Positions 1 through 64,000 of a stretch of DNA of 64,000 nucleotides are shown here, piece after piece. How positions within the stretch are numbered: position 1 is the first letter of the stretch; the number at the start of each line of letters is the position of its first letter. The stretch lies in assembly GCA_019112735.1 (NCBI GenBank), contig DXIS01000020.1:1-64000 (forward strand), read 5' to 3'. Both the position numbers and the translations under genes were made by a program. The notes below the pieces were generated by a model. It did not search any database and was not told the origin of the DNA. It worked only from the letters and a program-made list of their open reading frames with translations. The DNA is from Candidatus Mediterraneibacter guildfordensis. GTDB lineage: Bacteria > Bacillota > Clostridia > Lachnospirales > Lachnospiraceae.

Positions 1-1583
1 AAGAGCGGCTCTACTTTCACCTTGGAAAGATCCAGCTTCACAGCCGGCGCCTCAGCAGCCTCCGCCTGCGCTTCATTGTTGGCCGCGTTCTTTGCAGCGC
101 CCTGTGACTTCATGGTCGGGAACAACAGCACGTCACGGATGGCCGCGCTGTCTGTGAGCAGCATACACATCCTGTCGATACCGAATCCAATACCGCCTGT
201 CGGAGGCATACCGATCTCCAGTGCGTTCAGGAAGTCTTCGTCTGTTGTGTTTGCTTCCTCATCGCCCTGAGCAAGCTGTTCTTCCTGCGCCTTGAAGCGC
301 TCTCTCTGATCGATCGGGTCGTTCAACTCGGAGTACGCGTTGGCCATCTCCCATCCGTTCATGAAGAACTCGAAACGCTCCACGTAGTCCGGGTTCTCCG
401 GTTTCTTCTTGGTCAGCGGGGAGATCTCGATCGGGTGATCCATCACAAATGTGGGCTGTACCAGATGCTCTTCCACGAACTCCTCGAAGAACAGGTTCAG
501 GATGTCGCCCTTCTTATGTCTCTCCTCAAACTCGATATTGTGTGCCTTCGCAAGCTCGCGCGCCTGCTCCAGCGTCTCTACTTCATTCCAGTCCACGCCG
601 GAATATTTCTTCACGGCGTCAACCATGGTAATGCGCTCGAACGGCTTGCCAAGATCCATCTCGATGCCGTTGTACACGATCTTCGTTGTGCCAAGCACAT
701 CCTGCGCCACATGGCGGTACAGGTTCTCGGTCAGGTCCATCATGCCGTTGTAGTCTGTGTACGCCTGATAGAGTTCCATCAGGGTGAACTCCGGATTGTG
801 TCTTGTATCCAGCCCCTCGTTTCTGAACACGCGGCCGATCTCATAGACTCTCTCCAGGCCGCCCACGATCAGTCTCTTCAGGTAAAGCTCCAGAGAAATG
901 CGCAGCTTCAGATCCTCGTTCAGCGCGTTGAAATGCGTCTCAAAGGGTCTTGCCGCAGCGCCGCCGGCATTAGCGACCAGCATCGGCGTCTCCACTTCCA
1001 TGAATCCTTCTCCGTCCAGATATTTACGGATGGAGCTCAGAATCTTTGAACGTTTTACAAATGTATCCTTCACTTCCGGGTTCATGATCAGATCCACATA
1101 TCTCTGACGGTAACGGATGTCCGTATTGGTCAGCCCGTGGAATTTCTCCGGAAGGATCTGCAGACTCTTGGAGAGCAGTGTCACATGGGCTGCGTGGATG
1201 GACATTTCGCCGGTCTTTGTCCGGAACACTTCGCCCTCGATGCCGATCACGTCGCCTACGTCCAGTTTCTTGAACTCTTTATAATTTTCCTCGCCCACGC
1301 TGTCTCTGGCCACGTAGGACTGGATATTGCCTTTCAGATCCTGTACGTTGCAGAAAGAAGCCTTGCCCATCACACGCTTGGACATCATGCGTCCCGCGAT
1401 GGATACGGTTTTCCCTTCCAGTTCATCAAAATTGTCTTTGATCTCCTGGCTGTGATGTGTCTGCTCATATTTCGTGATCACGAACGGGTCCTTGCCGTTC
1501 TGCTGCAGCTCCGCAAGTTTCTCACGGCGAACCTTTCTCAACTGGTTCAGATCCTGTTCCTGTCCGTTATTCTGCTGTGCCAC
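1..1583 (-). CDS. lysS: Lysyl-tRNA synthetase, class II (3' end outside window)
   Basis: Charges tRNA-Lys in the cytoplasm. The translation from a GTG at 1583 gives an N-terminal OB-fold anticodon-binding region followed by the class II catalytic core: motif 2 region with the phrase [17 protein letters not shown] and motif 3 region [10 protein letters not shown] near the left edge. The GTG start is chosen because AGGAG lies about 8 bases upstream and no ATG fits; a search restricted to ATG starts misses this gene. After motif 3 the protein continues with an Ala/Glu-rich tail ([17 protein letters not shown]) that is longer than in the textbook enzyme and is cut by the window edge, so the C-terminus is unseen. 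It is the last visible gene of coaX-dusB-greA-lysS, a common clostridial order. Identity is very sure. Confidence 0.97.
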
Positions 1584-1623
1584 TGTTCTTTTCTCCTTTC
1601 TGATATCCCCTTACACGCGAATT

Positions 1624-1651
1624 CAGACCCCTTAAAAAATTAAGAGGTCTG
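1624..1651. other. Intercistronic hairpin between greA and lysS
   Basis: Two 12-base arms (1624-1635 and 1640-1651) pair with a single mismatch around a four-base AAAA loop. No T-run follows on either strand within a few bases, so this is not a clear intrinsic terminator. It may be an attenuator or an RNA-stability element that adjusts lysS relative to greA. Seen directly; the function is inferred. Confidence 0.45.
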
Positions 1652-1668
1652 TGTCATGTCATAAATGT

Positions 1669-2154
1669 TTACTTTGAACGGCTGATCTCAAGCACCTTGT
1701 ACTCGATGTTGCCTGCCTGTGTCTCCACCGTCACGGTCTCGCCCACCTGTTTCCCGAGAAGCGCCTGGCCTACCGGAGACTCATTGGAGATCTTGCCCTC
1801 AAGGCTGTTGGCCTCTGTGGATCCAACGATCTTGAACTCCATCTCCTCATCATAGGTGATGTCGTACACCTTAACGGTACATCCGACATTGATCTTATCA
1901 AAGTCTACTTCATCCTCAACAACGACCTCGGCATTCTTCAGGATCCCTTCCAGTTCCTCGATGCGGGCTTCGATGTCTCTCTGCTCGTCTTTCGCAGCGT
2001 CATACTCTGCGTTCTCGGAAAGGTCTCCCTGCTCTCTTGCCTCTTTGATCTTGGCTGCGACTTCCTTTCTCTTGACCACTTTCAGGTCTTCAAGTTCGTC
2101 TTCAAGCGCCTTCAGTCCGGCATAAGTAAGTAATCTTTTCTTTGCCTCTGCCAT
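1669..2154 (-). CDS. greA: Transcription elongation factor GreA
   Basis: Rescues backtracked RNA polymerase by stimulating transcript cleavage. The 161-residue product matches the usual GreA length of about 158. It has an N-terminal antiparallel coiled coil (about residues 1-75), with the acidic tip in the region [15 protein letters not shown], and a C-terminal FKBP-like domain with [14 protein letters not shown]. An upstream in-frame ATG would add 23 residues, but the start at 2154 has AGGAAG at the right distance and yields the canonical [10 protein letters not shown] beginning. It lies between dusB (124 bases upstream) and lysS in the same direction. Confidence 0.97.
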
Positions 2155-2278
2155 GGTTAATGCTTCCTTTCTGTTTCCCTGGATTTGCTTTCTATTATGA
2201 TGTCCCGCGCACGGGAAATGCATGTCCCCTGCGCTGTCATTTAAGTCTATTTCGCAATTTCAATATTATAACCAAACT

Positions 2279-3238
2279 CTATAATGATGTCAAGAGATTT
2301 TCCAGTTCTTCAAGGCTCTCCACCTCGTTCACTTTCTCCCTCAGACGAGCCGCTCCCTTCAGCCCTTTTGTATACCACGCCACATGCTTCCTCATCTCCC
2401 GTATGCCGCAGTATTCGCCCTTGTACTGCAGCTGCAGCCGGGCGTGCCGGAGCATCATTTCCCGCACCGCATCCTTGTCCGGGCGGGGTGGCACGACGCC
2501 GGTCTCTTCATACGCGATCATCTCCGAGAAGATCCACGGGTTGCCTTCCGCGCCGCGTGCGATCATAATGCCGTCGCATCCGGTCTGCCGCACCAGTTCT
2601 TCCGCTTTCTGCGGCGACGTCACATCTCCGTTTCCTATGACAGGAATTGATATCGCCTCTTTCACCTGTCGGATAATGTCCCAGTCCGCTTTCCCGCTAT
2701 AGTACTGCTCTCTCGTCCGCCCGTGGACCGCTACGGCCGATGCGCCGGCTTCTTCGATGATCTTCGCGATCTCCACTGCGTTTACATGCTCATCGTCAAA
2801 CCCTTTCCGGATCTTCACGGTCACCGGCTTTTCAATCGCTTTCACCAGGGCGTTGACGATCTCATAAACCAGCTTCGGTTCTTTCATAAGCGCCGAGCCC
2901 TCGCCGTTCTTCACCACTTTCGGCACCGGGCAGCCCATATTCACATCCAGGATCGCAAAAGGCCGCTCCTCGATCCGTTTCGCCATCTCGCTCATGATCT
3001 TCGGATCAGAACCGAACAGCTGCAGGGATACCGGACGTTCATCCGGATGGATCTCAAGAAGGCTCTCCGTATTCCGGTTGTTATAGTAGATCGCTTTCGC
3101 GCTTATCATCTCCATGCAGAGAAGGCCCGCTCCCTGCTCCCTGCAGAGCAGACGAAATGGCAGGTCGGTAACGCCTGCCATGGGGCCCAAGATATATCGG
3201 TTTTCAAGTTCTACATTTCCTATTTTTAAACGTTTCAT
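2279..3238 (-). CDS. dusB: tRNA-dihydrouridine synthase (DusB type)
   Basis: FMN- and NADPH-dependent reduction of specific uridines in tRNA. The 319-residue protein is a TIM barrel followed by a helical C-terminal domain, the usual Dus length. The N-terminal GPMAGVTDLPFR, the catalytic cysteine C103 in NMGCPVPKVVKNGEGSALM, the FMN/substrate lysine region KIRKG and the VHGRTREQ phrase are all present. It starts 30 bases downstream of coaX and is followed by greA, so it is very probably cotranscribed. DusB is chosen over DusA/C because of the Gram-positive context and the motif wording; the exact target uridine cannot be read from sequence. Confidence 0.93.
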   Translation of the reverse strand: MKRLKIGNVELENRYILGPMAGVTDLPFRLLCREQGAGLLCMEMISAKAIYYNNRNTESLLEIHPDERPVSLQLFGSDPKIMSEMAKRIEERPFAILDVNMGCPVPKVVKNGEGSALMKEPKLVYEIVNALVKAIEKPVTVKIRKGFDDEHVNAVEIAKIIEEAGASAVAVHGRTREQYYSGKADWDIIRQVKEAISIPVIGNGDVTSPQKAEELVRQTGCDGIMIARGAEGNPWIFSEMIAYEETGVVPPRPDKDAVREMMLRHARLQLQYKGEYCGIREMRKHVAWYTKGLKGAARLREKVNEVESLEELENLLTSL

Positions 3239-3268
3239 TATTGTAATTCTCTGTTATGCAAAAATGTT

Positions 3269-4039
3269 TTATTTCTTCAGTCTCTTATAGATCAGCCTCA
3301 GCCCGTTCAACGTCAGCTGCGGATCGTACAGGTCGATACAGTCCGTCTCTTTTGCGATGATCTTCCCGAGTCCACCGGTCGCAATGACGTAAGCATCCTG
3401 ATATCCGGACTCTTCTTTCATCTTTCTGACAATATATTCCGTCTGGCCGATCGCCCCGTACACCAGACCGCCCTGCATGCCCGTCACCGTATCATGGGCC
3501 AGGATGGAATCCGGCTTCCGGATCTGGATCGCCGGCAGCATGGCCGCACCGCCCCAGAGGGAGCGTCCCGCCGTCTCAATGCCCGGCGCGATAATGCAGG
3601 CTTCCAGCGTACGCTCCGGACCGATCAGGTCATAAGTGGTCGCCGTGCCGAAATCAATGACGACCGCAGGTCCTTTTGCGATCTCATATCCCGCCACCGC
3701 ATTGACGATCCGGTCCGGGCCGGTGCGCGACGGATTATCTGTAACCACCTGGATGCCAGTGTCTGATTCCGGCGTGACGATCAGCGGCTCCGTATGGAGA
3801 TATTTGATAATGCCGCTTGTCAGGGAATGCATGATATCCGGCACCACTGAAGCAATGATCACGTCCCGGATCCCCTTCGGATTGATGGCTCTGTGCTCCA
3901 GTATGCCGCAGACCGTCATCCCGTATTCATCTGATGTCCGCGGACGCTTTGTCGTCATCCGGAACATTCCCAGAAGTATTTCCTCCCGGAAAACGCCCAT
4001 TGTAATATTCGTATTTCCCACATCGATCGTAAGCAGCAT
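3269..4039 (-). CDS. coaX: Type III pantothenate kinase
   Basis: First step of coenzyme A synthesis, phosphorylating pantothenate. The protein belongs to the ASKHA fold: the phosphate-binding loop is DVGNT at residues 6-10, the pantothenate loop is GPDR at 107-110, and a second ATP-binding segment reads DFGTATTYD from D129. At 256 residues it has normal CoaX length. CoaX enzymes usually need a monovalent cation and resist CoA feedback; that is family knowledge. It is the first gene of the operon, after a 167-base region that also holds the terminator of the upstream GH31 gene. Confidence 0.96.
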   Translation of the reverse strand: MLLTIDVGNTNITMGVFREEILLGMFRMTTKRPRTSDEYGMTVCGILEHRAINPKGIRDVIIASVVPDIMHSLTSGIIKYLHTEPLIVTPESDTGIQVVTDNPSRTGPDRIVNAVAGYEIAKGPAVVIDFGTATTYDLIGPERTLEACIIAPGIETAGRSLWGGAAMLPAIQIRKPDSILAHDTVTGMQGGLVYGAIGQTEYIVRKMKEESGYQDAYVIATGGLGKIIAKETDCIDLYDPQLTLNGLRLIYKRLKK

Positions 4040-4151
4040 TTACATCCCTCCGCGTCATTTATCTACAAATGTAAACTGTAATTCATATCTTACCAAGCAC
4101 CGCCTGCCGCCGTCAAGTGCACCCTGCATTCCCCGCCACAATAATGATCAG

Positions 4152-4196
4152 AAAAAAATACGGTCCGGACCGCTTCTACAGTGCTCCGAACCGTAT
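4152..4196 (-). terminator. Intrinsic terminator after the GH31 gene
   Basis: Read on the minus strand, a 12-base stem (4185-4196 with 4158-4169, one G-U pair) is followed directly by seven T residues. It sits just past the stop codon of the GH31 gene at 4207 and closes the sugar operon before coaX. Confidence 0.9.
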
Positions 4197-4206
4197 CTCT
4201 TCATTA

Positions 4207-6618
4207 TTATGAACGCGCCGACAATATTTCCGCCAATACCCCATACAGGTCCGGCTCAAGATCCATTGCGGCAAGCTCCGCCAGGATCAGATGTACCGGC
4301 CTTTCTTTTCGAACCGCCTTATACAGCTGTTCTTTTACAATGTAACTGATTTCCGCCTGATCCAGGAACTCAAAGCATCGCTTCTGCACATCGTTCTTGT
4401 CAGCACGCAGTGCCGCATCCATCGTAACTTCCAGCACTTCTGATGTACGTACCGGCGGCACCGATATAATACAGGCTTTTTTCTGCCCGTCATAAGAAAC
4501 GGATACCCCGATCATATCTTCCCCGGACCTTACCATTACCGGATTTCCGCCCGGGTCCTGTTCAAACCCTGTCATTTCAATCGTATAACTGCGCACTTCA
4601 GGTATCAGCGAAGCCTCGCCCTGTGCTGCACCGATCGTAAATACAACCCGCCCGGTCTCTTTGTTTTCTTCATAATCCATCTGTGTTGTACAGCAGATGC
4701 CTTCCTTATATCCACAGGACTCATTATCATCCTCATACAGACAGAAACTTCCATTCCTGCCCGAATATACACTGATATGAAGAGATCCCGGATTGCCGCA
4801 GGTCTGCAACGGACTGATTTCATCGGTAAACGGCAGGATCGCACCCGCCGGCGCAAGTACGGGAATGCTTTCAAGGTCTCGATACAGATCGATCATCCGG
4901 CTGCCATCATACATCATCCCTGTATAAATGTCATACCATACGCCTTCCGGCAGCCACGCCCTTACTTTCGCCACATTAAGAGCATGTATCCTTGGAGTCG
5001 TAACAGGCGCAACAATCAGCGAAGAACCGAAATAATACTGATTTTTAACCTGATAAGCCTCTCTCTCTTCCGGCCATTCATAATACATCGGGATCATGAG
5101 GGGGAGACCGCACGCATAAGTCCTGTGGTTCATCGTGTACAGATACGGGGTCATCCTGTGGCGCTCACGGAGCATATCACCCATAACCTGTTCTGTTTCT
5201 TTGTTATACCGCCAGGGTTCTTTTCCATTGAACTCACCACTGGAACTATGCAGTCTCATTATCGGTGAAAACACGCCGAACTGTACCCAGCGGGCCGTAA
5301 GTTCATTGTCTCTGTACCCCATCATATGGCCGCCGATGTCATGACTCCACCAGCCGTATCCGATATTGGTCGCATTAACCGTAAAATACGGTTGGAAATC
5401 AAGGGATTCCCATGTTATCAGCGTGTCTCCCGAGAACCCGACCGGATAGCGCTGGCTGCCGGGTCCTGCATACCTCGAAAATGTCATCGGCCGTTTTCCG
5501 TTCCTTCCGATATCAAGGAAATGGTAATGATTCAGGATCCAGAGCGGATCCAGTCCTTCGACCTTGCTCACGCCGCCCTGCTGCCAGTCAATCCACCAGA
5601 AATCAACGCCTTCCTCTTCTCTGGGATGATGAAGATATTTAAAATATGCTTCGATAAATTCCGGATCTGCAAGATCACATACAACCGGATCTTCATTTTT
5701 ATAATCCACGCCCATAGCCTCGGCCATCTCTTCATACATTTCTTCACAGGCCTGGACCCCGTCAGCCGGATGTACGTTCAAGGTCACTTTCATGCCACGG
5801 TCGTGCAGACTCCGGAGAAAGCGGGGCGGATCCGGAAAGAATTCCCGGTTCCATGTGTAGCCTGTCCATCCGCTCCCATATTTGGGATCAACATCCACAA
5901 CATGCCAGTCCATATCGATTACGGCCACTGTAAACGGAAGATTCTCTTCTGCAAAACGGTCCATAAGTTCCAGATAGCTCTTCTCTGTATATTTGTAAAA
6001 CCGGCTCCACCAGTTGCCGAGCGCATATCTGGGCAGCATGGGGGTTCCTCCTGTCAGCCGGAGAAAGTCCGCTATCGCCTGTTTATAATCATGTCCGTAT
6101 CCCCAGAAGTACATATCTTTGATCCCGTGTTTTCTGGGCGCAACCCACCCGTTATCAAGAATAACCTGTGAACGGCTGTCATCCAGCACGGAAAATCCGT
6201 TTGTCGACACAACGCCGTGGTCCAGCGGGATCGCACCGTCCGCTTCATCAAGCGTCCTTGCCGTTCCGCCAAGATCGGTCGGTTCATCTCCAAACCGCCA
6301 GATACTGTGATATGCCGTAAGGTTGCCCTTTACCTGTATGCTCAACCCATTGGGAGTAAAATCTTCTTCATTATAAATAAGATGCAGGCGGGACGTATGT
6401 ATTTCTATTCCGCCATCCGTATGGACCACGCGGTACTCTGTCTTCGGGAAATCCCGGCAGAACACCATCTGAGTCGCCCTGTCTTCAAACTCCCCGTCCT
6501 CACTGTACTCCAGACGCACAAGCGCTTCGGTAAGCATTGTGATCCTGTACTTTTCTCCGGTAACCATATTTGCTTCGAGTGCCAGCGGAGATGTTTTTAT
6601 TCTGTATACTTCGTTCAT
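4207..6618 (-). CDS. Glycoside hydrolase family 31 (alpha-glucosidase/alpha-xylosidase type)
   Basis: A retaining exo-alpha-glycosidase of 803 residues. An N-terminal beta-sandwich (about 1-190) precedes the TIM barrel (about 195-560), followed by two C-terminal beta domains. The predicted nucleophile is D344 in WWIDWQQGG, and the acid/base is D398 in PVGFSGD after the family-typical SRYAGPGSQRYP stretch; HDIGGH also fits GH31. The nucleophile motif differs from the common WxDMNE form, so a specificity unlike ordinary alpha-glucosidases is possible. There is no signal peptide, so it acts in the cytoplasm on an imported oligosaccharide. It is the last gene of the binding protein-permease-permease-GH31 operon. 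A long helical C-terminal tail after the beta domains (about residues 740-803) is of unknown role. Confidence 0.93.
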   Translation of the reverse strand: MNEVYRIKTSPLALEANMVTGEKYRITMLTEALVRLEYSEDGEFEDRATQMVFCRDFPKTEYRVVHTDGGIEIHTSRLHLIYNEEDFTPNGLSIQVKGNLTAYHSIWRFGDEPTDLGGTARTLDEADGAIPLDHGVVSTNGFSVLDDSRSQVILDNGWVAPRKHGIKDMYFWGYGHDYKQAIADFLRLTGGTPMLPRYALGNWWSRFYKYTEKSYLELMDRFAEENLPFTVAVIDMDWHVVDVDPKYGSGWTGYTWNREFFPDPPRFLRSLHDRGMKVTLNVHPADGVQACEEMYEEMAEAMGVDYKNEDPVVCDLADPEFIEAYFKYLHHPREEEGVDFWWIDWQQGGVSKVEGLDPLWILNHYHFLDIGRNGKRPMTFSRYAGPGSQRYPVGFSGDTLITWESLDFQPYFTVNATNIGYGWWSHDIGGHMMGYRDNELTARWVQFGVFSPIMRLHSSSGEFNGKEPWRYNKETEQVMGDMLRERHRMTPYLYTMNHRTYACGLPLMIPMYYEWPEEREAYQVKNQYYFGSSLIVAPVTTPRIHALNVAKVRAWLPEGVWYDIYTGMMYDGSRMIDLYRDLESIPVLAPAGAILPFTDEISPLQTCGNPGSLHISVYSGRNGSFCLYEDDNESCGYKEGICCTTQMDYEENKETGRVVFTIGAAQGEASLIPEVRSYTIEMTGFEQDPGGNPVMVRSGEDMIGVSVSYDGQKKACIISVPPVRTSEVLEVTMDAALRADKNDVQKRCFEFLDQAEISYIVKEQLYKAVRKERPVHLILAELAAMDLEPDLYGVLAEILSARS

Positions 6619-6637
6619 GTCTGCCTCCTATATCAAA

Positions 6638-6665
6638 TTCAGGAACGCGCAGCCGCGTTCCTGAA
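6638..6665 (-). other. Hairpin between permease and GH31 gene
   Basis: A perfect 12-base inverted repeat (6638-6649 and 6654-6665) with a four-base loop fills the 53-base gap between the second permease and GH31. On the minus strand it is followed by only three T residues, so it is at most a weak terminator. It more likely stabilises the upstream message or partly attenuates GH31 expression. Confidence 0.7.
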
Positions 6666-6671
6666 CCCATA

Positions 6672-7493
6672 TTATCCTTTTACGGCCGATGCCGCAATAC
6701 CTGCAATAAACTGTTTCTGGAAGAACAGATAGATCAGCAGGACCGGTATGATCGAGATCGCAGTCGCCGCGAACAGCGCACCGTAATCTGTTGAATACTG
6801 TCCGTTGAACATTTTCAGTCCGACAGACAGAAGCTGTTTTTCCTGTGTATTGATAACCAGGTAAGGCCAGAGGTAATCTTCCCAAGCCCAGAGGAACTGG
6901 AATATCGCAATACTGGAAATACCATTCTTTGACATCGGGAAAACAATCCTGTGGAATATATAAAATTCATTGGCGCCGTCTATTCTGGCCGCCTCCAATA
7001 TCTCATCCGGCAGTGAAGCGATGTGCTGCTTCATCATAAAGATGCCGAAACCGCTGAACATCGCCGGAATGATCAGTGCTTTATAACTGTCCATCCAGTC
7101 AAACGCCTGGATCATGGAATATTTGGGAATGATCGTAACGCACCACGGGATCATCATCGTAGAGAGCACAAATCCGAATATAAGGTTTCTGCCCTTAAAA
7201 CGATATTTGCTGAGTACAAAACCGCAGATCGTACTCGTATAGATCACAATAACCGTAATCGCGATCGTGACAAATAAACTGTTCGCGAAAAAACGCATAA
7301 AATTGAAGCGTTCATTCATGTTAATGTAGTTTTCTGCAGTAAATATCTGCGGAAGAAGATGCTGTTCCAGTGCCATGATCTCACTGTTCTTTTTAAATGA
7401 AGACGCAAGCATCCAGACAAATGGATAAACTGTAACGACACCAAGCAGCAGCAGGATTAAATTCAATGCGATTTTGCTTATTTTTCTTGTCAT
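6672..7493 (-). CDS. ABC sugar transporter permease (MalG/CUT1 family)
   Basis: Inner-membrane channel subunit of a carbohydrate importer. The 273-residue protein has about six transmembrane segments and the EAA loop that docks the ATPase, seen as EAARIDGANEFYIFHRIVFP, the CUT1 hallmark. The start is set at 7493 (MTRKISKIALN), with AGGAGG six to eight bases upstream and 11 bases after the previous stop; a longer reading with 16 extra residues would overlap the upstream gene. It pairs with the permease at 7505-8383. No ATPase gene is present in the operon. Confidence 0.93.
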   Translation of the reverse strand: MTRKISKIALNLILLLLGVVTVYPFVWMLASSFKKNSEIMALEQHLLPQIFTAENYINMNERFNFMRFFANSLFVTIAITVIVIYTSTICGFVLSKYRFKGRNLIFGFVLSTMMIPWCVTIIPKYSMIQAFDWMDSYKALIIPAMFSGFGIFMMKQHIASLPDEILEAARIDGANEFYIFHRIVFPMSKNGISSIAIFQFLWAWEDYLWPYLVINTQEKQLLSVGLKMFNGQYSTDYGALFAATAISIIPVLLIYLFFQKQFIAGIAASAVKG

Positions 7494-7504
7494 GCCGTTC
7501 CCTC

Positions 7505-8383
7505 CTACTCTTCGCTTCCGGATACCTTGAAGGATAACCATGTGAAAAACGCTGTAATTACAAACAGTACAAATGACAGAGCTGAAGCATATCCGAAATT
7601 ATATTTTACAAACGCTTCGTCATAAATGATATAGGAAGACAGATACGTCGCTGTTCCCGGACCGCCTTCCGTCATGATCAGGATCTGGACATATGCCTGA
7701 ATATAGGAAATGATCGACGTGATCGTTACAAACATCGTCATCGGTTTTAACAACGGAAATGTAATATATTTAAATGTCTGCCATGCATTTGCCCCGTCCA
7801 CTTTCGCCGCTTCAAGCGCATCCGCCGGAAGTGAGTAAAGACCTGCCATATACATAACAACCGCATATCCGAAATCTTTCCATATTGTCATGATCATGAC
7901 CGCCGCCAGCGCGGTTTTCGGATTCATCAGCCAGTTCACATCCAGACCGAATATCTGATTAATGGTACCGATCTGCGGATTATACATAAATTTCCACACA
8001 AAAGCTACCGCAACCATCGGTGTGACAACCGGCATATAATAAACGGCACGGAAAAAGCTTTTATGCTTCACCAGTGTCGAGTAGATCGCATAGGCAATGG
8101 CAAGTCCCAGCCCCACACGGAAAATAATAACAACAACAGAAAATATAAGCGTGTTCAGCATGGAATTCCAGAACAGTCCGCTTGTAAATACATCAATATA
8201 GTTCTGAACCCCGAGAAAATCGTAAGTTCCGCTCAGTGGGTTCCAGTCATGGAAGCTTCCCGCAAACGCAATAGCGATAGGCACGATCAGAAAAACCGTA
8301 AAGAAAATGACCATTGCCACCACAACGATATTCCGAAGGATAATCTCGCTCTTGCTCTGCAGAGGATGTGATTTTTTAAACAT
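7505..8383 (-). CDS. ABC sugar transporter permease (MalF/CUT1 family)
   Basis: The second membrane subunit of the importer, 292 residues with six predicted membrane spans. The EAA loop reads EAAKVDGANAWQTFKYITFP. The N-terminus KKSHPLQSKSEIILRN is cytoplasmic and positively charged. It lacks the extra periplasmic domain of Escherichia coli MalF, as is normal for Gram-positive CUT1 permeases. It lies between the binding-protein gene, from which it is separated by a strong hairpin, and the MalG-type permease. Confidence 0.93.
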   Translation of the reverse strand: MFKKSHPLQSKSEIILRNIVVVAMVIFFTVFLIVPIAIAFAGSFHDWNPLSGTYDFLGVQNYIDVFTSGLFWNSMLNTLIFSVVVIIFRVGLGLAIAYAIYSTLVKHKSFFRAVYYMPVVTPMVAVAFVWKFMYNPQIGTINQIFGLDVNWLMNPKTALAAVMIMTIWKDFGYAVVMYMAGLYSLPADALEAAKVDGANAWQTFKYITFPLLKPMTMFVTITSIISYIQAYVQILIMTEGGPGTATYLSSYIIYDEAFVKYNFGYASALSFVLFVITAFFTWLSFKVSGSEE

Positions 8384-8415
8384 AGAATCCTCCTCCCCAT
8401 CCTTTTCTGATAATC

Positions 8416-8447
8416 ATCAGCACCGGGCCTTTTGACCCGGTGCTGAT
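8416..8447 (-). other. Hairpin between binding protein and permease genes
   Basis: Arms 8416-8427 and 8436-8447 form a perfect 12-base GC-rich stem with an eight-base loop in the gap after the binding-protein gene. On the minus strand no T-run follows at once. In CUT1 operons such structures typically protect the binding-protein mRNA from 3' decay, giving it excess over the permeases; that role is inferred here. Confidence 0.7.
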
Positions 8448-8472
8448 CCGGCATCATCTGCTGCCGTTCTGT

Positions 8473-9855
8473 TTACTGGGTTCTCTCTGACGCATAAGTA
8501 TAGAGATTTTCTACAGATTCAAAGGAGCTGTTTCTCATATCTCTGATAATAGACTCCTGTGCTTCATCCAGTGCAGTCTGAATATCAACGCCATTATAGA
8601 ATACATCCTGGCCGGCTTTTTTCAGTGAATTTTCTACGGTAGCCGGCATCGGGCCCGGCCAGATATAGCGGTCAATGTGATCCGCCAGGATCGCCAGAGA
8701 CGGATTCGCCATAACCTCTTCACTGTCGGCCAGCGATTTCTTCGCCGGGAAAGTACTCATAGCCAGATTAAATGCGATCTGCGCATCATCATTCGCCAGG
8801 AAGTATTTGACGAAATCCTGTGCAACCGCCTGCTGGTCTGCCGGGGCATTTTTATTGATGCCGAATGTGGACTCACCATTATAGCGGTTATATGCATACG
8901 GAACTTCTCCGTCAAATGTCGGGATCTCAAATACACCGAAATCAATATTGCTCCATGTCGTATTCAGCGTGTTATAGTAATGCCCCCACTGGACCACCAT
9001 AGCTGACTGGCCCTGTCCGAAACTGTCTGGCGCCTTCTCTCCGAAGTTCTCAGAACCGATACCGTCTACTCTGTACATGTCGACAAGCATCTGCATGATC
9101 TGGACCATTGTCTCAGAATTAACATTCGGCGTTCTTCCATCATCCTGGAACAGGTTCTCGCCAAGCTGGTAGTTCAGGCCGAGAAGATAATTCTGATGGA
9201 AGTCATCGTTGAAGTTTAATCCGGCCTGGATCAATGTGTCTCCGTCTTTGATCGTCAGCTTCTTAGCCACTTCGATCAGCTCATCCCATGTCTTCGGGAT
9301 ATCCTCTTCTGTGAGACCAGCCGCCTCCCACATATCCTTGTTGTAGTATACTGCTCCGGTCATCATTCCGTAATCGATATAGTATACTTCTCCGTCAATG
9401 ACATGAGCATTGACGCCTGTAAAATCCGCTTCAAGATCTTCGATCGGGATCTCAAGAGGAGCCATGTAATTGATCAGGTTCTCGTGATAACTGTTATGTA
9501 CATTGAAAAGTGCCGGGCCCTCTTCTCCGTCAAGCGCAAGCGGCAGTTTCGTCCAGTAATCTTCCCACGGGTTATTTACAAGTTTGATAGTTACATTGGG
9601 ATGCATTGCCGTGTAACCATCGATGATCTCCTGGAACAGATCGTCGCTGCCCCACTCCCAGAGTTCAATCGTAATATCTTCTCCATTATTGATCTCAGCT
9701 GCCGGATCATACTTGATCGTATCTCCAAACGGTTCTGTAGGAACTTCTACCTGTTCCTTCTCCTCCGATGAACCGCCACCGCATCCCGAAAGCAGACCGA
9801 CCGCCATAGCCGATGCCATTAACAATGCCATGAACTTCTTTTTCATCTTTTTCAC
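8473..9855 (-). CDS. Sugar-binding lipoprotein of the ABC importer
   Basis: Extracellular solute-binding protein, family 1 (MalE-like), 460 residues. It has a lipoprotein signal with the lipobox LLSGC and lipidated C25, then a Gly/Ser/Glu linker. The mature part shows ITIELWEWGSDDLFQEIIDGY near its start and a family-1 core with an aromatic-rich ligand face (YNRYNGESTFGINKNAP). It would be anchored outside the membrane and deliver an oligosaccharide to the two permeases encoded downstream. The true ligand is unknown; the GH31 partner suggests an alpha-linked gluco- or xylo-oligosaccharide. It is the first gene after the promoter and operator at 9907-9956. Confidence 0.94.
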   Translation of the reverse strand: MKKMKKKFMALLMASAMAVGLLSGCGGGSSEEKEQVEVPTEPFGDTIKYDPAAEINNGEDITIELWEWGSDDLFQEIIDGYTAMHPNVTIKLVNNPWEDYWTKLPLALDGEEGPALFNVHNSYHENLINYMAPLEIPIEDLEADFTGVNAHVIDGEVYYIDYGMMTGAVYYNKDMWEAAGLTEEDIPKTWDELIEVAKKLTIKDGDTLIQAGLNFNDDFHQNYLLGLNYQLGENLFQDDGRTPNVNSETMVQIMQMLVDMYRVDGIGSENFGEKAPDSFGQGQSAMVVQWGHYYNTLNTTWSNIDFGVFEIPTFDGEVPYAYNRYNGESTFGINKNAPADQQAVAQDFVKYFLANDDAQIAFNLAMSTFPAKKSLADSEEVMANPSLAILADHIDRYIWPGPMPATVENSLKKAGQDVFYNGVDIQTALDEAQESIIRDMRNSSFESVENLYTYASERTQ

Positions 9856-9906
9856 TCCTCATCTTTTAATTTTCAGGCCTGATACTTAGGAACAGCCCTC
9901 TTTAAG

Positions 9907-9918
9907 TTTAGCGCTAAA
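9907..9918. promoter_or_regulatory. LacI-type operator upstream of the sugar operon
   Basis: A perfect 12-base palindrome, TTTAGCGCTAAA, with the central CG-containing core typical of LacI/CcpA-family operators. It lies 3-14 bases past the predicted transcription start of the binding-protein promoter, a position suited to repression by the divergently encoded LacI-family protein. A CcpA/cre role cannot be excluded. Confidence 0.7.
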
Positions 9919-9927
9919 TCTATTCTA

Positions 9928-9956
9928 AAAGTACCACCGCTCTAACAGCATGTCAA
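9928..9956 (-). promoter_or_regulatory. Promoter of the sugar transport operon
   Basis: On the minus strand, TTGACA (9956-9951), a 17-base spacer ending in an extended TG, then TACTTT (9933-9928). The predicted start of transcription is near 9921, immediately before the operator palindrome. Confidence 0.65.
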
Positions 9957-10035
9957 TGTTTTTATATTTTTTCGTATTATTTCACATATTTTCATACCAT
10001 TTTTTGTGTAATATTACTTGTGTTTTTGATTTTTC

Positions 10036-10063
10036 TTGATTTTATTTATATTTTAGATATAAT
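10036..10063 (+). promoter_or_regulatory. Promoter of the LacI-family regulator gene
   Basis: TTGATT (10036-10041), 16-base spacer, TATAAT (10058-10063) within a very AT-rich stretch. A second TATAAT overlaps at 10063-10068. The leader to the gene is about 125 bases. Confidence 0.6.
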
Positions 10064-10094
10064 ATAATATACCGTTAAACCAGTTTTATATATA

Positions 10095-10136
10095 AGTTTA
10101 TAAACTGGATTTATTATTTTAATTTTAGTTTATAAA
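10095..10136 (+). promoter_or_regulatory. Possible operator pair in the regulator leader
   Basis: A perfect palindrome AGTTTATAAACT (10095-10106) is followed 32 bases later, about three helical turns, by the ten-base sequence AGTTTATAAA (10127-10136). They lie just after the predicted start of the LacI-family gene and may be sites for autoregulation. They differ clearly from the GC-centred operator at 9907, so another protein could bind here. Confidence 0.35.
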
Positions 10137-10194
10137 TCTAACCATATATTTTATTCATCCGGAAACTACATCCGCTGAAAACGGAGGAACAATA

Positions 10195-11214
10195 ATGACC
10201 TTAAAAGACATTGCAGAAAAAGCCGGCGTCAGTATGATGACGGTATCAAATGTGATCAATAAAAAAACAAACCGGGTATCCCCCCAGACCGCTGCCCGCA
10301 TAAATGCTATCATCAAAGAATCCGGCTACGTCCCAAACCTCAGCGCCCGCAGTCTTACAAACCGCAAGACTAACATCATCGGCGTCATCATTACCTGGCA
10401 CGAGCCGGAACCTGAGATCAATTTTCTGGAAAACCCCTATATCAGTTCAATGGTAGGAACGATCGAGCGGGAACTGCGCAATCAGGGCTACTACATCCTT
10501 GTCCGTTCCATCTTCAGCCTGTCCGATCTGTCTGTATTACTGAAGAACTGGAGCGTGGACGGGATCATTTTTCTGTACCCGAACTGCGATCAGTATCTGG
10601 AAGAGTTTCTACCTGTAGCTTCCTGTCCGATCGCTGTATTTGACAGTGCGATCACCGATCCTGATCTGATCAACATATGTTCTGATGATCAGCAGGGATT
10701 ATACCTGGCGACAAAATATATCATAAACAACGGCCACCAGCAGATCGCATTTATCGGAGACTGCAGTACAGGCGTCGTTATATCCCGCCGTTTTGAGGGA
10801 TACAGACAGGCATTGGAAGAAAACGGGATCCAATATCGTCCGGAACTTGTCTATCCGGTTCCCCCTTCGTACGAAGGCGGGATCGAAGCCGGAAAAATGC
10901 TTGCCTCATCCCGCAACCGCGCCACTGCTGCTGTCACAACAGCCGATATATGTGCCATCGGCGTTATGGAAGGCGCCCGGCTCGGCGGATGCCGGATCCC
11001 CATCGATCTGTCTATCATGGGGTACGATAATCTTTCACTGTGCCAGTATACTTATCCCAAACTTTCCTCTGTTTCACAGAACGTGACGGAAAAGGCAACC
11101 ACCGCAGTGAATCTTCTTCTCGAAAAAATACAGACCGGAACGCTGTCCGGTCCTTCCAGAGTAACAACAAACGTTGAGATCGTTGCACGGCAGTCTGTTG
11201 TTTCTCTGTTCTGA
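10195..11214 (+). CDS. LacI-family transcriptional regulator
   Basis: A 339-residue DNA-binding repressor with the N-terminal LacI helix-turn-helix (TLKDIAEKAGVSMMTVSNVIN, residues 2-22), the hinge region ending NLSARSLTNRKTN, and a periplasmic-binding-protein-like effector domain (about 60-335). It is divergent from the binding protein, permease and GH31 operon, so it very likely represses that operon and is released by a sugar derived from its substrate. The start has GGAGG seven bases upstream. The gene ends in a bidirectional terminator shared with the acyl ligase gene. Confidence 0.93.
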   Translation: MTLKDIAEKAGVSMMTVSNVINKKTNRVSPQTAARINAIIKESGYVPNLSARSLTNRKTNIIGVIITWHEPEPEINFLENPYISSMVGTIERELRNQGYYILVRSIFSLSDLSVLLKNWSVDGIIFLYPNCDQYLEEFLPVASCPIAVFDSAITDPDLINICSDDQQGLYLATKYIINNGHQQIAFIGDCSTGVVISRRFEGYRQALEENGIQYRPELVYPVPPSYEGGIEAGKMLASSRNRATAAVTTADICAIGVMEGARLGGCRIPIDLSIMGYDNLSLCQYTYPKLSSVSQNVTEKATTAVNLLLEKIQTGTLSGPSRVTTNVEIVARQSVVSLF

Positions 11215-11217
11215 TGC

Positions 11218-11253
11218 AAAAAACTGAGCGGCTCAAAAACCGCTCAGTTTTTT
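11218..11253. terminator. Bidirectional terminator between regulator and acyl ligase genes
   Basis: An 11-base GC-rich stem (11221-11231 with 11240-11250) is flanked by A residues on the left and T residues on the right, so it works on both strands. It ends the LacI-family gene (+) and the acyl-activation operon (-); the ligase stop codon overlaps its T-run. Confidence 0.92.
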
Positions 11254-12760
11254 AGAATCTCTTGATCTTTCTTGTTGTTGTCTTCTCGAACTCCGTATCC
11301 CTTACGATCAGGCTGTATATCTTTTTCTGCGGCGCCGCCTTCAGGTTATACTCATCGATAACCTCCTGCAGTTTTGCCCGCACGTCTTTGATCCGTTTCT
11401 TCTTTACATAATCCTGATCCGGATAGATCTCGGCCTCGATGACGCCGTTCTTTTCGCGCACCAGCACCTCGCCCACCAGGCGGTTCGTGTTGAGCGCATT
11501 CTCCAGTTCCTCCGGAGAAACGTTTTCACCGTTCTTGGTGATGATCAGGTTCTTCTTGCGGCCGGTCAGATAGACGAATCCGTCCTCGTCCGCATAGCCC
11601 AGATCTCCGGTCTTGAGCCAGCCGTCTTCCAGTGTCTCGGCGGTCTCCTCCGGCATCTTATAATATCCCTGCATCACACTGCTGCCCCGCACCCAGAGCT
11701 CGCCGTCCACAGTCTTCGCCTCGCAGTTCGGGATGAGCTGGCCCACAGAATCCTTGCGGATGTTCCAGCTGACCGTTGTGCTGATGACCGGCGCGCACTC
11801 GGTCATGCCGTAGCCCTGCAGGATGGTGATGTCGTATTTATTAAACAGGTCGATGTATGCCGGATCCAGGTATGCCCCGCCGCTGCAGATGGTGTGCAGC
11901 TGCTTCCCGAACACCTGGCTCTTGACGATCTTCGCCGGCAGAAGCGAGGCTTCCTCAAGCTTCTTTGCCATGGTCTCGATCATCAGCGGCACCATCAGGA
12001 TCATTTCCGGCTTGAAGAGCTTGATGTTCTTCGCCACACGCATCAGAGAATCATTGATGCAGATCACGGACCCGAGGGAAATGCCTTTCAGGATATCCAT
12101 GCTCAGGCAGTATGCGTGATGGATCGGCAGCACGGACAGGATCACCGTCCGTTCCGGGATCTTCATATCCAGGCAGGTCGCGTTCTCCGCCACATTTCTG
12201 TGAGTGAGCATAACGCCCTTGCTCTTTCCCGTGGTCCCGGATGTAAACATGATCGTACACAGCTGGTCCGGTTCCGGCTCATAGTCGAAGCCGCCCCGGT
12301 TCTCATCCAGCAGCTTCCGCCAGGAAGACGCATGGTCGTCATGCTCCGCCTGCTGCATGGAGATCAGGGTTTTCACTTTCGGGCAGCGTTCTTTCGCGAT
12401 CGCCGCCACGTCTTTTCTCACTTCATCGTACACCAGGATGGTTGAATCAGACCGGTCGATCAGGTCGCATACATCCTCCGCCGGGAGATTCACATCCAGC
12501 GGTACGATCACGCTGCCGCTGTTGACCGTTCCAAAATAAGTCACGAGCCACGGATAAGATGTGGCGCCGATCACGGAAATGTGACTCCCCTGCTCGCCCA
12601 GGTTTTTCAGGACATTTGAAAAACCTTCGCTGTCTTCTTTTAACTGTGTATATGTTTTTGCCTCGATCTCATTTTTACTGATCTTATAGCGGACCGCGTC
12701 TTCCGGACCGTATTTTTTCTCTGTGTTGGCCAGGATCTGGCGGACTGTCGTACAAAGCAT
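11252..12760 (-). CDS. AMP-dependent acyl ligase (acyl-CoA/acyl-ACP synthetase)
   Basis: An ANL-superfamily enzyme of 502 residues that would adenylate a carboxylic acid and pass it to a thiol. The nucleotide loop is FTSGTTGKSKGV, the A5-like motif is YGMTECAP, the A7/A8 region is TGDLGYADEDGFVYLTGRKKN, and the C-terminal catalytic lysine lies in TTTRKIKRF at the very end. It resembles long-chain fatty acid ligases rather than amino-acid adenylation domains. As the adjacent genes encode a free carrier protein and a condensation domain, loading an acyl group onto that carrier is the likely job. It starts at ATG 12760 with GGAATC upstream and is 85 bases after the carrier gene. The substrate chain length is unknown. 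Confidence 0.88.
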   Translation of the reverse strand: MLCTTVRQILANTEKKYGPEDAVRYKISKNEIEAKTYTQLKEDSEGFSNVLKNLGEQGSHISVIGATSYPWLVTYFGTVNSGSVIVPLDVNLPAEDVCDLIDRSDSTILVYDEVRKDVAAIAKERCPKVKTLISMQQAEHDDHASSWRKLLDENRGGFDYEPEPDQLCTIMFTSGTTGKSKGVMLTHRNVAENATCLDMKIPERTVILSVLPIHHAYCLSMDILKGISLGSVICINDSLMRVAKNIKLFKPEMILMVPLMIETMAKKLEEASLLPAKIVKSQVFGKQLHTICSGGAYLDPAYIDLFNKYDITILQGYGMTECAPVISTTVSWNIRKDSVGQLIPNCEAKTVDGELWVRGSSVMQGYYKMPEETAETLEDGWLKTGDLGYADEDGFVYLTGRKKNLIITKNGENVSPEELENALNTNRLVGEVLVREKNGVIEAEIYPDQDYVKKKRIKDVRAKLQEVIDEYNLKAAPQKKIYSLIVRDTEFEKTTTRKIKRF

Positions 12761-12845
12761 AGTTTGATTCCTTTCCCTGCGCGCTCCCGCGCAGCTGCTT
12801 CCTGTTATTGCATCTCTTTCAATAATGGGCCTGCGGGAACCCGTC

Positions 12846-13079
12846 CTAGTTCTCCGCGCTCAGTTTCTCAAGATACGCCGCCGCTTCTCCCACTGTACGG
12901 ATGTTTGCAGCTTCTGCCTGCTCTACTTCCACATCGAATTCGTCCTCGATCTCGCCGAGCATGCTCATAAAGTCAAATGATGTGAAGCCCAGGTCTTCCA
13001 TGAAACGGGACTCCGGATGAATGTTCTCCGGCTCTACTTCAACATAGTTGCAGATGATATCTACTAATTTCTCAAACAT
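12846..13079 (-). CDS. Acyl carrier protein
   Basis: A 77-residue acidic four-helix carrier. The phosphopantetheine attachment serine is S34 in DLGFTSFDFMSML, where the usual DSL is replaced by TSF. The rest matches stand-alone ACPs (FEKLVDIICNYVEV at the start, EIEDEFDVEVEQ in helix III). It is not next to fatty-acid synthase genes, so it is probably a dedicated carrier for the pathway encoded at 11252-15829, loaded by the ligase and used by the condensation protein. A phosphopantetheinyl transferase is not encoded nearby. Confidence 0.93.
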   Translation of the reverse strand: MFEKLVDIICNYVEVEPENIHPESRFMEDLGFTSFDFMSMLGEIEDEFDVEVEQAEAANIRTVGEAAAYLEKLSAEN

Positions 13080-13124
13080 GATCTTTCTCCTTTTCTCTGT
13101 AATATTTATTTTCTGCGTCCGGCC

Positions 13125-14531
13125 CTATACTAACTTAATGATCTCTCCGATGGTCAGGTCCGGATTCTCCGCACCCTTGAACATGATCTTGCACAGATAG
13201 TAGTACAGGTATTCCAGTTCTTCTCTCGACACCGCCTTGATCTGATGCTCGAAGTTGAAGTCCAGTCCGTTGTCTTCCGGGCGGTGCATTACGGTCAGGT
13301 ACATTGCCTGCGGGCAGGATCCGTTGGGATACCATTTCGTCTTGTACCGGATGTCGCCCAGGTCGTTGAGCCCCTTCTCCTTCAGGGTAAGCGGCTGATA
13401 CGTCAGGGAGATCTGTTCGTAGGTCAGTCCTGCGTGGGGCTGCGGGTATACTTTATGACGGTGCGCAAAATATGCGGTCGGGTCATAGTTCGCATGACGG
13501 AATATCTCATTCTGCTTGTCGCGGATCGCGAACACGCCGTCGATGAACTTCATATCCTCCGGGAAAATGGTCCGCAGCGGGAAGGAGTGGATCCTTGTAC
13601 CGCCGCATTTCTTCTCCTTCAGTGTGGCGCGTCTTGCGATGGCGTTGTTGATGGACACATCCTCGAATCCGTTCATTTTCTGCAGGTAGGTCCTCAGGCC
13701 CATCAGCAGCAGACATGCCAGCGATACATGATATTTCTCACAGAAATCCATCAGTCGCTGTGTCGGCTCCTCTTCCAGGTGGAAGATATCCAGGGCTGAT
13801 TTCGTATCATCGCTTGCGCTGAACGCGGAACGCAGTTCCGGGTTCTTGAACATCTCCCTTGCCGCCTCCAGCTTGTCCCGGCCGTTGATGCCGCTGAAGA
13901 TCGGCTCGCCTTTCTCGATCTCCTTCTCAAAATACTCGGCGTCTCTTGCCTGCGCCTTGCTGCCGGCCTCGTACGCCAGGTCTTTCTGGAGCTGTTCGAT
14001 ATAGGAGGTCATCTCCTTCGGATAGGGAACACCTTCGTATTTCGCATTACAGTAGATCTCAATGATGTCCTTGAGGAATGCGATCAGAGACTGGGCGTCC
14101 ACGATCATATGATGTCCCAGGAAATAGACGCCGCTGAAGCCGTCCGGCGTCTTGATCATAACAACTCTCGTAAGCTGGGTATCCGTCATCTTGAAGGGAA
14201 CTCTTGTCCACTCCTTCATGATCTCCTCAGCTTCCTCCATGGTCTTTCCGGTGAAATCCACGAATTCGATGTCCTGATCCTCATGATCCACGATATACTG
14301 ATAATAATTGCCTTCTTTATCCTTCGCGAAACGGATCCGCATCCCTTCGCTCCGCTCATAGGCTTTGTTAATGGACTGTTTCAGTACGTCCCAGTCGATC
14401 TCGACCTCGATGGTCAGGCTGGTGCCGATGTTCAGCACGGCCGCGGTCGGGCTGTACGGCAGATAGAAAAGATGAAATCTCTGTGCTACAGTCAGCGGGT
14501 ATACTTTGTATCCCTTTCTTGTCCTCATCAT
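13125..14531 (-). CDS. Stand-alone condensation-domain acyltransferase
   Basis: A 468-residue protein of the CoA-dependent acyltransferase/condensation superfamily, with no adenylation or carrier domain attached. The catalytic motif is H140-H-M-I-V-D145 (GHHMIVDAQS), the HHxxxD form in which the second histidine is the general base. The N-terminal YPLTVAQRFHLFY corresponds to the start of NRPS C domains, and SINNAIARRATLKEKKCGG to the C-terminal lobe. It would join the carrier-bound acyl group to an amine or alcohol. It shares the overlap ATGA with the upstream hydrolase gene, so translation is coupled. Alternatives are a phthiocerol-type or wax-ester-type acyltransferase. The acceptor is unknown. 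Confidence 0.8.
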   Translation of the reverse strand: MMRTRKGYKVYPLTVAQRFHLFYLPYSPTAAVLNIGTSLTIEVEIDWDVLKQSINKAYERSEGMRIRFAKDKEGNYYQYIVDHEDQDIEFVDFTGKTMEEAEEIMKEWTRVPFKMTDTQLTRVVMIKTPDGFSGVYFLGHHMIVDAQSLIAFLKDIIEIYCNAKYEGVPYPKEMTSYIEQLQKDLAYEAGSKAQARDAEYFEKEIEKGEPIFSGINGRDKLEAAREMFKNPELRSAFSASDDTKSALDIFHLEEEPTQRLMDFCEKYHVSLACLLLMGLRTYLQKMNGFEDVSINNAIARRATLKEKKCGGTRIHSFPLRTIFPEDMKFIDGVFAIRDKQNEIFRHANYDPTAYFAHRHKVYPQPHAGLTYEQISLTYQPLTLKEKGLNDLGDIRYKTKWYPNGSCPQAMYLTVMHRPEDNGLDFNFEHQIKAVSREELEYLYYYLCKIMFKGAENPDLTIGEIIKLV

Positions 14532-15481
14532 TTTATGACTCCTCCTAAAAATGAATCCATGGCTTTCTCATATCCTTCAGTGTCCTTGTAGTAGCTTTCC
14601 CCGTGTCCCGCGCCCTCGACGATGAACTTCGTCTTCGGTGCCGCGCAGTTCTCATAGATCTTCTCCGTCATCCAGCAGGGTACGAACACATCCTCTTTCC
14701 CGTGGATGAAGAGGAACGGCACTTTTGCGTGCTTTACTTCCCTGGATGAATCACAGTCGTCAAGGCCGTAGCCGACCTTCCTCTTATTCGCCCAGTCCGC
14801 AAGCTGCAGCATGGGGAATGCCGGGATGTGGTACATGCTGTGGAGCACATGGGTGAACACATCTTTCATGGACGTAAATGCACAGTCGGAAATGATCCCT
14901 TTTACCTGGGGCGGCAGATCCAGCCCGCTCATCATGCAGACCGTGGCGCTTCCCATGGAATTGCCGTGAAGAACGATCTGTGCGTCGTCGCCGATCTTTT
15001 CGATCATCCACTCGACCCAGCGTTTCCCGTCCAGGCGGTCCATATTTCCGAATCCGATATGCTCGCCCTCGCTCCGGCCGTGGGCACGCAGGTCAACGAG
15101 CAGCATCCGGAACCCGTGCTTCAGATAGTAATTGGAAAGGCTCCCGTAATCATTGAGGCCTTCGCTCGTATATCCGTGGAAGCAGATCACGGCTTTATTT
15201 CCCTCATCACCTTTGAAATATGTACCGTGAAGCTTCAGGCCGTCATGGGAAGTGATCCACACATCCTCGTGGGGCTGTTCCAACATCCACTCCCGGCGTT
15301 CTTTCATCATGGGAATGTATTTCTCCCAGTCCACGCCGGACATCTTCATGGTCCGTTCTGTCTTCGCGTTATATCGGATCATGGTCCTTCGGTACAGGTA
15401 GGCGCTTCCCGCAACTTCCGCTGCTGCCGCCGACCCGAGAAGAGCCGCCGCGATTTTCAGTATCCTGCTCATTGTCTGCAT
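14528..15481 (-). CDS. Membrane-anchored alpha/beta hydrolase
   Basis: A 317-residue serine hydrolase. A hydrophobic N-terminal segment (about residues 6-30, rich in Ala and Leu) followed by YRRTMIRYNAK suggests a single membrane anchor rather than a cleaved signal. The catalytic triad is readable: nucleophile S175 in HGNSMG, acid D264 in HGKEDVFV and H293 in GAGHGES; FHGYTSEG is the oxyanion region. It belongs to the group often annotated as acyl or peptide hydrolases near lipid genes. It sits between the SCP2-like gene and the condensation gene in one operon, so release, trimming or editing of an acylated product is plausible. Confidence 0.88.
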   Translation of the reverse strand: MQTMSRILKIAAALLGSAAAAEVAGSAYLYRRTMIRYNAKTERTMKMSGVDWEKYIPMMKERREWMLEQPHEDVWITSHDGLKLHGTYFKGDEGNKAVICFHGYTSEGLNDYGSLSNYYLKHGFRMLLVDLRAHGRSEGEHIGFGNMDRLDGKRWVEWMIEKIGDDAQIVLHGNSMGSATVCMMSGLDLPPQVKGIISDCAFTSMKDVFTHVLHSMYHIPAFPMLQLADWANKRKVGYGLDDCDSSREVKHAKVPFLFIHGKEDVFVPCWMTEKIYENCAAPKTKFIVEGAGHGESYYKDTEGYEKAMDSFLGGVIK

Positions 15482-15496
15482 CTCCTTTTGATGTGA

Positions 15497-15829
15497 TTAC
15501 TTTCTCTTGCTGTTAATGAGATCCTTCAATTTCAGCGCTTTATCGATATTTCCTTCTACTTTCAGTTTCCCGAGCGTCACCGCCAGGATCGGATCTGTCT
15601 TCCCGTCCGCGATCTTGAACAGCGTCTCCGCGCTGCAGGTGAACATCGCATCCCGGTCAAAGTACTCATAGGGCTCGACAGAGAGCTTTCCGTCCTTCAC
15701 TTCGGCGTAGAAGATTCCTTCCGCCTCGCCGGTGATATTGAACTGATATGCCAGATGTTCATGGATATCGCTTACATCTGCATCCATCAGCATTCCTTTT
15801 ACTCTTGAAAACATATCTGCGTAGGTCAT
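15497..15829 (-). CDS. SCP2 sterol-carrier-domain protein
   Basis: A 110-residue single-domain protein like the bacterial SCP2 family: a lipid-binding fold with YEYFDRDAMFTCSAETLFKIADGKTDPILAVTLGKLKVEGNIDKALKL, where the glycine/aspartate loop before the last helices is characteristic (given here only as the motif at about residues 57-103). It would hold an acyl chain or acyl-thioester and present it to a partner enzyme. It is the first gene of the acyl-activation operon and begins 36 bases from the nearest TetR-type palindrome. RBS AGGAGG precedes the ATG. Confidence 0.82.
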   Translation of the reverse strand: MTYADMFSRVKGMLMDADVSDIHEHLAYQFNITGEAEGIFYAEVKDGKLSVEPYEYFDRDAMFTCSAETLFKIADGKTDPILAVTLGKLKVEGNIDKALKLKDLINSKRK

Positions 15830-15864
15830 AATTTCCTCCTTTTTCGACCGCGTTTACCATTTTT

Positions 15865-15921
15865 TGACCAGCGGTCATCCCTTTCATTTGTTAGATTAAC
15901 ACCTTTTTGACTGGTGGTCAA
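15865..15921. promoter_or_regulatory. Paired operators in the TetR/acyl-operon divergent region
   Basis: Two near-identical palindromes: TGACCAGCGGTCA (15865-15877, perfect) and TTGACTGGTGGTCAA (15907-15921). Their centres are 43 bases apart, close to four helical turns. The second overlaps a TTGACC that could be the -35 of the SCP2 operon promoter on the minus strand, with TAATCT 17 bases on. They are very likely binding sites for the TetR-family protein encoded at 16069. Confidence 0.72.
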
Positions 15922-16000
15922 CATGCTGTTTTATCAAAAACGTCCTCATTTTTCTGATCTTTTTTGTGCGTTTTTCTTGCTGGTTCTTTTTGATGGAATG

Positions 16001-16009
16001 TGTTACAAT
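16001..16009 (+). promoter_or_regulatory. Extended -10 promoter of the TetR-family gene
   Basis: TGT followed by TACAAT (16004-16009) forms an extended -10 element about 60 bases before the TetR start codon; no good -35 is visible. An AAGGCGAC ribosome site precedes ATG 16069. Confidence 0.5.
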
Positions 16010-16068
16010 GAGTGCTGAATTGATATCTGATTAAGAATAAATCTTCTTTTATAAGAAAGGCGACCGAC

Positions 16069-16680
16069 ATGGCTGAACGGAATGACAAATACAACCTGAT
16101 CCTTGACTCCCTGCAGAAGCTCCTGGAGAGCCGCGGGCTTCCGACGATCTCTGTCAGTGACATCGCAGAGGAGGCCGGGATCGCAAAAGGAAGCATCTAT
16201 TATTATTTTCCTTCCAAAGACGCCATCCTGGAGGCGCTGGTCGAGCGGAACTACGAACGGCCGCTGATGACGGCCAAGAACCTGGCTTCCCAGCCGGACA
16301 TCCCGCCCTTCACCCGCATGGCCATGATCTTCCAGGCATGCCGCAATTCCTCGGCCGACTATATGAAATCCGGCCAGGAAAGCAGCGTGGGCGCCCCGGA
16401 AAAAGCGCTGCTCCACCAGAAATACATGAACCATCTCATCAGTGAGTTCAAACCGGTACTTGCTGAGATCATAAGACAGGGGATCGCCGCGGGAGAGATC
16501 CGTTTTGACCGGCCGGAGGAACTGGCCGAGATCGCGCTCATCGTACTGTCCGTCAAGATGGACAATACCATTGCTCCCGCTTCCAGAGAAGAGATCGAGA
16601 ATACCATCGCCGCGTTGATCGCGCTGCTTGAGAAAGGGACGGACAATCCGCCCGGATCGCTGAATTTCCTGATGGCGTAA
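16069..16680 (+). CDS. TetR/AcrR-family transcriptional regulator
   Basis: A 203-residue repressor with an N-terminal TetR helix-turn-helix (about residues 8-55): ISVSDIAEEAGIAKGSIYYYF is the recognition region. The C-terminal ligand domain (about 60-200) is helical and of unknown specificity; TetR proteins next to lipid genes often sense acyl-CoA. It is divergent from the acyl-activation operon and two palindromes lie between, so it is the probable local regulator. A strong terminator follows the stop. Confidence 0.92.
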   Translation: MAERNDKYNLILDSLQKLLESRGLPTISVSDIAEEAGIAKGSIYYYFPSKDAILEALVERNYERPLMTAKNLASQPDIPPFTRMAMIFQACRNSSADYMKSGQESSVGAPEKALLHQKYMNHLISEFKPVLAEIIRQGIAAGEIRFDRPEELAEIALIVLSVKMDNTIAPASREEIENTIAALIALLEKGTDNPPGSLNFLMA

Positions 16681-16682
16681 TT

Positions 16683-16731
16683 AAAAAGGTACCTGCAGAA
16701 GTACAGATTCTTCTGCAGGTGCCTTTTTTTC
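16683..16731. terminator. Bidirectional terminator between TetR gene and epimerase-like gene
   Basis: A 14-base stem (16688-16701 with 16710-16723, one G-U pair) with an eight-base loop, preceded by five A and followed by seven T. It serves the TetR gene on + and the aldose-epimerase-like gene on -. Confidence 0.93.
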
Positions 16732-16744
16732 TTCATATTCAACC

Positions 16745-17614
16745 TTACGGCAGCAGGATCGTGTAATCCTGCTTAAAGCTTCCGCCCGCCGCAGCTTTAT
16801 TGATATCCGGTTTTTCGGAGATTTCCCGGTCAAATCCGACATCATCCAGGCGGCCCATCCAGGGCTCCAGACATACGAACGGCGCATTCTTCATAGACCA
16901 GATCCCGAAGTTCGGGAATCCCTCGCATTTCACTCCCACATAAGGCGTGCCGTCTTTATGGCAGAGCCATACTTCGTCGATCTGCCCGTGGTCGAAGATC
17001 AGCGTGTCGATATCGAAAAGCTCCTCCGATAATCCGCAGCATTCATTATCAAGTTCCAGCCTGAAGGTGGTGTCCGGATCCGCCGCTGCCTCAGCCTCAT
17101 TTACAATGATATATTCCAGGGCATCTTTTCCCGGGAATCTCAGAAGGTAGTCAGTCTTTACTTCATCCTTTCCCGCGAAGCGGAACGCCGGATGTCCTCC
17201 GATCGTAAAGTACATATCCTCATCGCCGGTGTTGCGCACTTCCCATTCAACATGAAGAGCATGTTCCTCCAGCGTGTATGTGATGATCAGTTCAAAATCA
17301 AAAGGATAGACTTCTTTTGACTCTTCGCTCGATGCCAGAAGGAAAGAAGCTTTATTTCCTGTTTCACATACGCATTTAAATTGACCGTCTCTGGCGAACC
17401 CGTGCTGGGAAGTGGGATAGTGCGTGCCGTTGATGAGCACAACATTGTGATACGTCTTGCCCACGTTCGGGAAAAGGATCGGAGAATGTCTTTTCCAGAA
17501 AGCCGGATCGCCCTCCCACAGGACATCTGTCTGCGTCTTTTTATCAAAGATCCTCGTGACTTCCGCCCCCACCTCTGAGATCTCCACACTCAGTCTCTCA
17601 TTTTCCAGTTTCAT
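16745..17614 (-). CDS. Aldose 1-epimerase family protein (LacX-like)
   Basis: A 289-residue galactose-mutarotase-like beta-sandwich protein. The phrases ILFPNVGKTYHN, SQHGFARDGQF, TIGGHPAFRF and FICLEPW-like FVCLEPWMGRLDD match the LacX branch, with histidines in QHGFAR and GGHPAF as likely active-site residues. It would interconvert anomers of a sugar or sugar phosphate; the substrate is unknown. No signal peptide. Apparently it is a single-gene unit or the end of the unit that starts at 18740. Confidence 0.87.
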   Translation of the reverse strand: MKLENERLSVEISEVGAEVTRIFDKKTQTDVLWEGDPAFWKRHSPILFPNVGKTYHNVVLINGTHYPTSQHGFARDGQFKCVCETGNKASFLLASSEESKEVYPFDFELIITYTLEEHALHVEWEVRNTGDEDMYFTIGGHPAFRFAGKDEVKTDYLLRFPGKDALEYIIVNEAEAAADPDTTFRLELDNECCGLSEELFDIDTLIFDHGQIDEVWLCHKDGTPYVGVKCEGFPNFGIWSMKNAPFVCLEPWMGRLDDVGFDREISEKPDINKAAAGGSFKQDYTILLP

Positions 17615-17654
17615 CCTGATACCTCCTTATTTTTATTTATTTCCCCGGGCAGCA

Positions 17655-18740
17655 TTAATCTGCACTGCTGTCCGTCTGCTCCACCTGGATGCATTCATCC
17701 ACCAGATAATCCATTACGACCTCCCGGAGGATCACCTGCTTCAGCAGGTCTTCACCCACCTGCTCCTCATAAGCCTCCACATCATCCATGCCGGCTGACT
17801 GTGCATATTCAAGTGCTTTTTCATTATACTCCTCATCTGAAAGCTCCAGATGCTGCTTTTTGGCGATCAGTTTTACAGCCTCATCAAACGCCGCTGAGGT
17901 CTGTGCCGCTTCTTTGGCCTGGGCATTGAAATCGTCCTCCGTCATCTGCATATAAGTCTCCAGGAATTCATCCATCTCCATACCGTACATTTCCGCCATC
18001 TGCGCATATGTATCTGTAAGCTGTTTGATCTGTTTATTTACTTCCTCTTCCGGATATGATTTCACTTCGATCTTCTCAAGCAGCGCGCTCTGCACGGATG
18101 AAGCCAGTTCAGAGTCTACAGCCGCCTCCTGCTCTTCTTCAAGAGACGCGCGGACTTCTTCGCGGTACTCTTCCACCGTCTCTGAATCTTCACTGTTCTC
18201 TTTTACCCACTCGTCCGTCAGTTCCGGGACATTCTCCACTGCAATGGAATTCAGCACGATATGGAAATCCGCCACTGCCCCTGACATATCCGGGTTCGGA
18301 TTATACGGATCCGGGAACTGGACCTGGATGTCAAACTCGTCTCCCGGGTTATGCCCCTCGATCTGCTCTTCAAAACCGGCATAATCATCTGTCGCGCCGA
18401 TAAACGATCCGCTTCCCAGTTCGAGATCAGCACCTTCAGCCGAACCGCCGTCAAAAGCTTCACCGTCCAGATATCCGGTGTAATCAATATTAACGATATC
18501 GCCTTCCTGTGCCGCGCGGTCTGTGACTTCTTCCCGCTCTGCATATGTAGAAAGCGTTCCTTCGATCATCTGATCCACCTGCTCATCCGTCACTTCCTCC
18601 ACGGAACCGGATGCCTGCGGCACCTCAAGCCCTTTATACTGGGTTACCGTTACATACTCATTTGAAAGTTCCCCGCTGCAGCCTGCAAGCAGCCCCGCCA
18701 CGGCAGCCGCGCTTATTACAGTTACAAATTTCTTTTTCAT
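17655..18740 (-). CDS. Trigger-factor-like FKBP peptidyl-prolyl isomerase lipoprotein
   Basis: A 361-residue extracytoplasmic foldase. The lipobox is LLAGC about 20 residues in, after a KKK-starting signal peptide. The next part holds an FKBP domain (GDIVNIDYTGYLDGEAFDGG, ELGSGSFI, GHNPGDEFDIQVQFP) and then a helical trigger-factor-like C-terminal arm with MYGMEMDEFLETYMQMTEDDF. It lacks the ribosome-binding N-terminal domain, and being lipidated would act outside the membrane on secreted proteins, comparable in role to PrsA. The start is set at 18740 because it gives a proper signal peptide; a longer frame adds 10 residues. AGGAGG is 11 bases upstream. Confidence 0.88.
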   Translation of the reverse strand: MKKKFVTVISAAAVAGLLAGCSGELSNEYVTVTQYKGLEVPQASGSVEEVTDEQVDQMIEGTLSTYAEREEVTDRAAQEGDIVNIDYTGYLDGEAFDGGSAEGADLELGSGSFIGATDDYAGFEEQIEGHNPGDEFDIQVQFPDPYNPNPDMSGAVADFHIVLNSIAVENVPELTDEWVKENSEDSETVEEYREEVRASLEEEQEAAVDSELASSVQSALLEKIEVKSYPEEEVNKQIKQLTDTYAQMAEMYGMEMDEFLETYMQMTEDDFNAQAKEAAQTSAAFDEAVKLIAKKQHLELSDEEYNEKALEYAQSAGMDDVEAYEEQVGEDLLKQVILREVVMDYLVDECIQVEQTDSSAD

Positions 18741-18780
18741 TTCTAATACTTCCTCCTGTTGCTGTATCATTCTTCGTCCC

Positions 18781-20256
18781 CTAGAGAAGCGGGGACAGGA
18801 GCCTTGAGAACTGTTCTTTCCCTTTAATGATCAGGCTCCGTTCATCATAAACCTTTCGTGTCACATGCGTACACTGGTTCATATCATTTTCAAAGGCCCG
18901 TTCAAGCTTCTGGACGGTAGGTGCACTGTAGATCACCGCATTGACCTCAAAATTCAGTCCGAAGCTGCGGATGTCCATATTGGCTGTTCCCACGCATGCC
19001 ACCATCCCGTCCACGGTCAGGGTCTTTGCATGAAGGAAACCGTTGTTATAGACATAACATTTGGCTCCCGCCGCAACCATATCCCCGATGTAAGAATACG
19101 TCGCCCAGTATACAAACGGATGGTCCGGCTTGCACGGCACCATGATGCGCACGTCCACCCCTGAACGGCTGGCGATCTTCAGTGCATCAAGGATCGACTC
19201 GTCCGGGATAAAATACGGCGTCTGGATATACACATGGTCTTTTGCGCTGTGTATGAGCCGCAGATAATTGTCATGGATCGTCTTGATCTGTGAGTCCGGA
19301 CCGCTGGAAATGATCTGCACCGGATCACGGCCGCGCCTTATGTACTGCGGGATCTCAAAAAGAGAGTCCTCGAGGAACAGATTTTCCTTTGCCGCATAAT
19401 TCCAGTCCAGAACAAACCGTACGGCCAGAGACGTCACCGCCGCCCCCTCAATGCACAGATGGGTATCTCTCCAGTAACCGAACTTCTCATCCAGTCCCAG
19501 ATACTCCCTGCCCACATTGAAACCGCCGACGAATCCAATCCGTCCGTCGATCACCACGATCTTGCGGTGATTCCGGTAATTCACACGCAGCTGCAGCTGC
19601 CCCAGCAGCGCCGGGAAGAACTCCGCCACCTGGATGCCTTCGCTCTCCAGCCGTTCCCAGTCCCGGTTCTTCATGGTCCTGCAGCCCATGCTGTCAAACA
19701 GCACACGGACTTCCACGCCCTCGCGCGCCTTCTCGATCAGGACTTCCTCGATGGCCTGCCAGAGTTCGTCATTTCTTATAATATAATACTGAATATGGAT
19801 GTAACGCCTTGCCTGACGCATCTCATCGATCAGCGCACGGAATTTCTCGTGTCCGTCCGTATAGATCCGGATGTCATTATTATCCGTCAGGACCGCCTCT
19901 CCGGCCTCCAGATTATAAAGGATCAGATCTTTAAAACGGGCCATCTCCGGATTGGCAAGCTGCAGCCGTTCATGATAAATCGTTTCTTCCTGACGCCTTA
20001 CCGCGTATTTGAGCTCACCTTCGATCTCTTTCGCCTTGAACATCCGGCTTTTATGGAAATCCTGCCCGATGACCAGGTACAGGATGAATCCCAGTATTGG
20101 TATAAAATACAGCAGAAGCAGCCATGTCCATACCGTCTGCGGAGACCGTCTCTGAAAGAACACAATGATCAGTGCCAGAAGGACGTTAATAATGACAATA
20201 TTGTCCATGATAAAATCATAGACTGCCACCACTCCGTTCCAAATCATTTCTGCCAT
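18781..20256 (-). CDS. cls: Cardiolipin synthase
   Basis: Phospholipase-D-superfamily enzyme of 491 residues that makes cardiolipin from two phosphatidylglycerols. Two N-terminal membrane spans (about residues 15-60), then two HKD motifs: HRKIVVIDGRIGFVGG and HAKTLTVDGMVACVGTANMD. The start at 20256 has AAGGAG upstream and gives the typical short lead before the first span; the longer reading would add 34 unsupported residues. It lies 40 bases ahead of the foldase gene with the same direction. Confidence 0.95.
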   Translation of the reverse strand: MAEMIWNGVVAVYDFIMDNIVIINVLLALIIVFFQRRSPQTVWTWLLLLYFIPILGFILYLVIGQDFHKSRMFKAKEIEGELKYAVRRQEETIYHERLQLANPEMARFKDLILYNLEAGEAVLTDNNDIRIYTDGHEKFRALIDEMRQARRYIHIQYYIIRNDELWQAIEEVLIEKAREGVEVRVLFDSMGCRTMKNRDWERLESEGIQVAEFFPALLGQLQLRVNYRNHRKIVVIDGRIGFVGGFNVGREYLGLDEKFGYWRDTHLCIEGAAVTSLAVRFVLDWNYAAKENLFLEDSLFEIPQYIRRGRDPVQIISSGPDSQIKTIHDNYLRLIHSAKDHVYIQTPYFIPDESILDALKIASRSGVDVRIMVPCKPDHPFVYWATYSYIGDMVAAGAKCYVYNNGFLHAKTLTVDGMVACVGTANMDIRSFGLNFEVNAVIYSAPTVQKLERAFENDMNQCTHVTRKVYDERSLIIKGKEQFSRLLSPLL

Positions 20257-20320
20257 AGTATAAACTCCTTTTCCATAACAGTATACCCGTTCCCACCTGC
20301 AAAAGTAAACCCTAAACCGC

Positions 20321-20378
20321 CAAAAAATCTGCCGGGCTCCGCTGCATGAAACTGTCACACAGTCAGAACTCCGGCAGA
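20321..20378 (-). terminator. Terminator after the phosphoesterase gene
   Basis: On the minus strand an eight-base GC-rich stem (20371-20378 with 20328-20335) enclosing a second small hairpin (ACTGT/ACAGT) is followed by six T residues. It lies just after the stop of the large phosphoesterase at 20414. Confidence 0.8.
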
Positions 20379-20413
20379 CTATTATACATCAGCCCTGAAA
20401 TGATCTGGATCTT

Positions 20414-23400
20414 TTATTTTCTTTTTTTCCTGCGGATCATCTGTATCACCGTGACCGATGCCGCACACACAGCCGCAGATATAAGAAGTATATATCCAAA
20501 GACCGGACTCACCACACCGGTCTGCGGTGCGGATACCCCGTCATCCGGCTTAGCATCTCCCGGTTTCTGTTCATCGTCCGGCTTCTGCCCGTCGTCCGGC
20601 TTCTGCTCATCATCCGGCTTCTGCCCGTCGTCCGGGTTCTGCTCATCATCCGGTTTCTGTTCATCGTCCGGCTTCTGCTCATCGTCCGGAACGAATCCGT
20701 CGTTTGCCGTCAGTCTGTATGAAGCGACTGTTCCGGACACCTCGCATGCAGCCAGCAGATAGGCGCTGCCATTCCCACTTTCCGCCGCCGGGATGAAACA
20801 CAGCCCTTCCGGCGAATCGTCTCCCGCGATATCCTCGCTGAAATCTCTGGAGTTAATATAATTTACAAAGGTGCTGTTCTCCGGATCAGTTATATCATAT
20901 ACCATCACGCCGCCGACTCTTTCAAGTCCTACAAACGCGTAAGTTCTCTCCCCCACGGTTCCGACTGTCACACTTTCAGATTCCGGGCCTTTCTTTCCGG
21001 AACGGTCGTCAATGGTTTTATCATCGTTGGAGCAGTTGAAATTGTCCGGCACATACTCCGCCGTCTTTTCCTCAAAGTCGCTGCCGCTGTCGAAAACTTC
21101 TGTCAGGCAGTTATCGTCAGCTTTATATACTGTAAAGGAGCGTCCTCCGAAAAGATAATCCGTACCTTCATCCAGACCGTCATAATCGCTGCTGTCAAAG
21201 AATACCACTTTCCCGCTCAGGCCGCTGTTTTCAGCTGTGATCTTTCCTGTCGGGGAAGTCTCGCCATCTTTGAAATTACGCTCAACTTCATTAAGGTAAT
21301 CTCCCCACTCTCTGGAATCACCTTCGTTCGCGGTTACAAGATAGTCTGTACCGTCCGCAGAGTAAAGCGCGATGCTGTCCGGCATGCGGATCCCTCTGAG
21401 AGATCCGTATGTCTTTGGGTTGTACACCTCGTCTTTTTTATCAATATCAACCGGTATTACACTATAATCTTCATAGCCCGCGGAATAAATTCCGGATACC
21501 TGCAGGCTGTTCAGGTCGATCACCGCAATAGCGTTTGCTTCCTGGAGAGTCACATATGCCGTTTCATTTCCGGCTGCGATGTACTCCGGTTCCAGGTCTT
21601 CCGACGGAGCCGTATCCTTTTTCAGTACAATTCCAGCATCTGTGAGAGTCTGTCTTGCCTCCGCACTGTCATAAGCCTCAAATCCGGCATTTACCGCCGT
21701 GCCGTCAGCAAGAGAAATAATTGTAACTGTTCCCGCCGGGTCTACCGCATCTTCTGCGTATCCGTTCCGCGGTTCGCCTTCATTTGCCGTAAGAATTTTA
21801 CTGTCATCCGGCGTAAATGTTACCATATCAGGCTGTATGCCTGTCTCGTATGCCTGCTCAAATGTCAGTGTTCCGTCCGGATTGCAGGTAAACACAGCCA
21901 CCCGGCCGCTGTCTGCGTACCCCTCCGCCTGGATCGCTACCGCAAGCTTCGCGCCGTCCGCGGAAACTGCCACTGACGTCATATCTCCGTATGTAAATCC
22001 TTCACAGTTTTCTTCAATGATTGATTTCACGTCAATATCATTTCCGTCCAGCAGATCAATGCTGTCTTTATCTTCCATATCTTTAACGGCAATGGCTGTC
22101 AGACTGCCCGTCTGTCCGTTGACCGCATACGCCCATCCGGTCGCTGCATTGTAATCCACGATCTCCATAACGCCGCCGTCCGCATTTGTCATGCCCGCGT
22201 CATAACGTGCGTCCTGGATCATGTCAAGAGACGCATTTCCGTTTTCTTCGCCTGCCGTCTTAACTCCGCCGTCCGTATCCTTTGTTACGCTGAAGGAATC
22301 GATCAGTTCGTTTTCAGGTGCCGCGCTGTCCCCGGTCAGATTATATACTTCCGCAGAAATCTTATCGCCTGTTACGTCAAAAAGCACATAACTCGGGCTG
22401 TAGCTCTGGTCATAGAGCAGATTGCCATACGGAAGATTGCCCTCCATGTATGCCGCTGATCCCGTCGCACCGTTGGCAAGTACCGGATAGTCTGCATTGT
22501 TCTCTTTATCAACTTTTTCAAACGGCGTGTAGTACTGCATATCGGAGCAGCAGTTTCCGGTCAGATAGATCGTCCCGTCCGGATCTGTGTAATTATTCTT
22601 CTCCTCTTCATTCATCCTTTGACCGTCTTTAAGCACATAGCTTCTGGAGTACACATGGTCGTGTCCGCCCAGGACGAAATCTACGTCGAATTCGTCCATC
22701 ACCTGCTCAAAACCTGCGTCAACATAGTTCTCAATATCAGAATCCGCCGCATGCTTCGCCACCGTCTGGGTGGATTTGTGATGCGTCACAATCAGCCAGT
22801 CATACCGGCCTTCGTATTCTGATATTGCGGCATTCATGGTCGTACGAAAGTTTTCCACCATTGCCTCCGCCTCAGAATTATCTTTTGAAGCACTCGGCAC
22901 ACTGGCATTTCCGGCATTCTCCTCATCGTTTCCGCCCGGATACGCACCGGTATTCAGTGTAACAAAGAGCACGTTATTATAAAGATAATAATAATTCCCC
23001 TTCGTCTCCATCTCCCGGCGCTCAGTAAAATCATACTGACCTTCTTCATTCGGGGTTACGCCATTGGATTCGGAAGCATTTGCAATCTCCTCTGGTGTCG
23101 CCTGGATGTAATTCCCGTGGCTCTGGCTTGTGCCGTTGTTCTGTCCCCGGAATGTTGTCTTCACCTGCTCAAGCACCCCGTTTTCATCCACGCCTGCTAC
23201 GGACATCTCATTTGGCAGATTGAAGTGGTCCTCGAACATGTAGTGTCTGTCATGGTTCCCGACCGCCGGCGCATAGGCGATGGACGCCATCTCCTCCGGT
23301 GCGAAAAACGCCGCGTACTCGCTGGATTTGCCCCAGCTCTGGTCTTCCACCTGGTCTCCTGCGGACACTACAAGACTGACCCCCTCTGCCGCAAGCTTTT

Positions 23401-23929
23401 CCATCATAGTGGCCCAACCGGTCTGATTTGTGCCGTCCGACGGATTCCATCCACCGTTATTAGTCTCTCCGCTTTCCTTGATCTGCGGATCACTGGTAAA
23501 TCCGAATGAAAACTCATCTGCAGCCGCCGTCGTATATGTATGCGTCTCTGACCATGTCTGTCCGTTGTCATAGGATATCTGGTAGGTGTAAGAAGTGCCC
23601 GGAGCCAGTCCCTCCACTGTAGCTTTACATACCATCTTTCCGAAATCCGTATACTTCCCTGTATCCAGCTTTGTCGGTGCAGTAAGCTCACTGACCGCAG
23701 CCTCAGCTGTAATATCACCAAACTTCACCATCGCCTGTTCTGTTCCGTCCGGCGCATACCAGTTCAGATTCACAGACGCGGACGTCTCGCCCGGCTGAAG
23801 TGTCAGATATTCAACCGATACGTCTGCATCCTGCTGTACCGCAGGCTCAGCGGATGCGCAGATGCCCTGTGTGCAGAACATTGCAGCAGCCAGAACAGCC
23901 ACACCGGTCCGGTACCATATTTTTCTCAT
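20414..23929 (-). CDS. Wall-anchored metallophosphoesterase with beta-propeller-like second half
   Basis: A 1171-residue surface protein. Signal peptide with cleavage near CASAEP; a fibronectin-like domain as in purple acid phosphatases (about 30-130); a calcineurin-like metallophosphatase domain (about 145-530) with VSAGDQVED, AVGNHDRHY, THHKS and GGHDHVYSR; then a beta-propeller-like region of the choice-of-anchor I type (about 575-1090), a run of seven PDDEQK-like hexapeptides, and a sortase signal (SAPQTG, hydrophobic stretch, RRKKRK). The DxH motif seems replaced by D-P-Q (FTSDPQ), as in some PAP relatives. It would hydrolyse extracellular phosphoesters while fixed to the wall. Likely a single-gene unit; TATAAT lies at 24002-23997 upstream on the minus strand. 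Confidence 0.88.
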   Translation of the reverse strand: MRKIWYRTGVAVLAAAMFCTQGICASAEPAVQQDADVSVEYLTLQPGETSASVNLNWYAPDGTEQAMVKFGDITAEAAVSELTAPTKLDTGKYTDFGKMVCKATVEGLAPGTSYTYQISYDNGQTWSETHTYTTAAADEFSFGFTSDPQIKESGETNNGGWNPSDGTNQTGWATMMEKLAAEGVSLVVSAGDQVEDQSWGKSSEYAAFFAPEEMASIAYAPAVGNHDRHYMFEDHFNLPNEMSVAGVDENGVLEQVKTTFRGQNNGTSQSHGNYIQATPEEIANASESNGVTPNEEGQYDFTERREMETKGNYYYLYNNVLFVTLNTGAYPGGNDEENAGNASVPSASKDNSEAEAMVENFRTTMNAAISEYEGRYDWLIVTHHKSTQTVAKHAADSDIENYVDAGFEQVMDEFDVDFVLGGHDHVYSRSYVLKDGQRMNEEEKNNYTDPDGTIYLTGNCCSDMQYYTPFEKVDKENNADYPVLANGATGSAAYMEGNLPYGNLLYDQSYSPSYVLFDVTGDKISAEVYNLTGDSAAPENELIDSFSVTKDTDGGVKTAGEENGNASLDMIQDARYDAGMTNADGGVMEIVDYNAATGWAYAVNGQTGSLTAIAVKDMEDKDSIDLLDGNDIDVKSIIEENCEGFTYGDMTSVAVSADGAKLAVAIQAEGYADSGRVAVFTCNPDGTLTFEQAYETGIQPDMVTFTPDDSKILTANEGEPRNGYAEDAVDPAGTVTIISLADGTAVNAGFEAYDSAEARQTLTDAGIVLKKDTAPSEDLEPEYIAAGNETAYVTLQEANAIAVIDLNSLQVSGIYSAGYEDYSVIPVDIDKKDEVYNPKTYGSLRGIRMPDSIALYSADGTDYLVTANEGDSREWGDYLNEVERNFKDGETSPTGKITAENSGLSGKVVFFDSSDYDGLDEGTDYLFGGRSFTVYKADDNCLTEVFDSGSDFEEKTAEYVPDNFNCSNDDKTIDDRSGKKGPESESVTVGTVGERTYAFVGLERVGGVMVYDITDPENSTFVNYINSRDFSEDIAGDDSPEGLCFIPAAESGNGSAYLLAACEVSGTVASYRLTANDGFVPDDEQKPDDEQKPDDEQNPDDGQKPDDEQKPDDGQKPDDEQKPGDAKPDDGVSAPQTGVVSPVFGYILLISAAVCAASVTVIQMIRRKKRK
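20564..20689 (-). repeat. Seven 18-bp coding repeats (PDDEQK spacer)
   Basis: Seven tandem 18-base units encode PDDEQK or close variants (E to G, K to N). They form the wall-spanning linker before the sortase motif of the phosphoesterase. Such arrays can change copy number by slippage. Confidence 0.9.
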
Positions 23930-24077
23930 AATGATTTCCCTCCTGTGTTGCTTTTATTATTTCTTCCTGTCTCATAACAGAGCAGATACACAGTTGATTA
24001 TAAGAAGTGTACTTTAAATCTAATTACAGTTCTTGTTAAATCTGTGCGGAGGATTTTCCAAAAATATAGCTATTATC

Positions 24078-24106
24078 TTGCGCTTGTCTATAAAGAATGG
24101 TAAAAT
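24078..24106 (+). promoter_or_regulatory. Promoter of the small membrane protein gene
   Basis: TTGCGC (24078-24083), 17-base spacer, TAAAAT (24101-24106), about 48 bases upstream of the GTG start at 24154. Confidence 0.6.
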
Positions 24107-24153
24107 ACTTAATGCGCTGAAGCAGAAAATGTAACATTTAGGAGGGTTTAATC

Positions 24154-24594
24154 GTGAGTACACCAGCAATCGTGATGACCGTCATCCTTGTCGTCCTGAT
24201 CATCGCCTGCATCGTACTGTACTTTTTCGGCAAAAAAGCTCAGAAGAAACAGGCCGAACAGCAGGAACAGATGGATGCGGCAGCCCAGACGGTAAGCATG
24301 CTCGTCATTGATAAAAAGAGAATGAAACTAAAAGAGGCAGGACTGCCTGCCATTGTACTGGAAAATACGCCGAAATATTTAAGACGCACAAAAGTGCCGG
24401 TTGTAAAAGCCAAGATCGGGCCGAAGATCATGACGCTTATGTGCGACAGCAAAGTATTCGAAGTCATCCCTGTAAAGAAAGAGATCAAAGCCGTAGTCAG
24501 CGGACTTTACATAACAGGGATCAAAAGCGTAAGAGGCGGATCGATCGAACAGCCGGTGAAGAAGAAAGGGTTCTTCCGGCGGAATAAATCCTGA
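24154..24594 (+). CDS. Conserved hypothetical single-span membrane protein
   Basis: Not recognised by function. The 146-residue product starts at GTG (GGAGGG seven bases upstream), has one transmembrane helix (about residues 5-26), then a charged QKKQAEQQEQ linker and a compact basic domain (about 40-125) with the phrase KVPVVKAKIGPKIMTLMCDSKVFE, ending in a lysine/arginine-rich tail. The soluble part faces the cytoplasm if the positive-inside rule holds. It is transcribed alone, divergent from the wall-anchored phosphoesterase. I have a sense that such proteins occur widely in Lachnospiraceae, but no role is known to me. Confidence 0.75.
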   Translation: MSTPAIVMTVILVVLIIACIVLYFFGKKAQKKQAEQQEQMDAAAQTVSMLVIDKKRMKLKEAGLPAIVLENTPKYLRRTKVPVVKAKIGPKIMTLMCDSKVFEVIPVKKEIKAVVSGLYITGIKSVRGGSIEQPVKKKGFFRRNKS

Positions 24595-24616
24595 TCCCCC
24601 TGTAAAATAAAAGTAC

Positions 24617-24691
24617 GCCGCGGTTCACTGTCACAACGCAAAACCGTTCCACTCTACCTCAAAGTTTTGCTCTGTGACAGTGAACCGCGGC
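24617..24691. repeat. Large palindromic element / convergent terminator
   Basis: Two 28-base arms (24617-24644 and 24664-24691) match with two mismatches around a 19-base loop. The arms contain CGCGGTTCACTGTCACA. It lies between convergent genes and is followed by a weak T-rich run (CTTATTTAATT), so it may end transcription from both sides. The shape and the GCAAAAC block recall the element at 48431-48507, consistent with a REP-like family. Confidence 0.75.
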
Positions 24692-24821
24692 TTATTTAAT
24701 TCCACCGGCAGATCAGATTTATTCCCCTACACACTCTCCCGTTTGCACAGTTCCTATATGTATAAAGTGCGTTTCCGAACGGATAGATGATTTTCTGTCT
24801 GGGATAAAGTGAGTGCCCGGA

Positions 24822-25301
24822 TCAACTGGGAAGCCCTGTCTCCGGGAACGTCCCTTTATTCATGATCCCCATCCGGATCCTGCAGTCTGCCAGCGGCTCA
24901 TGATTGACATCGAGCTCGTAATCCAGGCTGACGTTGATCCGGTCTTCGGCCACATCGACTTCCATGTTCTTTGTGTTGACGCCGATGAGCATCTGACCGT
25001 ACGGGGTCTGGTAATAGGTCTGGTTCTTCTGATTTTTCTGGAAGATCATATGGGAACTGGCGGCGCCGCTCTTCATGATCTCCACCGTTTCGTTTCCGGT
25101 GATCCGGATCTTGTTGCGGATCGTGCCTGCCTTTCCTTCAAGGATCTCATCATAAATGATATAGTGTTTCCCGTTTTTGCAGTAATAGCTGGCCGGCGTA
25201 ACGACTTCAATGCTGTCATCGCCCGTTTCGTATCCCGCGGTCGGATCTTCCATAATATCAATATGTTTTCCTGAAATACTGACTAATACATCCTTCGTCA
25301 T
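24822..25301 (-). CDS. DUF1934 (YwiB-like) beta-barrel protein
   Basis: A 159-residue protein resembling the Bacillus YwiB/DUF1934 family, a calycin-like beta barrel of unknown role. Recognisable phrases are YYCKNGKHYIIYDE, RITGNETVEIMKSGAASSHMIF and a mid-region YQTPYGQMLIGVNT. The start at 25301 (MTKDVLVSIS) has GGAG seven bases upstream; the longer frame adds eight residues with no better ribosome site. It follows murI by 67 bases with a small hairpin (GGAGAGC/GCTCTCC) between them, so the two may be cotranscribed. Confidence 0.78.
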   Translation of the reverse strand: MTKDVLVSISGKHIDIMEDPTAGYETGDDSIEVVTPASYYCKNGKHYIIYDEILEGKAGTIRNKIRITGNETVEIMKSGAASSHMIFQKNQKNQTYYQTPYGQMLIGVNTKNMEVDVAEDRINVSLDYELDVNHEPLADCRIRMGIMNKGTFPETGLPS

Positions 25302-25368
25302 TTTTATACTCCGTATATGAATCATTCAGGAGAGCAGATGCCCGCTCTCCCGATCATTTTCTTTCGCT

Positions 25369-26196
25369 TTAAAACTCTTCAATATTCACTATATTCGTGG
25401 TCGGCACATCGAATGGCATAACCGTGTTGGCGAACCTGCGGAATTTCTCCGCCGCATCGCTCACGTAGAATGAATACCTGCTGTGCGCCTCCGTACTGCC
25501 GTCATTTTCCATGTCATACTCCGCAAGGAGTTTTTTCAGATCCATCGCCGTCTCATATGCCGGATTGACGATCTGGATCTTTTCCCCCATATAGTTCCGG
25601 ATCTTCGAACGGAGAAGGGGGTAGTGGGTGCACCCCAGGATCATGGCGTCGATATCCGAGTTGCGCATGGATTCCAGATAATATTCAATGATCTCATCTG
25701 TCACCACATGTTCTTTGAATCCCTCTTCTACAAGGGGAACGAACAGCGGACAGGCTTTCTCGATCACGTCTACGTCCGGCGCCATCTCACGGATGATCTT
25801 CGTATACATCCCGCTCTGGACTGTGGCGTCTGTTCCGACTACGCCGACTTTCCGGTTCTTTGTAGCCTCCACCGCCGCCCGCGCGCCGGGAATGACCACG
25901 CCCATCACCGGTACGTCAAACTCATCCCGGACCGCATCCAGCGCCAGCGCGCTGGCTGTATTGCAGGCGATGACAATGGCCTTGACCTGCTTTGTCTTAA
26001 GGAAGCGGATGATCTGTTCCGAAAACCGGATGATCGTATTCTGGGATTTGCTTCCGTACGGCACCCGGGCCGTATCTCCGAAATATACGATATTCTCATT
26101 CGGGAGCTGGCGGGATATCTCTCTTGCAACCGTCAGACCGCCCACACCGGAATCAAAGACACCTACCGGCGCTGTCTTCCTGTTCTCTGCACTCAC
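25369..26196 (-). CDS. murI: Glutamate racemase
   Basis: Makes D-glutamate for peptidoglycan. The 275-residue enzyme has the two catalytic cysteines, C78 in IACNTAS and C189 in LGCTHYP, and the substrate loop FDSGVGGLTV and YFGDTARVPYG. The start is GTG at 26196 with AGGAG 10 bases upstream. It lies downstream of pfkA (83-base gap that contains an AGCGCCG/CGGCGCT hairpin), and upstream of the DUF1934 gene. Confidence 0.97.
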   Translation of the reverse strand: MSAENRKTAPVGVFDSGVGGLTVAREISRQLPNENIVYFGDTARVPYGSKSQNTIIRFSEQIIRFLKTKQVKAIVIACNTASALALDAVRDEFDVPVMGVVIPGARAAVEATKNRKVGVVGTDATVQSGMYTKIIREMAPDVDVIEKACPLFVPLVEEGFKEHVVTDEIIEYYLESMRNSDIDAMILGCTHYPLLRSKIRNYMGEKIQIVNPAYETAMDLKKLLAEYDMENDGSTEAHSRYSFYVSDAAEKFRRFANTVMPFDVPTTNIVNIEEF

Positions 26197-26279
26197 GTTT
26201 TCGATCTCCTGTTCATAAGCGCCGATATACGGGCAGATTTCTCTGTCCGCACACCGGCGCTGTGATTGTTTGTCTGTTA

Positions 26280-27296
26280 TTAAAGAGCAAGTACCTTTGC
26301 AACCTCATACTGGTAATCAGAAATCGTTTTCTTCATTGCCAGTGCTTCTTCGATATCAAAGTCTGTAAACCGGCCTTCTTTATAACCGACAACGCGGTTT
26401 GTCTTGCCCTGAAGGAGCAGATCTACTGCCATGGATCCCATGATGGACGCATAAACTCTGTCTTTACATGTCGGGCTTCCGCCGCGCTGCATGTGTCCCA
26501 GGATCGTTGCTCTGGTCTCCATGCCGGTAGCAGCTTCAATTCTCTTCGCCATGTTGATGGAATCGCCGATACCCTCTGCATTGATGATGATATAGTTCTT
26601 CTTTCCTCTCTTCTGGCACTCTTTGATGTCCGCGATGATCTCCTGCTCGTCGAAGTCATGCTCCTCCGGCATCAGGATGCGCTCCGCACCGTTGGCGATA
26701 CCGCACCAGAGAGCAAGATATCCTGCATCACGACCCATAACTTCTATAATACTGCACCGCTCATGAGATGTGGACGTATCACGCACTTTATCGATCGCTT
26801 CCATGGCTGTGTTAACCGCTGTATCAAATCCGATCGTATAATCTGTACATGCGATATCCAGGTCGATCGTTCCCGGGATGCCCACTGTGTTGACACCCAG
26901 GTTCGCCAGTTTCTGTGCACCGGCAAATGAACCGTCTCCACCGATCACTACAAGACCGTCGATCCCGTATTTCTTACAGATCGCAGCCGCCTTCTGCTGT
27001 CCTTCTTCTGTGCGCATAGATTTGCAGCGCGCTGTCTGAAGGATCGTACCGCCGCGCTGGATCGTATCGGATACGTCACGGGCGGACAGATCGATGATCT
27101 CCTCTCTGAGAAGTCCATGGTAACCTCTGCGGATACCGCGCACTTTCAGTCCTTTTGAAAGAGCTGTACGAACAACCGCACGGATCGCCGCGTTCATTCC
27201 CGGAGCGTCGCCACCGCTGGTAAGGACGCCGATCGTACGGATACGATCCTCAAAATCTTCTGCATATCTTTCCATTTCATTGTACTCTTCTGCCAT
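26280..27296 (-). CDS. pfkA: 6-phosphofructokinase (ATP-dependent type)
   Basis: Commits fructose-6-phosphate to glycolysis. The 338-residue protein begins MAEEYNEMERYAEDF, with an N-terminal extension of about 19 residues before the core TIGVLTSGGDAPGMNAAIR. GGDGSF near the ATP site indicates an ATP rather than pyrophosphate donor, and the catalytic loop reads GTIDLD where the textbook form is GTIDND, a variant I associate with Clostridia. The start at 27296 has GGAGG upstream; a longer frame is unsupported. It is 87 bases downstream of dnaE, a classic Gram-positive pairing. Confidence 0.96.
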   Translation of the reverse strand: MAEEYNEMERYAEDFEDRIRTIGVLTSGGDAPGMNAAIRAVVRTALSKGLKVRGIRRGYHGLLREEIIDLSARDVSDTIQRGGTILQTARCKSMRTEEGQQKAAAICKKYGIDGLVVIGGDGSFAGAQKLANLGVNTVGIPGTIDLDIACTDYTIGFDTAVNTAMEAIDKVRDTSTSHERCSIIEVMGRDAGYLALWCGIANGAERILMPEEHDFDEQEIIADIKECQKRGKKNYIIINAEGIGDSINMAKRIEAATGMETRATILGHMQRGGSPTCKDRVYASIMGSMAVDLLLQGKTNRVVGYKEGRFTDFDIEEALAMKKTISDYQYEVAKVLAL

Positions 27297-27383
27297 GTTT
27301 TCCTCCACCTTTCCCTGAGTCAGATAATTGCTAAAATTTACGAAACTCAAATTTCTAACAATTCCGAAAATATTTTACCGTAT

Positions 27384-30300
27384 TTAGAAGTGGTTTTCAA
27401 TAACTTTTTCAACCACTTTTACCCGGCTCTCTCCGTAATGGTTCATCAGCCGGCTCAGGACCTGCTGATTAATGCGGATATTCCGGTTTCTCGGAAGCCG
27501 TTTTACCGCCCGTTCCTTCGCGCAGTAAATGACAACTTCATCCTCGCCTTCGGAGTCGGCAAGATAACCGTAGACGATCTGCTCTTCATCCAGAAATGCC
27601 GCCTTGTCCGGGAACTGGATCCACAGCTCCCGCTTTGTCTTCTCGAAGGGGATCACTTTCTCGCAAATCAGCTTGCTGGCTTTCTCATCTTCCTCGGATA
27701 CCCGGCCTCTGACGAACACTTTGCTGTCCACTTCAAGATATTCCCGGTTCTTTTCATAGTCCCGCGGGAAGACCACGACCTCAACGGTCCCCAGCAGATC
27801 CTCTACCGTAATGAACGCCATCATCTGGTTCGTCTTCGTATGCTTCACTGTCTTGTCAATGATCATGCCGCCGATGATCTCTTTCGCGCCGTCCCGGACT
27901 TTGGAGACATTACTCTCCTCATCGATCTGGAAATCGAGCGTCGTCGCAGAGATGGTCTTCTTCCACCGCTCTTCATACTCCTCCAGCGGATGTCCGCTGA
28001 TATAGACGCCGAGCACTTCCTTCTCAAATGCCAGAAGATTTTCCTTCGAGTATTCTCCCACATCTGGCATACGGATCTGGAATTCACTTTTCTGGTCCTC
28101 GCCGACCAGGTCAAAAAGACTCATCTGTCCGGACATGGAATGTTTTTTCTCCTGGTTCACATGATCCATGATCTGGATGTAGATGACCATGAACTGCTTG
28201 CGGGTCCCGCCCAGTGTATCCAGGGCTCCGGATTTGATAAAGTTCTCGATGGTCCGCTTGTTCAGCGCTTCCTTTCCCGCCATGCGGGTTATAAAATCTT
28301 CCAGGTTGCCAAACGGTCCGTAAGCGGCCCGCTCTTCCACAAGCGCCTGAACGACCGGCCGGCCGATGCTCTTGATCGCCGCCAGTCCGTAGCGGATATT
28401 ACCGCCGTCCACGGAGAAATCCGCCTCCCCTTTATTGATATCCGGGGGCAGGATCTTAATGCCCATCTGCCGGCAGGCATAGATATACTCCGCCACCTTG
28501 GAAGGATTGTCGATCACGGACGTCATCAGCGCGGCCATGAATTCCACCGGATAATAGTATTTCAGCCAGGCCGTCTGGTAGGCCACCACCGCGTACGCCG
28601 CAGCGTGGGATTTATTGAACGCATATTTTGCGAAATCGATCATCTCGTCGTAGATCTTATTGGCAGTCTTCTCATCAATGCCGTTTTTAATGCATCCCGG
28701 CACATCCGTCTCCGGATCGCCGTAGACGAAGATCTTCCGCTCCTTCTCCATCACATCCGCTTTTTTCTTGGACATGGCGCGGCGCAGAAGGTCGCTCCGC
28801 CCCAGTGTGTAGCCGGCCAGGTCGCGCACGATCTGCATAACCTGTTCCTGATAAACGATGCAGCCGTACGTGGGCTCCAGGATGGGCTGAAGCTGCGGGC
28901 AGTCATAGGTGATCGAAGAAGCATCGTTCTTCCCCCGGATATACTGGGGGATGAAATCCATCGGTCCCGGACGGTACAGGGAGATCCCGGCGATGATATC
29001 CTCCAGACTGTGAGGCTTCAGCTCTTTCATGAAGCTCTTCATGCCCGCGCTCTCCAGCTGGAATACGCCGTCCGTCTTGCCGGTGCCGATATAATCCATT
29101 ACCTTCTGGTCATTGTAATCGATCTTCTCCATGTCCAGATCCGGCTGCCGGCGCCTTGCAAGGTTCACTGCATTCTGGATCACCGTCAGCGTCCGAAGCC
29201 CCAGGAAATCCATCTTCAGAAGCCCCAGTTCTTCCAGCGTCGTCATCGTAAACTGGGTCGTGATCGTACCGTCGGCCGCCCGCGACAACGGGACATATTC
29301 ATCCACGGATTTCTGGCTGATGACCACGCCCGCCGCGTGCATGGAGCTGTGGCGGGGCAGGCCTTCCAGCCTCTTGCCCATGTCGATCAGCGTCTTCACC
29401 TGCTCATCGGACTCGTAGACACGGCGCAGTTCCGGATTCTCTTTCAGCGCCTTGTCGATCGTTATATTCAGTTCCTGGGGGATCATCTTGGCGATGGAAT
29501 CCACAAATGCATAGGGCAGATCCATCACACGCCCCACATCACGCAGCACCCCCCGGGCCGCAAGCGTACCAAAGGTCACGATCTGGACCACCCGGTCTTT
29601 CCCGTACTTGCGCACCACGTAGTCGATCACTTCCTGCCGCCTCTCGTAACAGAAGTCCACGTCGATATCCGGCATGGACACACGCTCCGGGTTCAGGAAA
29701 CGCTCAAAGAGCAACTGATACCGGATGGGATCGATGGTCGTGATCCCCAGGCAGTAAGACACAATGCTCCCGGCTGCCGATCCACGCCCCGGGCCGACCG
29801 CGATCCCGTGGTCTTTCGCATATTTTATAAAATCCCATACGATCAGGAAATAATCCACATATCCCATATTCCGGATCGTATCCAGCTCATAGGCCAGACG
29901 GTCCTTCAGCTCCTGGGACGGTTCCCCGTACCGGCGCTCCAGACCCTCCCGGCAGAGTTTCTGCAGATATTCCCAGGACGTATACCCGTCCGGCACGTCA
30001 TATTTCGGCAGCTTCGTCACGCCGAATTCGATCTCCACGGAACACCGGTCCGCGATCCGCTGCGTATTGTCAAGCGCCTGAAGTGCGTAGGGGAAAAGCT
30101 TCTCCATCTCCTCCGGCGATTTCACATAATACTGTCCGCCCTCATAGCGCATCCGGTTCTCATCGGTCAGCTTCTTGCCGGTCTGGATGCAGAGCAGGAT
30201 GTCATGAGGAAACGCATCTTCCGCGTAGGTGTAATGGACATCGTTGGTCGCCACAAGCTCGATCCCGGTCTCCTGGGACATCTTCAAAAGCTGCTGGTTG

Positions 30301-30857
30301 ACCAGCCGCTGATCCGGCAGGCCGTGATCCTGCAGTTCCAGGAAATAGTTGTCCTCCCCGAAAATGTCACGGTATTCCAGGGCCGTCTTCTTCGCCTCGT
30401 CATAAAGCCCCTTTACGATATACCGCTGGACTTCCCCTGCAAGGCAGGCGCTTAAGGCAATGATCCCTTTGTGATGCTCGCGCAGAAGTTCCTTGTCCAC
30501 ACGGGGCCGGTAATAGTAGCCCTCGACAAAACCTTTTGATACGATCTTCATCAGGTTGGCATAGCCCTCATTATTTTCCGCCAGCAGGACCAGGTGATAA
30601 TACCGGTCGTCCCCGCCGGTCACTTCCCGGTCAAACCTGGAATTGGGCGCCACATAGACCTCGCATCCGAGGATGGGTTTAATGCCCTGGGCGCGCGCCG
30701 CCCTGTAGAAATCGATCACGCCGTACATTACACCGTGGTCCGTGATCGCGGCGCTGTTCATCCCCAGCTCTTTCACCCGCGCGACATATTCTTTGATTTT
30801 ATTCGATCCGTCCAGCAGACTGTACTCTGTATGGACATGCAAATGCACAAAACTCAT
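27384..30857 (-). CDS. dnaE: DNA polymerase III subunit alpha, DnaE
   Basis: Replicative polymerase of the DnaE1 type, 1157 residues. Order: PHP domain (HLHVHTEYSLLDGSNKI at residues 4-20), palm with the catalytic aspartates D397/D399 in PDIDVDF, thumb/fingers with ARGVLRDVGRV, then helix-hairpin-helix, a beta-clamp-binding region and a C-terminal OB fold (VEVVVFPRDYEKNREYL). It lacks the 3'-5' exonuclease insert of PolC. It acts with PolC for lagging-strand priming in firmicutes. It is followed by pfkA, and preceded by the terminator of the next unit. Confidence 0.98.
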   Translation of the reverse strand: MSFVHLHVHTEYSLLDGSNKIKEYVARVKELGMNSAAITDHGVMYGVIDFYRAARAQGIKPILGCEVYVAPNSRFDREVTGGDDRYYHLVLLAENNEGYANLMKIVSKGFVEGYYYRPRVDKELLREHHKGIIALSACLAGEVQRYIVKGLYDEAKKTALEYRDIFGEDNYFLELQDHGLPDQRLVNQQLLKMSQETGIELVATNDVHYTYAEDAFPHDILLCIQTGKKLTDENRMRYEGGQYYVKSPEEMEKLFPYALQALDNTQRIADRCSVEIEFGVTKLPKYDVPDGYTSWEYLQKLCREGLERRYGEPSQELKDRLAYELDTIRNMGYVDYFLIVWDFIKYAKDHGIAVGPGRGSAAGSIVSYCLGITTIDPIRYQLLFERFLNPERVSMPDIDVDFCYERRQEVIDYVVRKYGKDRVVQIVTFGTLAARGVLRDVGRVMDLPYAFVDSIAKMIPQELNITIDKALKENPELRRVYESDEQVKTLIDMGKRLEGLPRHSSMHAAGVVISQKSVDEYVPLSRAADGTITTQFTMTTLEELGLLKMDFLGLRTLTVIQNAVNLARRRQPDLDMEKIDYNDQKVMDYIGTGKTDGVFQLESAGMKSFMKELKPHSLEDIIAGISLYRPGPMDFIPQYIRGKNDASSITYDCPQLQPILEPTYGCIVYQEQVMQIVRDLAGYTLGRSDLLRRAMSKKKADVMEKERKIFVYGDPETDVPGCIKNGIDEKTANKIYDEMIDFAKYAFNKSHAAAYAVVAYQTAWLKYYYPVEFMAALMTSVIDNPSKVAEYIYACRQMGIKILPPDINKGEADFSVDGGNIRYGLAAIKSIGRPVVQALVEERAAYGPFGNLEDFITRMAGKEALNKRTIENFIKSGALDTLGGTRKQFMVIYIQIMDHVNQEKKHSMSGQMSLFDLVGEDQKSEFQIRMPDVGEYSKENLLAFEKEVLGVYISGHPLEEYEERWKKTISATTLDFQIDEESNVSKVRDGAKEIIGGMIIDKTVKHTKTNQMMAFITVEDLLGTVEVVVFPRDYEKNREYLEVDSKVFVRGRVSEEDEKASKLICEKVIPFEKTKRELWIQFPDKAAFLDEEQIVYGYLADSEGEDEVVIYCAKERAVKRLPRNRNIRINQQVLSRLMNHYGESRVKVVEKVIENHF

Positions 30858-30877
30858 GGCACACCTCTATAGAATCA

Positions 30878-30911
30878 GAAAAAGGCGGTTTCCACTTTGC
30901 GGGAACCGCCC
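30878..30911 (-). terminator. Terminator upstream of dnaE
   Basis: On the minus strand, a GC-rich stem (30902-30910 with 30884-30893, one bulge) is followed by five T residues. It lies after the 80-residue gene (stop at 30940), so dnaE needs its own promoter. Confidence 0.88.
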
Positions 30912-30939
30912 TTAAATCTCATTTTAATAACGGATCAGC

Positions 30940-31182
30940 TTACTGCTGTCCGCCATCCAGCATAAAATGAATCAGTCTGTCTATATCCTCTTTCTCATAT
31001 GCGATAACTTCCAGCTCCGGGATCTCACCGTTGGAGAAAATGTTCGCCATGGATACATACTGAGAAAGCTTTGACTTCAGATTCAGTCTGTCTCCCTCAC
31101 CTGTAACGAGTTCAACTTTTCCCTTGCACTCGTCTACAACTTTGAAGAATCCTTCTATATCTGTGATGTTCTGAACTTTCAT
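30940..31182 (-). CDS. Conserved hypothetical small protein (80 aa)
   Basis: Not recognised with certainty. The 80-residue protein has no signal or membrane span, is acidic, and reads as an alpha/beta unit: KVQNITDIEGFFKVVDECKG, then VELVTGEGDRLNLKSKLSQYVSM and IPELEVIAYEKEDIDRLIHFML. The layout recalls an HPr-like fold, with no phosphorylation histidine. It has a strong ribosome site (AAGGAG) and its own promoter at 31263-31290, and is followed by an intrinsic terminator, so it is an independent small gene with real expression signals. Confidence 0.8.
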   Translation of the reverse strand: MKVQNITDIEGFFKVVDECKGKVELVTGEGDRLNLKSKLSQYVSMANIFSNGEIPELEVIAYEKEDIDRLIHFMLDGGQQ

Positions 31183-31262
31183 TTACAGGTTCTCCTTTCT
31201 TCAATGCCTTCTTGTTCGCAGGAGTTCCACCGTTTATTTTACGATGCGCGCTCCTATTGATT

Positions 31263-31290
31263 ATTATACCCGATTTATTTAGGAATGCAA
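31263..31290 (-). promoter_or_regulatory. Promoter of the 80-aa gene
   Basis: On the minus strand: TTGCAT (31290-31285), 16-base spacer, TATAAT (31268-31263). It overlaps the 3' end of the cvfB coding region. Confidence 0.65.
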
Positions 31291-32106
31291 GATTTTTCCT
31301 TTTTCATTGTCGATTTTTATCCGGCCCTCTTTCAAAAGCCGGCCGACCGCCCGTTTGAACGCAGCCTTGCTCATCCCGAACTCGTCCCGGATCCGGTCCG
31401 GGTCCGCCTTATCCGTAAATCCGAGCTCTCCGCCGTTCTTTTCAATGCGCTCCATGATCTTCTCCGCATCCGCGTCCATCTGCTCCGGAATCTTATGCCG
31501 CAGGCTTAAGTCCAGCTTGCCGTCGGCTTTCACGCCGGCTACGCGGGCTTCGATCTCCTGCCCCGGATACATTTTCCCGTATACATCCTTCTGCGGGATC
31601 CGCGCGGAATACTTATTATCGACCGCTACAAAGACGCCATATTCCCGGCTCACTCCGTAAACCGTTCCGTGTACAATGTCATCCTTCTGATACGGGGAGT
31701 CCGTGCGCAGCATCTGGGATATTTTCATGGTCGCGCAGAGCCGTCCGCTCTTATCTATATAAAGGCTGACCAGACAGCGGTCGCCTTTCTCCACTTTCAC
31801 TGTCTGTTCCTTGTACGGAAGCAGAAGGTCTTTCTCAAGCCCCCAGTCCAGAAACGCCCCGATGCGTCCCACATCCGCGACGTCCAGCACCGCCAGGCCG
31901 CCCAGTGTGATCTTCGGCTCGTTCGTGGTGGCGATCATCCGGTCGGAGGAATCTTTGTAAAGAAATACTTCCACCGGATCCCCCGGCTCGATCCCTTCCG
32001 GGACCTGCTTCTTCGGAAGGAGCACACGCTCCTCGTCCGTTCCGAGATAAACGCCGAAATCTACTTTTTTTACAACCGTCAGGACCTGTTTTTCTCCTAA
32101 TCGCAT
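31279..32106 (-). CDS. cvfB: S1-domain RNA-binding protein CvfB
   Basis: A 275-residue protein of the CvfB/YitL family: three S1/OB-like domains (about 1-65, 70-145 and 150-215), with KVDFGVYLGTDEERVLLPKKQ, VGRIGAFLDWGLEKDLLLPYKEQ and VSREYGVFVAVDNKYSARIP, and a C-terminal winged-helix (FGMSKAAFKRAVGRLLKEGRI). It binds RNA and in staphylococci affects virulence gene expression. It lies downstream of the endonuclease-Q-like gene with an 84-base gap. Confidence 0.94.
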   Translation of the reverse strand: MRLGEKQVLTVVKKVDFGVYLGTDEERVLLPKKQVPEGIEPGDPVEVFLYKDSSDRMIATTNEPKITLGGLAVLDVADVGRIGAFLDWGLEKDLLLPYKEQTVKVEKGDRCLVSLYIDKSGRLCATMKISQMLRTDSPYQKDDIVHGTVYGVSREYGVFVAVDNKYSARIPQKDVYGKMYPGQEIEARVAGVKADGKLDLSLRHKIPEQMDADAEKIMERIEKNGGELGFTDKADPDRIRDEFGMSKAAFKRAVGRLLKEGRIKIDNEKGKILHS

Positions 32107-32190
32107 GTCTGTTGTCTCCTCTTAATCCAAAACCTGCCGGGAATGTATCCGTTCCGGCTTTCTTTAATCTAATGTATTGCCATGCGGTTG

Positions 32191-33435
32191 TCAATGCTTT
32201 TCTTTTGCACTGAACAACCGGATCACGCCGTACTCCCCGTCAAATCCGGGAATCCGCTCCACCTGTCCCTTCCGCAGTCTCTGAATCCCTTCCGCCACAC
32301 GGTCCCCCGCCGCCCGGCGGATGTCTTCGGGCGGGATATTCCGCAGGATCTCAAATTCCGGTCCCAGTTCCGCGAGCAGCCTCCGGTATTCTCTCTGCAC
32401 TTTTACCCCGGCCGCCCCGCGTCCCACCGACGCGCCGATCACTTCCGGAAGCGGCACAAGGCTTTCAAACGGCTTCGCGCCGGGTTTCACATACCCCTCC
32501 GGCCGGTCCGCCAGTTCCCCGATCCGGTGGGAGACTCCGATGGTGATCTTACGTCCGCAGACCGGGCACTTTCCATTATATTTCACAGTCTCAGAAGGTG
32601 TCAGGCAGAGACCGCATTTCCGGTGGCCGTCCATATGATACTTGCCTTCCTCCGGGAAGAATTCAATCGTGCCGCCCAGCCCTTCCCCGGTCTGTATGGC
32701 CCGGTACAATCCCTCATAGGAAAGGGGAATGTCGAACAGGTTCGCCTCACGCCCAAGCTTTGCAGGCGAATGTGCATCCGAATTGGAGAGCAGCTGAAAC
32801 CGGTCCAGCGTGGACACACGCCAGTTCATCGGCGGATCCGAGGAAAGTCCCGTCTCCACCGCATGGATATAAGGCGTCAGATCTTCAAAGCATTCCTCCA
32901 CCGTGTCAAAACCTGAGAATGCCCCGAACATGGAAAAATGAGGCGTCCAGATGTGCGCCGGCACATAGACGGCGCGCGGACACAGTTCAAGGACGATCTC
33001 CAGCAGATCCCGGCAGTCCAGCCCCAGGATCGGCCTGCCGTCCGAATGGATATTTCCGATCTGCTCCAGTCTGGCCGAGATCTTCTCCGCATCCTCCAGC
33101 CCCGGCAGGAGGATAAGGCTGTGGACCTTGCGGGTTTTCCCGTTTTTCTTATAGATCGAGCTGATCTCCCCGGTCACTACAAACCGCGGGATCTTCTCAC
33201 CCGGCACCGGATCTTCTTTAATCCTGTATCCGTCTTTCAGCACATAGAGCCCGTCTTCCGCCGGCTCCAGCTTCTCTTTCAGTTCCTCCCGCCACGCCGG
33301 ATGGGTAAAATCACCGGTTCCCACGATGTGGATCCCCTTGCGCCTTGCCCACAGATCCAGATGTTCAGGCGTACAGTCTTTGCTCGTCGCCCGGGAATAC
33401 CGGGAATGAATATGTAAATCTCCGATGTAGTACAT
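32191..33435 (-). CDS. Endonuclease Q-like PHP-domain protein
   Basis: A 414-residue PHP-fold enzyme of the TIGR00375/EndoQ type. Metal-binding motifs at the start, DLHIHSRYS (residues 6-14), and TGDFTHPAW; a central NSDAHSP; then a four-cysteine zinc ribbon (C274, C277, C290, C293), and a C-terminal helix-hairpin-helix-like region, the order known for archaeal and Bacillus EndoQ. That enzyme cuts DNA 5' of deaminated bases (uracil, hypoxanthine, xanthine) and abasic sites. The call rests on domain order, length and motif wording. It is in an operon with a small hydrolase (29-base gap upstream) and cvfB. Confidence 0.82.
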   Translation of the reverse strand: MYYIGDLHIHSRYSRATSKDCTPEHLDLWARRKGIHIVGTGDFTHPAWREELKEKLEPAEDGLYVLKDGYRIKEDPVPGEKIPRFVVTGEISSIYKKNGKTRKVHSLILLPGLEDAEKISARLEQIGNIHSDGRPILGLDCRDLLEIVLELCPRAVYVPAHIWTPHFSMFGAFSGFDTVEECFEDLTPYIHAVETGLSSDPPMNWRVSTLDRFQLLSNSDAHSPAKLGREANLFDIPLSYEGLYRAIQTGEGLGGTIEFFPEEGKYHMDGHRKCGLCLTPSETVKYNGKCPVCGRKITIGVSHRIGELADRPEGYVKPGAKPFESLVPLPEVIGASVGRGAAGVKVQREYRRLLAELGPEFEILRNIPPEDIRRAAGDRVAEGIQRLRKGQVERIPGFDGEYGVIRLFSAKEKH

Positions 33436-33464
33436 GTTTTTGCCTCTTTCAGATTAATAATCTT

Positions 33465-34019
33465 TTACAGCAGCGCAATGTAGCCTTCTGTTGTCCGCAT
33501 GATCGCGAGCAAGTTTTCCAGATCTTTCTGCACAGCTCCCGTCTCCAGAGAATGATTTCCATCCTCCGTAACATACAGCGGGAAACCGCCTTTTTCACAG
33601 AGTTCCCTGATCGCCTTATGGGACACCCAGGTGTCCGCCGTACCGGTAAAAGCAATCCCCGGCTGTGTCATGAACTGAAAAGACGCTTCCACAGGTGTGT
33701 AGTAGACATTTCTTGTCTTCAGCTGATGCATGCCTGCGTAGGCAGACGCCACCACCGTCCCCACACTTTTAGAGATAAAAAGGATGTCATCATATTCTAA
33801 AAAATCCACATTTTTCAGGATGTCTTCCGCCTGCCCCAGCGCGATACGGAACGTTTTCTCCATCTTCTCTTTTGATCCTTTAACTTTCTTCGGCAATTTA
33901 CCGTAGGCAACTTCCACAATTTCGTATCCATAATGGGCCGCGATCTTTTTGCTGTAATAGAGAAGCGGTTTATCCACATGATAACCCACTCCCGGAAAAA
34001 TAACTGCAAGTTTTTTCAT
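33465..34019 (-). CDS. Small alpha/beta-hydrolase-fold protein
   Basis: A 184-residue protein resembling short alpha/beta hydrolases. AVIFPGVGYHVDKPLLYY is the oxyanion strand; the nucleophile elbow is SKSVGT, with the acid in GTADTW and the histidine in GNHSLE. It lacks a lid domain and has no signal sequence. The substrate is unknown. The start at 34019 (MKKLAVIFPG) has AGGAG upstream; the longer frame starts in the repeat region. It is the first gene of a probable four-gene unit with the EndoQ-like gene and cvfB. Confidence 0.8.
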   Translation of the reverse strand: MKKLAVIFPGVGYHVDKPLLYYSKKIAAHYGYEIVEVAYGKLPKKVKGSKEKMEKTFRIALGQAEDILKNVDFLEYDDILFISKSVGTVVASAYAGMHQLKTRNVYYTPVEASFQFMTQPGIAFTGTADTWVSHKAIRELCEKGGFPLYVTEDGNHSLETGAVQKDLENLLAIMRTTEGYIALL

Positions 34020-34034
34020 GGTAAATATCTCCTG

Positions 34035-34081
34035 TATCACGTTTTCAAAATTTTTACATGCCTATTTTATCACGTTTTCAA
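34035..34081. repeat. Perfect 14-bp direct repeat in the promoter region
   Basis: TATCACGTTTTCAA occurs at 34035-34048 and 34068-34081, 33 bases apart (about three helical turns), between the Ech terminator and the small hydrolase gene. On the minus strand each copy reads TTGAAAACGTGATA and contains TTGAAA, so it could also serve as a -35. A regulator site is possible; nothing identifies the protein. Confidence 0.5.
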
Positions 34082-34113
34082 GATTTTTTCGTGTTTTACC
34101 CCTTTTCTTCTGC

Positions 34114-34156
34114 ACAAAAAGAGAGCGTGGACAGTTTCCAGAACTCTCCACGCTCC
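34114..34156 (-). terminator. Terminator of the ech operon
   Basis: On the minus strand, a nine-base stem (34147-34155 with 34123-34131) is followed by a T-run at 34120-34116. It sits just after the echF stop codon at 34166. Confidence 0.9.
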
Positions 34157-34165
34157 GACATTTTC

Positions 34166-34741
34166 TTACCCTTTCATCTCGATCGCTTTCTTCGGGCACG
34201 CTCCCGCGCAGATCCCGCACTCCGCGCATTTTTCTTCGTCCAGCTCCCAGATCTTTTCCTTCCGGTCGACCCGGATCGCTTCCTGCAGGCATTTCTTCGC
34301 ACAGAGCGTACAGTATACGCACTTCTCCGCATCCATCACCGGCTTGCCGCCTGCTGCCGCCGCGCCGTCGCGGGCCGCCTCTTTCTTCTCTTCCTGCGGT
34401 TTCACGACTGTATCGCTCTTCTTCATGATGTCCGGTTCCGTATAGCCTTTCTCCATGGTCAGGCATTTCTTCGGGCAGGCCAGCACGCAGCTTCCGCACT
34501 GCACGCAGTCGAACCGGCTGATGGTCCATGTACCGGCCTTGCGGTCCACCTGGATCGCCAGGGACGGACAGGCTCTCGCGCACAGGCCGCAGGTGATGCA
34601 GTCCTCAATCCTGATCGAAATGTGCCCGCGCATCCGCTCCGGGAATTCCACAGGTTCAAAAGGATACTGTATAGTTGCCGGCTTTTTAAAGAGGTTTCCC
34701 ACGATCCGTCTTGCAAGTGTAAACATTTTCGTCTTTTCCAT
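34166..34741 (-). CDS. echF: Ech hydrogenase ferredoxin-like subunit
   Basis: A 191-residue iron-sulfur subunit with two pairs of 4Fe-4S motifs rather than one pair: CITCGLCARACP and CVQCGSCVLACP in the first half, CVYCTLCAKKC and CAECGICAGACP in the second, split by a charged linker of about 55 residues. The first half is like EchF/NuoI, which pass electrons from ferredoxin to the small subunit. The second looks like an added two-cluster ferredoxin domain. Last gene of the operon, 15 bases from echE. Confidence 0.88.
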   Translation of the reverse strand: MEKTKMFTLARRIVGNLFKKPATIQYPFEPVEFPERMRGHISIRIEDCITCGLCARACPSLAIQVDRKAGTWTISRFDCVQCGSCVLACPKKCLTMEKGYTEPDIMKKSDTVVKPQEEKKEAARDGAAAAGGKPVMDAEKCVYCTLCAKKCLQEAIRVDRKEKIWELDEEKCAECGICAGACPKKAIEMKG

Positions 34742-34756
34742 ACCGTACCCTCCTTC

Positions 34757-35836
34757 CTAGCGCTCCGTGCAGCTCACGCACGGGTCGATGGTCAGGATCA
34801 GGATCGGCACATCCGCCAGCTGGCAGCCTTTCAGCATCTCCACCATCGGCGGGATATTGCTCGTCGTCGGCGTGCGCAGGCGGAACCGGTCAACGAACTT
34901 CTTTCCGCTGCCTTTTACATAATAGATGGCCTCGCCTCTGGGCTGCTCGATCCGCACGAAATATTCGCCGTCCGGATTGCCTTTCACCGGCACGCTGATG
35001 TCGCCCTGGGGGATCTTGCCGATGGCTTCCCTTATCAGATCAAAGCTCTGGAAGAGCTCTTTTATGCGGACCTCGCATCTTCCGTAGGAGTCGCCGTCTT
35101 TCGAGATCACCGGCTCCACGGTCAGGTCTTTATACGCGCCGTACCCGAGCAGGCGGGCGTCATACTCCACGCCGCTGGCACGGAGCATGGGACCTACCGC
35201 GCCCTGAGCGATGGCGTCGTCCTTCGAAAGGATGCCCACGCCTTTCAGACGGCTCTGCACGGTATAGTCATGCAGGAAAGTCTTCGCGATCGGTCGCAGT
35301 TCGCTCTCGATCTCATCGATGGCGCGGAGGATGTCATTGAGCATGGTGCTATCCATATCCTTCTGCACGCCGCCCACCTGGTTGACGGAATGGATGATCC
35401 GGCCGCCGGTGGTCTCATCGAACATATCGAGAATCTTCTCTCTCAGCCGCCAGCTCTCCATGTGGAGACTTTCGAATCCCATGGCGTCGCCCAGCAGGCC
35501 GAGCCACAGCAGATGGCTGTGCACACGGCTCATCTCCACCCAGATGGTGCGGAGGTATTTGGCCCGGTCAGGCACCTCGATATTCATGATCTGCTCCATG
35601 GCCAGACAGTATCCAAGGCCGTGTCCGCAGCTGCAGATCCCGCAGATCCGCTCCGCGATATACGTGTATTGTTTGAAATCTCTTTTATCTACCAGTTTCT
35701 CCAGTCCTCTGTGGACGAATCCGATGCTCGGGATCACACCGACCACGGTCTCATCCTCCAGCACCAGATCCAGATGCACCGGCTCCGGGAGCACAGGATG
35801 CTGTGGACCGAACGGTATAATACTTCTCTTTGCCAT
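34757..35836 (-). CDS. echE: Ech hydrogenase large subunit ([NiFe] site)
   Basis: Carries the Ni-Fe active site. The 359-residue protein has the N-terminal ligand motif RICGICSCGH (C65, C68) and the C-terminal motif DPCVSCTER (C353, C356), ending with R359. So the four cysteine ligands are present. It belongs to group 4 (Ech/NuoD-like): GPQHPVLPEPVHLDL at the start matches NuoD-type proteins. Group 4 hydrogenases often carry a cleavable C-terminal tail; here the protein ends at the metal motif, and no endopeptidase gene is seen in the window. Confidence 0.95.
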   Translation of the reverse strand: MAKRSIIPFGPQHPVLPEPVHLDLVLEDETVVGVIPSIGFVHRGLEKLVDKRDFKQYTYIAERICGICSCGHGLGYCLAMEQIMNIEVPDRAKYLRTIWVEMSRVHSHLLWLGLLGDAMGFESLHMESWRLREKILDMFDETTGGRIIHSVNQVGGVQKDMDSTMLNDILRAIDEIESELRPIAKTFLHDYTVQSRLKGVGILSKDDAIAQGAVGPMLRASGVEYDARLLGYGAYKDLTVEPVISKDGDSYGRCEVRIKELFQSFDLIREAIGKIPQGDISVPVKGNPDGEYFVRIEQPRGEAIYYVKGSGKKFVDRFRLRTPTTSNIPPMVEMLKGCQLADVPILILTIDPCVSCTER

Positions 35837-35841
35837 ATTCC

Positions 35842-36192
35842 CTACTCCTTATCCTTAAACGGCGTCGTCTGGTCGATCCGGTACAGCCTGTCCTGATAAT
35901 CCGGCTTGATCCTTCCGATCTTCACGCCGAACAGCTCTGCCGCCTCATTTTCCTGAATATACGCGCACGGATAGATCTGTGTGATGCTGGCCACTTCCTC
36001 GTCTTCCTTCGGTTCCAGCCGGAGCGTCACCATATCGTATCCTCTGCAGAATGAATAGCTCATCTCGTATCCGCCCTCAACCGTTGTGGCGCAGATCTGC
36101 ACGAGTCTCCATTTATCCGTCTTCATATGCACGATGGCCGGGAAAAACTCCGACATTGAGATTTTTCTGATCTCGCTTCTGTAATCATCCAT
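35842..36192 (-). CDS. echD: Ech hydrogenase subunit D (NuoC-like)
   Basis: A 116-residue small soluble subunit related to the 30-kDa subunit of complex I. The conserved part reads VEGGYEMSYSFCRGYDM and TQIYPCAYIQENEAAELFGVKIGR. It is shorter than NuoC, as in Ech complexes. Gene spacing to echC is six bases and to echE five bases, typical of a tightly packed operon. Confidence 0.9.
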   Translation of the reverse strand: MDDYRSEIRKISMSEFFPAIVHMKTDKWRLVQICATTVEGGYEMSYSFCRGYDMVTLRLEPKEDEEVASITQIYPCAYIQENEAAELFGVKIGRIKPDYQDRLYRIDQTTPFKDKE

Positions 36193-36198
36193 CCTGGG

Positions 36199-36636
36199 TC
36201 ACCTGCCTTTCGCTTCCAGCGCCGCCTGTTTGGCGTCCAGCACCTTCAGGGCCTTCAGGACCCCGTCGATGATCGCTTCCGGACGGGCCGCACAGCCCGG
36301 CACATATACGTCCACCGGGATCACGGTGTCGATCCCGCCTTTGATATTATAACATTCCTTAAACACACCGCCGGTGCAGGCGCAGATCCCCACCGCCACC
36401 ACCACTTTTGGTTCCGGCATCTGGCTGTAGATCTGCTTTACCACACTCTCGGTCTGGCTGTTCACGCCGCCGGTAATCAGGAAGATATCCGCCTGGAACG
36501 GGTCGCCTGTATTGATCACTCCGAACCGCTCGATGTCGTATTTTGGCGTCAGGCAGTCCAAGACTTCGATATCGCATCCGTTGCAGCTGCTGGCGTCATA
36601 GTGGAGCAGCCACGGTGATTTTGACACTTTTGCCAT
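36199..36636 (-). CDS. echC: Ech hydrogenase small subunit (proximal cluster, NuoB-like)
   Basis: A 145-residue protein carrying the proximal 4Fe-4S cluster. The ligands are C18 and C21 in CNGCD, C85 in GICACTGG and C115 in PGCAARPE. As in other Ech complexes it lacks the C-terminal extra clusters of other [NiFe] small subunits. It would pass electrons from EchF to the Ni-Fe site on EchE. Confidence 0.93.
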   Translation of the reverse strand: MAKVSKSPWLLHYDASSCNGCDIEVLDCLTPKYDIERFGVINTGDPFQADIFLITGGVNSQTESVVKQIYSQMPEPKVVVAVGICACTGGVFKECYNIKGGIDTVIPVDVYVPGCAARPEAIIDGVLKALKVLDAKQAALEAKGR

Positions 36637-36649
36637 AATTGTCTCCCTC

Positions 36650-37516
36650 CTATTTGTCCAGCATTAAGATCAGTATGTTCACGCCGCCGGCTACCAGGGT
36701 CACCACCCAGCAGCCGTAGAGCACGGTCTTCCATTTCAGGCGGGCGCTGATATTGTCCCAGAGCGTCTCCATCAGGAATACAATAAAGCAGATTGCGAGC
36801 GCCACGATCCAGCTCCACCAGGTGCTGTTCACGAAGAACAGGAAGAAGATTCCCAGAATAACGACTATCTCGTAGTATTCTGCGATATTCATGATCGCCA
36901 GCGTGGTTCCGGACATTTCCGTCGTGATGCCCTTGACCATCTCCTGATGCGCGTGGTGGCTGGTGGACAGGTCGAACGGGGATTTACGGAACTTGATCGC
37001 CGCCGTGAACATGAATCCGACCAGAAGGCCCGGCATCCAGAGAACCGCGCTTACCGGCTGCTGGATGATCGTTCCCACATGGAAGGATCCGGTCGTCAGA
37101 TAGAAGCCAACTGCTACCAGCAGGGTCAGCGGCTCGTAGGCCATCATCTGCATCATCTCTCTGCTGGCGCCCATGTTCGCGTAGGGCGAGGAGTCCGAAG
37201 ACGCCGCCATGATCAGGAACATATCCGCCGTACTCAGGATAAAGAGCACCATCAGAAGGTCCGCGCCCGCGAAAAGCATGGCGCCGGCGATCACCAGGAT
37301 CACAAGATAGCTTAAGTTCAGCAGGAGCTGAACGTTATTTACCGCGATCATCTCTTTCGAGAAGAGCTTGCCCAGATCGTAAAACGGCTGGAAGATGCTC
37401 GGTCCTTTGCGCCGCTGCATGCGGGCGCTGATGATCCGGTCGATTCCGTCCAGCAGGCCGCCGATAAAAGGTGCAAAGATCAGAAATAATATTACATAGA
37501 TCGCTTTCATCACCAT
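36650..37516 (-). CDS. echB: Ech hydrogenase membrane subunit B (NuoH-like)
   Basis: A 288-residue membrane protein with about eight helices, like the NuoH subunit of complex I that connects the hydrogenase arm to the ion channel. The loop GIDRIISARMQRRKGPSIFQPFY (about 25-47) corresponds to the NuoH quinone-arm signature GxDRxxxxRxQxRxGP. RBS AGGAGG precedes ATG 37516, which overlaps the end of echA by seven bases. Confidence 0.93.
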   Translation of the reverse strand: MVMKAIYVILFLIFAPFIGGLLDGIDRIISARMQRRKGPSIFQPFYDLGKLFSKEMIAVNNVQLLLNLSYLVILVIAGAMLFAGADLLMVLFILSTADMFLIMAASSDSSPYANMGASREMMQMMAYEPLTLLVAVGFYLTTGSFHVGTIIQQPVSAVLWMPGLLVGFMFTAAIKFRKSPFDLSTSHHAHQEMVKGITTEMSGTTLAIMNIAEYYEIVVILGIFFLFFVNSTWWSWIVALAICFIVFLMETLWDNISARLKWKTVLYGCWVVTLVAGGVNILILMLDK

Positions 37517-39399
37517 GACACACCTCCTATGACAAGACAGAACCCGACGACGAGCACGGCTGTCGCCACGATAATGGACGGGATCCTTAAGTGCCTGCGC
37601 CCGAATTCAAAGCGCAGATACCAGTTGCTTAAGTAAAGGTGGTCTTTCCCGCCGAAGCTGTTGGTGAAGAAACGGTTGTCTCCCTCGTTGACGCCGTTCA
37701 TATAGATCGGCACCAGCTCCTGGTGGGATCTCCGGCTGATGAAGAACATGACAACCGGAACGATAAAGATCGAAACAAGCATGATCGCCATGGTCGTCAG
37801 CACGCTCATGGAGAGCACGTCGTGTGTATTGCCGAACAGTTCCCGGACGATCGGGTTTACGACCGTGATCGCAACGACCGGCAGGAAGAGACAGAGCAGC
37901 AGCATGACGATGGCATGGAACGACATGGATATATACTCGTCTTTACGCGTCACATCTTTCACCGTGTCACGCGGGATATGGTAGCACAGAAGCTTGGCCA
38001 GCCATTTCGTCCAGTAGAACATGGTCGTCGCACTTCCGTATGCGATACAGAGCACCAGGATCACGTTGCCCGAATCCACGAAAGCCTTCAGCGCCAGCCA
38101 CTTGGAGATCAGCATTCCGAAAGGCGCCAGGTACATCCCGGCGATGCCGATACCCATGATGTAGGCCAGCTTCGGCACGCGGATGATCAGGCCGTGCATG
38201 TCCTCGATATCCCTGGAGCCCAGCGTATTCTCTGTGGCGCCCACCGACTGGAACAGCATGGACTTGCTGACTGCGTGGAAGACCATCAGGAATACAGCCG
38301 CCCAGACTGTCTCCTCCACACCGATGCCCGAACATGCAACGATCAGGCCCAGGTTGGAGATCGTAGAGAAGGCCAGCACCTTCTTGGCGTCATTCTGGGC
38401 GATCGCCATCATACTTGCCATGATAAATGTAAATCCGCCGATGCTGGATACGATGATCCCCACCAGGTTGCCTTCCAGCGCCGGTGAGATGCGGATCAGC
38501 AGATAGACGCCCGCCTTTACCATCGTGGCGCTGTGCAGCAGCGCACTGGAGGGCGTCGGCGCCACCATGGCCCCTAAAAGCCATGTGGAGAACGGGAGCT
38601 GCGCCGACTTGGTCATGCCTGCAAGAGACAGGCACATGAGCGGCAGGAGCGCCCCGATATTCACAACCTCAAGAAGCTGCAGCGTTCCGTGGAGCTGCGC
38701 CATCAGCGCGATCGCCACCGCGAATCCCAGACCGCCCAGCAGGTTCATCCACAGTGCGCAGAAGCTGTTGTTCACCGCTTCATCGGACTGCGTATAGCCG
38801 ATCATCAGGAACGAGATCACACTGGTGATCTCCCAGAAGAAATAGATCCAGACCAGGTTCTGGGAAAGGACCAGCCCGAACATCGCCGCCAGGAATAAAA
38901 ACAGCATGGAGAAAAAGAAGGGCTGTCGGTCTTTCACCTCTTTGTGGTGATGATGATAGCCTTTCATATACCCCACTGTATAGATACAGATAAAACCTCC
39001 GATAAACGCAATGATCACGCACATCAGGATCGTCAGCCAGTCCACCATCATGTGCGGCCCCTCAGCCACCTCCGCGGTAAACTCCGTATAGATCACAAGC
39101 GCGGTCTGCGCAACGGACAGGATAATGGGAAGCACCTTCCCGTGTTTTACGCTCAGATAAATGATCAGGCACATGAGGAAGATATCCCCCACGGTCATCA
39201 GATGATCGATCATCTCAGTCTCGGGATAGAACATCCATGTCTGCGCCCCGTCACCGATCCAGGTTCCGATAAATATAACCGTCGTGAGCATAATGATCCC
39301 GGCGCCCGCGTATACGATGTATCCCCGTACCTTTTCATTTCGGATGATCTGGAACAACACCGCCAGCGCTGCCGGAATACCGATCAGTAATGGTATCAT
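37510..39399 (-). CDS. echA: Ech hydrogenase membrane subunit A (NuoL/antiporter-like)
   Basis: The ion-pumping subunit of about 629 residues with some 16 membrane helices, homologous to NuoL and Mrp antiporters. Conserved features: FWEITSVISFLMIGY with the glutamate near the first channel, and TKSAQLPFSTWLLGAMVAPTPSSALLHSATMVKAG. The start is placed at 39399, where GGGGG lies eight bases upstream; the frame also begins 24 bases earlier, with a weak ribosome site. First gene of the operon, after a clear promoter at 39488-39460. Confidence 0.94.
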   Translation of the reverse strand: MIPLLIGIPAALAVLFQIIRNEKVRGYIVYAGAGIIMLTTVIFIGTWIGDGAQTWMFYPETEMIDHLMTVGDIFLMCLIIYLSVKHGKVLPIILSVAQTALVIYTEFTAEVAEGPHMMVDWLTILMCVIIAFIGGFICIYTVGYMKGYHHHHKEVKDRQPFFFSMLFLFLAAMFGLVLSQNLVWIYFFWEITSVISFLMIGYTQSDEAVNNSFCALWMNLLGGLGFAVAIALMAQLHGTLQLLEVVNIGALLPLMCLSLAGMTKSAQLPFSTWLLGAMVAPTPSSALLHSATMVKAGVYLLIRISPALEGNLVGIIVSSIGGFTFIMASMMAIAQNDAKKVLAFSTISNLGLIVACSGIGVEETVWAAVFLMVFHAVSKSMLFQSVGATENTLGSRDIEDMHGLIIRVPKLAYIMGIGIAGMYLAPFGMLISKWLALKAFVDSGNVILVLCIAYGSATTMFYWTKWLAKLLCYHIPRDTVKDVTRKDEYISMSFHAIVMLLLCLFLPVVAITVVNPIVRELFGNTHDVLSMSVLTTMAIMLVSIFIVPVVMFFISRRSHQELVPIYMNGVNEGDNRFFTNSFGGKDHLYLSNWYLRFEFGRRHLRIPSIIVATAVLVVGFCLVIGGVSW

Positions 39400-39459
39400 T
39401 CGCGTAATCCCCCTTTCAGTCATTCTTCAGATTCGTTCTTTAAAAAACCATCTCTTCTA

Positions 39460-39488
39460 TTTATAATCCCGATTCAGTTTTTTTACAA
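39460..39488 (-). promoter_or_regulatory. Promoter of the ech operon
   Basis: On the minus strand: TTGTAA (39488-39483), 17-base spacer, TATAAA (39465-39460); about 60 bases upstream of the echA start. Confidence 0.65.
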
Positions 39489-39528
39489 GACTTGAACGCG
39501 ATTTTTATGTTTATTTTTGCTAAAAATA

Positions 39529-39537
39529 TGTTAAAAT
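39529..39537 (+). promoter_or_regulatory. Extended -10 promoter of hypABF
   Basis: TGT followed by TAAAAT (39532-39537), about 40 bases ahead of hypA and back-to-back with the ech promoter. No clear -35 is seen at the right distance. Confidence 0.5.
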
Positions 39538-39576
39538 GAGCTGTGGAAATTAAACAAATTAACAGGAGAAGACGCC

Positions 39577-39960
39577 ATGCATGAACTGAGTATAACCGAA
39601 CACCTTCTGGAAGACTGTCTGCGCGAGGCAAAGCGGCGGAATGCATCCCGGATCCGGGTCATCCGTCTCTGCATCGGGGAACTGCGCGGGATCGTCCCGG
39701 ACTGCATCCAGATCTACCTGGACATGCTGGCCGAAGGGACCATCGCCGAGGGCGCAAGGATCGAATCCGAGACCCTTCCCGTCAAAGTCCATTGCCTGGA
39801 CTGCGGCCGGGACGGCGAGATCACCCCGCATCATCTGGAATGCCCCCACTGCGGCAGCCTGAGGCTGAAACTCCTGTCCGGGAAAGAATTCTATATCAAA
39901 AGTCTGGAGGTAGATATAAATGGAAATCAAAGTACTTCACCAGGTAATGGACTGGAATGA
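39577..39960 (+). CDS. hypA: Hydrogenase nickel-insertion protein HypA
   Basis: Delivers nickel to the large hydrogenase subunit. The 127-residue protein begins MHELSI with the nickel-binding H2, and has a zinc site of two CxxC pairs (C73/C76 and C89/C92). The typical HypA length is about 115, so the C-terminal DINGNQSTSPGNGLE tail is longer than usual; it arises because the gene overlaps hypB by 41 bases. First gene of the hyp cluster, divergent from ech. Confidence 0.95.
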   Translation: MHELSITEHLLEDCLREAKRRNASRIRVIRLCIGELRGIVPDCIQIYLDMLAEGTIAEGARIESETLPVKVHCLDCGRDGEITPHHLECPHCGSLRLKLLSGKEFYIKSLEVDINGNQSTSPGNGLE

Positions 39961-40576
39961 AGATGTTAGCGAAGAGGTAAAAGGCACCCTTGCAGAGCAC
40001 CATATCTGCATGGTCAACGTGATGGGCAGTCCCGGGGCCGGCAAGACCAGCATGATCACCGCGCTCATCGGAAAACTCCGGGACTCCTTCCGCGTAGGCG
40101 TTATTGAAGGGGATATCGCCGGCCAGGTGGACGCGGAGCGCATCGTTTCTCTCGGCGTGCCCGCCGTCCAGCTCAACACGGACGGGGCCTGCCACATCGA
40201 GGCCATGAGCATTCAGCATATCCTTCCCGAACTGCCTCTTGAAGACCTTGATGTAATCTTTGTGGAAAATATCGGGAATCTGGTCTGCCCGGCGGAATTC
40301 CGGATCGGCGAATCCCTTCGCATCACGATCCTGAGTATTCCGGAAGGCGATGACAAAGTGGAGAAGTATCCGCTCATGTTCACAGATACCGACTGCCTGG
40401 CCCTGAACAAATATGATATGCTGCCTTATTTTGATTTTGATGAAGAACGGGTCCTTGCCAACTACGGGACCGTCAATCCCGGCGCACCCCTCTTCCGGAT
40501 CAGCAGCCGCACGGGGGACGGCATAGAAGAACTTGCCGGCTTCATCGCGGAGCAGATCAGGAAAGCACAGTCATGA
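39920..40576 (+). CDS. hypB: Hydrogenase nickel-incorporation GTPase HypB
   Basis: A 218-residue GTPase that works with HypA. P-loop GSPGAGKTS at about residues 36-44, metal site residues in TDGACHIEA, switch FVENIGNLVCP and the guanine-specificity motif NKYD. It lacks the N-terminal high-affinity nickel motif and the histidine-rich stretch of some relatives. GGAGG lies eight bases upstream of the ATG, inside hypA. Its end overlaps hypF by four bases. Confidence 0.96.
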   Translation: MEIKVLHQVMDWNEDVSEEVKGTLAEHHICMVNVMGSPGAGKTSMITALIGKLRDSFRVGVIEGDIAGQVDAERIVSLGVPAVQLNTDGACHIEAMSIQHILPELPLEDLDVIFVENIGNLVCPAEFRIGESLRITILSIPEGDDKVEKYPLMFTDTDCLALNKYDMLPYFDFDEERVLANYGTVNPGAPLFRISSRTGDGIEELAGFIAEQIRKAQS

Positions 40577-42996
40577 ACCAGATCCACGGTGAGACAGCGA
40601 TAAGACAGATCCATATTGAGATTGAAGGGATCGTTCAGGGGGTGGGCTTCCGCCCATTCCTCCACCGGCTGGCAGACGGGCACCGGATCACCGGCTGGGT
40701 GCGCAACACCTCCGCCGGGCTGGAGGGCGTGTTACAGGGAACTGCCCGGGATCTTGAAGCGTTCCAGGCAAAGCTTCAGGATGACGCTCCGCCCATGGCG
40801 CAGATCGAAGCCGTCCGGACTTCAGACATTTCGTCCGCTCCGTTTGACCGGTTCACGATCCGGGAAAGCCATATCCGGCCGGGCGCCACACTGGTTTCCC
40901 CGGACACAGCCATGTGCCCGGAATGTGAAGCCGAGCTTTATGACCCGGCTGACCGGCGCTACCGCTATCCGTTTATCAACTGTACGAACTGCGGGCCGAG
41001 ATATACGATCATCGAAGATCTGCCCTATGACCGGGCGCGCACCGTTATGAATGAATTTGCCATGTGCCCGGATTGTGCGGCCGAATATCATGACATCCGC
41101 AACCGACGGTATCACGCGCAGCCGGACTGTTGCGGGACATGCGGCCCGGAAGTATTCTATATTGAATCTCCGGAGAAGACATCTGTCAGCGGAGACGATG
41201 CATTTCGCCGCTCTCAAAAGCTCCTTGCAGAAGGCGGCATCCTGGCGGTAAAAGGCATCGGCGGCATCCATCTCGCCTGCGACGCGCTGAATCCGGACGC
41301 CGTAAAAAGGCTGCGGGAACGGAAGCACCGCCCGGAGAAGCCGCTGGCGCTCATGTGCCGTTCCCTGGAATCTGCCCGCCGGATCTGTGAGATCACACCG
41401 GCAGAGGAAAAACTTCTCACCGGTCCGGAACGGCCCATCGTACTGCTGGCGAAAAAATCCGCCGGACATTCCACTCCTGGAAATGAACGCATCCGGCAGG
41501 CACCCGATCTGCTCAGTTTCAGTCCCAGGCTTGGCATAATGCTTCCCTACACGCCGCTCCACGCACTGCTGCTGGACGGCACATCCGGCGGACCGGATAT
41601 CCTGGTCATGACAAGCGGCAACATTTCCGGCTGCCCGGTCCTTACGGACAACGAAGAAGCGCTGTCCGCGCTTAAAGATGTCGCAGACGGTTTTCTCCTC
41701 CATAACCGCAGGATCCGGAACCGTTGCGACGATTCCCTGATCATGGAATGGCAGGGAGCGCCTTATTTCCTGCGCCGGAGCAGGGGGTACGCACCCGCCC
41801 CGGTCACATCCTCCCTCTGCCGGCAGGATGCAGACGGGATCTTTGCCATGGGTGCGGAACAGAAGGCCTCTTTCGCCCTGGGCCGGAGATCGCACATTTT
41901 CTTAAGCCCCTACATCGGCGACCTGAAAAACGCCGAGACATTCGCGCACTACACCGGATCGCTTGGCACTTATGAAAAACTGTTCCGCCTGAAGCCGTCC
42001 CTCTTTGTATGCGACCTCCATCCGGACTATCTGTCCACCGGGGAAGCCCGGCGAAGAGCATCCGCCGAAGGGATCCCGCTCATGCAGGTCCAGCACCACT
42101 GGGCGCACATGGTCTCCTGCATGGCGGACAACGACCTTTCCGATCCCTGCTTCGGGATCATCTGGGACGGCACCGGACTGGGAACGGACGGCACTGTCTG
42201 GGGCGGCGAATTCCTCATCGGAGACGCTGCATCTTTCCGGCGGGCCGGCTCCATCCGCCCGGTCGCACTTCCCGGCGGAGACCGGGCCGTATACGAGATC
42301 GGACGGCTCGCCCTTGCACTGGTATACGATGCTTTTCACGCGGAAAGCCCGGATCCGGGCACTGCACTGGAACTGGAAGCCGCGCTGGCAGCCGTACCGC
42401 TTCCCGAAGATAAACTGCAGATGCTGGTAAAACTGCTTGATCACGCAGGCGGCACGTCTTCCTGTGCAGCCGCCGCTCCGCAGCCCCCATCTGTGCCAAC
42501 GGCCAGCAGCATCGGCCGGCTGTTCGACGGCGTCTGCGCCCTCATCACCGGCCGGGGCGAAGTTTCCTACGACGGGGAAGGCGCTGCCCTCGTGGAGGCA
42601 CTCTCGCCTGAAGAAGCGTCCGGGCCTGACGGGACATTTTACGAAGTACATTTTTATGAGCAGAATGATCTGCGGATCTTTGACACCCGTCCGATGATTC
42701 ACAATCTGCTGAATGATATCCGTGACGGGATATCGCCCGGCCTGACTGCCATGCGCTTCATGAACACACTGATCCGCATGGCGCTCGATCAATGCCGGGC
42801 GCTCAATCCCGGGGGCCTTCCAGTCGTCCTGTCCGGCGGCGTCTTCCAGAATCGCTTCCTGCTGCACGGCCTCACCGCCGAACTGGAACGGCTCGGATAT
42901 AAGGTATATACACACCACAGAATATCAACAAACGACGAGGGCATCTGTCTCGGACAGCTTGCCATCGCCTGCACGAAAAGATCAGATCATATTTAA
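40573..42996 (+). CDS. hypF: Carbamoyltransferase HypF
   Basis: Forms the thiocarbamate that becomes the cyanide ligands of the Ni-Fe site. The 807-residue protein has, in order: an acylphosphatase domain (GIVQGVGFRPFLHRLA near residue 20), two zinc fingers (CPECEAELYDPADRRYRY...CTNC and CPDCAAEYHDIRNRRYH...CGTC), a YrdC-like nucleotide domain, and a Kae1-like carbamoyltransferase half (about 400-800) with VQHHWAHMVSCMADN and GVFQNRFLLHGL. Starts in the overlap ATGA with hypB. A hairpin follows the stop. Confidence 0.96.
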   Translation: MNQIHGETAIRQIHIEIEGIVQGVGFRPFLHRLADGHRITGWVRNTSAGLEGVLQGTARDLEAFQAKLQDDAPPMAQIEAVRTSDISSAPFDRFTIRESHIRPGATLVSPDTAMCPECEAELYDPADRRYRYPFINCTNCGPRYTIIEDLPYDRARTVMNEFAMCPDCAAEYHDIRNRRYHAQPDCCGTCGPEVFYIESPEKTSVSGDDAFRRSQKLLAEGGILAVKGIGGIHLACDALNPDAVKRLRERKHRPEKPLALMCRSLESARRICEITPAEEKLLTGPERPIVLLAKKSAGHSTPGNERIRQAPDLLSFSPRLGIMLPYTPLHALLLDGTSGGPDILVMTSGNISGCPVLTDNEEALSALKDVADGFLLHNRRIRNRCDDSLIMEWQGAPYFLRRSRGYAPAPVTSSLCRQDADGIFAMGAEQKASFALGRRSHIFLSPYIGDLKNAETFAHYTGSLGTYEKLFRLKPSLFVCDLHPDYLSTGEARRRASAEGIPLMQVQHHWAHMVSCMADNDLSDPCFGIIWDGTGLGTDGTVWGGEFLIGDAASFRRAGSIRPVALPGGDRAVYEIGRLALALVYDAFHAESPDPGTALELEAALAAVPLPEDKLQMLVKLLDHAGGTSSCAAAAPQPPSVPTASSIGRLFDGVCALITGRGEVSYDGEGAALVEALSPEEASGPDGTFYEVHFYEQNDLRIFDTRPMIHNLLNDIRDGISPGLTAMRFMNTLIRMALDQCRALNPGGLPVVLSGGVFQNRFLLHGLTAELERLGYKVYTHHRISTNDEGICLGQLAIACTKRSDHI

Positions 42997-43025
42997 AGAT
43001 GGCGGTCAGTTTTTGACCGCCATCT
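42997..43025. terminator. Hairpin after hypF
   Basis: A perfect 12-base stem (42997-43008 with 43014-43025) with a five-base loop. On the plus strand no T-run follows; on the minus strand TTTAAAT follows. So it more readily ends the antisense nuclease-remnant transcript than hypF, though it may slow hypF transcription. Confidence 0.65.
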
Positions 43026-43029
43026 AAAA

Positions 43030-43434
43030 TCAATTAATCTCCCACTTACTTATCGTTTCTACCATCTCCACTCCAAGACCGAGAAGTTCCGCTGTCTCTT
43101 CGATGGTCCTGCCTTCTCCTGTCAACTTATCGATAACCTTTTTCATTGCGAGACGCTCGCCCATTTCATATCCACTTTCATATCCGCTTTCATATCCATG
43201 TTTCCTGGCGGTCTTCATCATCATGTTGTGATCACGTATCGCTTTCTGCCGGAGTTCGTATTCCATCCGCATCTGTCCATCGTGACTGAGCTTTTTCAAT
43301 TCATTATACGCTTCCTCAATGTATTCATCTTTCTTTGCCATGTCCTCAAATTCCTCCCTGTTCTTCCCACCGAGGAATCGCATCCAGCGGATGATGCCTT
43401 TTTCATTCAGATCTTCCGGCGGAAGCTTTTTCAA
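43030..43434 (-). pseudogene. C-terminal remnant of an Rpn-type nuclease/transposase-family gene
   Basis: A 134-residue frame opening with TTG, which resembles the C-terminal third of Rpn-family (PD-(D/E)XK, transposase_31-like) proteins: RWMRFLGGKNREEFEDMAKKDEYIEEAY, then RQKAIRDHNMMMKTARKHG and a short YESG repeat, ending in a typical helix. The N-terminal nuclease core is missing, and in-frame TGA and TAA stop codons lie just upstream. So it is a decayed copy rather than a start-codon shift. It is inserted antisense between hypF and hypC. Confidence 0.75.
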
Positions 43435-43652
43435 CTGGTTCTTTTCCTTATTTTATCATGTTGTTTCTCCTTAAGGAATACCTGTTTCTACATTTTGGAA
43501 AACCGGCCGGACAGGCCTGTTGAAATCTGCAGATTTACAGAACCCGCGAGCGGGTACTGAATGGGATCAAATAAAAGTTATCCTCCCAATGTTGAAAAAA
43601 AACTGAGATCGCAGCTGTCAAACCCGGCTGCATCACGCTTCCATGTATTTCT

Positions 43653-43681
43653 TTGACATCCGATCAGAAAAGCGATATATT
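43653..43681 (+). promoter_or_regulatory. Promoter of hypCDE
   Basis: TTGACA (43653-43658), 17-base spacer, TATATT (43676-43681), with the predicted start near 43688 and a leader of about 114 bases. A weaker TATAAT lies at 43756-43761. The remaining region 43453-43652 shows no gene; it holds small palindromes such as AAATCTGCAGATTT. Confidence 0.7.
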
Positions 43682-43801
43682 TATCACATAAAAATCAACC
43701 GTCAATTTGTTCATTTCGAGGTAGGGAGATGATATTGCGGCTGGAAAAAGGACAGTATAATCCTTCTCTTGAGTTTCCCGAAGAAAAGAGGTTCATATCT
43801 T

Positions 43802-44020
43802 ATGTGTTTAGCAATGCCTATGAAGATCAACAAAATAGACGGCTCATCCGCAGAATGCGAGGCCGGCGGACTGACGCAGAACATCCGCATCGATTTCATC
43901 AAAGATCCGAACCCCGGGGACTACGTCATGGTCCACGCCGGATTCGCCATCGAGCGGATGACGGAAGAAGAAGCGCTTGAAAATATGGAGCTTCTGGAGG
44001 AACTGAAAAATGCTTTATGA
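43802..44020 (+). CDS. hypC: Hydrogenase assembly chaperone HypC
   Basis: A 72-residue protein starting MCLAMPMKI, with the essential C2 that binds the Fe(CN)2CO unit and the large-subunit precursor. It overlaps hypD by 11 bases. The frame runs upstream to 43769, but the MCLAMP start is certain from family knowledge. AGAGG lies about 11 bases upstream. Confidence 0.97.
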   Translation: MCLAMPMKINKIDGSSAECEAGGLTQNIRIDFIKDPNPGDYVMVHAGFAIERMTEEEALENMELLEELKNAL

Positions 44021-45104
44021 CCGCTGGTTTAAAAACCCTGAAGACGTACCGCTGATCCTGGAAAAGATCCGGAAATACAGCGACCGGACCGGACCGATCC
44101 GGCTGATGGAAGTTTGCGGAACCCATACCATGTCCATCGCCAGGAGCGGGATCCGCAGCATCCTGCCGGAAAATGTACAGCTGCTCTCCGGACCCGGATG
44201 CCCGGTCTGCGTCACCCCGGCTAATATGATCGATATGGTACTGGATCTCTCACAGCAGCCCGGCGTCCTTATCACAAGCTACGGCGACCTGCTGCGCGTC
44301 CCCGGCTCAAAGCACGGGGACAGCCTGCTCTCCCGCCGCGCGCTGGGCGGAAAAGTGGAGTCCGTCTATTCACCCATGGATGCGGTCCGCATCGCGGAAG
44401 AACGCCCGGATACGGAAGTCATTTTTCTCGGCGTCGGCTTTGAGACAACCGCGCCCGGCACAGCGGCCTGCATTCAGGAAGCGGTCGTACGGAATGTGGA
44501 AAATTTCTCCGTCCTGTCTCTTCTGAAACGGACAGAGCCGGCCATCCGTTCCCTGATCGAAGCAGATGATTTCGCCGTAGACGGATTCCTGTGCCCCGGC
44601 CATGTGGCCGCCGTCACCGGCGCGGACGGTTTCCGCTTCCTCCCGGAAGATTACCGGCTCCCGGGCGTTGTGGCCGGCTTCGAACCGGCGGATCTTCTCT
44701 ACTCCATCCTGGCATTAACGGAGATGATCGCCTCCGGCCGGCCAGATTTGAAAAATGAGTACACCCGTCTGGTCCGTTCCGGCGGCAATCCGGCGGCGCT
44801 TGCACTCATTGACCAGGTGTTTGAGGCCGCCCCGTCCGACTGGCGCGGACTCGGCCTGATCGAGAACAGCGGCTATGCCATCCGGAAACAATATGAAAAA
44901 TGGGATGCCGCAAAAAAATATGCTCTGCGTCCTTCCGAACCAAAAGACATTCCCGGATGCCGCTGCGCACAGATCATCCGGGGCGTCATGCGGCCGGCAC
45001 AGTGCCCGCTCTTTAAGACAGCCTGCACCCCCGACAATCCGGTGGGCCCCTGTATGGTATCCGGCGAGGGCGCATGCGCCGCGGCATATCAGTACGGCGA
45101 ATAG
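44010..45104 (+). CDS. hypD: Hydrogenase iron-cofactor scaffold HypD
   Basis: Assembles the Fe(CN)2CO moiety. The 364-residue protein has MEVCGTHTMSI, GPGCPVCVTP, GFETTAPGTAACI and CPGHVAAV motifs, plus the C-terminal 4Fe-4S cysteines in CRCAQII, QCPLFKTAC and GPCMVSGEGACAA. It overlaps hypC and precedes hypE by 22 bases. Confidence 0.97.
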   Translation: MLYDRWFKNPEDVPLILEKIRKYSDRTGPIRLMEVCGTHTMSIARSGIRSILPENVQLLSGPGCPVCVTPANMIDMVLDLSQQPGVLITSYGDLLRVPGSKHGDSLLSRRALGGKVESVYSPMDAVRIAEERPDTEVIFLGVGFETTAPGTAACIQEAVVRNVENFSVLSLLKRTEPAIRSLIEADDFAVDGFLCPGHVAAVTGADGFRFLPEDYRLPGVVAGFEPADLLYSILALTEMIASGRPDLKNEYTRLVRSGGNPAALALIDQVFEAAPSDWRGLGLIENSGYAIRKQYEKWDAAKKYALRPSEPKDIPGCRCAQIIRGVMRPAQCPLFKTACTPDNPVGPCMVSGEGACAAAYQYGE

Positions 45105-45126
45105 CTGAAAATGAGGTAACAAAAAA

Positions 45127-46134
45127 ATGGATGAGAAAATCACACTTGACTACGGAAGCGGCGGACTGAAAACGTCAGAACTGATCGAATCCCTCCTGCT
45201 TCCCGCATTTAAAAACGACGCCCTCTCCCGGCTCGGGGACGGCGCCGTTCTTCCCGGCAGTGATAAACTTGTATTTTCAACGGACAGCTTCGTTGTCTCC
45301 CCCTGGCGGTTTCCCGGCGGGGACATCGGAAAGCTTTCTGTCTGCGGCACCGTCAACGACGTATGCATGGCCGGCGGTGCACCGAAATATCTGAGCCTCT
45401 CTTTCATCATAGAAGAAGGCTTCTCTTTTCAGGATTTCAGGGACATTGTCTCATCTGTCGCTGAAGAAGCCCGTGCCTGCGGCGTGTCCATCGTAACCGG
45501 CGATACGAAAGTCGTAGACGCCGGCAAAGGCGACGGCATCTATATTAATACAGCCGGCATCGGGTTCCAGCGCGCTGATCTGCCCGGAAAAGAATCCATC
45601 CGCCCCGGGGATGCAGTGCTCGTAAGCGGCACCATCGGCTGCCACGGAGCCGCCGTCATGATGGCCCGTTCCGGAATGCTGGCGGAAAACAGTCCTTTAC
45701 GCTCCGACTGTGCCCCGCTCCATGAGATCAGCGCCGCCGCACTTAATGCCGCCGGACCCGATATCCGGGTGCTGCGTGATCCCACCAGAGGCGGCATCGC
45801 CACCACACTGAACGAATTCACGGAGGGCATGCCTTTCTCCATCGAACTTGGCGAATCCGTCCTGCCTGTCGATCCCGCCGTAGAGGCCGCCTGCGACATG
45901 CTGGGACTCGATCCCCTCTACTGCGCCTGCGAAGGACGGATGCTCATCATCTGCAGCCCCGGCTCCGCCGATCAGATCCTGGCGGCGGTCCGCGCCGTCC
46001 CCGGAGGAGAAAACGCCGCCCGGATCGGCACCGTCACAGAGGACATGCCCGGGAAAGTCCTGCTCCGGACCCCCATCGGCGGCCGCCGCATCCTCGCCAA
46101 ACTCACCGGCATCCAACTCCCGAGGATATGTTAA
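45127..46134 (+). CDS. hypE: Carbamoyl dehydratase HypE
   Basis: Converts the HypF-made thiocarbamate to thiocyanate. PurM-like fold of 335 residues with LDYGSGGLKTSELI at the start, GDGAVLPG, STDSFVVSPWRFPGGDIG, and a PTRGGIATTLNE loop. The C-terminus is PRIC, so the catalytic C-terminal cysteine is in place. Last gene of the hyp cluster. Confidence 0.97.
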   Translation: MDEKITLDYGSGGLKTSELIESLLLPAFKNDALSRLGDGAVLPGSDKLVFSTDSFVVSPWRFPGGDIGKLSVCGTVNDVCMAGGAPKYLSLSFIIEEGFSFQDFRDIVSSVAEEARACGVSIVTGDTKVVDAGKGDGIYINTAGIGFQRADLPGKESIRPGDAVLVSGTIGCHGAAVMMARSGMLAENSPLRSDCAPLHEISAAALNAAGPDIRVLRDPTRGGIATTLNEFTEGMPFSIELGESVLPVDPAVEAACDMLGLDPLYCACEGRMLIICSPGSADQILAAVRAVPGGENAARIGTVTEDMPGKVLLRTPIGGRRILAKLTGIQLPRIC

Positions 46135-46138
46135 ACCA

Positions 46139-46278
46139 GTCTGCCATGCAGTGGGATTATTGGCAGATGTCATGCAAGTTTACTTGCATATGACGGCTGA
46201 CGATAAGACCGATATATGGCGGACGCCAGACAGTGAGAATACACCCGCAGGGTGGATTCGAACTGCTGCATGGCAGAC
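46139..46278. repeat. Intergenic element with 13-bp terminal inverted repeats
   Basis: Perfect 13-base inverted repeats (46139-46151 and 46266-46278) bound a 140-base segment after hypE. Inside is a hairpin with arms GTCATGCAAGT and ACTTGCATATGAC. No open frame is convincing. It has the layout of a MITE or large palindromic repeat unit; no target-site duplication was checked. Confidence 0.6.
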
Positions 46279-46332
46279 GGACGGTTTATAAATCTCATGC
46301 ACCACATCCGCCGCGTTCATCGTGGATTATCC

Positions 46333-46361
46333 TTGAAATACCATTTTCCCGGCTGTATAAT
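46333..46361 (+). promoter_or_regulatory. Promoter of the DegV/aminotransferase unit
   Basis: TTGAAA (46333-46338), 17-base spacer, consensus TATAAT (46356-46361). Transcription would begin near 46368, 50 bases ahead of the DegV start codon. Confidence 0.8.
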
Positions 46362-46418
46362 TGATAAATGATCATCAGTCACCTTAAAAATATACATCCA
46401 GATACGGAGGGATCAATC

Positions 46419-47342
46419 ATGCCGGACAAACAGACAGAACTGAAGATCATCCTGAGCGCGGACAGCACCTGTGATCTTGATGAAGACCTTAAAAAACGTT
46501 ATAACGTCCACTACTTCCCGCTTCATATCAACCTGAATGGGAAGGATTATCTTGACAATATAGACATCACCCCGGAAGAAATTTACCAGGAATATTATGA
46601 CCATAAAACACTGCCAAAGACCGCGGCGGTCAATGCACAGGAGTATATCGACCATTTCCGCCCGTGGATTGAAGACGGTTATGAAGTCATCCATGTCAAT
46701 CTCGGCCATGCCCTGTCCAGTTCTTATCAGAACTGCTGCCTTGCAGCCCGGGAACTTGGCCATGTCCATGTCGTAGACAGCTGCAATCTCTCCACCGGCA
46801 CCGGACTGACCGTTGTAGCCGCCGGAAAACTGCTCCGGGAAGCCGAAGAAGTCATTTCGGAACCGGGCGCAGGAAGACCGGACACCGGACAGATTGCCGC
46901 AGCCATTGCAGAAAAACTCCGTGAAGGAACCGGCAGACGCCACGGCAGTTTTATCCTCGATACGCTCACATTTTTAAGTGCAGGCGGCCGCTGCTCGGCT
47001 GTCGCTGCATTTGGGGCAAACATGCTGAAACTCAAGCCATGCATCCAGGTAGACAACCACGACGGAAGCATGGCCGTCGGGAAGAAATACCGCGGCGCGC
47101 TGGATAAAGTTCTTGTGAAATATGTAAAAGACGAACTGGGGAAATATTCTGATATCGATACGGATCTTCTTTTCATCACCCACTCCGGCATCCCGCAGGA
47201 CTACATCGACCTGGTGCGCAGGACAGTGGAAGAGACCATGACTTTCAAAGAGATCCATGTCACCAAGGCAAGCTGCACCATCTCATGCCACTGCGGGCCG
47301 AATACACTTGGAATCTTATTTGAAACAAAACAGGAGCATTAA
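46419..47342 (+). CDS. DegV-family fatty-acid-binding protein
   Basis: A 307-residue two-domain EDD-fold protein like DegV/FakB, which bind a fatty acid. ILSADSTCDLDEDLKKRYNVHYFPLHI and GHALSSSYQNC mark the N-terminal domain; VVDSCNLSTGTGLTVVAAG and TLTFLSAGGRCSAV the ligand-contacting parts. Some DegV proteins present fatty acids to FakA kinase; no fakA is seen here. The start at 46419 has GGAGG eight bases upstream. The aminotransferase gene begins four bases after its stop codon, so the two are cotranscribed. Confidence 0.92.
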   Translation: MPDKQTELKIILSADSTCDLDEDLKKRYNVHYFPLHINLNGKDYLDNIDITPEEIYQEYYDHKTLPKTAAVNAQEYIDHFRPWIEDGYEVIHVNLGHALSSSYQNCCLAARELGHVHVVDSCNLSTGTGLTVVAAGKLLREAEEVISEPGAGRPDTGQIAAAIAEKLREGTGRRHGSFILDTLTFLSAGGRCSAVAAFGANMLKLKPCIQVDNHDGSMAVGKKYRGALDKVLVKYVKDELGKYSDIDTDLLFITHSGIPQDYIDLVRRTVEETMTFKEIHVTKASCTISCHCGPNTLGILFETKQEH

Positions 47343-47345
47343 ACT

Positions 47346-48431
47346 ATGGATACAAAACCCGTCTTCCACGGAAGCGATATTGAAAAAATATGCGGATACT
47401 ATCATTTAAACAAAGATGAGATCGTCAGGTTCGGAGCCAATGTCAACCCGCTCGGGCTCTCTGAAAAGGTAAAGACGGATATTGCCGCCCATGTGGATCT
47501 GCTCTCCTCCTATCCGGACCGGGAATACACATCCCTCCGTGAAACCATTTCAGAATACTGCAGTGTTCCTGCTGAATTCATCCTGCCCGGGAACGGATCC
47601 AGCGAACTGATCGCGCTGCTCATTGATGCACGCGCCCCGAAACGCACCCTCATCCTGGGACCGACCTATTCCGAATATTCCCGTGAGCTTGCTATTTCCG
47701 GCAGCACGCAGGAATATTATCACCTGAAAGAAGAGCAGGATTTCAGGCTCGATGTGGATGACCTCTCCCGGACCCTGTCGGAAGGATATGATTTCCTGAT
47801 CATCTGCAATCCGAACAATCCCACGTCATCCGCCATCCTTCATGATGATATGGAACAGCTGCTCACCTTCTGTGCAGAACATGATATCTTCGTAATGATC
47901 GATGAGACCTATGTAGAGTTTGCGCCGGACATCAGCGCGGTAACAGCCGTACCGTTCACGAAGCGCTTCCAGAACCTGATGATCCTGCGCGGCGTGTCCA
48001 AATTCTTCGCGGCGCCGGGCATGCGGTTCGGATACGGCATCACCGGCAATATGGATTTCCTGAAAAAAATGAAAGAAAAACAGATCCCCTGGTCACTGAA
48101 CAGCATCGGCGCATTCGCCGGAGAAAAAATGTTCAAAGATCAGGATTACATCCGCCGGACAAGAGAACTCATCCTCTCCGAACGCGACCGGATGTATCGT
48201 GCAGTATCAGAAATGCCCGGATACAAAGCATATGAGCCCTATGCCAATTTCATCCTCCTGAAGATCCTGGAAGAGGGTGTTACATCTGCAGACATATTCG
48301 ACCGCTGCATCCGGCAGGGACTCATGATCCGGGACTGCGCTTCATTCCAGTGCCTGGAGGGCGAATACATCCGGTTCTGCATCATGATGCCGGAAGATAA
48401 TACGAGACTTTTACAAGAATTGTCGATTTAG
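47346..48431 (+). CDS. PLP-dependent aminotransferase, class I/II (HisC/CobD-like)
   Basis: A 361-residue fold-type I enzyme. The substrate-phosphate pattern FGANVNPLG, PGNGSSELI, CNPNNPTS, the cofactor aspartate region MIDETYVEF and the Schiff-base lysine in RGVSKFFAAPGMRFGYG are all seen. The closest relatives I can suggest are histidinol-phosphate aminotransferases and threonine-phosphate decarboxylases, and sequence reading cannot separate them. No his or cob genes lie nearby. It follows degV by four bases, and its stop codon is the first base of the palindromic terminator at 48431. Confidence 0.88.
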   Translation: MDTKPVFHGSDIEKICGYYHLNKDEIVRFGANVNPLGLSEKVKTDIAAHVDLLSSYPDREYTSLRETISEYCSVPAEFILPGNGSSELIALLIDARAPKRTLILGPTYSEYSRELAISGSTQEYYHLKEEQDFRLDVDDLSRTLSEGYDFLIICNPNNPTSSAILHDDMEQLLTFCAEHDIFVMIDETYVEFAPDISAVTAVPFTKRFQNLMILRGVSKFFAAPGMRFGYGITGNMDFLKKMKEKQIPWSLNSIGAFAGEKMFKDQDYIRRTRELILSERDRMYRAVSEMPGYKAYEPYANFILLKILEEGVTSADIFDRCIRQGLMIRDCASFQCLEGEYIRFCIMMPEDNTRLLQELSI

Positions 48432-48507
48432 GGACAGGGCAAAACGCAGTTTGGGACGTAGTAAAATTGAATTTTACTACGTCCCAAACTGCGTTTTGCC
48501 CTGTCCC
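48431..48507. repeat. Perfect 38-bp-arm palindrome acting as convergent terminator
   Basis: Two perfect 38-base arms (48431-48468 and 48470-48507) around a single base, followed by five T residues. It separates the aminotransferase (+) and metG (-), whose stop codons lie at its edges. The arms contain GGGACAGGGCAAAACGCAG, a pattern that recalls REP-like elements in clostridial genomes. It would form a cruciform or very stable RNA hairpin. Confidence 0.92.
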
Positions 48508-48510
48508 TTT

Positions 48511-50433
48511 TTAGCTGATTTCCGCTCCTGCCGGCATATCTTTCTCCGGCACCATGAGTGACAGATTGCCGTCCGCGTCCTCCGCGCACAGCAGCATGCC
48601 CTCGGAGAGCACGCCCGCCAGCTTCGCCGGCTTTAAGTTTACCAGCACCATGACTTTTTTACCCACCATTTCTTCCGGTGTGTAATGTGCCTTGATGCCG
48701 GATACAATCTGTTTTACCTGGCTTCCGATCTTTACCTGGGAGCAGAGAAGTTTTCTGGACTTCTTTACTTCCTCGCAGGCGATGATCTCGCCCACCTGGA
48801 ACTGCATCGCCCCGAACTGATCAAATGTGATCTCTTCTTTTGGTTCAATATCGATCACAGCTTTTTCTTCCCCGCCTTCGGTCTCTTCAGTTTCTTCCAC
48901 ATGAGGATGAAGTTCCTCTACTTTTTTCATTACTTCTTCGAGGTCCAGTCTCTGGAAGAGGATCTCCGGCTTGTCAGTCACATGGCCGCCGCCCAGCTGC
49001 TCCAGGATCTTTCTGCTTGTTGACGGCATGAAGGATTCAAGAAGCTCTGCGCCCGCAGAGATGCCCTGGATCAGGTTCCACAGCACGGTCTCCAGACGGT
49101 CTTTCTTCGCCTCATCTTTTGCCAGCGCCCACGGCATGGTCTCATCGATGTATTTGTTGCAGCGTTTGAAGAGGTTGAAAATCTCCGTGATGGCGTCTGC
49201 CACGCGTAGTCCGTCCATCTTCGCCTCCACTGCCTTCGGTGTGTTTTCAATCACGGCTTTCAGATCTGCGTCCACATCCTCTGCCACGCCCTTGTCCGTC
49301 ACGGTTCCGCCGAAATATTTATTCGTCATGGAAACGGTCCGGTTCACCAGGTTGCCCAGTGTGTTCGCCAGATCAGAATTCAGGCGCTCCACCATCAGCT
49401 CCCAGGTGATCACGCCGTCATTCTCAAACGGCATCTCGTGCAGCACGAAATAGCGCACCGCGTCCACGCCGAAGAAATCAACCAGTTCATCCGCATAAAG
49501 CACATTTCCCTTGGACTTGCTCATCTTGCCGTCCCCCTGCAGGAGCCACGGATGTCCGAATACCTGCTTCGGCAGCGGCAGTCCAAGCGCCATCAGGAAG
49601 ATCGGCCAGTAAATGGTATGGAAGCGGATGATGTCCTTCCCGATCAGATGCAGATCCGCCGGCCACAGCTTCTCAAACTGCTCCGTGCTGTTGCCGTCCG
49701 CATCATAACCAATGCCTGTGATATAGTTGGTCAGTGCATCCAGCCATACATAGGTCACATGCTTCGGGTCAAAGTCAACCGGAACGCCCCATTTAAATGA
49801 GGTTCTGGACACGCACAGATCCTGCAGTCCCGGAAGAAGGAAGTTGTTCATCATCTCATTCTTTCTGGACACCGGCTGGATGAACTCCGGATGTTCGTTG
49901 ATGTATTCGATCAGGCGGTCCGCATATTTGCTCATTTTGAAGAAATATGCCTCCTCCTTCGCCGGCTGCACTTCACGGCCGCAGTCCGGGCACTTGCCGT
50001 CCACGAGCTGGGATTCTGTGAAAAATGACTCGCACGGCGTACAGTACAGCCCTTCATAATAGCCTTTGTAAATGTCCCCCTGCTCGTACAGTTTTTTGAA
50101 GATCTTCTGCACCTGTCTCTCATGATCTTCGTCCGTTGTACGGATAAATTTGTCATAAGACGTATCCATCAGATCCCAGATCCTTTTGATCTCCGAGGAA
50201 ACATTGTCCACAAATTCCTTCGGCGTAACGCCTGCCTCTTCCGCCTTGAGCTCGATCTTCTGTCCGTGCTCGTCTGTTCCGGTCTGGAAGAACACATCAT
50301 AGCCCTGACTTCTCTTGTAGCGCGCGATTGCATCCGCAAGCACGATCTCATACGTGTTGCCGATATGCGGTTTGCCTGATGTATAGGCGATCGCTGTTGT
50401 AATGTAATACTTTGGTTTCTGATTCTCTGCCAT
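48511..50433 (-). CDS. metG: Methionyl-tRNA synthetase
   Basis: Charges tRNA-Met. The 640-residue protein has the HIGH-type motif PHIGNT, a zinc knuckle (CTPCESFF ... CPDCG), the KMSKS motif (GDGKMSKSKGNV), and a C-terminal tRNA-binding OB domain with VGEIIACEEVKKSRKLLCSQVKIG. The start at 50433 has AAGGAGG upstream; a longer frame adds 33 residues read out of the leader repeat. It is controlled by a T-box upstream and ends at the palindrome at 48431-48507. Confidence 0.97.
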   Translation of the reverse strand: MAENQKPKYYITTAIAYTSGKPHIGNTYEIVLADAIARYKRSQGYDVFFQTGTDEHGQKIELKAEEAGVTPKEFVDNVSSEIKRIWDLMDTSYDKFIRTTDEDHERQVQKIFKKLYEQGDIYKGYYEGLYCTPCESFFTESQLVDGKCPDCGREVQPAKEEAYFFKMSKYADRLIEYINEHPEFIQPVSRKNEMMNNFLLPGLQDLCVSRTSFKWGVPVDFDPKHVTYVWLDALTNYITGIGYDADGNSTEQFEKLWPADLHLIGKDIIRFHTIYWPIFLMALGLPLPKQVFGHPWLLQGDGKMSKSKGNVLYADELVDFFGVDAVRYFVLHEMPFENDGVITWELMVERLNSDLANTLGNLVNRTVSMTNKYFGGTVTDKGVAEDVDADLKAVIENTPKAVEAKMDGLRVADAITEIFNLFKRCNKYIDETMPWALAKDEAKKDRLETVLWNLIQGISAGAELLESFMPSTSRKILEQLGGGHVTDKPEILFQRLDLEEVMKKVEELHPHVEETEETEGGEEKAVIDIEPKEEITFDQFGAMQFQVGEIIACEEVKKSRKLLCSQVKIGSQVKQIVSGIKAHYTPEEMVGKKVMVLVNLKPAKLAGVLSEGMLLCAEDADGNLSLMVPEKDMPAGAEIS

Positions 50434-50480
50434 AATAACCTCCTTAATCTGACACAGGATTTTTTCCTGTGATATAAGAT

Positions 50481-50609
50481 AGAATCCTGCAAAGCAGGAT
50501 TCTCCGCCTGCGGCGGGCCGCGCAAGCGGCATCTTCCATTCCGCCGCAGTGCGATCCTCGCGGAGCGTTTTTTATATCCCGGGGAAATTATTCCCGGGGA
50601 TATAAAAAA
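50481..50609 (-). repeat. Tandem palindromes in the metG leader
   Basis: Downstream of the T-box terminator the leader carries a perfect ten-base hairpin (50481-50490 with 50494-50503) and a 19-base-arm hairpin (50568-50586 with 50591-50609, one mismatch), with a GC-rich stretch between them. The T-run of the T-box terminator is itself part of the second hairpin. It looks like an inserted repeat unit, and similar phrases occur at 51676-51800. Confidence 0.6.
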
Positions 50610-50963
50610 GCCGCCTTCTCAATCCTCATACAAGAATTAAGAAGACGGATATTTAACCGTGTTACCACTTCTCTTCGCCCTGCCCTCGCGGACAGAACCT
50701 CTGCAAGTGCCTGTCAGCACTTCTCCGCTGTAACGGGCGGAACCCATCGCAGCCTCGCCATGAACACCTGACGTCTGTCTTTCAGACGTTTACGTTGTCC
50801 CCACAGTTCGGTGCGCCGCTCAGAAGCCATGTTCATCTGTATTCCGCTCATCCCTCTCAGCACGATATCCCATCCGGATATCCAACAGGATTTCTCTGTA
50901 AAGCTTCCCTCAGACTACTCTCTTCATCATCGCATTTATCAGTCATTCCGGTCTGCCGACCTG
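50603..50963 (-). promoter_or_regulatory. metG leader: T-box riboswitch (methionine) upstream of metG
   Basis: Read on the minus strand: stem I with a GATGAAGAGAGTAG-like start; a specifier loop GATGAACATGGCTTCTG in which ATG at 50830-50828 is followed by G; a T-box sequence AAGTGGTAACACGG (50670-50657); then the terminator hairpin (50648-50636 with 50623-50611) and a T-run. It should sense uncharged tRNA-Met and antiterminate into metG. Confidence 0.93.
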
Positions 50964-50969
50964 TAGAAA

Positions 50970-50998
50970 AGGGTAGCACATGCCGCCGGAAATGTCAA
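50970..50998 (-). promoter_or_regulatory. Promoter of the metG T-box transcript
   Basis: On the minus strand: TTGACA (50998-50993), 17-base spacer ending TGC, TACCCT (50975-50970). Transcription would begin near 50963, just before stem I of the T-box. Confidence 0.75.
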
Positions 50999-51018
50999 CC
51001 GGATCCCGGCCGGCACTT

Positions 51019-51675
51019 TCATTTTTCACTGTAATGATGCGCTTCTTCCAGCATCATATCTTTTACTTTCATCAGCCGGATCTGCGTACTCCGCTCATTC
51101 TCATCCAGCTTCATCGTAATATATTTAATGCTCTCCTCCGTCTCCGGAATGATCACATGCTCCAGCGCGTTTACGCGCCTCCTCGTTTTTTCGATCTCCG
51201 CCGCCATCAGCTGGCATGCTTTCTCGCACTCCGCCAGCCGGATCATGTCCGGCAGGATATCCGCAAGGGATTTCACCGCTCCGTCCAGGTCGCTGGATGT
51301 AAATGCAAATCCATAGGAATAGATATCATTCTCATCCGCCGTCCTGGTCTTGTATTCAAAGGTCGGAATGTCCACGCTCATGACATTCTTCCCACCTGCT
51401 TCCAGGGTGATCTCCTGTTTCGGCGCAAGCAGCGCCGTATTGAGCGCCGCTTCCGACATGCCGGCTTTTGCAATGACAAAATTCCGGTTTGCCGAGCGGA
51501 TCCCGGCTTCTACTTTTTTGCGCACTTCCATATTTTCACGGACCAGGTCCAGATACTGGCGCATCAGTTCGTCACGCTTGTCTTTCAGAAGCTTGTGGCC
51601 GCGGATCGCGGTGATCCGCTTCTTCTTCAGACGCGTCAGCTCCATTCTGGTCGGGTTCACCTGTTTTGCCGCCAC
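51019..51675 (-). CDS. ntpD: V-type ATPase subunit D
   Basis: Central-stalk subunit of 218 residues that turns with the ring. Long helices at both ends (NPTRMELTRLKKKRITAIRG; NALEHVIIPETEESIKYITM) form the coiled-coil shaft. GTG start at 51675 with GGAGGT upstream. Last gene of the operon; it is separated from ntpB by a 207-base repeat-rich gap, whereas the other genes are tightly packed. No strong terminator follows before the metG promoter. Confidence 0.95.
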   Translation of the reverse strand: MAAKQVNPTRMELTRLKKKRITAIRGHKLLKDKRDELMRQYLDLVRENMEVRKKVEAGIRSANRNFVIAKAGMSEAALNTALLAPKQEITLEAGGKNVMSVDIPTFEYKTRTADENDIYSYGFAFTSSDLDGAVKSLADILPDMIRLAECEKACQLMAAEIEKTRRRVNALEHVIIPETEESIKYITMKLDENERSTQIRLMKVKDMMLEEAHHYSEK

Positions 51676-51882
51676 AATGCCACCTCCTTATTCTCGCCTC
51701 CGGCTTCCGGGACAGGCCCCTTCGCTTACGCTTCGGGGGATTTCCGCCTTCCGTTCCGCGATAGTTCGATTCCGCTTCGCTCCATCTCACTGCGGGCGTC
51801 CGCCCTATGCCCCTGTCCAAAAAGCGTCATGTGCAGGCAAGCCTGCATACCGCTTTTTGTCCATGTGCGCACCGCGGAACTG
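51676..51882 (-). repeat. Repeat-rich gap between V-ATPase B and D genes
   Basis: A 207-base non-coding insert in an otherwise compact operon. Its features are a GGGACAGG/CCCCTGTCC pair, GCTTACGC-type palindromes, and a clear cruciform (51818-51826 with 51851-51859) with an inner GCAGGC/GCCTGC stem (51833-51838 with 51841-51846). No open frame is convincing. It may reduce expression of ntpD, or be a mobile repeat insertion. Confidence 0.6.
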
Positions 51883-53253
51883 CTAATCGGCATAGTACAC
51901 ATCAAGATATTTGTCGTCGATCCGTTTGAGTTCGGTACGGGGCAGCATGCGAAGCAGCTTCCAGCCGATGTCCAGCGTCTCCTCGATGCTTCGGTCGGTG
52001 TTGTAACCCTGGGATACATATTCCTGCTCGAATGCATCGGCGAATTTCGCGTACATCAGGTCAATCTCCGTCAGCGCCGCCTCACCCAGGATGACCATGA
52101 GTTCTTTGGCGTCTTTTCCGCGGGCATACGCGGCAAAGAGCTGGTTCATGGTGTTGGAGTGGTCCGCCCGGGTCTTGCCCTCGCCGATCCCCTTATCCTT
52201 CAGACGGGACAGGGACGGCAGTACATCGATGGGCGGGGTCACGCCCTTGCGGTACAGTTCACGGCTCAGGATGATCTGGCCTTCCGTGATATATCCGGTC
52301 AGGTCCGGAATCGGATGGGTCTTGTCATCCTCCGGCATGGTGAGGATGGGGATCATGGTGATGCTTCCCTTCTTCCCTCTCTGCCGTCCGGCTCTCTCGT
52401 AAATGGACGCCAGGTCCGTGTACATATAGCCCGGATACCCGCGGCGTCCCGGCACTTCCTTGCGGGCCGCGGACACTTCGCGGAGGGCGTCCGCATAGTT
52501 TGTAATGTCGGTCAGGATGACCAGCACATGCATGTCTTTTTCAAACGCGAGATATTCGGCGGCGGTCAGCGCCATCCTCGGGGTGGCGATCCGCTCAATG
52601 GCCGGGTCGTTGGCCAGATTGACGAACAGCACAGTGCGGTCCAGGGCGCCCGTCTCGCGGAAGCTTTCCACGAAGAAGTTGGATTCTTCAAATGTAATAC
52701 CCATGGCCGCAAATACAACGGCAAAGTTCTCATCTTTTCCGAGCACCTTTGCCTGGCGCGCGATCTGTGCCGCCAGCTGCGCGTGGGGCAGGCCGGACGC
52801 CGAGAAGATCGGCAGCTTCTGCCCCCTTACCAGCGTGTTCAGTCCGTCGATGGCGGACACGCCGGTCTGGATAAACTCTTCCGGGTAGCTTCTGGCCGCC
52901 GGGTTCATGGGCAGACCGTTAATGTCCATGCGGGCCTCCGGCAGGATCTCCGGTCCGTCGTCGATGGGGCGCCCCAGGCCGTCAAATACACGGCCCAGCA
53001 TGTCTTCAGATACGCCCAGCTCCATGCTCCGTCCGAGGAAACGGACTTTGCTGTTGGACAGGTTAATGCCGGTGGAGCTCTCAAAGAGCTGCACGAGCAC
53101 ATCGCTTCCGTTTACTTCAAGGACCTTGCAGCGCCTCGTCTCGCCGTTCACCAGCTCGATCTCGCCAAGTTCATCGTATGTCACGCCTTCCACGCCGCGC
53201 ACGAGCATCAACGGTCCGGCTATTTCCTGTATGGTTCTGTACTCTTTTGGCAT
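51883..53253 (-). CDS. ntpB: V-type ATPase subunit B
   Basis: The non-catalytic nucleotide-binding subunit of V1, 456 residues. Recognisable B-type phrases: [45 protein letters not shown] and [37 protein letters not shown]. It has no classical P-loop, as expected for B. It follows the stop codon of ntpA at once. Confidence 0.97.
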
Positions 53254-55020
53254 TTAGCGGCCCTCCTTTACAAATGCTCCCGCGATCTGGGCGGTCAGCG
53301 CCTCGTCGACTTTCTTATATTCTTCATCCAGTGCGTCCTCATGCACGTATTTGAAACGCCCGATCTGCTCCCGCACCGGCATGCCGATCAGCTTCTGCAG
53401 GGACGCGCCCTCAGAGAGCGCCTTCACGGCACGGTCGTAAAATGCATTTACAAGGAGCATCATCATATGCTGTTTCTTCAGGGACGTATAGGTGTCCACT
53501 TCATGGAATGAATTCTGGTGCAGGAAATCCTCGCGGATCGAACGCGCCGCTTCCATCTTCAGGCGGTCGCCCGGCGAAAGCGCGTCCATGCCGACCATCT
53601 TCACGATCTCTTCCAGCTCCGCCTCTTCCTGCAGGAGCGTCATCATCTTCTGGCGGCCTTCCATCCAGTCCGGTGCCACATTTCCGTTAAACCATTTCTC
53701 CATATCGTCCAGATACAGGGAATAGCTGTTCAGCCAGTTGATGGCCGGGAAATGACGCTTATAGGCAAGCGCGGAGTCCAGTCCCCAGAATACCTTCACG
53801 ATGCGCAGCGTCGCCTGAGATACCGGTTCGGACGTGTCACCGCCCGGCGGGGATACCGCGCCGATCACGGAGAGGGCGCCCTCCCGCCCCTCTTTCCCAA
53901 GGGAGACCACATGGCCCGCGCGCTCATAGAACTGCGCCAGACGGCTTCCCAGGTAGGCCGGGTAGCCTTCCTCGCCCGGCATCTCTTCCAGACGCCCGGA
54001 CATCTCCCGGAGCGCCTCGGCCCAGCGGGAGGTGGAATCTGCCATCAGCGCCACCGAATAGCCCATGTCGCGGAAATATTCTGCAATGGTGATCCCGGTG
54101 TAAATGGACGCCTCACGGGCAGCCACCGGCATGTCCGACGTATTGGCGATCAGGACGGTCCGCTGCATCAGCGGCTGTCCGGTCTTCGGATCTTTCAGTT
54201 CCGGGAACTCGTTCAGCACGTCCGTCATCTCATTGCCCCGCTCGCCGCAGCCGATATAGACCACGATGTCGGCTTCCGCCCATTTCGCCAGCTGGTGCTG
54301 GATCACGGTCTTGCCGCTTCCGAAGGGACCCGGCACTGCCGCCACGCCGCCTTTGGCGATCGGGAAAAATGTATCGATGACGCGCTGGCCCGTTACAAGG
54401 GGCATCTCCGGCGGAAGCTTCTTCTGGTACGGACGGCCCCGGCGGACCGGCCATTTCTGCATCAGTGTCAGCTCTTTATCGCCGTCCGCAGTCTCAAGAA
54501 CAGCTACCGTCTCCTCTACCGTAAATTCTCCGGATCTGATCTCCCGGATCTTTCCTTTCATCCCGTAGGGCACCATGATCTTCTGCTGCACGAGGACCGT
54601 CTCCTGCACCGTACCGATCACATCGCCCGTCTCAACCTCATCGCCGGCCTTCACCGTGGGAACGAACGCCCACTTCAGGTCCCGCTTCAGGGACGGCACT
54701 TCCACGCCCCGCTTCAGGTTGCTGCCTGAGATCTTCATAATATCATCCAGGGGCCGCTGGATCCCGTCGTAAATGCTGGTGATCAGCCCGGGGCCCAGTT
54801 CCACGGACATGGGAACATCCATGGATTCCACCGGCTCGCCCGGTCCCAGTCCCGACGTCTCCTCATAAACCTGGATCGACGCCTGGTCACCGTGCATCTC
54901 GATGATCTCGCCGATCAGACGCTGCTCTGACACACGGACCACGTCGTACATATTTGCATCCCGCATCCCCTCTGCGATGACCAGAGGTCCTGCGACTTTC
55001 TTAATCACTCCTGTGCTCAT
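53254..55020 (-). CDS. ntpA: V-type ATPase catalytic subunit A
   Basis: Hydrolyses or makes ATP. The 588-residue protein has the P-loop [17 protein letters not shown], catalytic GERGNEM, and [20 protein letters not shown]. The non-homologous insert typical of V-type A subunits lies before the P-loop ([11 protein letters not shown] region). The start ATG overlaps the subunit F stop. Normal length for the family. Confidence 0.97.
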
Positions 55021-55343
55021 TAGCTTACTCCTCCAAACAGAATATCCGATCCGACCGCCTGCTCAACCGTCCGGCGCACACCCTGTACGCCGGCGCCGGT
55101 ATTGCCTGACACGCCCGGTATCTGTATGACCGCCGGCAGCATCCTTTCCTGATAAACTTCCAGGTCGCTCTCCACCTCGGCGGCCGCCGCCTCCGTGATG
55201 TAGATGATCCCGTAATCTTCCTCCGCAAGCCGGCGGAGTGTGTTTCGTATTTCCTCCCGGTTCCCCGCAGGGCAGATCTCAAGCCCCAGCGTGGCGAAAC
55301 CGTAAATGCTGTCGTAATCGCCGACTACTGCTATCTTATACAT
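55020..55343 (-). CDS. ntpG: V-type ATPase subunit F (NtpG)
   Basis: Small central-stalk subunit of 107 residues, fold-type Rossmann-like, with [22 protein letters not shown] and [21 protein letters not shown]. It overlaps the C subunit by eight bases and A by one base. Confidence 0.93.
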
Positions 55344-56313
55344 ACATTTCCCTTATCCTTTCCCGGATCGCATCATCAGAGAACCCGTTCTGTTTCCCGG
55401 TCAGGATGATCCGCACCGTCCTGATCTCCGTCTCTCTCGCCACCAGATAAGCCAGAAGCGGTCCCACAGAAAATGTCTCGTATTTCTGGCTCTTCAGCGT
55501 CTCGATCATCCGGTTGTCGCACCAGCGCTCGAATGCCGACGGCGACTCTCTCAAACTCTCCGCACCTCCGGCATAGGATGTGCCTTCCAGATAGCGGGCG
55601 ATCTCCTCCGCGCCGGAAAGCGCGGCCCGGATCAGCTGGTCCCGGCTGATGCTTTCGCACTCTGCCATGGCATTTCTCATGAAATCAGCATCCTTTCCCG
55701 TCTTCTGGGAACGGACCGCGATCTTGATGTCCGCGATGGCAACGGTCGTGTCCGCATAGTCCGCGATGATCTTCTCACCCGACTGGCGTCCCGCCTCTTC
55801 AATAGCGTCAAGGGCCGCCCGGTCGATCATGATATCGCACAGCTGACCGTCCCCGGTATGGAGCAGCAGGTCCAGCGCCTCCTGCGCCGTCCGCCCCATA
55901 TTTCCGGGAAGGCGGGAGAAATCCCGGTTCTCAACGATCCGGTACATCTCTTCGCCCGGGATCGGACAGTCGTCATAGAACATAGCCGGATTCTTCATGC
56001 CCGCGTACACTTCCTTCACCGCCGCCTTCAGGTTATGGTAAAGCTTCGGATAAGACAGCACGTCGAACACCCGCATATCGGGCGCCACATCCCGGATCAC
56101 CGCCCAGGCTTTCTCCTCTTCGCATTTGAGGACTGCTTCCGCATCATTTCCGGCATCCATGCCGCCCCAGCCTTTCTCGATCACCGACTGGAGCACCTGG
56201 TCCGCGTTTCTGCATGCCAGCAGCTGCTCAATAAATGCATCAGAGAACAGGGATACTTCCAGGGCACGGATCCGTGCGACCGCGTAAGTATATTTTGTAT
56301 CACTCAAGTTCAT
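55336..56313 (-). CDS. ntpC: V-type ATPase subunit C (NtpC, stalk connector)
   Basis: A 325-residue all-helical protein of the d/AC39 type linking the central stalk with the ring. It begins SDTKYTYAVARIRALEVSLFSDAFIEQLL. RBS is GAGGGAT-like. Genes E and C are 19 bases apart. Confidence 0.93.
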   Translation of the reverse strand: MNLSDTKYTYAVARIRALEVSLFSDAFIEQLLACRNADQVLQSVIEKGWGGMDAGNDAEAVLKCEEEKAWAVIRDVAPDMRVFDVLSYPKLYHNLKAAVKEVYAGMKNPAMFYDDCPIPGEEMYRIVENRDFSRLPGNMGRTAQEALDLLLHTGDGQLCDIMIDRAALDAIEEAGRQSGEKIIADYADTTVAIADIKIAVRSQKTGKDADFMRNAMAECESISRDQLIRAALSGAEEIARYLEGTSYAGGAESLRESPSAFERWCDNRMIETLKSQKYETFSVGPLLAYLVARETEIRTVRIILTGKQNGFSDDAIRERIREMYV

Positions 56314-56332
56314 CCCTCCTGACGTCTGCGCT

Positions 56333-56926
56333 TTATCCGAACAGCATCCGGTTCACCCGGTCAGACATTTCCTCTCTTCCGGCGTCAAACACAGCCCGGA
56401 TGGTGCAGTTCTCTTCGATACCGCCATAGACGAGCAGGAACCCGCCGTCCATCTGCGCCGGACGGTCAGACACCTTCAGACTGCCGCCTTTTGCCGCGGC
56501 GATGCGGCTTATCTTCTCTTCGAATCCTTCCGGCATCCGCCTCAGGTCTTCCGCGGAGAAACAGATCTCTCCGTCCCCGGGCAGGACATGCTTCTCCAGA
56601 AGTTTTTCCAGCAGTTTAAAATATGATCCATCGTCCAGATCCATCACCGCACGGTATGCCTCGTCCAGCACCTCGCCGATCACGTCCTGCTTCGCACCGA
56701 GGAGTGCCTGTCTGCGCTGCATATCCATGGAAGACCCCGCCTTCCGGATATGGTCGGAAGCGCTCCGCTCCGCCCGCTCGATAATCTGCGCGCTTTCCGC
56801 TTCCGCGGCCTCCCTTGCCGCCTGTACAGCCGCCTCGGCTTCTTCCCGGGCCTTTCCCGTGATCTCCGCCGCCGTGCTCTTCGCATCTTCAAGGATCCGG
56901 ACTTTCATTTTATCAAGTCCGCTCAT
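56333..56926 (-). CDS. ntpE: V-type ATPase subunit E
   Basis: Peripheral-stalk subunit of 197 residues. The first half is a long coiled coil rich in Ala, Glu and Arg (DAKSTAAEITGKAREEAEAAV), the second a compact head with EICFSAEDLRRMPEGFEEK and the end DRVNRMLFG. It forms the stator with the small gene at 59462-59839. Confidence 0.93.
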   Translation of the reverse strand: MSGLDKMKVRILEDAKSTAAEITGKAREEAEAAVQAAREAAEAESAQIIERAERSASDHIRKAGSSMDMQRRQALLGAKQDVIGEVLDEAYRAVMDLDDGSYFKLLEKLLEKHVLPGDGEICFSAEDLRRMPEGFEEKISRIAAAKGGSLKVSDRPAQMDGGFLLVYGGIEENCTIRAVFDAGREEMSDRVNRMLFG

Positions 56927-56938
56927 ATTCCCGTCTCC

Positions 56939-59433
<2,495 letters not shown>

Positions 59434-59461
59434 TTATCAGTCCCTCCTTTGCTGTAACGCT

Positions 59462-59839
59462 CTATTGCGTCAGCAGCGAGACAACCGCCTCCACTGCTTC
59501 TTTTTTCTTTTCACCGGCAGAGATCTTCAGCTTCTCCGTCTCTGCGGCAATGGCAGCCCGGGCTTCCTGTTCCAGTTTCCCGGCGGCTTCTTCCGCCTGC
59601 TCTGCCTTTGCTTTCGCCTCTGCCTTCGCCTTTCCGATGATCTCATCCCGGATCTGTCCGGACCGTTCCTTTGCCTCCGCAAGGATGCGTTCCCGTTCCG
59701 CCTGCGCGTCTTCCACGATCTTCTGCGCCTGCCGCTCCGTCTCCCGGATCGTCCGGATCGTTTCCTCTACCATAGTCTGTCCACCACCTTTCCCATTTAT
59801 TTCTGCCTCATTAGTTTTTTCCATATCATCCTGCTTCAT
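59462..59839 (-). CDS. V-type ATPase peripheral-stalk small subunit (G/H-type)
   Basis: A 125-residue protein dominated by one long coiled coil (TIRETERQAQKIVEDAQAERE through AEEAAGKLEQEARAAIAAETE). This matches the H/G-type stator partner of subunit E (NtpF in enterococci). The best start is not certain: the frame begins at 59839, with internal methionines at about residues 5 and 23. First gene of the V-ATPase operon. Confidence 0.8.
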   Translation of the reverse strand: MKQDDMEKTNEAEINGKGGGQTMVEETIRTIRETERQAQKIVEDAQAERERILAEAKERSGQIRDEIIGKAKAEAKAKAEQAEEAAGKLEQEARAAIAAETEKLKISAGEKKKEAVEAVVSLLTQ

Positions 59840-59883
59840 ACAGGAAAGGATTTTAGCAGTTTATTAACACAACCTTGGGATTA

Positions 59884-59912
59884 TTATATAATAGATTGAC
59901 TGAACATTCAAA
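59884..59912 (-). promoter_or_regulatory. Promoter of the V-ATPase operon
   Basis: On the minus strand: TTGAAT (59912-59907), 17-base spacer, consensus TATAAT (59889-59884), about 45 bases ahead of the first gene. Confidence 0.75.
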
Positions 59913-59992
59913 AGAATTATATGAAATGCAAACGAAAATTAATAATTATTGCAAAATTTTCTGTATAATCAACACTGCGTGCACCTGTGGGC

Positions 59993-60022
59993 AAAAAGCT
60001 GACCTGTCACTCCCAGGTCAGC
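59993..60022 (-). terminator. Terminator overlapping the trmL stop codon
   Basis: On the minus strand, a nine-base stem (60014-60022 with 59998-60006) is followed by five T residues. The upstream arm lies inside the last codons of trmL. Confidence 0.88.
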
Positions 60023-60501
60023 CGGTGTAATGCCCCTTCTTTCTCCATCCCGGCAAATCCATTCTGCCGCAGCGCCTCATACAGCACGATGGCGGCGGAA
60101 TTGCCGAGATTCAGCGAGCGGATCTTCTCCATCATCGGGATGCGCACGCAGTTCTCCCGGTTCTCTACAAGGATCTCCTCCGGAATGCCTGCGCTCTCTT
60201 TCCCGAACATGATATAGCAGTCCGGTTCATAGCTGACTTCCGTGTACACTTTTTCGGCTTTTGTCGTCGCCATATAGATCTTCGCACCCGGATTTTTTTC
60301 CAGGAAATCTTTATAATCAATATACACTGTCACGTCCAGGTCTTTCCAGTAATCCATTCCTGCCCGCTTGAGCGCTTTCTCGCTCAGGCTGAACCCGAGC
60401 GGCCCGATCAGATGGAGCCGTGCTCCGGCCGCCACGCAGGTCCGTCCGATATTTCCTGTATTGGCCGGGATCTCCGGCTCATGAAGTACGATATTTAACA
60501 T
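60007..60501 (-). CDS. trmL: tRNA (cytidine/uridine-34-2'-O)-methyltransferase
   Basis: SPOUT-class methyltransferase of 164 residues acting on the wobble base. IVLHEPEIPANTGNIGRTC is the N-terminal motif, MFGKESAGIPEE the SAM-binding knot region, and RIPMMEKIRSLNLGNSAAIVLYEALRQ the last knot motif. The start at 60501 has GAGAGGAG upstream; the longer frame adds eight residues. It overlaps the preceding PurM/HypE-like gene by seven bases. Confidence 0.94.
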   Translation of the reverse strand: MLNIVLHEPEIPANTGNIGRTCVAAGARLHLIGPLGFSLSEKALKRAGMDYWKDLDVTVYIDYKDFLEKNPGAKIYMATTKAEKVYTEVSYEPDCYIMFGKESAGIPEEILVENRENCVRIPMMEKIRSLNLGNSAAIVLYEALRQNGFAGMEKEGALHRLTWE

Positions 60502-61514
60502 GTCTCTCTCCTCTCCGTCTGCCACCGGAGCAGCTCGTCAGGCGCCGGTCGGTCGAGATATCTTATCTCTTCCCCGTTTCGGATCACCCGCGCATTCTGC
60601 TTGCCGGCTGTCCCGAGCCGGACTGCATGGGCGCCTGCATTCTCCAGTACAGCAAGCACTTCATCCGCATGCTCCGTCAGGATCAGGAAGCTGCCCGCTG
60701 AAGTCATCTGGTACGGGTTCAGACGGTAAAACTCACAGATCTCCACGGTCTCCTGCTTCAGCGCGATATGGTGCATATCAATCTCAAAACCGGCCTGCTC
60801 CTGTTCACAGAGCTCCCACAGCGCCGCCAGGATCCCGCCGCTTCCGATCTGGCGCACAGCCGCATTTCCGTCTGCATCAAATACACGCAGCACCTGCTCC
60901 GGCGTCACCAGTTCATCTTCCAACCGCTCCGCCTCATCCAGAAATGTATCTGTGAAACGTGTACTCAGATCCGCCCGGCTTTCCGAAAGGATCCGGAGCG
61001 TGCCTTCCAGTCCGGCATAGCCGCACATGAGAAGCTCCGCACCGCTCCCGCTCTCTGCCGTCTGCTGCTCTGGATCCCGACAGGGTGTATTTTCTTTCAC
61101 CCCGGCCGCGCATGCATAAATAAGCGGCTGTGCTGCCGCCATGGTCACCTCTCCCTGAAAGGCTGTGATCTGTATATTCATCCTTGCACAGGCGCGCTCT
61201 GCTTCTCCGGCAATGTCACGGAGCAGGTCTTCCTCCGCTCCCTCGGGAAGCATGACACGGACTGACACGCCTGCTGCCCCGGCCCCTTTTGCCGCCAGAT
61301 CTCCGGCCGCATGGATCATCGCGTAAAATCCGGTCTTCGCACCATTCCCAGCAGAGCAGGCGTCCGCCCACATAAGCTCCGCTCCGTTTTCCGTCCGGAT
61401 CCCGGAGCAGTTCTCATACGGCGACGGAACCGAGATCACTTCATCCCGTTTTGTCCGCAGCTGCCGCCTGACCGACCTCTGCCAGGCCGTCTGGGTTAAT
61501 TTTCCTGTCCGCAT
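60495..61514 (-). CDS. AIR-synthase/HypE-related protein of unknown function
   Basis: A 339-residue protein of the PurM/ThiL/HypE/SelD superfamily, judged from KTGFYAMIHAAGDLAAKGAGAAGVSVRVMLP (about 60-90), the SGGILAALWELCEQEQAGFEID region, which matches the second half, and LNPYQMTSAGSFLILTEHADEVLAVLE near the end. It lacks the early GDDAA-type ATP motif in standard form (here ENGAELMWADACSAGNG). It sits between a small membrane peptide and trmL. Substrate unknown. Confidence 0.7.
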   Translation of the reverse strand: MRTGKLTQTAWQRSVRRQLRTKRDEVISVPSPYENCSGIRTENGAELMWADACSAGNGAKTGFYAMIHAAGDLAAKGAGAAGVSVRVMLPEGAEEDLLRDIAGEAERACARMNIQITAFQGEVTMAAAQPLIYACAAGVKENTPCRDPEQQTAESGSGAELLMCGYAGLEGTLRILSESRADLSTRFTDTFLDEAERLEDELVTPEQVLRVFDADGNAAVRQIGSGGILAALWELCEQEQAGFEIDMHHIALKQETVEICEFYRLNPYQMTSAGSFLILTEHADEVLAVLENAGAHAVRLGTAGKQNARVIRNGEEIRYLDRPAPDELLRWQTERRETC

Positions 61515-61528
61515 GATTTCACTCCTAA

Positions 61529-61630
61529 TCAGACTACATAAGGCAGCACCATTGTCAGCACCATGGCTGCCACCAGCACAAGAATGATGATCGATACGAT
61601 CCGTCTGAATTTTTTATCATGGAAATTCAT
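61529..61630 (-). CDS. 33-residue single-span membrane peptide
   Basis: Not found by size-limited gene calling. The frame starts at ATG 61630 with AAGGAG ten bases upstream and encodes MNFHDKKFRRIVSIII followed by a hydrophobic segment to the C-terminus (ending LPYVV). A basic N-terminus and one membrane helix recall Prli42-type small firmicute proteins. It lies between the radical SAM gene (50 bases away) and the HypE-like gene (14 bases away) in the same direction, so it is surely cotranscribed. The role is unknown. Confidence 0.65.
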   Translation of the reverse strand: MNFHDKKFRRIVSIIILVLVAAMVLTMVLPYVV

Positions 61631-61680
61631 TTTCTGTCTCCTTTTCTCCGCCCGCCGGCCATCGCCGCAGGCTCTTTTAT

Positions 61681-63357
61681 TCACTGTTTGGGCATCTCTA
61701 CCCTGTATATGGCCGCGTCGCCGTTCAGCGGATTCCTCTTCCGGTAATCAAAGAGCAGTACTTCTTCTCCGATCTTCTCAAGATGGGTCATCTTCCGCAT
61801 CTGCCGCCGGTCATAGCCCTCATACCCGCTCAGATACCGGCGTTCTTCCTCTTCCGCCTTATAGAAGGCCGCCGCCTCATCCGGCATTACCCGGTTCTCT
61901 CCGAGAAATGCCGGCCGGTTCTTTACATTATCACGCAGATACAGGTCCAGTGTCAACCACTCCCTGCATTCTGCGATCCGTTCCGCGCCTTCGGTCTCTT
62001 CTATAAAACGATACAGGATCTCATACCGGGCGATCCTGGAGTGGCTGATCCTGAACAGTCCGTTTTTTTCGTAATAATCCGCCAGTGCGCCGTACATTTC
62101 AAAGGATGAATCATACGCCCGCTCCAGCTGTTCCATCGTGTTCCTGAACTGTCCGCTGTTATAATAGACTTCCACCATCTCTTCAATCTTTTTCAGCCGG
62201 ATCACATCGCTGTAGGAAAGCCATTTCGTGGAGAGCACTTCATAGGGCGGCCGGTCCTGATAAACCAGTCCGTACTCTTCTGTCTTCTCATGCATGAGCG
62301 AACCCTTCAGCACTTTCAGGAAACCGAGTTGGAGCTGATCCGGCTTCATGGCATACACCCGGTCAAAGGACCGGGCGAAGCTGTCATAATCTTCATAAGG
62401 AAGCCCCGCGATCAGGTCCAGATGCTGATGGACGTTCCGCGCCTCCCGGACAGCCGCCACATTTTTCTCCACTTTCACCAGATCCATCCGGCGCCGTATC
62501 TCCCGGACCGTATCCGGATTCGTGGACTGGACCCCGATCTCCAGCTGGATCAGTCCCGGGCGCATGCTGCGGATCAGCGCGATCTCCTCATTATTCAGAA
62601 GATCTGCCGCCACCTCAAAGTGGAAATTCGTGATCCCCCGGTCATGTTCTTTGATGTAACTCCATACCGCCATGGCATGATCGTGCCGGCAGTTGAACGT
62701 CCGGTCCACGAACTTCACCTGCGGCACTTCATGGTCGATGAAAAACTGCAGTTCCCGCCGCACCAGATCCGGATCCCGGAAGCGGAGGCATTTATCAATG
62801 GAGGACAGACAGTAGCTGCAGGAAAACGGGCAGCCCCGGCTGGATTCATAGTAAACGATCCGGTTGTCAAAGTCCTCAATATGTTCGTAGATGAATGGAA
62901 TGGTGCTCAGATCCAGCGCTTCCCGCGCCGTCAGGATCTTTTCCGGCTCATTTCCGGCAGCGTAAGTCTCAAGCAATTCCAGAAAAATCTGCTCCCCCTC
63001 GCCGCACATAACGCCCGCAAGTCCTGGGTATCCATCCAGCATCTCCCGCGCATTGTAGGACACTTCCGGACCGCCCAGCCAGATCTTCGTCTCCGGCAGA
63101 ACCTTCGGGATCTCCCGGATCAGCTGTTCCACATAGCTGATGTTCCACAGATAGCAGGAGATGCACAGAATATCCGGACGGCGTTCATAGATATCCATGA
63201 GGATCTCATCAACCGGCTGGTTGATCGTGTATTCCGCGATCCGGATCTCTTCTTCATATCTGCTGCCGCCGTACCGGCACGCATAGGCGCGCAGGCTGTA
63301 CACAGCAGGGTTTGAATGGATGTATTTTGCATTAATGGCTGTTAACAGGATATTCAT
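61681..63357 (-). CDS. B12-binding-domain radical SAM protein (DUF4080 type)
   Basis: A 558-residue enzyme with an N-terminal B12-binding-like domain (about 1-135), the radical SAM cluster motif C176-x3-C180-x2-C183 in RGCPFSCSYC, and a C-terminal DUF4080-like region (about 380-555). Phrases GGPEVSYNAREML and KFVDRTFNCRHDHAMAVW are typical of this group. The reaction is unknown; such proteins are often suggested to act on tRNA or small molecules. First gene of the four-gene unit ending with trmL. Confidence 0.88.
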   Translation of the reverse strand: MNILLTAINAKYIHSNPAVYSLRAYACRYGGSRYEEEIRIAEYTINQPVDEILMDIYERRPDILCISCYLWNISYVEQLIREIPKVLPETKIWLGGPEVSYNAREMLDGYPGLAGVMCGEGEQIFLELLETYAAGNEPEKILTAREALDLSTIPFIYEHIEDFDNRIVYYESSRGCPFSCSYCLSSIDKCLRFRDPDLVRRELQFFIDHEVPQVKFVDRTFNCRHDHAMAVWSYIKEHDRGITNFHFEVAADLLNNEEIALIRSMRPGLIQLEIGVQSTNPDTVREIRRRMDLVKVEKNVAAVREARNVHQHLDLIAGLPYEDYDSFARSFDRVYAMKPDQLQLGFLKVLKGSLMHEKTEEYGLVYQDRPPYEVLSTKWLSYSDVIRLKKIEEMVEVYYNSGQFRNTMEQLERAYDSSFEMYGALADYYEKNGLFRISHSRIARYEILYRFIEETEGAERIAECREWLTLDLYLRDNVKNRPAFLGENRVMPDEAAAFYKAEEEERRYLSGYEGYDRRQMRKMTHLEKIGEEVLLFDYRKRNPLNGDAAIYRVEMPKQ

Positions 63358-63446
63358 CCGGGTGCTCCGTTTCTTAACTGAATTTTAGTCGTCACATCAT
63401 TTTATCACCGTTCCGGTTTTTCGGCAATTTGTTTTCCCCGTATCCG

Positions 63447-63475
63447 TTGACATTTCGGGGAAAACCATGTACAAT
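63447..63475 (+). promoter_or_regulatory. Promoter of the SRP RNA gene
   Basis: TTGACA (63447-63452), 17-base spacer, TACAAT (63470-63475), with transcription predicted from about 63482. Confidence 0.8.
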
Positions 63476-63483
63476 TAAGACTC

Positions 63484-63741
63484 GTGCAGCCGGGGTGTTA
63501 GCGGTACCTTGTACCTGCAATCCGCTATAGCAGGGGTGATATTGCGCGGAGGGCGACAGCCGGCAGAGCTGCCCCCGGTAAGTGGCGTTGAGGTCTGGGT
63601 CTCACGCGACGGGAATCTGTGAACCGTGTCAGGTCGGGAACGGAGCAGCACTAAGCAGAACCTCCCGGGTGCCGTGAGGGTGCCTGGGCTGAGTTAACTG
63701 CCGGGGTAACGTCTGATAGCCTAGTTCGAAGCGCAATGCAC
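63484..63741 (+). ncRNA. ffs: Signal recognition particle RNA (large, Gram-positive type)
   Basis: The ~258-base RNA pairs its ends (GTGCA at 63484-63488 with TGCAC at 63737-63741). The conserved domain IV reads GTCAGGTCGGGAACGGAGCA with its GGAA tetraloop; AGCAGCACTAAG follows. The length and end pairing match the Bacillus-type SRP RNA with an Alu domain, not the short 4.5S form. It binds Ffh and targets membrane proteins. Confidence 0.95.
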
Positions 63742-63756
63742 GTAAAAAGAGCAAAT

Positions 63757-63787
63757 GCAGCGGAATTTTATCTTCCGCTGTTTTTTT
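63757..63787 (+). terminator. Terminator of the SRP RNA gene
   Basis: An eight-base stem (63758-63765 with 63773-63780) is followed by seven T residues. Confidence 0.9.
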
Positions 63788-63869
63788 CTGCCCTGATTCC
63801 GTTCAGATCCCCGGAATCTGTTGAACAGCTTCCGATTTCTTTCCCCGCCGGCTATGCCGCGTCCATGGA

Positions 63870-64000
63870 TCATCCGCACTCCTTCTCCCGCTTTTTCCTC
63901 TCCCTCAGCTCCTTAAAAAACTGCCTCATCATCCCACTGCACTCTTCCTCCAGCACACCAGTCTCAATCTCCGCCTGGTGATTAAAGCGTTCCACCTGCA
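63870..64000 (-). CDS. tadA: tRNA-specific adenosine deaminase TadA (3' end only)
   Basis: Only the last 43 codons are in the window. They read VERFNHQAEIETGVLEEECS and then a basic tail RQFFKELRERKKREKECG, matching the end of TadA, where the substrate-recognition and final helix lie. TadA makes inosine at position 34 of tRNA-Arg. The deaminase core lies beyond the right edge. A tadA gene next to ffs is a common firmicute arrangement. Confidence 0.9.
   Translation of the reverse strand, partial: QVERFNHQAEIETGVLEEECSGMMRQFFKELRERKKREKECG

Follow-up and report, generated by a model that had tools for sequence, protein, structure and literature searches.

The gene run at 11252-16680 of the window, by which we mean the whole stretch of 64,000 nucleotides of Candidatus Mediterraneibacter guildfordensis DNA that was analysed, is probably an N-acyl amine (fatty acid amide, FAA) cassette of the kind built from a stand-alone ligase, an ACP and a stand-alone condensation protein (C), in an extended, lipid-regulated form. 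The initial annotation had presented it as uncharacterised and as fitting no known layout; however, ligase, ACP and stand-alone C are the layout described for the FAA systems of gut Clostridia (PMC13142362), which include OaaC, a free-standing condensation enzyme of FAA synthesis (PMC13142362). The FAA core is not new, and the novelty may lie in the extended cassette, found in a clade separate from that of OaaC. Because of its hydrolase, SCP2 and TetR parts and its distinct condensation clade, the cassette is set apart from the three-protein system of OaaC.

The open reading frames annotated initially, five on the minus strand and one for TetR, were all recovered, and Pfam agrees for all six:

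11252-12760, minus strand, ligase (AMP-binding; Pfam AMP-binding, 1.4e-63)
12846-13079, minus strand, ACP (Pfam PP-binding, 6.1e-13)
13125-14531, minus strand, stand-alone condensation protein of the FAA type with the motif HHMIVDA (Pfam Condensation, 2.7e-39)
14528-15481, minus strand, alpha/beta hydrolase with an N-terminal helix (Pfam Hydrolase_4, 1.9e-15)
15497-15829, minus strand, single-domain lipid-binding protein SCP2, which opens the run (Pfam SCP2, 1.4e-13)
16069-16680, plus strand, divergent TetR-family regulator (Pfam TetR_N, 4.8e-15; TetR_C_39, 5.2e-10)
16683-16728, no strand given, terminator-like hairpin of 19 pairs 3' of TetR (consensus match only)

The ATGA overlap noticed earlier is the four bases shared by the 3' end of the hydrolase gene and the start of the condensation gene. 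To judge from its sequence, the hairpin behind TetR likely marks the boundary of the cassette. Terminator-like sites over the whole stretch number 6, against 5.7 in shuffles. Two neighbouring genes were rejected as parts of the cassette because they are not conserved: that for an aldose epimerase (20/80 loci) and, downstream and convergent, that for LacI (2/80). C is not fused to adenylation or carrier domains, as it would be in a modular NRPS; the proteins are separate and single-domain. A modular NRPS/PKS remnant was ruled out, as fused domains are absent according to Pfam, and so was a defence system, for which PADLOC gave one marginal TetR match only (18.1 bits).

Among solved structures, OaaC (PDB 12KH; E 2.3e-112) is closest to the condensation protein, and the next PDB sequence follows at 6.2e-9, so that OaaC is a nearer relative than the NRPS C domains are. 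Its Condensation domain spans residues 9-464 of 468 according to Pfam, and the structure model has the C-domain fold (pLDDT 78.8). A length of 468 aa, as compared with 465 aa for OaaC, falls within the 300-520 aa of free-standing FAA C proteins (PMC13142362). Additionally, HHMIVDA agrees with the motif of 127 FAA C domains, (D/H)HxxxD followed by S (42%), A (36%) or G (17%) (PMC13142362), and stand-alone adenylation and carrier proteins adjoin C at 11252-13079 and in its relatives. The OaaC homodimer dissociates on holo-ACP (PMC13142362), a property that is not required for FAA membership. The initial annotation had been prepared to abandon its reading should the nearest relatives of the condensation protein prove to be known transferases from a pathway already described. 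This is the case for the nearest solved relative, but the identity to OaaC is 39% over 456 positions and the two proteins belong to different clades.

In a tree of OaaC and its relatives, without starter or LCL domains and with deep order and rooting unsettled, C of the window falls in a set of 39 rows (SH-aLRT 95) and OaaC in a set of 13 (SH-aLRT 99). L044 (partial C), L176, L177 and L086-L165 were kept out of this tree. As starter C domains are absent from it, FAA membership rests on the score gap, the motif and the gene context. The two clades differ at 21 clade-specific positions, including 146, 148, 307, 312 and 314. The motif of the window's clade is [D/H/N]HxxxDA, its last residue being Ala in 39/39 rows, as against Ser in 12/13 of the clade of OaaC; C of the window neither groups with OaaC nor carries DHRxxDS. 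The catalytic residues that were initially called intact are so here (HHMIVDA, S34 of the ACP and S175/D264/H293 of the hydrolase), but within the clade the first H of HHxxxD varies: this residue is D in 28 rows, H in 6 and N in 5.

At 39% identity to OaaC and with 21 conserved, clade-specific positions, the acceptor could be a different compound, an alcohol included. Some C domains take alcohol acceptors. The product of these enzymes could thus be an ester or some other acyl conjugate (an acylated polyol, a lipoamino acid or a hydroxy compound) instead of an N-acyl amine, which we regard as improbable, as the nearest characterised relative forms amides from free amines. In the OaaC pathway, ligase, ACP and C convert a fatty acid and a free amine to the amide (PMC13142362). 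The acyl activation, carrier and stand-alone C proposed initially to join a fatty acid to an amine match what the nearest characterised relatives do.

The best NCBIfam match of the ligase is a long-chain-fatty-acid--CoA ligase subfamily, although the ligase scores under the cut-off of this and of every other family among the 25 listed of 101 matched; it would act as OaaA does, activating a fatty acid and loading the ACP. The phosphopantetheine serine of the ACP is S34 (GFTSFD), which at least 97% of 114 aligned ACPs share at this position. The hydrolase triad is invariant in 15/15 aligned orthologues, its N-terminal helix comprises residues 2-34 in the structure model, and its nearest fold is that of the P. 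furiosus esterase Pf2001 (E 4.8e-18). For SCP2, each of the four listed relatives with a structure carries sterols or is a non-specific lipid carrier, and the carriers of the cassette include the gut bacteria Claveliimonas bilis and Merdimonas faecis, as if the donor were a sterol-derived or bile acid, carried by SCP2 and conjugated to an amine. This is very improbable: the best family match of the ligase is of the long-chain fatty acid kind, the 25 listed families include no bile-acid ligase, and OaaC uses fatty acids.

The gene-order search that had been proposed found the genes together. The order SCP2-hydrolase-C-ACP-ligase recurs in 77/80 of the best named loci and in 35/38 loci drawn from the family, which indicates that the arrangement is not due to chance, although the two counts are not independent, since the sets overlap (e.g. 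L057/L089 and L058/L090, each pair being on contigs of equal length). In the same two sets, the hydrolase gene lies upstream of C in 80/80 and 38/38 loci, the ligase gene is at its expected place in 79/80 and 37/38, SCP2 adjoins the cassette in 78/80 and 36/38, and TetR is present in 75/80 and 32/38. In other families, hydrolase-C-ACP-ligase is retained at six loci, four of them with an adjacent PPTase gene (3/4 confirmed by Pfam). The missing PPTase, treated initially as an oddity, is no anomaly, since two PPTases are encoded elsewhere in the genome. Among viral contigs, 23 pattern matches were obtained, none of which was confirmed as a relative.

The TetR gene and the operon share one operator-bearing promoter region, which bears out the initial placing of TetR in the cassette:

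15835-15851, minus strand, possible extra operator half-site GGTCGAAAAAGGAGG adjoining the ribosome-binding site (from sequence only)
15863-15879, minus strand, candidate TetR operator 2, GATGACCGCTGGTCAAA (conserved palindrome)
15893-15921, minus strand, promoter-like element: TTGACC, 17-base spacer and extended -10 TGTTAATCT (conserved pattern)
15906-15922, minus strand, candidate TetR operator 1, GTTGACCACCAGTCAAA, overlapping the -35 box (conserved palindrome)

The 17-bp palindrome is likely the TetR operator. We counted it in divergent TetR/SCP2 intergenic regions of 20-1200 bases, 110 in total and 103 distinct after the removal of 7 duplicates. With the consensus derived from the very regions counted, it occurs at no more than 2 mismatches in 103/103, with two sites in 88/103; before duplicate removal there were 204 sites, as compared with 0.2 in shuffles. 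The promoter pattern is present in 102/103 regions (shuffled mean 0.06) with the extended -10 form TGnTAnnnT, which was picked after inspection of the sequences, whereas 29/103 pass with a stricter -10 hexamer; a simple sigma-70 scan did not have the cassette promoter among the sites listed. In 99/103 regions one palindrome overlaps the -35 box and a second follows the -10 box at a distance of no more than 40 bases. In its own 2.4-Mb genome the palindrome has only two exact matches, both at the cassette promoter. In 17 relatives, the operator pattern gave 30 hits and the reversed pattern 29; since the control was that high, the pattern exceeds expectation by placement and not by number. When placement was compared by hand with that of SCP2, for the operator pattern alone, 29/30 rows lay at the cassette promoter, equal to 25/26 distinct sites, as four palindromic sites had been counted on both strands. 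Exact matches to the palindrome were absent from 2 of these 17 genomes.

SCP2 was matched in 39/39 genomes with C of the window's clade (clade A), as against 52/358 genomes without it; a literature search for SCP2 with condensation domains returned nothing relevant among the matches listed. TetR, palindrome and SCP2 are kept without an FAA-type C gene at L184, L185, L186, L188 and L191, at the fourth of which a broken ligase fragment adjoins SCP2. A search with a positive control did not find FAA-type C in the genomes of these five loci. Profile searching for C returned nothing in 13 SCP2-only genomes but also missed NRPS-type C in G373 and G157; we therefore base the absence of C on the search with the positive control and on a single-protein search, which does find the NRPS-type C of these two. 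Conversely, SCP2 is absent beside the cassette at L074, L038 and L166. SCP2 and the enzymes can each occur without the other, so the chemistry does not require SCP2.

That TetR, palindrome and SCP2 outlast FAA-type C at the five loci, together with the ligase remnant in L188, would suit fatty-acid defence or scavenging, in which TetR and SCP2 sense and buffer harmful free fatty acids, the ligase, ACP and C detoxify them to amides, and host signalling is a side effect. We find this somewhat unlikely, as the enzymes are present without SCP2 in other lineages. It shares its chemistry with the FAA cassette reading and differs in purpose. More speculative than the FAA cassette itself, and less likely than not, is an autonomous TetR-operator-SCP2 module, a fatty-acid sensor and buffer, joined to a membrane esterase and FAA enzymes and making a host-active, clade-specific N-acyl amine with a new acceptor only upon the arrival of dietary or host lipid.

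For the FAA cassette as we favour it, family chemistry suggests that the ligase would adenylate a fatty acid and load holo-ACP, primed by a PPTase from elsewhere in the genome. By analogy with OaaC, the condensation protein would transfer the acyl group of acyl-ACP to a small, free amine and release the amide. The hydrolase, probably membrane-held via its N-terminal helix, may split an ester lipid to supply the fatty acid; SCP2 may ferry the fatty acid or the product through the cytosol, though either role could differ. TetR would repress the single promoter through two operators, over the -35 and behind the -10, and would be relieved on binding a fatty acid, an acyl thioester or the product. 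The amine, the fatty acid, the TetR ligand and its lipid sensing, SCP2 lipid handling and the hydrolase role are those that we infer.

Human GPCRs respond to FAAs of gut Clostridia (PMC13142362). According to a review, Eubacterium rectale makes OEA via the FAA route (PMC11979265); our reading does not draw on this statement. The arrangement with a lipid-binding protein, an esterase and a switch recurs across many related gut bacteria. If the clade is an FAA system, this widespread cassette carries its own switch and probably a lipid carrier, and the timing of amide production, the signal of TetR and the amine of the ...DA clade become testable, the operator being a ready reporter for an inducer search.

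Among known regulators, Bacillus FadR, a firmicute fatty-acid TetR, resembles TetR of the window in the HTH part (NF053878, 43.5 bits), far under the cut-off of 200 bits; the palindrome of the window is limited to one promoter region in its own genome. Starter (lipoinitiating) NRPS C domains such as that of RzmA have the same fold (7c1l, TM 0.76) and share the acyl donor with FAA C (PMC13142362), but here there is no fused adenylation or carrier domain, and NRPS C domains in the PDB are far less similar in sequence to C of the window than OaaC is. The FAA clusters of Chang et al. 2021, as described in PMC13142362 and in reviews, likewise have discrete A, ACP and C acting on a fatty acid and a free amine, and some may belong to the window's clade. 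The OAA pathway of Coprococcus eutactus (OaaA, OaaACP, OaaC; PDB 12KH) also consists of a stand-alone ligase, ACP and C, and the active-site motif of C is here, as there, of the reported FAA type. However, C of the window lies in another clade than OaaC, with ...DA in place of ...DS, and to the three proteins described for the OAA cluster a hydrolase, SCP2 and TetR with its operator are here added.

All six genes that the initial annotation had claimed for this cassette, five on the minus strand for acyl activation and a TetR gene beside them, are present where it had placed them, as judged by ORF coordinates, and their products were assigned by Pfam:

11252-12760, minus strand: AMP-binding ligase
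12846-13079, minus strand: carrier protein (ACP)
13125-14531, minus strand: condensation domain, stand-alone (C)
14528-15481, minus strand: alpha/beta hydrolase
15497-15829, minus strand: SCP2
15863-15879 and 15906-15922: palindromes (putative operators)
16069-16680, plus strand: TetR
3' of TetR: terminator-like hairpin, 19 pairs

The minus-strand run from SCP2 to the ligase has gaps of 15, -4, 45 and 85 bases (from ORF coordinates), the second being an ATGA overlap, and the TetR gene is divergent from it. As the hairpin lies behind TetR, and the ligase and LacI genes are convergent at their ends, the unit is probably bounded on both sides. The C protein is identical to that of the MAG Candidatus Mediterraneibacter quadrami and is the sole match in its own genome (2.4 Mb, about 90% complete).

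A PDB sequence search with C retrieved 12KH, OaaC of Coprococcus eutactus, with an E value of 2.3e-112, the second-best sequence being a piece of microcystin synthetase (6.2e-9). According to the accessible part of a preprint (PMC13142362), OaaC acts in a three-protein pathway in which OaaA activates a fatty acid, the ACP is loaded and a free amine is condensed; the 127 C domains of fatty acid amide (FAA) enzymes described there carry (D/H)HxxxD, with Ser (42%), Ala (36%) or Gly (17%) as the next residue. The motif of the window's C is HHMIVDA. Its AlphaFold2 model (pLDDT 78.8) has a C-domain fold, and the 50 fold matches listed for it (structure library to 8 April 2026) included C domains of the calcium-dependent antibiotic and the RzmA starter domain, and did not include 12KH. 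The core of the cassette is of a described kind: the initial annotation had guessed its chemistry well, but its label of uncharacterised is not supported.

In a tree of 67 proteins, in which long branches meet and the root and deep order are not settled, the window's C and OaaC fell into different sets, the first of 39 proteins (SH-aLRT 95), the second of 13 (SH-aLRT 99). The final motif residue is Ala in 39/39 of the former vs Ser in 12/13 of the latter; 78 columns are conserved alike in both sets and 21 are conserved but different, a comparison from which the amine used by the window's clade cannot be read. The two proteins share 39% identity over 456 positions. Judged by sequence, the window's C is placed outside OaaC's own clade.

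A scan of named genomes for C confirmed at least 571 relatives among at least 597 pattern matches, and the best 80, with C identity of at least 71%, were retained. The order SCP2-hydrolase-C-ACP-ligase was kept at 77 of these 80 loci, and at 74 together with the divergent TetR. Six loci were incomplete: L145, L153 and L158 end 314, 1113 and 277 bases from C on the side concerned, L161 has an upstream stretch of 1719 bases, and at L123 and L132, which have more than 5 kb upstream, TetR was not found. The five-gene cassette of L132 (C identity 76%) comes from a MAG named Candidatus Faecalibacterium intestinavium, reflecting either transfer or a binning error. Among 397 Lachnospiraceae genomes drawn, 39 carried a C of the window's clade; at the 38 loci besides the window, the hydrolase always adjoined C (38/38), all five genes were present at 35, and all five with TetR at 31. 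SCP2 and TetR are absent beside the cassette at L074 and L038 (the contig of L038 starts 1866 bases before C), the C of L044 is shortened and runs directly into a partial ligase, and TetR alone is missing at L033, L036, L077 and L081. With the order kept in both samples, the proposed operon is real and conserved.

In the family draw, 12 OaaC-like loci have a ligase and an ACP in the order C-ACP-ligase. SCP2 was not found in these 12 loci, two of which are cut short upstream; five of them contain, in the stretch covered, a hydrolase that is more distant in sequence and, at L043, lies on the other strand. Outside the family but in the same class, the order hydrolase-C-ACP-ligase recurs at L166 and L170-L174, again with no SCP2. 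As the hydrolase occurs in loci without SCP2, it is the wider companion, and SCP2 and TetR are the narrower ones. Four of these loci have a PPTase-like (4'-phosphopantetheinyl transferase) gene, confirmed as Pfam ACPS except at L171, where it was assigned by clustering only (bases from the C frame):

L166, +1671: PPTase-like gene
L170, -1641: PPTase-like gene
L171, -1640: PPTase-like gene
L174, -1793: PPTase-like gene

A different TetR-type regulator adjoins the OaaC-like genes in 9/15 loci (L042, with Pfam TetR_N and TetR_C_8, and eight others), and these cassettes may have a switch of their own. L052, L054 and L055 encode an OaaC-side C (DHRIMDS), and neither a ligase nor an ACP was found up to about 6 kb away; these orphan genes possibly have another use.

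The TetR-SCP2 intergenic region contains a 17-bp palindrome, TTyGACC-nnn-GGTCrAA, which was present in 103/103 distinct regions with up to two mismatches, in at least two copies in 88 of them (101 with up to three mismatches), and about never in shuffled regions. Of 103 neighbouring pairs of palindromes, 99 have starts 43-45 bp apart. The promoter pattern TTGACn-(17 or 18)-TGnTAnnnT, whose -10 form was fixed only once sequences had been inspected, was found in 102/103 regions vs a shuffled mean of 0.06; in 99/103, one palindrome lies over the start of the -35 and a second up to 40 bases behind the -10. Throughout the window's own genome the exact palindrome pattern matched twice, both times at the TetR-SCP2 promoter, and in 17 relatives 29 of the 30 matches listed lay at the cassette promoter; a reversed control pattern gave 29 matches in the same relatives, their places not being listed. 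This arrangement is the putative layout of a pathway-specific repressor, and we infer that TetR binds the palindrome.

SCP2 matches occurred in 91/397 family genomes: in 39/39 with a C of the window's clade vs 52/358 others, as genome lists compared by hand. We examined 20 separate SCP2 loci, 17 from genomes without such a C and three from genomes with one (G056, G022, G029). The divergent TetR was kept at five (L184, L185, L186, L188 and L191), each with at least one palindrome. A repeat search, in which the positive control was detected, found no FAA-type C in the genomes of these five, including G016, which is 87% complete; G373 gave only an NRPS module (22% identity). One locus keeps a remnant:

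G031:C9:84450-96782, 5172-7113 (L188): TetR, palindromes, SCP2 and, directly behind SCP2, a broken ligase fragment

Because this fragment is kept and a full cassette (L032) exists in the same genus, the L188 lineage probably lost the enzymes and retained the sensor and lipid carrier. Such retention suggests that SCP2-TetR serves a use of its own. At the other four loci, loss and never having had the enzymes cannot be told apart.

The hydrolase was modelled (pLDDT 87.1) as an alpha/beta-hydrolase body preceded by a long helix at the N terminus (residues 2-34), and S175, D264 and H293 are invariant in 15/15 sequences. Among solved folds, Pf2001, an esterase of P. furiosus, came nearest, PET46 and feruloyl esterases followed, and human monoglyceride lipase ranked lower. 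The model fits an esterase or lipase that would free fatty acid; removal of the product would also fit. The helix may be read as a membrane anchor; only 6/38 orthologues passed a hydropathy test (threshold 1.6), a good share of the ORFs as chosen beginning past the helix and the helix of others being short and Ala/Gly-rich.

Elsewhere in the window lie:

20414-23929, minus strand: 1171-aa protein; domains: purple acid phosphatase N-terminal, metallophosphatase, choice-of-anchor I
20560-20689: 18-bp tandem repeat near the 3' end of its gene
34058-35896, plus strand: ORF, 612 aa, overlapping an opposite-strand ORF
46368-47342, plus strand: DegV-family protein
50980-53511, plus strand: ORF, 843 aa, overlapping an opposite-strand ORF
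63482-63743, plus strand: large signal recognition particle RNA (185.3 bits)

The DegV family includes the fatty-acid-binding FakB proteins, and its member here could be linked to the uptake of outside fatty acid. The 612-aa and 843-aa ORFs had no Pfam match at 1e-5 and, as each overlaps an opposite-strand ORF, may be mechanical.

When the main text of the FAA-enzyme paper (PMC13142362) was searched for SCP2, hydrolase and TetR, none of them was found. Set beside the OaaC pathway, what may be new here is the extended, switch-controlled form of the cassette, together with its separate clade.
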